A DNA stretch of 39,077 nt, from assembly GCA_013360745.1 (NCBI GenBank), contig JABWBA010000026.1:1-39077 (forward strand), written 5' to 3'. Under the pieces are notes generated by a model. It had not been told where the DNA came from. It saw nothing but the letters and a program-made list of their open reading frames with translations, and made no database searches. The stretch comes from Chthonomonadales bacterium. GTDB lineage: Bacteria; Armatimonadota; Chthonomonadetes; Chthonomonadales; CAJBBX01. Positions 1-39,077 of this stretch are shown here, one piece after another (positions within the stretch are counted from its first letter, which is position 1; the number at the start of each line of letters is the position of its first letter). The position numbers were made by a program, and so were the translations under genes.

Positions 1-394
<394 letters not shown>

Positions 395-399
<5 letters not shown>

Positions 400-405
400 T
401 ATCGA
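395..405. other. Probable chimeric contig joint
   Basis: The tRNA-Gln stops being a tRNA at about 399/400, and the stop codon of the first main-contig gene lies at 406-408 on the other strand. Upstream DNA is visibly richer in GC and contains gene pieces in conflicting orientations; downstream DNA has the composition of the remaining 38.7 kb. No insertion sequence, target duplication or integrase is visible that would explain a natural junction. Confidence 0.6.
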
Positions 406-1422
406 CTAATGGCATTCGCATCGTGTCACCAGGTCACCCATTATCGTCGCGGAGGCTTTCGGCTGCCATGTCTGGACCGCATAGAGCTTATTGGTCTCGT
501 CGCATTCCCAGGCGCATGCTTCATACTCGACTGCCGGGCGCAGGCTCGGCAGCGCATCCCGTACCGCCTGGAGCACACCGAGCGGACTCCGGACACGCCC
601 CGCGCCTCGCACCCCGACATGCTCGTTCAACGTGACCTCTTCAAATACCGCCGCATACCGGTCGGCGCCGACGGTCTGGCCCAGCCAATCTCGCAGACTG
701 AACTTTCTGCGCGCAAGGTGCGCCAATCCCCAGCGCTCAAGGACGATTTTGCCCTTTCCGCTCGCGGTGAGCTCCAATCGCATATAACCCGAAAGAAACT
801 TGTGCGCCATCAGCACATAATCCGAAGGCGCCGCGGCGATCATATCGAACGCGCCCCATGTATTCCATCCGTCGTCCCCATGGTCGCGGAACTCGCCGAA
901 TATCCTCGCAGCAAGATTCGCGACAGGATCCTTCCCCTGCCCGACGACCTGCGCTATTACGGTGCGTGAACATATCCGACAGTGCCATACCTTACCCTGT
1001 CCCTGGCCGCTGCCCGTCCATGAAAAATGCAGCGCGATCCTTTCGCCGTCCGATTCCTCGGTCTGCGGCTTTACTTTGCAGCTGAAGCTGGCTCCGATCT
1101 TTCTCGAGCGCTTCTCGGTATCCTTCAGGAACGCATCGAGCATTCCTCGGAGGTCGGGCGGCCCAACTGCTGTCGCCTCACGCCGGAACTTGCGCCGCAC
1201 TATTTGCTCCAGCATCTGCACAGGTGTACGAGGAGCGGCCCTGCCCGGATCGGTCCATTTCACCTGTAGAAAGGCCGTCCCCGGCGAATCTACCTTCAGG
1301 TATCCATGCGCTTTATCACCGGAGACACCGGTCAGGTTCCAATCGCCGGGTACCGTGAACCGTATGCCGTCCCAGCCGATTACGCTCCTCGGCTCAGCAT
1401 CCCTCCCCTGTTTACTCCTCAC
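406..1422 (-). CDS. Hypothetical protein, last gene of a four-gene operon
   Basis: This is a 338-residue protein with a GTG start and no recognisable family. No signal peptide or membrane segment is visible, so it is probably cytoplasmic. The N-terminal part has a WDGIRFTVPGDWNLTGV stretch that looks like the start of a beta-rich domain. A pair of cysteines in WHCRICSR (middle) and a terminal CECH might bind metal or be coincidental. It begins 43 bp after the stop of the preceding minus-strand gene and is probably co-transcribed with it. No strong ribosome binding site precedes the GTG, so the start is uncertain. The stop codon is only a few bases from the chimeric joint, but it lies on the main-contig side and the end looks natural. 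Confidence 0.65.
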   Translation of the reverse strand: MRSKQGRDAEPRSVIGWDGIRFTVPGDWNLTGVSGDKAHGYLKVDSPGTAFLQVKWTDPGRAAPRTPVQMLEQIVRRKFRREATAVGPPDLRGMLDAFLKDTEKRSRKIGASFSCKVKPQTEESDGERIALHFSWTGSGQGQGKVWHCRICSRTVIAQVVGQGKDPVANLAARIFGEFRDHGDDGWNTWGAFDMIAAAPSDYVLMAHKFLSGYMRLELTASGKGKIVLERWGLAHLARRKFSLRDWLGQTVGADRYAAVFEEVTLNEHVGVRGAGRVRSPLGVLQAVRDALPSLRPAVEYEACAWECDETNKLYAVQTWQPKASATIMGDLVTRCECH

Positions 1423-1465
1423 GATGACGCGGTGAGGCTCCGATTCCGGTCAGCATCCATAGCAG

Positions 1466-2266
1466 TCAGCGACCGACGGCGCGGATGGCCACGACCCGTC
1501 CGTCGGTATATACGATGTTGTTCTTGTCGCCGTGACGTCCCTTCGTCGGCATATCGCCCAGACCGCCGCTTGCGTTCGGCCCGGGTAGATCACTATCGAA
1601 GAACAGCGGCATATCCTTCGCCGTCGATATCTCGACTAGCCGCTTTCCAGCGGCTTCAGCATTGATCGCGTAACCGTTCCCATCCGGTCCAAGGACCGGA
1701 CAATGGGACGCCGCCGGATCCGACAAAGTCTCTTGAAGAGCATCTTGCCATCGGTCAGCCGGCGGGAGCATTCCGTCCCAGTTATCGGAATAGATCTGGG
1801 CTGCGGTGTAGAGCTTCGTCAGGTGATCGGAACAGGTGGCATCGTGTACTGTCGGTTCCCCGCTGGACGGTTCCAGCTGCTTGACAAGCGCGATCACCGG
1901 CCTGAGTTGATAACCGGTCAGCAGAGTTCCTGCAAGCAGGACGATTGTGCCGGCGATACCTCCACGGAAACCCATGTTATAAAGTCCACCTGCGATTAAC
2001 CCACCGCAGATGACCGGTATCAACAGGCTCAGAGGTCCCAGGGCGATCTCGGTACCGCTGACCTTGACGGTCCCGCTCGATAGCCAGTACAGCCCTCCAC
2101 CCCAGATCGCCGATATCAGGCATCCGACGACCCAGGCCGTTCGTCCGCTCCGCCGTGTGCCGAGCCATGCAGCGAGGACCGGTCCAACGACAGGCAGAAC
2201 CACCAACGGCGCTGATAGGACCGTCGTGATCGCCAGCGCGGCTAACGGGCTCCGGTGCGCGTTCAT
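1466..2266 (-). CDS. Membrane protein with pseudopilin-like (DUF1559-type) C-terminal tail
   Basis: This is a 266-residue protein in two parts. Residues 1-125 contain about four hydrophobic segments (starting with LAALAITTVLSAPLVVLPVV), giving a small membrane domain. Residues ~140-266 are soluble and resemble the globular end of pilin-like DUF1559 proteins: LTKLYTAAQIYSDNWDGMLPP near the beginning and GRHGDKNNIVYTDGRV at the end. The latter is the H-x9-D-G type ending that is abundant in Planctomycetota and Armatimonadota. Normally this domain sits behind a type IV pilin methylation helix; here it follows a multi-pass membrane domain. Its ATG shares one base with the TGA of the upstream transporter gene (TGATG), so the two are translationally coupled. 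The function is unknown. Confidence 0.7.
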   Translation of the reverse strand: MNAHRSPLAALAITTVLSAPLVVLPVVGPVLAAWLGTRRSGRTAWVVGCLISAIWGGGLYWLSSGTVKVSGTEIALGPLSLLIPVICGGLIAGGLYNMGFRGGIAGTIVLLAGTLLTGYQLRPVIALVKQLEPSSGEPTVHDATCSDHLTKLYTAAQIYSDNWDGMLPPADRWQDALQETLSDPAASHCPVLGPDGNGYAINAEAAGKRLVEISTAKDMPLFFDSDLPGPNASGGLGDMPTKGRHGDKNNIVYTDGRVVAIRAVGR

Positions 2267-4302
2267 CAGAACGGCAGATAGTTCACCGACTTAGCGATGA
2301 GGGAAAGGGCAATGGCGGCCATCGCGATCAGTCCGGTTCCACAGGCAAACCCCGCGAGCAGTACCGGGGCGTACATCCTCCACTGGTCGACGCCAAAACG
2401 ATTCTGGAAATACCGCCGGCCCAGCCATGCACCGAAAAACGTCGGGATGATATCGGCCGGCCATGCGCCGACACCACCGATCATGCCGTAATAGAACAGC
2501 TCCGGCAAGCGGGCAAGCTTGATGATCCCGTATAGCCCCATACCCGCCACCATTCCTGCAGCGATCCGGACTCCGTTGATCCCTTCCAGAACCCACTTGG
2601 GTCCATCGGGCTTATTGATCGTCTGGAACATGGCCTGGAACGTTGCGGCAAGCGGCCAGAAACGCTGGGCATAGGGGTGCTGCGAGGATGGGATCGCTCC
2701 GGTGTGCCAGAAGAAGGCCCAGAAGATGAACGAGGCTGTCAGAAAGATCGGAAGTACGGCGAACTCGACCTTGACGACGCTGGTGAACTTGGTGCCTGTC
2801 AACTCCACCTCACGAAACCGCTGGGCTAGCGGTCCGTAATCTGCCAGAGGTATCGGAGCGTACCAGATATCCACATGAGGATAGCCGCTTTTCATAATCG
2901 AGGCTTCCCGCAGGAATGGGAAGGAGACGCCGGAGCCTGTCAGCCCCATCATCCGTGCGCTGATGAACGAGTTGATGGGGGTCCAGATAAGGCCGAAGAA
3001 GATCAGGAGCCCCCAGGGGAACTGGCCAGCGTGCCCGTCTACCCCGAGCAGATACTGGGTCAATACGATATAGAAACAGGTGATGACAAACCATGTACCG
3101 AGCGGGATGAGGATGGAGATGTCCCCTCTGCCTTTCGGCACCTGCGAAAAGAGCCCTCGTCCGTTGGTCTCTTGTTTAAATCGCATCAGAGCTTTGACGA
3201 CCTGTACGATGCCGATGAGCGCTACGGCGAGTTGGAGACCGATCCCGATCGACATCCAGAACTTGATGTCTGTTATCAGCCTTGTGTTAATGGCATCCAT
3301 CCCGCGCGTCCAGCCGTTCGTGGCGGCAGATCCAAAAGCGCCGGAGTTATAGAGCAGCGTCGGGCCGGGGAATACCTTGCATAGCAGCGAACTCACCAGG
3401 CTGCCTGCTACGATCGGATAGGGCAGCACGAAGCCGACCAGAACCTTGCCGAGGTCGCCGGACAGTCCGGTCAACGCCCCGGGCAGTATCGTCTCGGTGC
3501 TCTGCGTCAGGTCGAAGAACGGGATGGGAATGAGCTGCATCGCTTTGTTGAACACGACACCCGTGAAGACGGGTATGCCGACATAGAAGAAGCCGAAGAC
3601 GAGACCGATCACGGTGCCGATTGAGAAGACCCTCCACCGCCACGACTCCTCTTTGCTGGCCGCCTCTGCAAGTGCGGTAGCTCCAGATGCGGCGACGGGC
3701 GCCATCGGGAATGGCAGGCGCTCGACATCCGACGTGACGCGGAAGAGCACATAGCCCATGCTCATCCAGTTCAGCCGTCCGAGCACTTCGTTAATGACGA
3801 GCAGCAGGATCGGTATGGCCCAGTGGGCATGGAGGAACGTCCGCTGTGTGAGGGCCGCCGAGCCAGCGGGCGGAACTACCCAGTTTGGAATCTCGGACGC
3901 CACGAGGCCCGCCTGCGGCGCCTGTCGAAAATACTGGTTCCAGATCAGATATCCGAATGGACCGCCGGAGATGCCCCGATCGGCCATCAAGAGGCTCGAT
4001 AGCATTGCCGCGACATAGTAGAGGATGTAGATCTCCTGCCGCTTCATCGGCAGGAAGGACCGACGCATCACCTCGGAGAAGAGGACGATGGTCACCCATT
4101 CGGCGGCGGCTCCCAGCCCCTGCCCTGCTACGAGACCCAGGTACAGCGCTCCCGGGAGCATGATGAAACCGACGAAGAACGCACCGACAAGCGTCTTTGC
4201 GGTAAAGCCCTCCTCATACTGGACGGCTCGACCCTCAGCGCCCTCCTCTACGGACGCCTCTTCAACGGTTTCTCTGGCTAGCGCAATGTCGTCAATGGCC
4301 AA
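2266..4302 (-). CDS. Polytopic OPT-like (oligopeptide transporter-type) membrane protein
   Basis: This is a 678-residue integral membrane protein with about 14 hydrophobic segments after a short acidic cytoplasmic N-terminus (residues 1-33). Its overall look is that of the OPT-like proteins often annotated as peptide transporters or DUF6784/DUF6785 in Planctomycetota and Armatimonadota: GAFFVGFIMLPGALYLGLVAG in the first segment, RLPFPMAPVAASGATAL in a loop, and GLTGSGVSFPFLREAS later. Known OPT proteins use the proton gradient to import small peptides or metal chelates; the substrate here cannot be read from sequence. Translation appears to start at TTG (4302-4300), because GGAGGT lies 8-9 bases upstream and no ATG fits. 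It follows the large permease fusion by 69 bp and is coupled to the next gene by a one-base overlap. Confidence 0.7.
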   Translation of the reverse strand: MAIDDIALARETVEEASVEEGAEGRAVQYEEGFTAKTLVGAFFVGFIMLPGALYLGLVAGQGLGAAAEWVTIVLFSEVMRRSFLPMKRQEIYILYYVAAMLSSLLMADRGISGGPFGYLIWNQYFRQAPQAGLVASEIPNWVVPPAGSAALTQRTFLHAHWAIPILLLVINEVLGRLNWMSMGYVLFRVTSDVERLPFPMAPVAASGATALAEAASKEESWRWRVFSIGTVIGLVFGFFYVGIPVFTGVVFNKAMQLIPIPFFDLTQSTETILPGALTGLSGDLGKVLVGFVLPYPIVAGSLVSSLLCKVFPGPTLLYNSGAFGSAATNGWTRGMDAINTRLITDIKFWMSIGIGLQLAVALIGIVQVVKALMRFKQETNGRGLFSQVPKGRGDISILIPLGTWFVITCFYIVLTQYLLGVDGHAGQFPWGLLIFFGLIWTPINSFISARMMGLTGSGVSFPFLREASIMKSGYPHVDIWYAPIPLADYGPLAQRFREVELTGTKFTSVVKVEFAVLPIFLTASFIFWAFFWHTGAIPSSQHPYAQRFWPLAATFQAMFQTINKPDGPKWVLEGINGVRIAAGMVAGMGLYGIIKLARLPELFYYGMIGGVGAWPADIIPTFFGAWLGRRYFQNRFGVDQWRMYAPVLLAGFACGTGLIAMAAIALSLIAKSVNYLPF

Positions 4303-4371
4303 GCGCCGCTACCTCCCTCTTGCCGCTTCCGCGCCTCGTTGCCCCCCATGGCATGGAGCACGCTTCTCCCC

Positions 4372-7300
4372 TCATTCCGCTGCCGGAGCCGTAGCCATGG
4401 GCGTTGCGTCGCCCGGGCCATCGGTGCGAACAAGGTACCGCTCGCGATCGCCCTGCTTCAGGGTTCGCCAGATCAGGAACTGCTTTCGCAGCGTATTCAG
4501 GAACCTCCGATTGACGCGCTTCCAGTTCGAAATGTCGCCCGATTCACGATGGATCACGACCTGGATCTCGAAGACATCCGCCATCGTAGTTGGCTGGGTC
4601 TCGATCGTCAAGCGCTGGCTCACGCCAAGATCGAAAGGAGCTAACCAGGTCATACAGCGGATGCGGTATACCGTGCCTGTCCCGATCCCCCCGGGCAGCG
4701 GGACCTCGGTCTCTTCGGTTTCGACGTTCTGCGTGACAAAGTCGCCGATGCTGTACTCCTCATAGGCCGCGAACCATTCGGCAAGGAAGCTGTTGAGCCC
4801 CTTTGCCTGCTCACCCGTAACGGAGAATGGCAGCGGAATGGTCCAATCATCGCCGTTCGGCTCCGCCACTCTCCACGAACGGTCAATAGCCGGTGTGGCG
4901 ACCTCAGCCGCTTTACGTGCGGGATACAGTGTGGAGAGCAGAACGACGCCGACGACCACCAGCGTCGTCATCACCGCCGATACGGACGAAAAGTTCAGGT
5001 ACAGGCCCTGGAAAGAACCTGTCGCAACCAGAACGGTGGTTGTCAACTGCCCAAGCAAGTATCCCGCGACCGATCCCAGGATCGCATAGACCAGCGCTTC
5101 CGCCATGAAAAGCATGCCGATGTGCGCGGGAGCCAGCCCGATGGATGAGAAGATGTGGATCTCCCGCACACGCTCGAATACGGAGCCCAGCATCGTATTG
5201 AGGACGATTAGAGCCGCGATCAGGACCGGGAAGAAGACGAGCTCGAGGCCCTTGCTCGATGTGGCAGCGATCGATGAATACCGTTCGATACTCGGTCGTT
5301 CGTTCGGATCGGACGGGATACGGCCGGCATAAAGATTCAACCCCAGCCGGTGCATCAGCGGCCCCAGCGTCTCGGTCACTCTCTTCGCATCCCCGAAATC
5401 GATGCCGATCGACCGCAGCTCGGCGCCCAGGTTTGTCGCCGTCCGATATGGGATGAAGAAGATAGCATCTGGCTCGAGGTGCGTGTATTCGCGGAAACCG
5501 GTTTCACCGCCGCTGCGCCCTTGCTGGGTCATCTTCTGCATCAGGATAAAGTCCACAGGCGTGAGCGGCTCGCTGTCCAGATCAAGGATCTTCTTGAGCC
5601 GCTGGACATCAAAGATGCCGATGACCGTATAGTCGACGCCGGCATAGCTGACTGTAGCGGTGCCCACATCCTCGCGCTCCACTCGCAGGGCGGACGCGAT
5701 GGCATCAGGCAGGATCACCGAATACACATCGGAGGAGTTGAACCACCTACCCGCAATGAGAGCGTCTTGCGGGCGTGTGACCCTGGACTCCTGCGGCGTA
5801 AGGCCCACCAGAGCCTTGGCATCATACTGGGCATCGGCCCGCTTGATCGTCAGGAAGGATTGTTCGCCTAGCTGCGTCCCGAAGAACCAGGACCTCGGCG
5901 CAACGGCATGCGACTTGCCGTATTCATCGGCGAGCAGGCGGTAGGCCGGCTCCTGGAGCTGGTCCCACATCGCGGTTCGGATCATCAAGCCGTTATAACG
6001 GGGTTTGCCGGGCGCCGGCACTTGATTGAACCGCATCGTCTGGACCACGGAGGTAAAGGACAGAACCGTAAACGTCAGCAGAACCAGAGTGACGCACGTG
6101 AGGAAGGTCCTGGCCTTTCGGCGGCGCATGTTCGAGATACCCAGGTTGAACGCAGCCAGGGCGACGCTTACCCGGCCGATATCCACTCGGTGGACGCCGG
6201 ACGATTGCTGGTTCATCTGCTTGAGCTGTTCTTCGAACTTACCCGCGATCAACGCGATGACGATGCAGGACAGAGCGCCCATGATAAAGGCAAGCAAGAC
6301 GATCACCGGGTTCATCGTGATATCGAAGGCAGGATGCACCTGGGAGAAAATGCCGAAGATGGCGAGAAAGATGAGCGCTGCCCACGCGAGCTGTCGCTTT
6401 AAATCATAGGAGCCGAATAGAAGCCGTTCCATGAAATAGGCAAACGGCATGAGAAGCGCGAGGTAGAACAGGACTCCCTGTACGACATCGACGGCTGTTC
6501 GCTGTACGTCGGGATAGGCACGGGAGGTATAGCCCCACGCCGCACGACTGTCCGCGTCGAAGCGCTCCCAGTTCAGTTGATCCCGAGCGGCGGTGGCGCT
6601 GGCGATGGCCTTTCGTCCAAGTTCGTGGAGCTGGTTGATCCCTTCGTTGATGATCCGGTATTTCGCCAGACGGTTGATCCGGAAATCGTTGAGCATCCAC
6701 ATATCGTTCGCGACATGCAGCGCGGTGTGGTAGATCGCACCCTGTCGAGCGATCTCACGCTTGGGATCGAAGGCGTCGAGCGTTACTTTGCCCCGGAGCT
6801 CAGCGTCCTGCGCTTCGTTGGGATCACCGCCGACAAGATATCCCCGGCCTTCCGGAGCCTGTTTATCGGGATTGATCAACAAGAGCCGTGTCGCGCCCGG
6901 ACCGGCGCCCATGAGTATCTTCAATCGGGCACCGGGCTGAGAGAAGATAACGGCCATATCCTCGACATAGGAGCCGACAAGCCAGGGATCCTGAGGGTCG
7001 ATGGCATAGCCGAACATACGGGGTTCACCGTTGGTCGCACCGTCTAGAATGTCGATCGTGACCAGTGCGCGCAGCGATTGTTGATCGACAAGATCATAGA
7101 TCGAGGTGGGTACGCACCGGAAGAGGATTACCGGCACTTCCTTCCGCGCCGTCGTGACCTGGACATCCAGCGGCATGAACTTGGCGCCGGTTACCCCGAG
7201 GTCGGGAGCGTAGTTGATCTGTCCTTTGCGCGCGTTCGATACCATCCGCCCGGTCGGACGCCCGGTCTTTGGATCGAGCTCCGGCACTTCATTCCGGTAG

Positions 7301-9300
7301 TCGAGGTGGTATGCGGCTACGCGCGTAACGGCGTTTCCACCGTAGGCAGTGAGCGGAGCGACACCCCGGAACTCAAAGACGTTCTTCTCCTGAGTCTTAT
7401 CGTCGTTCCGAACCGCCTGGATCATATTGCCCCGAACGCCCATATAGCTCTTGGTTCGGTTGCGAATGACCGCGAGGGAGTCGGCCAGCGCCGGATCCGC
7501 ATACGCGATAAAGCTCCTGCGCGGGTTGTACAACGTCAACCTGCCGCGAACGGTGGCGAAGCCTCCCTGCAGCGCCATCCGAGACCATTTCGATGGCTCC
7601 GTAATCGGCATTCGCTGGGCGTTGACGTCCCCCGGTTCGTTGGTATCGCGCGTGATGTGATAGAACTGACAGACCAGCATCCGGGTCTGGAACGCCACAT
7701 TTGCCACATTCACACGATCGGCGGTATCGAACGGCGTGTCAACGAGGGCGCGTGAGTCGTCCACCGAGGCGAAGGTGATGCCGTTGCCCTGGGCCATAGT
7801 GATCACTTCGGAGTCGAACGCGGGCTTCCCCGGTATGTGGTTGCGCCAGTTCTTGCCGTCGACCGGATTTACCCCGTCGGCGAACACCTTCTTCGCCTCG
7901 AATCCGAGTACATTCCCGATCTTATCGGCGTTTTCGCGACAGACGCGAGCGATATCCGAGAACCGCCCCTGGATATCCTCGCGAAAGTCGTAGAACCAGC
8001 CCTTATAGAAGATGCCCAGGCCCCTTGTCTGACTGCTGAGATCCAACCCGGCCCACAGATAGATCGTGGCCCGCTTTCGAAGCGGCTTGTCGCGCGGCTG
8101 CATATAGAACAGAGTGTTCAGTACGACGAACAGCGCCGTGAATGCCGCGATGACGCCGGTGCCCGCGTTGAAGCGGCGCCCCGTCTCAGGATCGGGCCTG
8201 GCCACCCGCGAAACAAGCCAGACGAGGAACAGCAGGAGACCACCCGTGATCCAGATGGCGTTCTTGGAGGCGTTCTCGACTGCGACGGCCTTCTCTCCGA
8301 GACTCGGCGGCTCCCAATCGTCGATATGGGCATTCAGAAACTCGCGAATACCCCGGAGGGCCTGGAAATGCCCGCTGGTCGCGACGAAATACATCGTTCG
8401 CTTGGGAGGGTTCGCCTTATAAATCCGCGCGATCTCCAGCAGGCTGGCGATGCCGCAGGCCGATTCTCCTCCCGGAGCCAGCGACGGGACGACGGAGATC
8501 GAATCAAAGTAGCCCTGCACTGCAATGATCTGCTCACGCTGTTTGGGGTCGGTGCCGGTGATCTTGCCGAATACACAGCTGGAATCGCGCGTTTCCCACG
8601 GCATATCACATCGGACCGTGCATTTCGGAGCGGTCTCACCGGCGGCCGCCGCGAGGACCGCAGGAGCATCCTCGCGTCTTAGCCAGAATCTCGGGATATT
8701 GATAGGAATCGAGATGAACTTCGATTCGGCTTCGCCGCGCATCGTTGTCTCGGGAGCGACAAAGACAACGGCACGTGCACCGAGCCGAGGCGCATTGAGC
8801 CATTCGGCGCGGCTATTGAAGTCGACGATGACGATGGACCCCTCAACCTTCTTACCGTTGAAGTTGCCCAGTCTCCCATCACCAACGTAGATCAAGTCGC
8901 CCGTCAAGCCGTCGGGAGGCAGCTGGGATGTGCTTACGAGGTTGGGCCAGAGCGGATAAAGGCGCGTCTTGAGATCACCAATCCGGATCTCAGCGCCACG
9001 GTCGACGGGAACGGTGACCGGAAACTTCTGAACAGCGACATCCTCGAGACCGAGCGCCTTGAAGCGTCCCTCCACGTAGGCGGCGGCCTTGGCGTCCCCT
9101 TCGTATCCGGCGACTCGAGAGCCATACCCCGCGAGAGTGCGGATCGTCGACGAGAGGTTCTCAGCGCTGACCGCACCCGCAAGCTTACGGTAGTTACCGG
9201 GATCTTCCTCAGCCGCATGCGCCGACGAGGACGCTAACAAGAGCAGGCAAGTCCAGTACCATGCGCGGCGCTTGGGTAAAGAGACCCGGGCATACGACAT
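4372..9300 (-). CDS. Giant exported M28-peptidase-like / FtsX-MacB permease fusion
   Basis: This 1642-residue protein starts at the ATG at 9300, which has AAAGGAAAG just upstream; an in-frame ATG at 9354 lacks such a site. Residues 1-29 are a signal peptide (CLLLLASSSAHA). Residues ~45-330 match an M28 aminopeptidase with an inserted PA domain, but the zinc-site motifs are replaced: GYFDS (263-267) for G-H-x-D-S, GGESACG (277-283) for G-A-N-D-N-x-S-G, and SGHFQ (309-313) for S-G-E-E. Two membrane helices lie at ~350-400. A long, probably periplasmic or extracellular region (~400-930) follows, then several helices at ~940-1020. Residues ~1055-1455 look like a MacB/FtsX permease: one helix, a large periplasmic domain, then three helices including VLNTMLGSVFERVREI. 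A ~180-residue tail ends the protein. No ABC ATPase gene is in the window. It heads the minus-strand operon that includes the OPT-like transporter. Confidence 0.85.
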   Translation of the reverse strand: MSYARVSLPKRRAWYWTCLLLLASSSAHAAEEDPGNYRKLAGAVSAENLSSTIRTLAGYGSRVAGYEGDAKAAAYVEGRFKALGLEDVAVQKFPVTVPVDRGAEIRIGDLKTRLYPLWPNLVSTSQLPPDGLTGDLIYVGDGRLGNFNGKKVEGSIVIVDFNSRAEWLNAPRLGARAVVFVAPETTMRGEAESKFISIPINIPRFWLRREDAPAVLAAAAGETAPKCTVRCDMPWETRDSSCVFGKITGTDPKQREQIIAVQGYFDSISVVPSLAPGGESACGIASLLEIARIYKANPPKRTMYFVATSGHFQALRGIREFLNAHIDDWEPPSLGEKAVAVENASKNAIWITGGLLLFLVWLVSRVARPDPETGRRFNAGTGVIAAFTALFVVLNTLFYMQPRDKPLRKRATIYLWAGLDLSSQTRGLGIFYKGWFYDFREDIQGRFSDIARVCRENADKIGNVLGFEAKKVFADGVNPVDGKNWRNHIPGKPAFDSEVITMAQGNGITFASVDDSRALVDTPFDTADRVNVANVAFQTRMLVCQFYHITRDTNEPGDVNAQRMPITEPSKWSRMALQGGFATVRGRLTLYNPRRSFIAYADPALADSLAVIRNRTKSYMGVRGNMIQAVRNDDKTQEKNVFEFRGVAPLTAYGGNAVTRVAAYHLDYRNEVPELDPKTGRPTGRMVSNARKGQINYAPDLGVTGAKFMPLDVQVTTARKEVPVILFRCVPTSIYDLVDQQSLRALVTIDILDGATNGEPRMFGYAIDPQDPWLVGSYVEDMAVIFSQPGARLKILMGAGPGATRLLLINPDKQAPEGRGYLVGGDPNEAQDAELRGKVTLDAFDPKREIARQGAIYHTALHVANDMWMLNDFRINRLAKYRIINEGINQLHELGRKAIASATAARDQLNWERFDADSRAAWGYTSRAYPDVQRTAVDVVQGVLFYLALLMPFAYFMERLLFGSYDLKRQLAWAALIFLAIFGIFSQVHPAFDITMNPVIVLLAFIMGALSCIVIALIAGKFEEQLKQMNQQSSGVHRVDIGRVSVALAAFNLGISNMRRRKARTFLTCVTLVLLTFTVLSFTSVVQTMRFNQVPAPGKPRYNGLMIRTAMWDQLQEPAYRLLADEYGKSHAVAPRSWFFGTQLGEQSFLTIKRADAQYDAKALVGLTPQESRVTRPQDALIAGRWFNSSDVYSVILPDAIASALRVEREDVGTATVSYAGVDYTVIGIFDVQRLKKILDLDSEPLTPVDFILMQKMTQQGRSGGETGFREYTHLEPDAIFFIPYRTATNLGAELRSIGIDFGDAKRVTETLGPLMHRLGLNLYAGRIPSDPNERPSIERYSSIAATSSKGLELVFFPVLIAALIVLNTMLGSVFERVREIHIFSSIGLAPAHIGMLFMAEALVYAILGSVAGYLLGQLTTTVLVATGSFQGLYLNFSSVSAVMTTLVVVGVVLLSTLYPARKAAEVATPAIDRSWRVAEPNGDDWTIPLPFSVTGEQAKGLNSFLAEWFAAYEEYSIGDFVTQNVETEETEVPLPGGIGTGTVYRIRCMTWLAPFDLGVSQRLTIETQPTTMADVFEIQVVIHRESGDISNWKRVNRRFLNTLRKQFLIWRTLKQGDRERYLVRTDGPGDATPMATAPAAE

Positions 9301-9380
9301 CCGTGCTTTCCTTTCCCGAGGCGGTAGGCCAGCCATGGCACACGCAGGCGCCATGGAGTGTGGAGAAACACACGAGCGTA

Positions 9381-9410
9381 ATCATAACACACGCAACATC
9401 GAAAAGGCAA
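9381..9410 (-). promoter_or_regulatory. Candidate sigma-70 promoter of the M28/FtsX operon
   Basis: On the minus strand, TTGCCT (9410-9405) and TATGAT (9386-9381) are separated by 18 bp, about 80 bases upstream of the ATG at 9300. The -10 matches 5 of 6 consensus bases and the -35 matches 4 of 6. No better promoter was seen in the 9301-9559 gap for this direction. Confidence 0.45.
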
Positions 9411-9482
9411 TAAGCGCGGCCCATGTCCGAGCAGAGACCTATCACTGCGATGAAAAACGGTCTATAGATTTTCCGCCAGGGC

Positions 9483-9512
9483 TTGACACGCAATATCTAG
9501 CGGTGATAGAGT
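9483..9512 (+). promoter_or_regulatory. nrdR promoter, extended -10 type
   Basis: A perfect -35 TTGACA (9483-9488) is followed after 18 bp by TAGAGT (9507-9512), which is preceded by TGA and so forms an extended -10 (TGn). Transcription should begin near 9519, leaving a leader of about 40 nt before nrdR. The spacer contains the NrdR-box-like element listed separately. Confidence 0.55.
9488..9503 (+). promoter_or_regulatory. NrdR box in the nrdR promoter spacer
   Basis: The core CAATATCTAG at 9491-9500 fits the known NrdR-box pattern C-W-A-T-A-T-x-T-W-G at every fixed base; the outer flanks match poorly. It lies between the -35 and -10, where a bound repressor would block RNA polymerase. A weaker copy, CTATAGATTT at 9462-9471, starts 29 bp upstream. 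NrdR normally binds paired boxes about three helical turns apart, so the spacing is near but not identical to the usual one. Confidence 0.5.
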
Positions 9513-9559
9513 CGGTAACCACAACATCTTGTACGTCCAGACCGATTGGACCCGCTCCC

Positions 9560-10018
9560 ATGCGATGCCCGTACTGCGGAACCAACGACGATAAGGTGCT
9601 CGATTCCCGCGAGGCGCAGGACGGGTCGACGATTCGTCGCCGCCGCGAGTGCAAGGGATGCGGGCGCCGTTTTACCACGTTCGAACAGACCGAGGAAATG
9701 GAGCTGTACGTCGTCAAACGGAGCGGACGGCGAGAACCCTATCAACGGGAGAAAGTCCTGCAGGGCATGCGAATCGCGTGTAAGGGCAGGCCGATCAGCG
9801 CTGATACGCTCGAAGCCGCCGCGGACGATATCGAGCGCCTGCTGTTAAACCGACTTGAACGCGAAGTGCCAACCGAGGTCATCGGCGAAATGGTGGTCGA
9901 GCGCCTGCGGACGATTGATCAGGTTGCCTTTGTTCGCTTCGCCTCGGTCTATCGACAGTTCGAGGATGCAACCCAGTTTAAAGAGATCGTCAACCGCCTT
10001 CGACGGCGGAGATCATGA
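9560..10018 (+). CDS. nrdR: Transcriptional repressor NrdR
   Basis: This 152-residue protein has the usual NrdR length. It senses the nucleotide pool (ATP/dATP) and represses ribonucleotide reductase genes. An N-terminal zinc ribbon carries the four ligands C3, C6, C31 and C34 (MRCPYCG and ECKGCGRRF), followed by TTFE. An ATP-cone domain follows at ~49-139, including VVKRSGRREPYQREKVLQG and the VAFVRFASVYRQF signature near its end. The start is set by family alignment at the ATG of MRCPYC. The frame is open further upstream, but those codons do not belong to the family and would run through the promoter. The ribosome binding site is weak. It lies 56 bp before nrdJ, its expected regulatory target, and its own promoter carries an NrdR-like box, which suggests autoregulation of the pair. 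Confidence 0.95.
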   Translation: MRCPYCGTNDDKVLDSREAQDGSTIRRRRECKGCGRRFTTFEQTEEMELYVVKRSGRREPYQREKVLQGMRIACKGRPISADTLEAAADDIERLLLNRLEREVPTEVIGEMVVERLRTIDQVAFVRFASVYRQFEDATQFKEIVNRLRRRRS

Positions 10019-10074
10019 TTACAGCCGCAGCCGATGAACTTCGGCAATAAAGAAGCATAGAGAGGCCGACGGAG

Positions 10075-12888
10075 ATGAGCGTTACCGATATATCCGCAAG
10101 TGTTAGGACCATTGAGTCGAATGGTGATTCCGCTGCGATCGACCGCAGCGGTAATACCACCTCCGATGGATCGGAGGGAGTGATGGCGGTACCCGGGCTG
10201 TCAATCAACCGATACTACACCCACAAGGGTCAGGATGTCTGGGCCAGTGTCGTCTGGACGAGACGGTCTGCAGTGATCACGGGCGACAAGGGCGATGAGG
10301 TCTTCCGGCAGGACGATATCGAGGTGCCGGAAAGCTGGTCCCAGTTGGCCACGAACGTCGTCGCCTCCAAGTACTTCAGAGGGCATCTCGGCACTCCAAC
10401 GCGAGAGTCTTCGGTGCGTGCGCTGATCACGCGGGTCGCACACACGATAACGGAATGGGGACACACCGGCCGGTACTTCGCCACGGACAGCGACCGCGCT
10501 GCCTTTCGTGATGAGCTGACCTATCTGCTGTTACACCAGATGGCCGCGTTCAACTCGCCCGTATGGTTCAACGTCGGACTACCGGATCAGCCAGAACCGC
10601 AGTGTTCAGCATGCTTCATCAACTCGGTGCAGGACACCATGGAGAGCATCCTGACCCTGGCGAAGACCGAGGGAATGCTCTTCAAGTACGGCTCCGGCAC
10701 CGGTACGAACCTGTCGTCGTTGAGATCGAGTGTCGAAAGCCTCCAGGGCGGCGGAACCGCGTCCGGGCCGGTATCGTTCATGCGGGGCTACGACGCCTTC
10801 GCAGGCGTGATCAAATCGGGCGGCAAGACCCGTCGAGCAGCCAAGATGGTCATCCTGAACGCGGACCATCCCGACATCAAACGGTTCATCACATGCAAGG
10901 CGGATGAGGAACGGAAAGCCTGGGCGCTCATCGACGCAGGCTACAGCGGCAACTTCAATGTGCCCGGCGGGGCTTATGACAGTGTCAGCTATCAGAATGC
11001 GAACCACTCGGTACGCGTCACAGATGAGTTCATGGCGGCGGTTGAAGCCGATCAGCCGTGGACGACGCGCTATGTCCTGGACGGCCGACCGGCGGATACT
11101 TATGCCGCGACCGAGCTGATGGAGGAGATCGCCGAATCCGCGTGGATCTGCGGCGACCCGGGCATGCAATACGATACGACCGTTCAGCGCTGGCATACCT
11201 GCAAGGCGTCCGGACGGATCAACGCAAGCAATCCCTGCTCCGAATACATGTTCCTGGATGACAGCGCCTGCAACCTCGCATCCCTGAACCTCCTCAAGTT
11301 CCGGCGCCCGGATAGATCGTTCGACTGTGACGCCTTCGAGCACGCCTGCAGGATCATCATCACTGCGCAGGAGATCATCGTGGGCTTCGCCGGCTATCCG
11401 ACGGAGGCGATCGCCCGGAACAGCCGCCTGTTCCGGACCCTTGGCCTTGGATACGCGAACCTCGGCGCCCTGCTCATGGCGCGCGGTCTCGCCTATGACA
11501 GCGACGAAGGACGCGCGATGGCCGGTGCGATTACGGCTCTTATGACCGGCGCCGCCTACAGTCAGTCGGCGTGTATCGCTCGCGATCACGGCGGTCCGTT
11601 CGAATGCTACCAGCCCAATGCCGCCTCGATGCTGGAGGTGATGCGCAGTCATCGCGCGGCGGTCGATGCTCTCGACGCCTCCCTGGTGCCGGAGGATCTG
11701 CTCAATCACGCTCGGTCGAGCTGGGACGAGGCCATTGCCATGGGCTCCAGACACGGCTATCGAAACGCCCAGGCAACCGTGCTGGCCCCGACCGGCACCA
11801 TCGGTTTCATGATGGACTGTGATACGACCGGTGTGGAGCCGGACATCGCGATCGTCAAATACAAGAGCCTCGTCGGCGGCGGGATGATGAAGATCGTCAA
11901 CTCGACCGTGCCTGAGGCATTGCGGACTCTGGGATATAGCGCGGCAGAAACCGACTCGATCGTAGCGCACATCGCGGAGTTTGACACGATTGAGAACGCG
12001 CCGGCGCTCCGGGCGGAGCATCTCCCCGTCTTCGATTGTGCGTTCAAGCCGGCGCAGGGCGTTCGATCCATCCATTACATGGGCCATGTCCGGATGATGG
12101 CTGCGGTCCAACCGTTCATCAGCGGAGCCATCTCGAAGACCGTGAACATGCCCAACGACGCGACACCGGCGCAGATACGCGATGTGTATATGGAGGGTTG
12201 GCGGCAGGGATTGAAGGCCATCGCGATCTATCGTGACGGATCCAAGAGGACTCAGCCAGTCAACACCCATCACGCATCTGGAGCGGCTTCCGACGACCGG
12301 TTGGCGCCGTCCAGCGATGTGCATACCCCCGGGAAACCGATCCGGCGTAAGCTGCCTGACGAGCGGCGATCCATCACCCACAAGTTCAGCATCGCCGGGC
12401 ACGAGGGCTATGTCACCGTCGGGATGTACGACGACGGACAGCCGGGAGAACTATTCCTGACCATGAGCAAGGAAGGGTCCACCATTTCCGGCTTGATGGA
12501 CACCATCGCCACAATGGCCTCCCTCACCCTGCAGTACGGCGTTCCACTCGAGACCCTGGTCAACAAGTTCGCCCATATGCGATTTGAGCCATCCGGCATT
12601 ACCCCGAATCCCGACATCCGATTCGCTAAATCGATCCCGGACTATATCTTTCGCTGGCTCGGTCATAAGTTTCTGCCGTCCGATGCCCAACCACCGGTGG
12701 ATGAGCCGTCGCTCAACGGAGGCGGCACAGCGCACCAGCCGGGCGACGGCGGATATCACGACCGTGAACGGCGGATTTTCGAGCTCCAATCGGATGCGCC
12801 TGCCTGTTCCGAATGCGGATCCCTGATGGTGCGCAATGGCGCATGCTACAAGTGTCTGAACTGCGGGGCGACCGTTGGCTGCTCTTGA
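10075..12888 (+). CDS. nrdJ: Vitamin B12-dependent (class II) ribonucleoside-diphosphate reductase
   Basis: This 937-residue enzyme reduces ribonucleotides to deoxyribonucleotides using adenosylcobalamin to make the thiyl radical, so it works with or without oxygen. Visible family marks are FNSPVWFNVG near residue ~160, ACFINSVQD, the NPCSE motif (386-390) with its radical-site cysteine, APTGTIGFMMDCDTTGVEPD in the barrel, and a C-terminal cysteine cluster (CSECG, then CYKCLNCG) that acts as the redox or zinc tail in this subclass. The ~45 residues before GLSINRYYTHKGQ are poorly conserved. The ATG at 10075 has AGAGAGG about nine bases upstream. It follows nrdR by 56 bp with no terminator visible, so the two are probably co-transcribed. 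It implies that the organism makes or imports cobalamin. Confidence 0.96.
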   Translation: MSVTDISASVRTIESNGDSAAIDRSGNTTSDGSEGVMAVPGLSINRYYTHKGQDVWASVVWTRRSAVITGDKGDEVFRQDDIEVPESWSQLATNVVASKYFRGHLGTPTRESSVRALITRVAHTITEWGHTGRYFATDSDRAAFRDELTYLLLHQMAAFNSPVWFNVGLPDQPEPQCSACFINSVQDTMESILTLAKTEGMLFKYGSGTGTNLSSLRSSVESLQGGGTASGPVSFMRGYDAFAGVIKSGGKTRRAAKMVILNADHPDIKRFITCKADEERKAWALIDAGYSGNFNVPGGAYDSVSYQNANHSVRVTDEFMAAVEADQPWTTRYVLDGRPADTYAATELMEEIAESAWICGDPGMQYDTTVQRWHTCKASGRINASNPCSEYMFLDDSACNLASLNLLKFRRPDRSFDCDAFEHACRIIITAQEIIVGFAGYPTEAIARNSRLFRTLGLGYANLGALLMARGLAYDSDEGRAMAGAITALMTGAAYSQSACIARDHGGPFECYQPNAASMLEVMRSHRAAVDALDASLVPEDLLNHARSSWDEAIAMGSRHGYRNAQATVLAPTGTIGFMMDCDTTGVEPDIAIVKYKSLVGGGMMKIVNSTVPEALRTLGYSAAETDSIVAHIAEFDTIENAPALRAEHLPVFDCAFKPAQGVRSIHYMGHVRMMAAVQPFISGAISKTVNMPNDATPAQIRDVYMEGWRQGLKAIAIYRDGSKRTQPVNTHHASGAASDDRLAPSSDVHTPGKPIRRKLPDERRSITHKFSIAGHEGYVTVGMYDDGQPGELFLTMSKEGSTISGLMDTIATMASLTLQYGVPLETLVNKFAHMRFEPSGITPNPDIRFAKSIPDYIFRWLGHKFLPSDAQPPVDEPSLNGGGTAHQPGDGGYHDRERRIFELQSDAPACSECGSLMVRNGACYKCLNCGATVGCS

Positions 12889-12927
12889 CGCGACGCCCCA
12901 TCGACCTCACCACAGGAGTGCGCACCG

Positions 12928-13314
12928 ATGCTCAAGATCGTTGACGTACATCTTTCGGCGAACGTCCATGGGGAGTACATTGTCATCCAGAACCAGGGGC
13001 TAACGACGATCTCCCTCAGGGGCTGGATCGTCGTAACCGAGGATTATCTGTGCGCCGATTCGGCGATCCGGCCGCCCATCATGTATGTATTCAGAGAGGA
13101 CGCCCCGATCAAGCCGTATGCGCGCGTTGTCCTGTTCACCGGTCACGGAACGGATGGCTGGCATCCTACTAACGACGGCAAGCCAGCCTACGTTGCCTAT
13201 TGGGGGAGTGATGAGTTTCGTTGGGCTGGCGCCAACCGGTGCATCCTTCTGCAGCCAGCCTCAACCAAACACATCAACGCGCTTGTTGGAGCCTCAATGC
13301 CTATTCCCGCCTGA
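12928..13314 (+). CDS. Small lamin-tail-domain (LTD)-like protein
   Basis: This 128-residue protein seems to be a single immunoglobulin-like lamin tail domain. It opens with LKIVDVHLSANVHGEYIVIQN, continues with SLRGWIV, and has a later VVLFTGHGTDG and WNNxGD-like region (YWGSDEFRWAGANRCILLQ). In bacteria LTDs are usually attached to secreted nucleases or phosphatases; here the domain stands alone with no signal peptide. AGGAG lies nine bases before the ATG. It starts 39 bp after nrdJ and may be read from the same transcript, though no functional link to nucleotide reduction is known. It converges with the minus-strand gene ending at 13346. Confidence 0.7.
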   Translation: MLKIVDVHLSANVHGEYIVIQNQGLTTISLRGWIVVTEDYLCADSAIRPPIMYVFREDAPIKPYARVVLFTGHGTDGWHPTNDGKPAYVAYWGSDEFRWAGANRCILLQPASTKHINALVGASMPIPA

Positions 13315-13320
13315 TCGAGC

Positions 13321-13337
13321 GACGGGATGAATCCGTC
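13321..13337. terminator. Short hairpin between convergent genes
   Basis: GACGG at 13321-13325 pairs with CCGTC at 13333-13337 across a seven-base loop, in the 31-bp gap between the convergent lamin-tail and GlcG/HbpS genes. There is no T-run on either side, so it is at best a weak or factor-assisted bidirectional terminator. Confidence 0.25.
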
Positions 13338-13345
13338 CACGGGCG

Positions 13346-13795
13346 CTATCGATCCTCCCTGGCCATAGCCTCGCTGAGCGCCCGAAGACCCGCTTCGGCG
13401 ACAAGACGATCCTGTTCGGCAGATCCGCTGCTGCATCCGACGCCGCCGATGCACTGATCATCGATGACGATCGGAACGCCGCCGCCGAAGATCATAAACC
13501 GACCCTGGTTGCTGACGTGGATCCCGAAGGCAGGCCCTCCAGCGCCGGCGATCTCAGCGTACTCGTGGGTGCTCCGTCTGGTTCCAGCCGCAGTGAACGC
13601 TTTGTTGATCGCCACATCGATACTCGTGATCTTCGCGCCCTCCATTCGATAGAACGCCAGGAGATGTCCGCCCGCGTCCACCACGGCGATATCCATGGGC
13701 ACGCCGATTGTTGCGGCCTCGGCCAGCGCACCCTCCAGTATCGTACGTGCGCCGGCCAGCGTGAGAACGATCCCATCGCGCTTCACGAGGTTCAT
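13346..13795 (-). CDS. GlcG/HbpS-family (DUF336) protein
   Basis: This 149-residue protein belongs to the GlcG/HbpS fold family. Marks are LAGARTILEGALAEA in the first helix, MDIAVVDAGGHLLAF, a central KAFTAAGTR, and the ending IGGVGCSSGSAEQDRLVAEAG. Family members bind haem or small ligands. HbpS of Streptomyces is a haem-degrading accessory protein that modulates the SenS sensor kinase, and GlcG accompanies glycolate oxidation genes. There is no signal peptide here, so it should be cytoplasmic. Its ATG overlaps the TGA of the upstream hydrolase by four bases (ATGA), so it is translationally coupled to it. It is the last gene of the rhaB-kinase-hydrolase string. Ligand and role are unknown. 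Confidence 0.85.
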   Translation of the reverse strand: MNLVKRDGIVLTLAGARTILEGALAEAATIGVPMDIAVVDAGGHLLAFYRMEGAKITSIDVAINKAFTAAGTRRSTHEYAEIAGAGGPAFGIHVSNQGRFMIFGGGVPIVIDDQCIGGVGCSSGSAEQDRLVAEAGLRALSEAMAREDR

Positions 13796-14433
13796 GACAC
13801 TTCTCCATGGCTCAAATACGGGTTCAGGCGACGTTCACGACCTACCGTGGTGGCAGGACCGTGGCCGGGGTAGACGACCGTGTCATCGGGCAGGGTTAGC
13901 AACCGTTCGCGAATAGACCGAAGCAGGACATCGTGATCGCCCCCTGGTAGATCGGTCCGGCCCACCGAACCGGCAAACAACACATCGCCGACGATCGCCC
14001 ATCCCGGCCCGAGCAGCGAGATATGTCCCGGCGAATGCCCGGGCGTATGGATCACCGTCAGGGAGTCCTTCCCTGCGGGCAGGACCATGCCGTCGCACAG
14101 GCCAACGGTCGGCTCCGGCAGATCCGGCAGAGGCACATTCATCCATGCCGCCTGAGCTGGCACGGTCTGCAACACGGGCCCATCGTCCGGATGGAGCATC
14201 AACAGGGCGCCGTGAGCTTCGATAAACGCGCGGTTCTGGCTGATATGATCCAGATGCGCGTGGGTATTGATCACGGCCGTGATCCGATATCCCGAGTTCA
14301 ATACTGTCTCCAGAACCGTTTCGGAGCCGAATCCCGGATCTACGACGATTACGGTTTCCTCGCTGTCCGGACGTATCACATAGGTATTGTTTTCGAGCGG
14401 TCCTACCGTGTAGCAATGTATCTCAAGCGCCAT
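13792..14433 (-). CDS. Metallo-beta-lactamase-fold hydrolase (glyoxalase II-like)
   Basis: This 213-residue protein is a compact MBL-fold hydrolase of the GloB-like type, expected to cleave thioesters such as acylated glutathione or related thiols in the cytoplasm. The two-metal site is visible: THAHLDH (H58, H60, D62, H63), a GHSPGH motif with the next histidine, the bridging aspartate in VGDVLFAGSVGRTDLPGG, and the last histidine in VYPGHGP. The start is the ATG at 14433 with GGAGG eight bases upstream; the frame is open further up, but those codons lie inside the kinase gene and do not match the family. It overlaps the kinase gene end by 11 bases and the next gene by four. The substrate is not predictable. 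Confidence 0.9.
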   Translation of the reverse strand: MALEIHCYTVGPLENNTYVIRPDSEETVIVVDPGFGSETVLETVLNSGYRITAVINTHAHLDHISQNRAFIEAHGALLMLHPDDGPVLQTVPAQAAWMNVPLPDLPEPTVGLCDGMVLPAGKDSLTVIHTPGHSPGHISLLGPGWAIVGDVLFAGSVGRTDLPGGDHDVLLRSIRERLLTLPDDTVVYPGHGPATTVGRERRLNPYLSHGEVS

Positions 14434-16606
14434 AGCCCTGGCCTCCGCCTTCCTGTTCGCCGGTTGGTTCGACGTCGATCGGTTCGTGACGCGCCGGGAG
14501 GACGATGGAAAAGGCCGCCCCGCTGCCGGGTTTTCCTTCTGCAGTGATCGTCCCTCCATGTCGCGCAACGAGTTTGCGAACGATGGCCAGTCCGATACCG
14601 GTCCCCTCGTATTCATCCCGTCCGTGCAGCCGCTCAAACACGCCGAAAATCCGGTCGACATATTCCGGCTCAAACCCGATGCCGTTATCCGCCACGGTCA
14701 ATCTCCAGCAGTCGCGCTCCTCGACAACGCAAGGCTCCGCGGTGATACGAACGACTGGAGCGACTCCGGCACGCTTGAACTTCAGGGCGTTACCGATCAG
14801 GTTCTGAAAAAGCTGCCGCATCTGGAGCGGGTCGGCATCGAGGACGGGGAGCTGATCCGACTCGACCCGTCCTTGAGACACATGGATACGCGCATCGAGA
14901 TCGCTCAGAACTCCCTGGAGCACTTCATTCAGATCCACGCGCTCGAAGGGGAGGCCCCGGGTAGCGACCCGCGAATAGTTCAACAGCCCCTCGATGAGCT
15001 GCTGCATCCTCTGGGCGGCTGCCAGCATCCGATCCAGGTATTCGCGGCCGTCAGGAGTGAGGGCTTCGGAGTGGCGCTGCGCCAGCCGATCGCCGAATGC
15101 GCTGATCTTACGAAGCGGTTCCTGAAGATCGTGAGACGCCACTGAGGCGAACTCCTGAAGCTCCCGATTGCTCCGCATGAGCTCGGTGCGCAGGGCGTCG
15201 GCGCGCGCTTTCGCCGCGACACGCTCTGTTACATCATAGGCGACCACCAGGCGGCAGGATTGTCCATCAAGGAACATAGGAATCGATGTAGTATCGATAC
15301 TGATCGTTGCGCCTGATCGAATCCGATAGGGCATGGCGGTGCGGTGTCGGACGCCGGTCTCCTGACGCAAGGATGCCTTTAGCCCGTCGATGTCCTCACC
15401 ATACCGGATATCGGTGAGATACATCCCGAGGAACTCCGCCCGCGAGTATCCATAGGCATCCAATGCCGCATCGTTAACATCGACGAACCGCAGCGTCTCG
15501 ATGTCATACACCCAGCATGGCACGGGGTTCTGAGTAAAGAAGCTCCGGTACCGTTCCTCGCTTTCGGCCAACGCCCTTTGCCCGGCTTGCAGCTTATCCA
15601 CATCCTGTTGAATCTGCTGTTTCTGCTCAACCACAAGGTGTAATCGTCTAGCGATATCCGAAAACTCACCCGCACCGGATGTCAGTCGGTCCAGCGGCGC
15701 GAGGCTCTCACTGGCCATAGCCTCGCTGATCAAACGGAGAGGCCGGTTCACCCACGCGCTGAGCGCGATGATCAGAGTCAGGTACATCGCTCCCGCGAAA
15801 CCGATCAGTCCCAGCCGCTCGTGTCGTTCGGTGCCCCTGAGCGCCTCCGCTCCCGCTACGACGCCGGAGAGCCGCATCCGTGCCAGTATCCGCCCGGAGT
15901 GGTCCTTTAACGGTATGGATGTGCTGTACTCCCCGCGGCCGGTGATCCGTGGTCGAGAGTCCGATGGCGCAACGATCGCGATATCACAGTCGCAGACCCT
16001 GCTGAGCTGCTCTCGATCCCGCCCTGACCATAGATGCGCCGCGGCGAGATATCCGGTGAACGGTCCGGTGCGATTGGGATCGTTGGAATAATGGATCCTG
16101 CCGCATCGGATTTCAGCCAGCCCTGTCCTGGTACGAACCCAGAACCGGGCAAAGGGAGCTGCGGCGAGCTCATCGCGCAGGATGCGTTTATCAAATGGCA
16201 GCTCCGATGTGAGTTGCGAGCCAGCGGCTGTCCCGCCGTATACCTGGCGCAGCCGCTTATCGAAGACCCAGATGCAATCCGCCTTAACCGCATGATAGCT
16301 CGAATCCAGATTCGTGATAGCCCAGTCGGAATCGGGTTGGGTTACGTACGTGGCAAGCTCATCCCACCACGTAAAGTCCACGATAAAGGCTGAGAACTTC
16401 GCCCGATCCAGTCCGGTCAACCGGTCGATGTCTGCCGACTGTATACTCCTCCTGGCCGCACGCTCGACAAGCATCGTCATGCGACGCCCCTGGAGAATGT
16501 CGAGCACGGGAATGGCCGCGACCGCCAGCAGGGCCATGAGACCGCACAGAAGAGCCAATCGAGTTCGAACGGATGTCAAAGGACGGGCCCGATGCCGGGG
16601 TCGCAA
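14423..16606 (-). CDS. CHASE4-PAS sensor histidine kinase
   Basis: This ~727-residue membrane sensor kinase has a first membrane helix (~17-37) followed by an extracytoplasmic CHASE4 domain (~50-240; DFTWWDELATYV is its signature). A second helix (~262-285) and a HAMP-like linker come next. A PAS domain (~345-465; ERYRSFFTQNPVPCWVYD) is followed by a HisKA domain with the phosphorylated histidine in ASHDLQEPLRKI (~residue 488), and then an HATPase_c domain with NLIGNALKFK, DNGIGFEPE and GTGIGLAIVRK. This resembles the bacteriophytochrome/CHASE4 group of kinases. No response regulator is adjacent. The start is uncertain: TTG at 16606 has no clear ribosome site and another in-frame TTG lies at 16579. 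It follows rhaB by 42 bp and overlaps the hydrolase gene. Confidence 0.9.
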   Translation of the reverse strand: MRPRHRARPLTSVRTRLALLCGLMALLAVAAIPVLDILQGRRMTMLVERAARRSIQSADIDRLTGLDRAKFSAFIVDFTWWDELATYVTQPDSDWAITNLDSSYHAVKADCIWVFDKRLRQVYGGTAAGSQLTSELPFDKRILRDELAAAPFARFWVRTRTGLAEIRCGRIHYSNDPNRTGPFTGYLAAAHLWSGRDREQLSRVCDCDIAIVAPSDSRPRITGRGEYSTSIPLKDHSGRILARMRLSGVVAGAEALRGTERHERLGLIGFAGAMYLTLIIALSAWVNRPLRLISEAMASESLAPLDRLTSGAGEFSDIARRLHLVVEQKQQIQQDVDKLQAGQRALAESEERYRSFFTQNPVPCWVYDIETLRFVDVNDAALDAYGYSRAEFLGMYLTDIRYGEDIDGLKASLRQETGVRHRTAMPYRIRSGATISIDTTSIPMFLDGQSCRLVVAYDVTERVAAKARADALRTELMRSNRELQEFASVASHDLQEPLRKISAFGDRLAQRHSEALTPDGREYLDRMLAAAQRMQQLIEGLLNYSRVATRGLPFERVDLNEVLQGVLSDLDARIHVSQGRVESDQLPVLDADPLQMRQLFQNLIGNALKFKRAGVAPVVRITAEPCVVEERDCWRLTVADNGIGFEPEYVDRIFGVFERLHGRDEYEGTGIGLAIVRKLVARHGGTITAEGKPGSGAAFSIVLPARHEPIDVEPTGEQEGGGQGYGA

Positions 16607-16648
16607 GATGCATTGGCGATCGAACGGCTGCCACTTCGTCTGCGGGAG

Positions 16649-18133
16649 CTATACAGTGAGAAGAGTTCGAAACCGTTCATAGGGCGCGTCCCACGATCCC
16701 GCCGACTGCGCGGTGTATTCCGTCATCGGGAACGATCGCGCAACTGCCTCTCGTCCCGCGGCGAGGGTCTCCAGCGCTCCCGTGGCGATCGCCTGCACGA
16801 GCACATTGCCCAGAGCCGTCGCCTCGACGGGGCCGGCCAGGACGCGCTTACCCGAGGCGTCCGCTGTCGCCTGACACAGCAGTTCATTGCGGCTGCCGCC
16901 ACCGATAATATGTACCGTCTCGATGGATCGACCGGTAAGCTCCTCCAACCGTTCCAGCACCCATCGATACTTCAGCGCCAGTCCCTCGATGATGCACCGA
17001 ACCATCTGGGCAACCGAATCAGGCGGAGACTGGTTGGTCGAACGACAGAACTCGACAATCGCCCTCGGCATATCGGCGGGCTTTAGGAACGACGGATGAT
17101 CCGGATCGATCATCGCTTGAAACGGTTTCGCCGCGGCCGCCATAGCTGCAAGGTCGCCGTATCCATAGTCCCGGCCATCCTTCGCCCAGGAGAGGCGGCA
17201 TTGCTGCAGAAGCCACAGTCCCATCACGTTCCTTAGAACACGATAGGTGCCCATGACACCGCCCTCGTTCGTCAGATTGCAGGCGAGCGACTTGTCATTG
17301 ATGATCGGATGTGGCCACTCGACGCCGACAAGCGACCAGGTCCCGCAACTCACATACGCCCAACCGTCACCGGTTGCTGCGGGCACCGCGGCCACAGCCG
17401 AGCCGGTGTCATGGGTAGCCGGAGCTATCACGGGAATGGGCCGAGCTCCTGTGGCTTCCCTTACCGCCGAATGCAGTACCCCGACTTCCGTCCCAGGATC
17501 GATGACCGGCCCCAGATATCGGCTCGGTATGTCCAGGGCATCGAGGATATCCCGCGCCCAATCTCCTTTGATGGGATCGTAGCACTGGGTGGTGGTTGCG
17601 TTCGTGAACTCGTTCGTCTTGTTGCCGGTTAACCAGTAGTTCAGCAAGTCCGGGGTCATCAGGAAACTGTGAGCGGTATCAAGCGCTGGAGAACCAGCAA
17701 ATCGGAGAGCGGCCAGTTGATACAAGGTGTTGAGCTGCATGAACTGTATGCCGGTCGTGCGGTAGATGCTCTCCCTGGAAACTCGCTCGAATACCCGCTC
17801 CATCACTCCGTCCGTGCGTGAGTCTCGGTAGTGGTACGGCAAGCCCAGAATATCGTCGTTCCGGTCCAGCAGGACGAAGTCAACTCCCCATGTATCGACA
17901 CCGATGCCCTGGAGGTCGCCCGTATGCTCATGGACGCATCGTGTCAGCCCTGCCTGGATCTCCGAAAAGAGCCGGACCGTATCCCAGTGGAAGCGGTTCA
18001 GGATCCGCTGGGGTTCATTGGCGAAACGATGGACCTCCTCGAGCTGGATGATTCCGTCCGCTACCGTACCCAGCAGCGCTCGCCCACTCTCAGCTCCAAG
18101 ATCGAAGGTCAAATACCGCGAGCCACTCGCCAT
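16649..18133 (-). CDS. rhaB: Rhamnulokinase
   Basis: This 494-residue protein belongs to the FGGY carbohydrate kinase family and phosphorylates L-rhamnulose to L-rhamnulose 1-phosphate in the cytoplasm. The N-terminal phosphate loop is FDLGAESGRALLG, where rhamnulokinases have D-x-G-A-x-S-G-R. FHWDTVRLFSEIQAGL follows. IGVDTWGVDF is the next family motif, and the C-terminal nucleotide-site motif is HIIGGGSRNELLCQATAD. The length is close to the E. coli enzyme. GGAGGT lies nine bases before the ATG. No rhamnose isomerase or aldolase gene is adjacent, so the rest of the pathway must be elsewhere. The next gene downstream is a sensor kinase only 42 bp away, in the same direction. Confidence 0.93.
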   Translation of the reverse strand: MASGSRYLTFDLGAESGRALLGTVADGIIQLEEVHRFANEPQRILNRFHWDTVRLFSEIQAGLTRCVHEHTGDLQGIGVDTWGVDFVLLDRNDDILGLPYHYRDSRTDGVMERVFERVSRESIYRTTGIQFMQLNTLYQLAALRFAGSPALDTAHSFLMTPDLLNYWLTGNKTNEFTNATTTQCYDPIKGDWARDILDALDIPSRYLGPVIDPGTEVGVLHSAVREATGARPIPVIAPATHDTGSAVAAVPAATGDGWAYVSCGTWSLVGVEWPHPIINDKSLACNLTNEGGVMGTYRVLRNVMGLWLLQQCRLSWAKDGRDYGYGDLAAMAAAAKPFQAMIDPDHPSFLKPADMPRAIVEFCRSTNQSPPDSVAQMVRCIIEGLALKYRWVLERLEELTGRSIETVHIIGGGSRNELLCQATADASGKRVLAGPVEATALGNVLVQAIATGALETLAAGREAVARSFPMTEYTAQSAGSWDAPYERFRTLLTV

Positions 18134-18249
18134 TCGTCGACTACCTCCGTTGAACCTGCCTATCGGTCTGGCGTCGGATGCTTTCGACGGTTTACGTTGC
18201 GACTCCTGCAGAGAAATCGATCTTCAGGATGATCGACCTGGCGCCCTCC

Positions 18250-18273
18250 GGGCCGCCCGATCCCAGGCGGCCC
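18250..18273 (-). terminator. GC-rich perfect hairpin between the Met-rich protein gene and rhaB
   Basis: GGGCCGCC (18250-18257) and GGCGGCCC (18266-18273) form a perfect 8-bp stem with an 8-base loop, just downstream of the stop codon of the Met-rich protein gene (18293). There is no U-run after it, so intrinsic termination would be weak. It may instead protect an mRNA end or act with Rho. It sits in the 159-bp gap before rhaB, where no clear promoter was seen. Confidence 0.35.
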
Positions 18274-18292
18274 ATCAGGCCGGTTCGTATGT

Positions 18293-19183
18293 TCAGGGGC
18301 GGCCGCCCGGAGATCCGCCTCGCTGGTTCGCCAGCTCCTGGCCCATCTGCATCATCTCCTGAGTCATCCTCTGTCTCTGATCCGGCGGCATATTGGCCCA
18401 CATCTCCATCCCAGAGCGCATCATTCCACCGACGAGCTCGGTCCGTGTGCGCGGGTCCATCTGCATGAACATCTGAGTGCCAGCCTGCATCATGGTTCCA
18501 AGCATACGGGAGCGGCTCGCCGGATCGAGACTCATCCACATCTGCATCCCCTGAGCCATCGCTGAGGCGAGCGTATCCGGGTCCATCTGCATCATGAGCT
18601 CCATTTGCTGACGCTGCAGGTCCAGAAATCGATCTTGCGCGCTTCCGCCCTCTCCGCCCCCCAGGGTGCTGTAGACGACATAGATCGGGACCGGATCGAA
18701 CTTCAGGCTCTTCAGCTCCTCGTGGAATCCCTGCAGAACCGGCATGTTCTTCTGATACGACACCGCACGTCGCGTTGTCGGATTCTCCAATACCAGCCCG
18801 CCGGTTTCCAGTGAATCGATCGCCCGAACCATCGCGGCTAACCGAGCCGGATTCGGGCCCGCACTCGATTCGGCCTGACCAAGATAGGCCCGTCGCCATG
18901 CCGAGTTCGTTACGCCTTTCAGAAGCATATTCAGGGCTTCTTCGATGCTCCGAGCTTCCTTTGGCGGTGTTGGTGGAGAGGCGATAAAGAGGCCCGGATC
19001 GACGATCAGCCGGACGTTGTAGGTGTTCGCCAGGCTCTCTGCTACTACGCCGAACTCAGCGCGGTAGCTTTTCGGCGCTTCAGGGCGTTTCTGCTGGCCG
19101 GCTGAGCCATTCTGGGCAGCGATGGGCCCCGAACATAGAGCCGCGGCAAGGATGAATGAGAGGCGAGGCACATAGCGCTTCAT
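18293..19183 (-). CDS. Secreted STN-like protein with methionine-rich repeat tail
   Basis: This 296-residue protein starts at the ATG at 19183, with AGGAAGG eight bases upstream, and has a signal peptide (FILAAALCSGPIAAQ). Residues ~40-100 (VVAESLANTYNVRLIVDPGL, then IEEALNMLLKG) resemble the short STN/secretin N-terminal fold, though this match is weak. Residues 190-296 are striking: four imperfect repeats beginning MDP (200), LDP (219), MDP (242) and MPP (265), each followed by an Arg-rich step, M-M, then G-M-x-M. There are 23 methionines between residues 194 and 280. A glycine/proline-rich end follows. The repeats could be amphipathic helices or a soft-metal-binding surface; no known family was recognised. 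The gene stands alone behind a strong promoter and a long leader. Confidence 0.75.
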   Translation of the reverse strand: MKRYVPRLSFILAAALCSGPIAAQNGSAGQQKRPEAPKSYRAEFGVVAESLANTYNVRLIVDPGLFIASPPTPPKEARSIEEALNMLLKGVTNSAWRRAYLGQAESSAGPNPARLAAMVRAIDSLETGGLVLENPTTRRAVSYQKNMPVLQGFHEELKSLKFDPVPIYVVYSTLGGGEGGSAQDRFLDLQRQQMELMMQMDPDTLASAMAQGMQMWMSLDPASRSRMLGTMMQAGTQMFMQMDPRTRTELVGGMMRSGMEMWANMPPDQRQRMTQEMMQMGQELANQRGGSPGGRP

Positions 19184-19332
19184 AATACGAACCTTCCTGA
19201 GGAGGATGTCTATTCTCCATGATGGACGGAGTATCGGATGGCGGCGTTTCAACGCCAGTCCAATCGACCGGCCGGGATTGCGTCGAAGGAGGGTATCCGA
19301 CTGCAACCGAGGGATGGTTCGTCGGGATGACC

Positions 19333-19348
19333 GGGGAGCATGTTCCCC
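19333..19348. repeat. 16-bp near-palindrome in the leader of the Met-rich protein gene
   Basis: GGGGAGCATGTTCCCC is an inverted repeat with only one mismatched pair (GGGGA and TCCCC arms around a CATG-centred core). It lies between the promoter and the start codon of the minus-strand gene, about 150 bases upstream of the ATG. It could be a protein-binding operator or an RNA hairpin. Confidence 0.35.
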
Positions 19349-19428
19349 ATTAGCGCATTCTCTACGCCTCGAGTATCGTCGGAGCCGTCGCTGTCCCTCG
19401 GGATAGTGCGGTGACTCGGCGACTGTTC

Positions 19429-19482
19429 TCAGGAAGCTGCGCTCCCCGGCCATATATCCGCTAGAGTGTCAGGCGGCTCCAT
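19429..19482 (-). CDS. Possible 17-residue leader peptide
   Basis: Inside the long leader of the Met-rich protein gene, an ATG at 19482 is preceded at eight bases by AGGAGGG, one of the strongest ribosome binding sites in the window. The reading frame ends at TGA (19431-19429) after 17 codons: MEPPDTLADIWPGSAAS. It contains two adjacent prolines near its start and one tryptophan, features seen in some attenuator peptides, but no run of one amino acid. It may be a genuine regulatory upstream ORF or a chance combination. Confidence 0.35.
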   Translation of the reverse strand: MEPPDTLADIWPGSAAS

Positions 19483-19553
19483 GCCGTCGGCCCTCCTTTT
19501 GCGGGCGATCCCTCCGATCGGTCAGGGACCGATACCAGAGGTTTCACAACGGT

Positions 19554-19582
19554 ATTATCCTATAGTATTTGGCAAATGTCAA
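19554..19582 (-). promoter_or_regulatory. Strong sigma-70 promoter for the Met-rich protein gene
   Basis: On the minus strand, TTGACA (19582-19577) and GATAAT (19559-19554) are separated by the ideal 17 bp. Transcription would begin near 19547, which gives the gene starting at 19183 a leader of about 365 nt. The surrounding 19550-19582 stretch is the most AT-rich part of the intergenic region. Confidence 0.7.
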
Positions 19583-19716
19583 GGAAAGCGCGAACGATCT
19601 ATCCGACCCATTTTCTGGGCGCTTCGAAGGTGAGCGTACGAAACCGCCGTTATCGCGATCCCGTAGTCGAGATTGAGGCTTCGGCCCTGTAGGGATCGTT
19701 AGCCTGGAGGAGGCTC

Positions 19717-19890
19717 ATGGGTACATCATCGACGGGTCGCATCGTCGCCGTGGCGCTGGCTGTCGTTCTGGCCATCTGGCTGTTCAACTACCTTCTGCGC
19801 CATCTCGTTGCGTTGGCGTTCTCAGTAGCGATCGTCTCAGCGATCCTCTGGTTGATCGTCAATGCTGTCGGCAAGAAACGGAGCTATTGA
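19717..19890 (+). CDS. 57-residue two-helix membrane protein
   Basis: This small gene has GGAGGAGG six bases before its ATG. The 57-residue product has two hydrophobic stretches, RIVAVALAVVLAIWLFNYLL and then VALAFSVAIVSAILWLIVNAV, separated by a short R-H turn, and a basic end (GKKRSY). It should span the membrane twice as a hairpin. It resembles no named family that I recognise. It stands alone: divergent from the Met-rich protein gene and convergent with the D-lyxose isomerase gene. No clear promoter was identified between 19583 and 19716, and bases 19891-20013 contain nothing recognisable. Confidence 0.65.
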   Translation: MGTSSTGRIVAVALAVVLAIWLFNYLLRHLVALAFSVAIVSAILWLIVNAVGKKRSY

Positions 19891-20013
19891 CCAACCTCGC
19901 TAGCGGATAGACCAAACACGCAGCAGCGCACTCCTCTCCCGAACGACGGCGAGCCGTTGCGGGGCGCCCGGAGTCACCGTGGATCTCCGCAGGCCATCAC
20001 GCTTGAGGGCGGA

Positions 20014-22121
<2,108 letters not shown>

Positions 22122-22137
22122 CCTCTCTCGGTATTGC

Positions 22138-23151
22138 TCAAGGTTGGTGCTCACTAGCGTACTGCACCATCGCTCGGACATTGTCGTGGTTGGTATCCCG
22201 CGGGACCTCACACCCAGGACCGACAATGTACTTTGATCCCGCGGCTGCATGGCACGCCCGAAACGCATCGTATACGCCGTCAGGCTCCAGATCGCGCAAC
22301 GTTCGAACCGGGTCAATATTGCCAAGGAGCGTCTGTTCCGGTCCCATCGATTCGCGCGCCAGCCCGACAGGAGCGTAGTAATCGAGATCGACGATGTCGG
22401 CGCCCACCTGCCCCATCTCGGTCAGAATGCGTTTTGTATTGCCGCAGATGTGGAGCCGTACGAGAGCGCCCATGGTATGGATGGCGCGTACCATTTCCTG
22501 TTCATAGCGCAACACCATCTCGCGGTAAATCGCAGGGCCGACGAGAGAGGCTGCGGCGTCACCGATCCCGATGATATCAGCGCCCGCATCGATCTGCTTC
22601 TTCGCGAAGCCAATCTCCATTTGCGTGACAAACGCGAACAGGTCCAGAACGAAGGCAGGGTCATCGCTGAAGTCGAGCATGAGAGTATTGATGCCGCGAA
22701 GGTCCGCCGCCTCAGCGCACGGCCCTTCGATCCAGCCTTCCACCAGCAGCGTATCGCCGGCTCGCTCCTTCAACATCGAGACGGCCTGAATGCGATCCTC
22801 CATTCGGGGACCGCAGACTTCGACGCGCCCCGACAGATCGGCGAACCTGCTCTTATCCGCAAGAAGCGCATGGGATTCATCGATGGCCGGTGGGATGTTA
22901 TCGTGCACGACGACGGCCGCCCCGAGATCCGAAGCCTCTCGGGCCGGATCGGAGATGGCGCTGACGTAGTCGAAGCCGAACGTCTCGGCGACCCGAAGCT
23001 GAGCCTCGACCAGAGAGCGGGCATTGAGGGCATAATCACGGTAACGGATCCCCGCCAGGTCCGCCGCGAACTGCATGGTGATCGGGAGACAGGGCAATCG
23101 TTCCGGCCCTTCGTCCCGTAATAACGCGAAGGTTCGGTCTCGTCCGGTCAT
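22138..23151 (-). CDS. UroD-family corrinoid-dependent methyltransferase (MtaA/CmuA-type)
   Basis: This 337-residue TIM-barrel protein of the uroporphyrinogen decarboxylase superfamily belongs to the methyltransferase branch. It lacks the HemE start motif and has the thiol-zinc type ligands of MtaA/MtbA-like enzymes: RLHICGNTKR (His and Cys) and a later VGPGCEVPRDTNHDN with the third cysteine. Such enzymes move methyl groups between a methylated substrate, a corrinoid protein and a thiol or folate acceptor. IIGIGDAAASLVGPAIYREMVL and LLGNIDPVRTL are further family marks. AGGTG lies seven bases before the ATG. It is the first gene of the operon with RACE and D-lyxose isomerase. The substrate is unknown; the partners suggest demethylation of a methoxylated or sugar-linked compound, which is inference. 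A true HemE role is unlikely. Confidence 0.85.
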   Translation of the reverse strand: MTGRDRTFALLRDEGPERLPCLPITMQFAADLAGIRYRDYALNARSLVEAQLRVAETFGFDYVSAISDPAREASDLGAAVVVHDNIPPAIDESHALLADKSRFADLSGRVEVCGPRMEDRIQAVSMLKERAGDTLLVEGWIEGPCAEAADLRGINTLMLDFSDDPAFVLDLFAFVTQMEIGFAKKQIDAGADIIGIGDAAASLVGPAIYREMVLRYEQEMVRAIHTMGALVRLHICGNTKRILTEMGQVGADIVDLDYYAPVGLARESMGPEQTLLGNIDPVRTLRDLEPDGVYDAFRACHAAAGSKYIVGPGCEVPRDTNHDNVRAMVQYASEHQP

Positions 23152-23178
23152 TGCGCTACACCTGTCATTTGATCATGC

Positions 23179-23184
23179 AGTATA
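23179..23184 (-). promoter_or_regulatory. Candidate -10 element of the UroD-RACE-isomerase operon
   Basis: On the minus strand, TATACT lies in the stretch GTAGGCTATACTGC (23190-23177), about 28 bases upstream of the UroD-type ATG. No good -35 is present at the usual distance. The same 14-base pattern, with one change, surrounds the -10 of the small gene at 25278-25475. Confidence 0.4.
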
Positions 23185-23284
23185 GCCTACGGCAGGAGTC
23201 CGCCGGGCCAATGAAGTACACAGCATCACATAATAACCTGTCGTGGTTGGTGATCAACGTCCGGGAAACGGGAGGGAAGACCCG

Positions 23285-24733
23285 ATGGAGAAGATTTCAA
23301 GACGACGGCTAATCGAGAACTCCGCGCTGCTGCTCGGAGCAGCATCGGCTGGGGAGGCCGCGGTGCAGGCTCCGGCCCGACCGGCCTCCAGGCGGGTTTC
23401 GCCGAACGAGGTCGTGAACGTCGCCGTCGTCGGGATCAACGGGCAGGGCAAGAGCCATGTACGCGCCTATGCTGCGATGCCAGATGTTCGGATCGTCGCC
23501 CTCTGTGACGCCGATACGGCGACCTATGCCCCATCGCTGGAGATCATCAAGCAAGCGGGCAAGCCGGAACCAGCAACGTTCCAGGATGTGCGCAAACTCC
23601 TCGAACGGAAGGATATCGATTGCGTCTCCTCCGCGACCCCCAATCACTGGCATGCGCTGGTCGCCATCTGGGCCATGCAGGCGGGCAAGGACGTCTATAT
23701 CGAGAAACCGGCCAGCCACGAGGTCCTCGAAGGGCGTCGCATGGTTGAAGCCGCCCGGAAATACGGGCGGATCTGCCAGGTAGGCACACAGAGCCGATCC
23801 AACAAGGGGATGCGGGACGCCATCGAGTTCATCCATAAAGGCGGGATCGGCAAGGTGTACCTCGCACGGGGTCTTTGCTATAAACGCCGCGAGAGCATCG
23901 GCAAGGTCACCGAACCGACGGTCCCGCCGCCCACGGTCGATTATGACCTCTGGCTCGGGCCGGCGCCGCAGGCGCCTGTCCTGCGCCGGCGCTTCCACTA
24001 CGACTGGCACTGGCAGTGGGATTACGGCAACGGCGACCTCGGCAATCAGGGTGTTCATGAGATGGATAAGGCGCGCTGGGGCCTGAATAAGAAGCGGTTT
24101 CCCCAGTCGGTCTTTGCGGTGGGCGGACGGTTCGGCTATGAAGACGATGGTCAGACGCCGAATACCGAGCTCGTATTTCTGGACTACGGCGACGCCTGGA
24201 TCATCTTCGAGGTGCGCGGATTGCCGACGAATGACCTTCGCGGCGCTCGGGTGGGCAACATCTGGTACGGAACCAAAGGGATCGTTGTCTCGGGCAGCTA
24301 CAGCTCCGCAACGGCCTATGATCTGCACGGTACGAAGATCGCAGAGTTCGATGGCGGCGGCAATCATCATGCGAACTTCCTGCAGGCAGTACGCTCGCGC
24401 CGATCATCCGATCTGAACTGTGACATCGAGGAGGGGCATCAGTCGGCGGCGCTGGGCCACCTGGGCAACATCTCCCTGAGGCTCGGCGCTCCTGAGCCGT
24501 TTACGAATAGGGCGAAGCGGTTTGCGAACGCGAACAATGAGATCTGGGAGACCTTCGGGCGGTTTGAAGATCATCTGGCATCCAACGGCATAGCCCTGCA
24601 GGCCGAATCCTATCGGCACGGCCGCAAGCTCGTGATCGACCCTAAAGCCGAGCGCTTCGCGGAGGACGCCGAAGCCAACCGTCTGCTGACTAGAGAGTAT
24701 CGAGCTCCCTATGTAGTGCCCGACAGGGTCTGA
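23285..24733 (+). CDS. Tat-exported Gfo/Idh/MocA-family oxidoreductase
   Basis: This 482-residue NAD(P)-dependent sugar or inositol-type oxidoreductase has an N-terminal twin-arginine signal (ISRRRLIENSALLLGAAS, residues 3-20) that sends the folded enzyme with its bound cofactor across the membrane. A Rossmann domain follows with VAVVGINGQGKSHVRAY at ~42, and the family motif EKPASHEV at ~140. The catalytic-domain stretch WDYGNGDLGNQGVHEMDKAR is typical of the secreted Gfo/Idh proteins of Planctomycetota and Armatimonadota. GGAGGG lies eight bases before the ATG at 23285; an upstream in-frame start at 23243 has no such site and would bury the Tat signal. It is divergent from the UroD operon, 133 bp apart, and may act on the same substrate class. 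Confidence 0.92.
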   Translation: MEKISRRRLIENSALLLGAASAGEAAVQAPARPASRRVSPNEVVNVAVVGINGQGKSHVRAYAAMPDVRIVALCDADTATYAPSLEIIKQAGKPEPATFQDVRKLLERKDIDCVSSATPNHWHALVAIWAMQAGKDVYIEKPASHEVLEGRRMVEAARKYGRICQVGTQSRSNKGMRDAIEFIHKGGIGKVYLARGLCYKRRESIGKVTEPTVPPPTVDYDLWLGPAPQAPVLRRRFHYDWHWQWDYGNGDLGNQGVHEMDKARWGLNKKRFPQSVFAVGGRFGYEDDGQTPNTELVFLDYGDAWIIFEVRGLPTNDLRGARVGNIWYGTKGIVVSGSYSSATAYDLHGTKIAEFDGGGNHHANFLQAVRSRRSSDLNCDIEEGHQSAALGHLGNISLRLGAPEPFTNRAKRFANANNEIWETFGRFEDHLASNGIALQAESYRHGRKLVIDPKAERFAEDAEANRLLTREYRAPYVVPDRV

Positions 24734-24787
24734 CCGAATGAGGGCGACGGAACTCCCTCGAGCATATCATGTAGACGGCGGAGGATC

Positions 24788-25264
24788 ATGGACCTTCGTT
24801 CCATGGCGTCGCTGATCGGGATCGGGTGTGCACTGGCGACAGCCGGACTCCACCTGTCTACGGACACCATACCGGAGTCGATCGCGTCCGGAGCTTCTCC
24901 GACGCAGGCGGAGATCAAAGCCCGAATCCGCTTGAGAGGACGCGGATGGACCGACGCAGATCGCCGTCTCATCAGCGAGCTGCTCACCGCTCGGTACAGA
25001 AAGCTGATGATCCCCGTACGCGTAATCCTGTCGCCCGACTACACGATCGATCTCTTATGCGGCGCGAATATGAACTACCGGGATATGGCGCTGATCGCGC
25101 TCCAGGTCCTTGAGGATGTGGAAACCCTGAGCGGTGCGGTCTGGACGATGACAGTCGATGCGACCTATGCTGCCGGCCCACGTCGCCGTGTCGCCCGACT
25201 AACTGGATCAGTTAGGGAGGGCCGAGTACTTCGCTTTGCTCCATCCGATCCGTCACCGGAATAA
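24788..25264 (+). CDS. Hypothetical protein, possibly secreted
   Basis: This 158-residue protein belongs to no recognised family. The first 25 residues (MASLIGIGCALATAGLHLS) could be a weak signal peptide or a membrane anchor. The middle holds GWTDADRRLISELLTARYRK, probably an alpha-helical pair, and VILSPDYTIDLLCGANMNYRDMALIALQVLEDVE. The end is basic (AGPRRRVARLTGSVREGRVLRF). GGAGG lies four bases before the ATG, which is close but acceptable. It starts 54 bp after the oxidoreductase gene in the same direction, so it may be a second gene of that transcript. It converges with the small minus-strand gene ending at 25278. Confidence 0.55.
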   Translation: MDLRSMASLIGIGCALATAGLHLSTDTIPESIASGASPTQAEIKARIRLRGRGWTDADRRLISELLTARYRKLMIPVRVILSPDYTIDLLCGANMNYRDMALIALQVLEDVETLSGAVWTMTVDATYAAGPRRRVARLTGSVREGRVLRFAPSDPSPE

Positions 25265-25277
25265 GACCGCCCGGCGA

Positions 25278-25475
25278 TTACTCGGTTACGCGGACGCTTG
25301 GCGGCGTATCCCAACCGATCAGACACATACTGGCGGCCGCCGTATGGTATTTGCCGTAGGCGAAGAAGTGGACGATGTCGCCGTAGACGTGGATGTCGGC
25401 TTTCTCGTAATACGTGCCCCGGTCGTGACCGGGCTCTGTTACGCTCAGGGTTCCAATACCCTCGATGATGACCAT
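25278..25475 (-). CDS. 65-residue hypothetical protein downstream of groEL
   Basis: This small gene encodes 65 residues rich in aromatic and histidine residues (DIHVYGDIVHFFAYGKYH). The product looks like a compact beta-sheet protein, with no membrane segment. AGGGAGA is centred about ten bases before the ATG, and a perfect TATAAT lies 48 bases upstream, so the gene appears to have its own transcript. Its codons favour G or C in third positions in the manner of neighbouring genes, which argues against a chance frame. It lies downstream of groEL, beyond a strong hairpin. No family was recognised. The rest of the 25265-25613 gap holds only this gene, its -10 and the hairpin. Confidence 0.5.
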   Translation of the reverse strand: MVIIEGIGTLSVTEPGHDRGTYYEKADIHVYGDIVHFFAYGKYHTAAASMCLIGWDTPPSVRVTE

Positions 25476-25522
25476 ATGCTCTTCTCCCTGTACGTTCCCT
25501 ACGGCGCCGTCGGTATTTCCGC

Positions 25523-25528
25523 ATTATA
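25523..25528 (-). promoter_or_regulatory. TATAAT -10 element of the 65-residue gene
   Basis: A perfect TATAAT on the minus strand lies within GTAGGCTATAATGC (25534-25521). No convincing -35 is visible; transcription would begin near 25516, about 40 nt before the ATG at 25475. Confidence 0.45.
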
Positions 25529-25546
25529 GCCTACCAAGCGAAACGC

Positions 25547-25584
25547 TCGCGGACCCCTTGCCGCAACGGCGAAGAGGTCCGCGA
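25547..25584 (-). terminator. Long hairpin downstream of groEL (probable terminator)
   Basis: TCGCGGACC (25547-25555) pairs perfectly with GGTCCGCGA (25576-25584), and the enclosed bases form an inner GCCG/CGGC stem with a TTG loop. On the minus-strand transcript it begins about 30 bases after the groEL stop codon at 25614. The following bases contain only short T-runs (TTT, then TT), so termination may be incomplete. Confidence 0.6.
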
Positions 25585-25613
25585 ACGTAGATCAGGCTGC
25601 GGAATACGCCGAA

Positions 25614-27245
<1,632 letters not shown>

Positions 27246-27294
27246 CTACAATCGTTGGTCAGAATGCCCATCCGTCGGAAACCGACGGAATCGT

Positions 27295-27582
27295 CTACTC
27301 TTTGATCGCGTAGATCTGGTCCTCATCCAGGACCACGTAATCCTTGCCTTCCAGCTTCACTTCCGTGCCGCCGTACTTAGAGAAGATCACCGTCTGGCCC
27401 ACCTGAACCGTCAGGGGAGCCACCGTGCCATCGTCCAGGGTTTTGCCTTTGCCGACAGCAATGACCTTGCCCTCGATGGGTTTCTGCTTTGCCGTATCGG
27501 GCAATAGGATCCCGCCGGCCGACTGCTCCTCCCGTTCTGCGGGCTCAACAACCACCTTGGTGGAGAGAGGCCTTATACGCAT
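27295..27582 (-). CDS. groES: Co-chaperonin GroES (10 kDa, Hsp10)
   Basis: This 95-residue protein is the heptameric lid of the GroEL chamber. Family marks are RIRPLSTKVVVEPAEREEQ at the start, the mobile loop SAGGILLPDTAKQKPIEGKV, and a VIFSKYGGTEVKLEGKDYVVL stretch near the end. GGAGGT lies six bases before the ATG. It is the first gene of the groESL operon, with CIRCE and a consensus-like promoter upstream. Confidence 0.97.
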   Translation of the reverse strand: MRIRPLSTKVVVEPAEREEQSAGGILLPDTAKQKPIEGKVIAVGKGKTLDDGTVAPLTVQVGQTVIFSKYGGTEVKLEGKDYVVLDEDQIYAIKE

Positions 27583-27628
27583 GGAACTACCTCCGTTGCT
27601 CTTGTCTCGGGCGCCATGCCAGATCGAT

Positions 27629-27655
27629 CTGGCACTCGCCTTGCTCGAGTGCTAA
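27629..27655. promoter_or_regulatory. CIRCE operator (HrcA-binding inverted repeat)
   Basis: CTGGCACTC, nine bases, then GAGTGCTAA. The right arm is a perfect match to the CIRCE consensus and the left arm matches 7 of 9. It overlaps the expected groES transcription start (~27652), the usual place where HrcA represses chaperonin genes until heat shock. An hrcA gene is not in the window. Confidence 0.88.
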
Positions 27656-27658
27656 TAG

Positions 27659-27688
27659 AGCATACTGCCACAACGGCCACTCTGTCAA
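27659..27688 (-). promoter_or_regulatory. groESL sigma-70 promoter
   Basis: On the minus strand, TTGACA (27688-27683) and TATGCT (27664-27659) are separated by 18 bp and end directly next to CIRCE. The distance to the groES ATG at 27582 is about 70 nt. Confidence 0.75.
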
Positions 27689-27827
27689 GCGCGGAGCACA
27701 TGGCGCGAACCGGGTTGGAACGGGTTGCGCACCACGTTCGTATTAGCTTCTGCAGTCGCCGACGGCGCCATGATCGAGACATATCTTCGCGTCTGCACCA
27801 TAGACCCCTACGAGGTGGTACGAAACG

Positions 27828-29735
27828 ATGCATCGACGTTCATTGTCTTTCGCGCTCGCCTGCGCTCTCGCAATACTCGTTCTCGCTGCGATCGCCCAAC
27901 GACGCCCCGCCAGCTCCACATCCCAGAATCGGGCGATCGCGGTTACGGCGCGCCTCAACACGAACGATATCATCCAGCAGTCCGCCATCCGAGTGGCTCG
28001 GATGGGTATCAAGTCGGATGGCGCCGACGCTGTCGCCCGGGACCCGGCAGGCGAGGCCTATCTTATCATGAACATGGAGTTTGACTCCGAGGCCAATCGA
28101 AAGGCCTACGCCGTCGCTGGAGCTCCGGTATTCGCCTCGGCGGATCGTTATGCCGATGCCTTCGTGCCGGTCAGCGATGCCAGCGCCCTCGCACCGCAGA
28201 TCGACAAAGTCCCGGGCCTGGTCCGAATAGCGATCGCCGACCGAGTTGCCGCGCCGCCGGCCCCCAAACCCGGGAATAAGGCATCGCGCGGCGAACCAGA
28301 GCCGATCGTCCGCGGCGGCCTCTCGGGGCTCACGGGCAAAGGCGTGATCATCGCGATCGTTGACTCGGGCCTTGACTTCCGGAATAAGGACTTCATCCGG
28401 TACGAGGATGGCAAACCCGTATCGCGTCTCCTCTATTTGTGGGATACGACCAGCGGCGATTTCGACGCTGGGCGCGGCGGCTCCCGGGCGCCCATCCGCT
28501 ATCCAAACGGAGCTTCCGTAGGAACCGTGTATACCCGTGACCAGCTGACCCAGGACCTCCGAGGAGCATCCAGCGTGATCGGAAACAGAGACCTGAATGG
28601 CCACGGGACCTCGTGCGCCGGCATCGCGGCTGGCAATGGCAACAACCTCAAGCGTAATATCGGCGTTGCCCCGAATGCCGACATCATTGGCATCAGGATC
28701 GGAGGAACCGCATCGGGAGGACTCGACTTCGCATGGACACTCAATGCCGCGTGCGAATGGCTCGATCAAGTGGCGGGTTCGACGCCGCTGGTCGTGTCGT
28801 GCAGCTTCGGCGGCCATGCGGGACCGCATGATGGTACGAGTATTGAGGAACAGCATCTGAGCTCACGGTTTACCGATCAGACCAGGTCCAGAGCGTTGTG
28901 CGTTGCAGCGGGCAATGAAGGTAACGAGAGGATTCATGCCGAAGTCACATTGGGCAGCTCCAGCAAGCCGGCGGAGCTCAAATGGAAGTCCGGTCCTGGC
29001 GCCAGCCTGTCCCTGATCTTCTCGACCTCGGATATGAGCACAGTCCGATTCCGACCAGCTCCTGGAGTCATCCTCCCGAAACTCAAGGCATCCGTGAACC
29101 CTCACACGAGACAGGCATCGGTCCCCATACCGATTACCGGTGTCGGCGAAGGGTCGATGCAGATCTTCACCAGCGGCGAACAGCCAGTTCAATGCGATGC
29201 CTACATCAGCGGCGGCGCGTTTGATACGAGTTGTTCGACTTTCTCCAAGCTCGTCGGCAAACCGGGCACAGCGGCCGGAGCGATCACCATCGGCAGTTAC
29301 GATTGGAACGATCGCTTCGAGCATAAAGATGGTCCTGTTGTCGTCAGTCCGGAAGGCAAACCGATGATTATCGGCGGCCTTTCATCCTATTCCAGCGTCG
29401 GACCGAGCCGCGATCCCAACATCACGAAACCCGATCTGGTCGCTCCAGGGCAGTTCTACTCAGCGCCGGCTCCTCTCGACGAAACCGACGGGATGCGGGA
29501 TGCAAGCGGCAACTACCAGATCTTCAACGGAACTAGCGCGGCGACTCCCTATACAGCCGGTGTGATTGCCCTGATGTTTGAGCGGAAGCCCGGGCTGACG
29601 TATGGCGATATCCGAAACCTGCTCAGGCGATCGCTGTCGTCCGATGCCTACACCGGCTCGGCTCCAAACCCAAGGTGGGGTTACGGCAAGCTCGACCTTG
29701 CAGCAGTCCGGAGATTGCTTGCGGCCATCGAGTAA
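27828..29735 (+). CDS. Secreted subtilisin-like (S8) serine protease
   Basis: This 635-residue exported protease has a signal peptide (residues 1-23, SFALACALAILVLAAIAQ), then a ~130-residue segment that is probably a propeptide. The catalytic domain shows the S8 triad: D179 in IAIVDSGLDF, H259 in DLNGHGTSCAGIA, and S570 in NGTSAATPYTAG. Between the histidine and serine there is an unusually large gap (~310 residues), which includes a beta-rich insertion (~350-460). This recalls the PA-less, insert-bearing S8 proteases of Bacteroides-type and Planctomycetes-type bacteria. GAGGTGG lies nine bases before the ATG. The gene runs divergently from groESL. The next gene, a TPR-CHAT protease, begins only seven bases after its stop codon. 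Confidence 0.92.
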   Translation: MHRRSLSFALACALAILVLAAIAQRRPASSTSQNRAIAVTARLNTNDIIQQSAIRVARMGIKSDGADAVARDPAGEAYLIMNMEFDSEANRKAYAVAGAPVFASADRYADAFVPVSDASALAPQIDKVPGLVRIAIADRVAAPPAPKPGNKASRGEPEPIVRGGLSGLTGKGVIIAIVDSGLDFRNKDFIRYEDGKPVSRLLYLWDTTSGDFDAGRGGSRAPIRYPNGASVGTVYTRDQLTQDLRGASSVIGNRDLNGHGTSCAGIAAGNGNNLKRNIGVAPNADIIGIRIGGTASGGLDFAWTLNAACEWLDQVAGSTPLVVSCSFGGHAGPHDGTSIEEQHLSSRFTDQTRSRALCVAAGNEGNERIHAEVTLGSSSKPAELKWKSGPGASLSLIFSTSDMSTVRFRPAPGVILPKLKASVNPHTRQASVPIPITGVGEGSMQIFTSGEQPVQCDAYISGGAFDTSCSTFSKLVGKPGTAAGAITIGSYDWNDRFEHKDGPVVVSPEGKPMIIGGLSSYSSVGPSRDPNITKPDLVAPGQFYSAPAPLDETDGMRDASGNYQIFNGTSAATPYTAGVIALMFERKPGLTYGDIRNLLRRSLSSDAYTGSAPNPRWGYGKLDLAAVRRLLAAIE

Positions 29736-29742
29736 TCGCGGT

Positions 29743-32700
29743 ATGCCGTGCAGTCGCGGTCCTCGTGCCGTCGGTATTGGATATATAGCCATTGCCTTCG
29801 TTCTAGCGCAGGCGAAGCCTTCGCATGGAGACGCGCCCCAGCCGTCTCCCTACGAATCGGCGCCGATCGGTGTTGTGCGAGGATATATGATGAACCTCGT
29901 CGACGGTCGGGTCGACGAGGCGCTGCGCCGATGCACTTCCGCCGCGGCACGCCGCGCGGATCTAGAGGAGATCACCCGGGCAGCCGCAGCGCTGCGGATC
30001 GCACCTGATGCGAAGCTGACCACGTGGTATCGATCTGGAGACGCGGCCAAAGCCGTGGTGCGAGCAAAGACCGTGTGGCGTACCGACGAGGGTATGCGCT
30101 CCCTTGCGATCGATGTCCGTCTGGACGCAGAGGGAACAGCATGGCTCATCCAGGCGGTTCGCGACGCCTACGACTACGTCCAGGCCGAGCTCATCAAAGC
30201 GGCCGAAGCCGCCGAGCGCGAGTCCGTCCTCCAGGCCAATGCAGAACTCATCGACCCGACGATCGCCCTGCAAATCCGGCGGGCGGCGGAGAAGCTATCC
30301 ATCGAAGGCAAGCACGATGATGCGCTGCGAGCGGCGGAGGCGGCCCTCGCCGTTGGCGCACGTCTCAACGCCCACTACGAACTCGGCTATGGATATTTGA
30401 CTCGCGGATCGGTCTACAAGCGACGTATCGAATGGAATCGCGCCCTCGCCGATTACGAGAAGGCCCGCATCGAGTTCGTAGCGGACAAAGATAAGGAGGG
30501 TGAAGCAAAGACCCAGAGTCGCGCGGCCAGCATCTATACCCGGGTCGGACTGCATACCAAGGCGATTGTGTTCTACGAGAACGCCCTCCGCCTGTTCCGC
30601 GAGATCAAGGACGACAACGCCGAAGCGGACGCTCTGCAGGATATCGGCGCGGTCTTAAAGGATCTCGGGCGGCCCGAAGAGGCGCTTCAGCGGAACACCG
30701 AGGCCAGGCTCATACGGCAGCGTCGAGGCGAAACGCGCCGCGACGCTATCCTGATGGCGAATGAGGCGGGGCTATTGTCCGACCTTGGCCGCTATGGGCC
30801 TGCCGTAGCGCTCTTCTACAAGGCGATTGAGATACTACGGGAGCACAAGGACTCCGATAGTCTGGGATATGCGTTGAACAACCTTGCAACCACCCTTGAT
30901 GAGCTGGGAAGGCTCTCCGAATCCCGGGAGAGTCTGCAAGAAGCGCAGGCCGCGTTCCGCGCTGTCGGCAATCATTCGGGTGAATGGATGGCAACTCATA
31001 ACCTCGCGGGCCTGCTGGCCCGGCTTGGTATCATGGACCAGGCCCTCGAGCTAGGCCTTGAAGCTGCGAGGCTGGCCGAACAGCTCGATGAGCGGCGATA
31101 CCAGAGTCAGACCGATGGCCTGCTCCAGGAGATCATGCTGGAGACGAACGAGTACGCCCAGGCCCTGGCCCTCACGGAGGGTCGTCTGGAAGCAGCCAGG
31201 GCGACGGGTAATCGGGTCCAGGAGGCTTCTGCACACCTCGTGGCGGGCTTTGCGCTCACGGGACTCGACCGTCTTGACGAGGCGAAGATCCAGTTTGACG
31301 CCGCAGCGAAGATCGCCGACAGCCTACAATCCCGCCTGCTCCAGCGACAGACGTGGCGGGGGTACGGGAAGATCGCGGAAAAGCGCAAGGAATGGCCAGC
31401 CGCCGCGTATGCGTACGGTTGTGCGATCAGCGCCATCGAGAAAGACCGCTACTCTACACAGGAACAATCCCTCCAGACCAGCTTCTTACGGCTCCATATT
31501 CCTATCTATCGAAGCTGGATACGCGCGCTTCTCGAGTCCGGCCGGATTGATGAGGCCTACTTTGCATCGGAGCGAGCCAAGGCCCGCGGACTGGTCGATA
31601 TGCTCCGTGATGGACGCATCGATCTATCCCGATCTATGTCGGCGGATCAACGCCAGCGGGCGAGAGAGCTCGATGAAAACCTGAAGGAGCTCAGCGCACG
31701 CGCCGAACAGACGGTTGTAACCGATGAACTCGATGCGCTGACCACGGCAATCCAAAAGGCACAAAAGGAGATCGATGACTTTCGCATTGCGCTGTACCTG
31801 GAGCGGCCCGACCTAGAAGCGCGAAGCGGCGAGTTTGCGCCTGCGTCGCTGCAGGAGATTGCCTCCGCCCTCTTTCGAACTGCACCATCGTCCGCGATCG
31901 TCACTTATACATTCATCGATGAGAAATGCCATATCTTCGTGCTGCGGCGCACGAAATCGGGCGCGGCGTCGATTCACCATGTCGTCTCGCCGATGAGAAC
32001 AAGCCGTATCTACGATCAGGCAGATCGCCTCTGGCGAGAGATCATGGCCCATAAGCCGACCTACCGCGGCGCAGCCCGCGCACTGTATACCGGTATGATC
32101 GGACCCGTGGAGACGCTGCTGGCAGGGAAGACTCATCTCATCATCTCCACGGATGTGGCGATGCCCGATATACCCTTTATCGTGCTCCTTGACGCCAGAG
32201 GGCGCCCGTTGATAGAACGTCGCTCGGTCAGTTATGCACCATCGGTCACCGCTCTGGTTCGGATGGTGCAGGACGCCAGATCCCGGGGACGCAGAGCTGC
32301 GGGTCTGCTCGCCGTTGGCGCCCCGAAGTTCGGGCCCGGCTTCAGCCCGCTCCCAGCCACAGCGGATGAGGTTCGACGCGTGTCCGCGACGATGCGCCAC
32401 GCCACGACGCTTATCGGAGCATCCGCGACTCAGGAGCGCGTCATCGAAGCCATCAACCGCGTACGGTATATCCACTTCGCGACCCACGGTGTCCTGGATG
32501 AACGGTCACCCATGCAGTCGGCCGTCGTTCTGAGCCCGTCGGCTACGAGTGATGGTCGTCTAACCGCCCGCGATTTGGCCCGGCAAGACCTGAAGGCGGA
32601 CCTTGTCGTACTCTCCGCGTGCGAGACCGCACGAGGAAAGCGCGTCAACGGCGAGGGTATCCTGGGACTTACCTGGGCCTTGTTCATCGGCGGCACGTCG

Positions 32701-32910
32701 GCAACCATCGCATCGCAATGGCAGGTAGCGGACACCAGCACCCGCACCTTGATGGTCGAGTTCTATCGGCGGCTCTCATCGGGTTCGCCGTCCAAACTGA
32801 GCACAGCCGAAGCGCTGCGCCAGGCCCAGCTAGCGGTCGCCCGTGACCCGCGCTATCGACATCCCTACTACTGGGCGCCGTTCATCCTGACCGGCAACTG
32901 GCTCCGTTAG
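29743..32910 (+). CDS. Secreted TPR-CHAT (caspase-like) protease
   Basis: This 1055-residue protein has a signal-peptide-like N-terminus (GIGYIAIAFVLAQAKPSHG). The segment ~30-140 resembles a small scaffold domain with a conserved YMMNLVDGRVDEALR helix. A long array of tetratricopeptide repeats (~165-600) follows, including YEKARIEFVADKDKEGEAKT. A helical linker (~610-700) leads to a C-terminal CHAT domain (~720-1055) with both catalytic residues of the caspase/separase class: H915 in HFATHG and C960 in LVVLSACETARG. CHAT proteases cleave specific partners; the TPRs probably bind the target. The start is the ATG seven bases after the S8 stop. It has no clear ribosome site, so it is probably translated by coupling to the S8 gene. 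The frame is open upstream, but that part lies inside the S8 gene. Confidence 0.9.
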   Translation: MPCSRGPRAVGIGYIAIAFVLAQAKPSHGDAPQPSPYESAPIGVVRGYMMNLVDGRVDEALRRCTSAAARRADLEEITRAAAALRIAPDAKLTTWYRSGDAAKAVVRAKTVWRTDEGMRSLAIDVRLDAEGTAWLIQAVRDAYDYVQAELIKAAEAAERESVLQANAELIDPTIALQIRRAAEKLSIEGKHDDALRAAEAALAVGARLNAHYELGYGYLTRGSVYKRRIEWNRALADYEKARIEFVADKDKEGEAKTQSRAASIYTRVGLHTKAIVFYENALRLFREIKDDNAEADALQDIGAVLKDLGRPEEALQRNTEARLIRQRRGETRRDAILMANEAGLLSDLGRYGPAVALFYKAIEILREHKDSDSLGYALNNLATTLDELGRLSESRESLQEAQAAFRAVGNHSGEWMATHNLAGLLARLGIMDQALELGLEAARLAEQLDERRYQSQTDGLLQEIMLETNEYAQALALTEGRLEAARATGNRVQEASAHLVAGFALTGLDRLDEAKIQFDAAAKIADSLQSRLLQRQTWRGYGKIAEKRKEWPAAAYAYGCAISAIEKDRYSTQEQSLQTSFLRLHIPIYRSWIRALLESGRIDEAYFASERAKARGLVDMLRDGRIDLSRSMSADQRQRARELDENLKELSARAEQTVVTDELDALTTAIQKAQKEIDDFRIALYLERPDLEARSGEFAPASLQEIASALFRTAPSSAIVTYTFIDEKCHIFVLRRTKSGAASIHHVVSPMRTSRIYDQADRLWREIMAHKPTYRGAARALYTGMIGPVETLLAGKTHLIISTDVAMPDIPFIVLLDARGRPLIERRSVSYAPSVTALVRMVQDARSRGRRAAGLLAVGAPKFGPGFSPLPATADEVRRVSATMRHATTLIGASATQERVIEAINRVRYIHFATHGVLDERSPMQSAVVLSPSATSDGRLTARDLARQDLKADLVVLSACETARGKRVNGEGILGLTWALFIGGTSATIASQWQVADTSTRTLMVEFYRRLSSGSPSKLSTAEALRQAQLAVARDPRYRHPYYWAPFILTGNWLR

Positions 32911-32923
32911 CTTGGTCGAGCAC

Positions 32924-32938
32924 ACGGCTACCAGCCGT
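32924..32938. terminator. Hairpin at the convergent ends of the CHAT and nucleotidyltransferase genes
   Basis: ACGGCT (32924-32929), a three-base ACC loop, and AGCCGT (32933-32938) form a perfect hairpin at the junction of two convergent genes. It overlaps the last codons of the minus-strand gene. It lacks a T-run, so its role as a bidirectional terminator is only suggested. Confidence 0.3.
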
Positions 32939-34298
32939 ACCGCTCCGGACCCCACGGTCGCTGCACCGTTTCCTGCTTCAGGAGCATGAGCGTTCGATCG
33001 GGCACATCTTCGTATACAACGATACCGGCCCCGACACAGGAATAGGCGCCGATCTTTGCTCCCGGCATGGTGATCACGTTGACACCGGTTCGGGAATGGT
33101 CACCGTAATACGTAGCGTTGGCTTCGATCCGCGGAGTCTCCCGTCGGCCACGAATGCGGTGTTCGGCATTCTGATCGTCGAACCGGAGCGTGCCGCAGAC
33201 CGTGGCTGCCCCGATATCGACCGATTGGCCGACGAGACCGCTGATCTCGCAATAGTGCCACAGATAGCTCCGGTCGAACATCACCCCATCGATCTCGGCG
33301 CCGTGGCCCACAATGCAGTCCGAACCGATGACGGCGCCCCGGTCGACAAGGCAGTAATCCCGAACCTGAGTTCGGTCCCCGATGACGTTGCCGCCATACA
33401 CGATGGGCCCGTTGGTGATCCGGGTCTCGGCCCCGACGATGATATTGCCGGATATAACTGCACGCTTGCCGATCATCGAGTTGGGGCCCAGGGACACATG
33501 GCCATCGATCTCGGCGCCATCGTCAATACGGGCCGTGGGATGGATGCGATCGGCCTCCAATCGTCCGGTCAGGTAGAAGGCCATGCGGCGGTTCGCCTCG
33601 ATCACGTGCCACGGTTTATCCATATGGACCACGAAGTCCGCGGCCTCGATGACTACCTTATCGACGTTCCAATCGTTGAGGCTCTGGGCTAGATCCGGCT
33701 CCATGGGCGGCATTCCGCCCACGGGCACCTGCATCAGTCGACCCGGGTTAGCCTCCAGCGCCGGTTTCAACGATGGACTGACGATCGCCGCCTCGCACCA
33801 ACGCCGTTCAGCCCCGAACTCATGGCCCGTGATGGTCGGCCTCAGGCCGCCGGCTCCCGAGACCGCGTACCAATCGCCCCCTTCACCCGGCGGCATGGTG
33901 TCGCTGAGCAACGCGCCTTCGGCGCCCGACGCCTGCCATCGATGGACGAAGTCCTGCAGGACCTCTGCGGGCGTGACGAGATCTCCCGGGAGCGCCAGCG
34001 TCGGCTCGTCGCCCAGGGCATGTAACGCCGCAAGGGCGGCGCCCGCAGTTCCGGCGCCCTCGGCCTGCCGCACGACGATCGGCTCCGGATCGAGCCCAAG
34101 GAGAGCATGCCGAATCGAGCCGCTATTCGCACCGACGACGACACAGATGCGTTGAACGCCGATCTCGGTCAGGTCGTTGCACAGGCGTCGAACATTGGGC
34201 ATACCGGCTACGGGCATAGCGCATTTGTTGCGGACGGTGGCGAATGGCCACATGCGTTGCCCGGGCCCTCCTGCGAGGATGGCTGCCGCTTTGATCAT
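32928..34298 (-). CDS. Sugar nucleotidyltransferase with left-handed beta-helix acyltransferase-like tail
   Basis: This 456-residue protein resembles GlmU or GDP-mannose pyrophosphorylase in layout. An N-terminal nucleotidyltransferase domain (~1-235) begins AAAILAGGPGQRMWPFATVRNK, the usual G-G-x-G-x-R signature with an atypical M-W before the proline, and includes LALPGDLVT for the metal-binding aspartate. The C-terminal half (~250-440) is a hexapeptide-repeat beta-helix (IHPTARIDDGAEIDGHVSLG and similar turns). Such enzymes activate sugar-1-phosphates with a nucleotide for cell-wall or polysaccharide synthesis. The sugar specificity cannot be read. AGGGAA precedes the ATG by six bases. The gene follows the sigma factor gene by 95 bp and may be read from its promoter. 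Confidence 0.85.
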   Translation of the reverse strand: MIKAAAILAGGPGQRMWPFATVRNKCAMPVAGMPNVRRLCNDLTEIGVQRICVVVGANSGSIRHALLGLDPEPIVVRQAEGAGTAGAALAALHALGDEPTLALPGDLVTPAEVLQDFVHRWQASGAEGALLSDTMPPGEGGDWYAVSGAGGLRPTITGHEFGAERRWCEAAIVSPSLKPALEANPGRLMQVPVGGMPPMEPDLAQSLNDWNVDKVVIEAADFVVHMDKPWHVIEANRRMAFYLTGRLEADRIHPTARIDDGAEIDGHVSLGPNSMIGKRAVISGNIIVGAETRITNGPIVYGGNVIGDRTQVRDYCLVDRGAVIGSDCIVGHGAEIDGVMFDRSYLWHYCEISGLVGQSVDIGAATVCGTLRFDDQNAEHRIRGRRETPRIEANATYYGDHSRTGVNVITMPGAKIGAYSCVGAGIVVYEDVPDRTLMLLKQETVQRPWGPERYGW

Positions 34299-34393
34299 AT
34301 CTGGTTCCCTGTACTGGCAGTTGATAAGGAGCGCCGATGCGATGCCGCAGGCGCTCCAGGAGTCGGGGCTTTGCGAGACGCAGGCGCGCGCCG

Positions 34394-35446
34394 CTACTGT
34401 CTCGTCAGCTCATCCAGTCGCATCGTCCGCAGCTTCTTCAAGGCGCGCAGCTCGATCTGTCGTACGCGCTCACGCGTAACGCGAAGCCGTGTACCGACCT
34501 CTTCGAGGGTGTGAGCATAACCGTCCTCGAGGCCGAACCGCATCATCAGCACTTCGCGCTCTCGCGGCGTCAGGCGGCTCAGAACTTCGTCGATTTGTTC
34601 TCTGCGGATCAGGTTCAGTGTCGCGTCGGCCGGCGACGGCGCCGTGTCGGATTCGATGAAATCGCCCAGCTGGCTGTTTTCCTTTTCACCGACAGGGGTC
34701 TCGAGCGAAAGAGGTTCGTTGGCAATCCTCATGATCTCGTTGACCCGGTCGACGGTCACCTCGAGCTCACGGGCTAGCTCTTCTACGGTGGGCTCTCGAT
34801 GCAGCTGCTGCTTCAAGCGCCCCTGCGCCTTGACGAGCTTATGAATGATCTCCGATACATATACGGGGATCCGGATCGTCCGGCCCTGATTGATGATCGC
34901 GCGAGCGATCGCCCTTCGGATCCACCACGTCGCATAGGTACTGAATCGGAAGCCCTTGTTCGGATCGAACTTCTCGACGGCGCGTATCAGCCCGATGTTG
35001 CCTTCCTGAATAAGGTCGGGCAGTGCGATTCCCCGGACGCTGTACTTCTTGGCGATGCTGACCACGAGGCGCAGATTGGCTTCAGTAAGCCGATCTTTGG
35101 CGGCCTTATCGCCCTGCCGCACTCTTCGAGCCAGCTGAACTTCCTCGGCGGCCGTGAGGAGGTTGCTGCTCCTCGTGCGTCCGAGCCAGAGATGCATCTC
35201 TTCATCATGCGATCCCGGTTGTTCGGGGCGGTATTCGTCTTCTACGCCGTCATCGACGCCCTGAGGCGGTCCGTCCGATTCGTCGTCGGCGAGGACATCC
35301 GTGAGCCCGAAGTAATGCTCCGCCGGCTCGTCGCTATAGTCCGAACCGGCTTCATCCTGGACCTCAATGTCGGTGTCCTGCTCTTCCATCCCCAAGCCTG
35401 TCCTGACGCTTCGTCGCGCCGTGGCCGCCGTGGCCCTTCTGTTCAC
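34394..35446 (-). CDS. rpoD: RNA polymerase sigma factor, SigA/RpoD type
   Basis: This sigma-70 family protein has all core regions: an acidic N-terminal segment (no full region 1.1), region 1.2 ([11 protein letters not shown]), region 2.1-2.4 with [16 protein letters not shown] and [20 protein letters not shown] and [17 protein letters not shown], region 3, and region 4 with [21 protein letters not shown]. The wording [14 protein letters not shown] and EKFD is primary-sigma-like, but it could be a group 2 factor. I chose GTG at 35446, which has GGAG seven bases upstream (350 residues). ATG at 35389 (331 residues) is the main alternative; the frame is open to 35548, but that lies upstream of the promoter. 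The gene has a perfect consensus promoter. Confidence 0.92.
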
Positions 35447-35519
35447 CTGATCACTCCGTCCGCCGCCGACCATCGCTCCCGCGGCAAGCATATACAGGCC
35501 GCTTTGTGGGAGCGCGGCC

Positions 35520-35548
35520 ATTATAAGATCATCACGACACCTTGTCAA
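35520..35548 (-). promoter_or_regulatory. Perfect-consensus sigma-70 promoter of the sigma factor gene
   Basis: On the minus strand, TTGACA (35548-35543) and TATAAT (35525-35520) both match the consensus exactly, with the ideal 17-bp spacer. Transcription would start near 35513, leaving a 65-nt leader to the GTG at 35446 and excluding starts upstream of it. Confidence 0.9.
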
Positions 35549-35585
35549 GCGGATACCAGAGAGCGCCGTGCCCCTGGATTACCCA

Positions 35586-36725
35586 TCAACGCAGATCATG
35601 AACGACTTCATCGAGCACGGATACGGCATAATCGAGTTCCTCACCGGTCGTCGCCCTGCCAAGCGTAAACCGCACCGCTCCCCTGGCCCAATCGTCGGAT
35701 ACGGCCATGGCCCGGAGCACGTGCGAGGTTTCCACAGAACCCGCCGAACAGGCTGCCCCTCCAGAAGCATAGACCCCTGCGGCGTCGAGCCCGATCAGAA
35801 TTGGATGCCCCTCAACTCCCTTGAAACAGAAGTGCGCGTAATGCGGCATACACGGCGCCGTCGTCGCGGTATACCGCGCATCCGGAATCCGCTCCAGGAC
35901 CTTACCGACGAAGTCGTCCCGCAAGGACATCAACCGCCGGCCCTCCTCCGCGACCATATCTCGCTGAATCCGGCAAGCTGCGCCGAACCCGACGACCGCC
36001 GGTACATTCGTCGTACCTGCGCGCATTCCCTTCTCCTGCCTTCCGCCATCCATCCAACGTCGATTCGCCACACCCCGCCTGATGAATAGGGCGCCGATAC
36101 CCTTGGGTCCGTATATCTTGTGCGAGGAAAGCGACAGGAGATCGACGCCCAGCTCGTTGACGTCCAAGACCAACCCCGCCGCCGCCTGCACGGCATCGGT
36201 GTGGAACAGCGCTCCCCGCTTGCGACAGCAGTCCGATATGCTCCGGAGATCCTGCACCACCCCGACTTCGTTATTCCCAGCCATGACGGATACGATACGG
36301 GTCCGCTCCGTTATACGTTTGTCAACAGATTCCGGTTCCACCAGACCGCGGCTGTCCACCGGTAGACGCTCTATCTCCCAGCCCTGCCTCCCGAGCGCCT
36401 CAGCGCTCTCGAGAACCGCTGAGTGTTCGACGGAACTGACCAGGGCATGGGGCCGCCCGTCTGAGACCAGAGGCATCAGCCCTTTCAGCGCCCAGTTATC
36501 CGCTTCGGTGCCCCCGGCGGTGAAGTAAATCTCGTCGGCAGCGGCGCCGATGAGCGCGGCAACCTCCTCACGAGCCTTCTCGACTGCATCCCGAGCGATC
36601 GCCCCTCCGGCATATAGAGCCGAGGCGTTCCATGGAGCCTGCGCCATAAACGGGACCATCGCAGCCAGGACCTCATCCGCCACTGGCGTGGTCGCGGCGT
36701 GATCGAGATATACGGGTAGTTTCAT
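35586..36725 (-). CDS. Cysteine desulfurase (NifS/IscS family)
   Basis: This 379-residue pyridoxal-phosphate enzyme removes sulfur from cysteine as persulfide for Fe-S clusters and thiolated cofactors. LDHAATTPVADEVLAAM opens the fold, H101 in SSVEHSAVLE stacks on PLP, DAVQAAAGLVLDV holds the PLP-binding aspartate, and K203 in SLSSHKIYGPKG forms the Schiff base. C326 in GGAACSAGS is the active-site cysteine. The start is the ATG at 36725 with AGGAGGA just upstream. It is downstream of the MarR-type gene by 100 bp in the same direction; no iscU or other Fe-S scaffold gene is in the window. It is the NifS/IscS group, not SufS, judging by the SAGS loop and layout. Confidence 0.93.
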   Translation of the reverse strand: MKLPVYLDHAATTPVADEVLAAMVPFMAQAPWNASALYAGGAIARDAVEKAREEVAALIGAAADEIYFTAGGTEADNWALKGLMPLVSDGRPHALVSSVEHSAVLESAEALGRQGWEIERLPVDSRGLVEPESVDKRITERTRIVSVMAGNNEVGVVQDLRSISDCCRKRGALFHTDAVQAAAGLVLDVNELGVDLLSLSSHKIYGPKGIGALFIRRGVANRRWMDGGRQEKGMRAGTTNVPAVVGFGAACRIQRDMVAEEGRRLMSLRDDFVGKVLERIPDARYTATTAPCMPHYAHFCFKGVEGHPILIGLDAAGVYASGGAACSAGSVETSHVLRAMAVSDDWARGAVRFTLGRATTGEELDYAVSVLDEVVHDLR

Positions 36726-36825
36726 CGGTGATTCCTCCTGGTGTCCATCCAACGACACCGGGTGTCACGGGCGGGAACAGAACGACCAGAGAAGGACGGA
36801 GGCGCCAGACGGAGAAGGCCGGAGG

Positions 36826-37407
36826 TCAACGCTCGTCGGACGACAGGCCTCCGACGATGCTGTCCTGATGCTCGTGGAGAGCCTCGTAGACAGGGCACAT
36901 CTCGGTCATTTTCGCGCCGCATCTCAGGCAGATGTCCTGAGCGATGGCGCCCGGTTGGAGCACCGTAGCCGTTACGAACGCCCTCAGTCCGCGCATCAGG
37001 GCGTCGCGATCTTCTGGATCCATCGAACCCAATGACGCGCCGAGCCGTGTGACCCGTTCATTCTCCATGGCTTCGACAAGAGATTCGCCCGCGCTGGTTA
37101 GCCGCACCTCGACTTCTCGTCGATCCGCGGGGTTGGTATGCCGTGTGGCATAACCGCGCCGTTCGAGGCGCTTAACCATGTTGGTGGCCGACGGATAGCT
37201 GATGCTCAGACCGGATGCAATGTCACCTATCAACACGTTGCTGTGCAGCCAGATGTATCGGAGCGCCTGCGCCTGGGCGAAACTGAGCTGAAGATCCGAC
37301 ACATCGCCAACCACTTGACGATTGAGTGTGCGAAAGAGTATCTGGGCGAACAGGTCCGAGATTCGCATGGCGTCGGCGGTTTCTTGTTCGGTCATCATTC
37401 GGGACAT
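36826..37407 (-). CDS. MarR-family regulator with C-terminal cysteine cluster
   Basis: This 193-residue protein has a MarR winged-helix core (~15-145): LQLSFAQAQALRYIWLHSN, the recognition helix region ISYPSATNMVKRLERRGY, and the wing TNPADRREVEVRLT. MarR proteins are dimeric repressors that leave DNA when bound to a ligand or oxidised. The C-terminal extension (~150-193) is unusual: C160, C163 and C171 in a C-x2-C-x7-C arrangement (ICLRCGAKMTEMCPVY), followed by two histidines at 178 and 180. This could bind zinc or an Fe-S cluster or act as a redox switch. The gene is followed by the cysteine desulfurase gene at 100 bp, its likely regulatory target, and has its own promoter. Confidence 0.85.
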   Translation of the reverse strand: MSRMMTEQETADAMRISDLFAQILFRTLNRQVVGDVSDLQLSFAQAQALRYIWLHSNVLIGDIASGLSISYPSATNMVKRLERRGYATRHTNPADRREVEVRLTSAGESLVEAMENERVTRLGASLGSMDPEDRDALMRGLRAFVTATVLQPGAIAQDICLRCGAKMTEMCPVYEALHEHQDSIVGGLSSDER

Positions 37408-37443
37408 TGCTCATTAACCTGTTTTATTGTGCCTATCATTCTC

Positions 37444-37472
37444 ATGCTACCTCAGGGATCGGAGGCCGTCAA
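37444..37472 (-). promoter_or_regulatory. Promoter of the MarR-desulfurase genes
   Basis: On the minus strand, TTGACG (37472-37467) and TAGCAT (37449-37444) are separated by 17 bp, with the expected start near 37437, 30 bases before the ATG at 37407. The AT-rich stretch 37410-37445 between them and the gene could hold an operator, but no clear inverted repeat was found. Confidence 0.5.
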
Positions 37473-37506
37473 GTTCGTAGTCGCCGTAAAGATCGGACCG
37501 ACGATC

Positions 37507-38316
37507 TCAAGACGCATCCCGCGTCATCAGGAGTTCCTTGAGAGCGCGGGCTGCGATATCCAGCGATGGATCGATGCGAATCGCCCGTTTCAGGAGAATC
37601 GTCGCTTCCTCATCGCGACCTCTCGCTTCGTATAGCCTCGCCTGATGGTACAGGATAACCGGTTCCCGTGGGGCCAGATCCGCAGCGCGCCCGAGGTTGG
37701 CTGCTGCGGAGGTCCATTCGCCCCTCTTGAACTGGATCCAGCCCAGGGTATCGAGCATTACGCCATACCCGACATCGGTGATACCCGCCTTCACGGCGCC
37801 TTCAACGGCGCGGAGCGCCAGGCGGTTCGCTTCGTCTAGATGGGGCATGGGATCGGACTGCTCGACCAGCGCATAGGCCAGGTCGTTCATCACCAGCGGA
37901 GAACTCGGGTCGAGATGGAGAGCCGCCCGGTTCGCTGCCACCGCACCCTGCGGATCCTGAAGCTCGAGAAGGGCAGCTCCCTTGAGTCTGTAGAGCTGTG
38001 CGTGCTCAGTCGGCGACCCGTTTGGAGTAGCCTTCAGGCCCGCGACGGCCCAGTCATACGCCTCTGTCGGTCGATCCGCATCCAGAAGCAGCTCGATCGC
38101 TGCCGCATAGACCGAAGCGCCGATCGCCTTACCATGGAGCAAACGCTTCAGGATTTTCTGAGCGCCTCGCCAGTCCTTCTCGTCCAGCTTCGCCTTGACC
38201 TCAGCCAGCTTCGGGCCCGGCCCGCGGCCGATCACCCGATCGACCGTGTCGCAACCTACAAGGGATACCGTGCCCAGGGCGGCGAGCAACCATAGCCATT
38301 GCCGCCACATCCTCAT
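37507..38316 (-). CDS. TPR-repeat lipoprotein
   Basis: This 269-residue protein begins with a lipoprotein signal: LLAALGTVSLVGC, with the lipid-modified cysteine at residue 22. The mature part is a chain of tetratricopeptide repeats (~40-265), including GAQKILKRLLHGKAIGASVYAAAIELLL near the start and repeats of the PREPVILYHQARLYEARGRDEEA type near the end. TPR lipoproteins usually serve as docking scaffolds at the membrane. The start is the ATG at 38316, which overlaps the TGA of the CPBP protease gene by four bases (ATGA); the frame is open far upstream, but that is a different frame of the CPBP gene. It is the second gene of that operon. Confidence 0.8.
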   Translation of the reverse strand: MRMWRQWLWLLAALGTVSLVGCDTVDRVIGRGPGPKLAEVKAKLDEKDWRGAQKILKRLLHGKAIGASVYAAAIELLLDADRPTEAYDWAVAGLKATPNGSPTEHAQLYRLKGAALLELQDPQGAVAANRAALHLDPSSPLVMNDLAYALVEQSDPMPHLDEANRLALRAVEGAVKAGITDVGYGVMLDTLGWIQFKRGEWTSAAANLGRAADLAPREPVILYHQARLYEARGRDEEATILLKRAIRIDPSLDIAARALKELLMTRDAS

Positions 38317-39077
38317 CGGGCCATCCCGGGATTCAGAGCGACAACGATCGACAACACGCCGTTGTTGAAACCATGCATGAGGATGGGGACCCAGAGCGAC
38401 CCTGTTCGATCGTAGGCCCACGCGAGAATGATGCCCATCGGCAGGATCGCGAGGATCATCAGCGGTCCCCCGTGCACTGCGGCGAAACATCCGGCGCTCA
38501 AGAGCGTTCCGAGGCCAGGGCCGAATCTCCGCCTCGTGCAGTTGTGGAGGAATCCGCGGAAGAACACCTCCTCGCCCACGGGCGCGGCAATAGACGCAGC
38601 GAACGCGAGTCCCAGGAAGGCCAGGGGCGAGGGACGCGCATCGGCAAGGAGGCCGCCAGCGCTCATCGCGCCGCTCAGCCGTTCGACCGCTGTCTTCACA
38701 TGCGCCGGCAACATGGCGTCGCCAACTGCCTTCACCCCGGCTTCCGCAAGGCCTCCAATAATGAGCAGGCCGATTCCCAGCAAAATCCCGGTCCGGATCT
38801 GGGACCGCGTTGGAGGCCAATGGAGACCGATATCGTCGAGAGAGAGGCGATAACGCCACCGCACATAGGCATAGGTCACTGCGACCATCGCGATGTTCTG
38901 GATCGTGAGGGCCAGGACCGCGAACCCGATCGGCATGCCCGAGTTCGTCCCGACCCCATCGACGAAGGGTGTTCCGGCGATCATCAGCAACAGAATCAGC
39001 CAGAGCGTGAGCGCGCCGGCGGCCTGACCGCCGAACCAGGGATCGATCAGACTCCATGAAGGCGCGAAGAGAGCCGC
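38313..39077 (-). CDS. CPBP-family intramembrane metalloprotease, partial at the 5' end
   Basis: Translation is open to the window edge at 39077, so the start lies outside; at least 254 residues are present. The protein has about seven hydrophobic segments and the conserved CPBP (CAAX protease and bacteriocin-processing) motifs: GEEVFFRGFL (the glutamates), FAAVHGG (histidine) and LMHGFNNG (histidine and asparagine). Such proteases cleave prenylated or small membrane peptides. The first complete hydrophobic stretch is cut by the window edge. It is translationally coupled to the TPR lipoprotein gene by a four-base overlap. The substrate is not predictable. Confidence 0.88.
   Translation of the reverse strand, partial: AALFAPSWSLIDPWFGGQAAGALTLWLILLLMIAGTPFVDGVGTNSGMPIGFAVLALTIQNIAMVAVTYAYVRWRYRLSLDDIGLHWPPTRSQIRTGILLGIGLLIIGGLAEAGVKAVGDAMLPAHVKTAVERLSGAMSAGGLLADARPSPLAFLGLAFAASIAAPVGEEVFFRGFLHNCTRRRFGPGLGTLLSAGCFAAVHGGPLMILAILPMGIILAWAYDRTGSLWVPILMHGFNNGVLSIVVALNPGMAR

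Follow-up and report, generated by a model that had tools for sequence, protein, structure and literature searches.

We found that a subtilisin-like (S8) protease and a TPR-CHAT cysteine protease, both with intact active sites and export-type N-termini, are encoded by closely spaced genes whose adjacency is retained in two bacterial families, and that in a third family the CHAT partner of the S8 protease is exchanged for a caspase. It is very likely that the S8 protease and its caspase-like partner work together, and that their coupling is real and functional. The window analysed here, 39,077 nucleotides long, is one entire contig (G000:C120) of the 3.3 Mb draft genome of a Chthonomonadales bacterium. 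Each of the two proteases belongs to a known family and the pair is of a known kind, that of multi-protease modules (PMC7159879); our search of the literature for CHAT together with S8 or subtilisin did not find the exported pair, its conservation or the swap of its partner described.

Layout of the gene pair and features of its products

Both open reading frames were confirmed (Table 1), and the CHAT start codon lies 7 bp past the S8 stop, the spacing given in the initial sequence-only reading. A further upstream ATG, at position 29602, is an unlikely CHAT start in view of the starts in homologues and of the S8-frame codon bias in the overlap; the homologous CHAT genes begin 8-17 bp past the S8 stop (in G011, 29 bp with a later ATG) or share 4 bp with the S8 gene. 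The same reading held that the CHAT gene lacks a ribosome site of its own, which is a fair description (GAG only, as compared with GGAGG at the window's groES and groEL) but weak as evidence, since the S8 gene itself has just GAGG. Translational coupling of the two genes is plausible from this arrangement.

The intergenic region common to groES and the divergent S8 gene contains a CIRCE (HrcA) operator (window positions 27629-27655, 2 mismatches), directly downstream of a TTGACA-18-TATGCT promoter facing groES. Heat-shock co-control of the S8 gene with groES is possible; the groES flank is not conserved in relatives. Elsewhere in the window, positions 4372-9354 encode a 1660-aa protein in which a peptidase M28 region is fused to an FtsX/MacB-type permease.

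Table 1. Positions of the gene pair and of its features in the window
Feature	Position	Strand	Basis or detail
Exported (predicted) S8 subtilase, Csp-like, 635 aa, D179/H259/S570	27828..29735	+	PF00082, CspB best match
S8 signal peptide, residues 1-23	27828..27896	+	Rule-based score 5.68, cleavage between AIA and QRR
Probable S8 prodomain, beta-alpha-beta-beta-alpha-beta, residues ~76-140	28053..28247	+	Low-confidence AlphaFold secondary structure
His-Ser insertion, beta-rich, residues ~368-476	28929..29255	+	Csp jellyroll by position and size
Gap between S8 and CHAT genes	29736..29742	+	7 bp, from sequence
Exported (predicted) TPR-CHAT cysteine protease, 1055 aa, H915/C960	29743..32910	+	PF12770, TPR_12
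CHAT signal peptide, residues 1-24	29743..29814	+	Rule-based score 5.12, cleavage between AQA and KPS
Small alpha+beta domain of three helices followed by four strands	29848..30150	+	AlphaFold model, pLDDT ~45-65
TPR superhelix, residues 141-571	30163..31455	+	Pfam and structure model
CHAT domain, residues 777-1052	32071..32898	+	Pfam; fold like DdvA, separase, Craspase TPR-CHAT
Catalytic His915 codon	32485..32487	+	Motif ATHG
Catalytic Cys960 codon	32620..32622	+	Motif LSACETA

The S8 protease matched PF00082 in Pfam (E 6.6e-34; 118 bits against a cut-off of 21.8), and its catalytic triad was intact and invariant across 11 homologues. Its best PDB match, by sequence and by fold, was CspB (4i0w), and the top 11 Foldseek matches of its AlphaFold model, which is of low confidence (pLDDT 59.6), were all Csp proteins; the NCBIfam models of CspBA (92.4 bits against a cut-off of 1250) and CspC (70.2 against 675 bits) both scored below their cut-offs. 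A large insertion between the catalytic His and Ser had been singled out as a peculiarity of the enzyme, and it is indeed present: the two residues are 311 residues apart, as in the aligned CspB chain, compared with 144 in the genome's own plain subtilisin. The insertion is, however, not a novel element, as its location and length agree with those of the jellyroll in clostridial CspB. We assign it as a putative Csp-type jellyroll from position, size and homology, the insertion itself being modelled at pLDDT ~40-50; a Pfam search with the insertion alone yielded nothing useful. In CspB, the jellyroll insertion is ~130 aa long, the prodomain is retained and the SleC zymogen is cleaved at a single site (PMC3567191). 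The model of the window S8 likewise contains a probable prodomain-like region.

In the second protein, Pfam identified the CHAT domain (PF12770, E 1.5e-72, 244.9 bits) and the repeats (TPR_12, E 2.8e-19). The AlphaFold model (mean pLDDT 79) arranges a signal helix, the small alpha+beta domain, the TPR superhelix and the CHAT domain in this order. Fold matches were led by DdvA, followed by separase and the Craspase TPR-CHAT, and DdvA was also the only PDB sequence match for the CHAT domain. The alpha+beta domain, lying between the signal peptide and the TPRs, is found in three close homologues and had no credible match in a Pfam search.

We scored signal peptides with a simple in-house rule that considers the n-region charge, a hydrophobic core (at least 10 residues) and a small-residue cleavage site. 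Both products received a call (Table 1), under a rule that shuffled N-termini frequently pass and in which composition by itself carries much of the signal; among the controls, GroEL, GroES and the guanylyltransferase received no call, and internal-Met controls reached 3.5 or more in 6 of 351 cases. In other genomes, a signal peptide was called in 4/4 of the S8 homologues and 3/4 of the CHAT homologues. Four of the five paired CHATs scored at least 4.19, and the remaining one (G007) had no call, with a hydrophobic core of 9 residues versus the 10 required. Because shuffled N-termini can pass, the positional argument is the stronger one: the N-terminal sequences diverge among homologues, yet the signal persists, and in close relatives the S8 cleavage region even retains an AQ(Q/R)R pattern. 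Judging from these N-termini, both proteases probably leave the cell.

The earlier proposal that both products carry export signals is thus supported by rule-based calls that recur in homologues, and the CHAT N-terminus, checked as a possible cytoplasmic domain, looks like a signal peptide. The premise that CHAT proteases are usually cytoplasmic was too strong, as exported TPR-CHATs are also predicted elsewhere in the family and phylum (G003, G036 and G040), a TM segment is predicted in HetF (PMC8406250), and DdvA, the closest CHAT of solved structure, is a transmembrane protein.

Conserved adjacency and exchange of the partner

Relatives of the S8 protease were searched in 291 Armatimonadota genomes, eight of which carried one at E<=1e-25. 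The window S8 belongs to a clade of six sampled members from three families (support 95/99 in a tree including G256), and immediately 3' of the S8 gene a clan-CD cysteine protease is encoded in 6/6 cases: an exported (predicted) TPR-CHAT in five, and a caspase (C14) in one (G256). In the five S8-CHAT loci (the window, G007, G011, G087 and G152), order and strand are always kept, the two genes lying -4 to ~30 bp apart. Within the order Chthonomonadales the S8 gene occurs in 3/31 genomes (G000, G007 and G011) and a CHAT gene is next door in all three (50-53% identity), for which the random expectation is 1/4495, the paired genomes inside one family not being independent events; in G007 a contig end cuts the CHAT gene, and the matching C-terminal piece is found at the edge of another contig. 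In G087 and G152, which are of another family (32% identity), the S8 gene is followed by a TPR-CHAT gene with a 4-bp overlap, and both products have signal peptides. The co-occurrence check therefore bears out the pairing, as adjacency is kept in five genomes of two families despite different flanks (groES and guanylyltransferase in the window, a glycoside hydrolase and DUF6036 in G011, ComEC and M50 in G087). We also asked whether the pair belongs to a fixed groESL neighbourhood, and rejected this since the flanks of the relatives differ.

By chance, ~0.1-0.2% of CHAT genes should have an S8 gene as neighbour on the same strand; both CHATs of the window's own genome have one, and so does the sole CHAT of G087, a single-contig genome. 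For the nine sampled S8 relatives outside the clade, no directly adjacent CHAT or caspase gene was found, one of these relatives being on a plasmid record (L093) that is unannotated there. A scan of genome contigs recovered only the two known close relatives and two distant, unpaired S8s, neither of whose genomes has any CHAT gene. The plasmid and phage collections contained no close S8-CHAT pair, and a Rhizobium plasmid relative (L092) encodes a Csp-like S8 with a CHAT two genes away. On this mobilizable plasmid of Rhizobium sp. TH2, positions 819-8497 consecutively encode the CHAT, a hypothetical protein, the Csp-like S8 and a phospholipase D-like protein. A Caballeronia plasmid (L094, 4687-13011) carries a TPR-CHAT gene and then ShlB/FhaC transporter and filamentous haemagglutinin genes, with a type VI secretion cluster alongside.

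In G256, the member from the third family, the S8 gene is followed by an overlapping caspase gene (PF00656, E 2.5e-23), and its S8 groups with the G087/G152 pair (99/98). This case suggests that the constant requirement is an S8 of the clade together with a clan-CD protease. The G256 caspase lacks a positive n-region at its N-terminus, and its lipobox is atypical. One clade for the CHATs of the two families is not firmly supported (p-AU 0.064). The G256 locus (L113, 3102-12414, G256:C21) consists of a cyclase-NB-ARC/NACHT-TPR gene, the Csp-like S8, the overlapping caspase C14 and a WD40 protein in consecutive order, a row of Apaf-1-like parts plus a subtilisin.

The only other CHAT of the window's own genome (L039, G000:C31) has no signal peptide and also adjoins an S8: the end of the CHAT gene overlaps by 4 bp the gene of a plain subtilisin with a signal peptide, and a zf-HC2-like 194-aa protein is encoded upstream, the cluster spanning positions 7443-12139. 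Clusters of ECF sigma, zf-HC2-like, TPR-CHAT and S8 genes occur, with gaps in some, in most Chthonomonadales genomes (further loci, L043-L045 and L054-L063); G006, G009 and G011 keep the sigma and CHAT genes without an S8 in the cluster, and the zf-HC2-like gene was detected in G009 and G011. Like the window pair, these clusters combine a TPR-CHAT with a secreted S8 at tight spacing. They differ from it in that the CHAT is without a signal peptide (0/11 scoring 3.5 or more), the S8 is without the insertion (His-Ser 144), CHAT precedes S8, and the sigma and zf-HC2-like genes are attached. A common origin of the two couplings in this genome was rejected, as their S8s and their CHATs fall in separate clades, and the two look independent. 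On these sequence relationships, CHAT and S8 appear to have become coupled on two or more occasions, in opposite orders along the DNA and with predicted topologies that differ. The recurrence supports a pathway link and at the same time weakens direct cleavage as its necessary form: the membrane is predicted to separate the C31 partners, so neighbouring genes need not mean direct cleavage. The ECF-sigma/zf-HC2-like/CHAT cluster resembles the Craspase logic of sigma, inhibitor and TPR-CHAT (Csx29-Csx30-CASP-sigma), without CRISPR.

A possible mode of action and its alternatives

We propose, with about even confidence, a two-gene module whose proteases would be produced jointly, leave the cytoplasm through the Sec pathway and take part in a single extracytoplasmic proteolytic pathway, the S8 maturing or releasing its caspase-fold partner. 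The S8 would be a Csp-type processing subtilisin of limited specificity, and the TPR and N-terminal domains of the CHAT would be suited to binding a ligand or substrate. In the most likely step, the S8 would contact the caspase-fold partner directly and cleave it, and the matured or released partner would be the regulated, specific effector that acts on the final substrate. The S8 is favoured as the upstream enzyme because it is the constant member, is of the processing type and is found with either CHAT or caspase as its partner. More tentatively, the exported Csp-type subtilisin may serve, outside the cytoplasm, as a constant activator whose caspase-fold executioner (TPR-CHAT or C14) can be exchanged; if true, this would be a bacterial extracytoplasmic counterpart of the caspase activation cascade, in which the activator is retained and the executioner family is swapped.

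The main rival to the S8-first model runs in the opposite direction, with the TPR-gated exported CHAT as sensor and initiator that would cut a retained inhibitory prodomain of an S8 executioner. It agrees with the behaviour of CspB, in which the prodomain, once cut, remains attached and occludes the active site until a signal arrives (PMC3567191), with the modelled prodomain-like region of the window S8, and with TPR-CHATs such as Csx29 being allosterically gated initiators (PMC10028731). We nevertheless find this order doubtful, since a constant S8 with exchangeable CHAT or caspase is slightly better explained by S8 as the upstream common factor. Alternatively, the co-transcribed proteases may work independently, either on one common target in the envelope or outside the cell or in nutrient scavenging, with neither acting on the other, a reading favoured by the second S8-CHAT cluster, where the partners are in different predicted compartments. 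This appears unlikely, because a TPR-CHAT is not a typical enzyme of bulk degradation, Csp-type subtilases are of limited specificity, and the swap to a caspase argues for a specific protease-protease relation.

A role in defence, competition or cell lysis, in which the exported pair would attack invaders or neighbours or perform self-lysis, is brought to mind by the known multi-protease conflict systems (PMC7159879), by the NB-ARC/NACHT-cyclase-TPR and WD40 genes that flank the G256 pair, and by the Csp-like S8 and CHAT two genes apart on the Rhizobium plasmid. We judge it quite unlikely: PADLOC returned generic subtilase, TPR and caspase models only, the window neighbours scanned contained no other defence gene, and neither mobility nor hypervariation was seen. 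It is more improbable still that the CHAT N-terminus anchors the protein in the membrane or was called falsely, leaving the CHAT in the cytoplasm or at its face: the scoring is rule-based and the G007 CHAT falls one residue short, but the hydrophobic N-terminus and small-residue cleavage site recur in place in homologues as the sequence diverges, and are missing from the 11 CHATs of the ECF-sigma cluster.

The bacterial CHAT and caspase proteases studied so far have mostly been regarded as regulators inside the cell or as effectors of defence. A conserved pair of exported proteases, one a subtilisin and the other of clan CD, would place caspase-type proteolysis in the periplasm or beyond, and would give an exported CHAT a defined partner, testable as its activator. 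The pair would be a minimal two-gene system for protease-to-protease signalling, in which the exchange of CHAT for caspase within a single S8 clade opens the dependence to direct testing.

Comparison with known systems

The components of the NTP-dependent conflict systems (Kaur et al. 2020), namely vWA, MoxR, STAND and EAD, were absent among the window neighbours scanned. Craspase Csx29 of type III-E CRISPR shares with the window CHAT the combination of TPR and CHAT, the His/Cys dyad and fold similarity; bound to Cas7-11, it cuts Csx30, which inhibits an ECF-like sigma factor (PMC10028731). The window CHAT differs in being exported (predicted), in having a subtilase partner and in its neighbours, among which there is no CRISPR gene: the flanking genes examined (groES-groEL, GFO/IDH, guanylyltransferase, a sigma-70 with regions 1.2-4, and an aminotransferase) included no cas7-11, csx30 or Craspase-type sigma gene. 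HetF of cyanobacteria, which is membrane-associated, also combines CHAT with TPR (PMC8406250), and differs in its reversed domain order, with CHAT first (CHAT-TM-TPR), in its one internal TM segment and in having no reported S8 partner.

The CspB/CspA/CspC germination subtilases of Clostridia (PDB 4i0w, 9pr9, 6mw4) share with the window S8 the fold, the His-Ser spacing of 311 and a beta-rich insertion at the same place. The window enzyme differs from them in its N-terminal export signal, in its score of 92 versus the NCBIfam CspBA cut-off of 1250, in its partner, which is a CHAT or caspase and not the cortex hydrolase SleC, and in its host, which is not of the Clostridia.

Closest to the window CHAT, in fold and in PDB sequence, is DdvA of Myxococcus xanthus, a transmembrane anti-sigma factor with TPR-CHAT (PDB 8rot, 8rw5). 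In contrast to DdvA, the window CHAT has no zf-HC2 (Pfam) and no TM segment past the signal peptide, where the best 19-residue hydropathy value is just 1.55, and no sigma factor gene is adjacent to the pair. In another genome (L040 6567-11645, G003:C274), a 451-aa zf-HC2-like-similar protein with one strong TM segment adjoins an exported (predicted) 1234-aa TPR-CHAT, a gene pair that looks like a two-gene DdvA. DdvA itself is probably an extracytoplasmic TPR-CHAT, and as it is the best match of the window CHAT, a TPR-CHAT acting outside the cytoplasm probably has a precedent.
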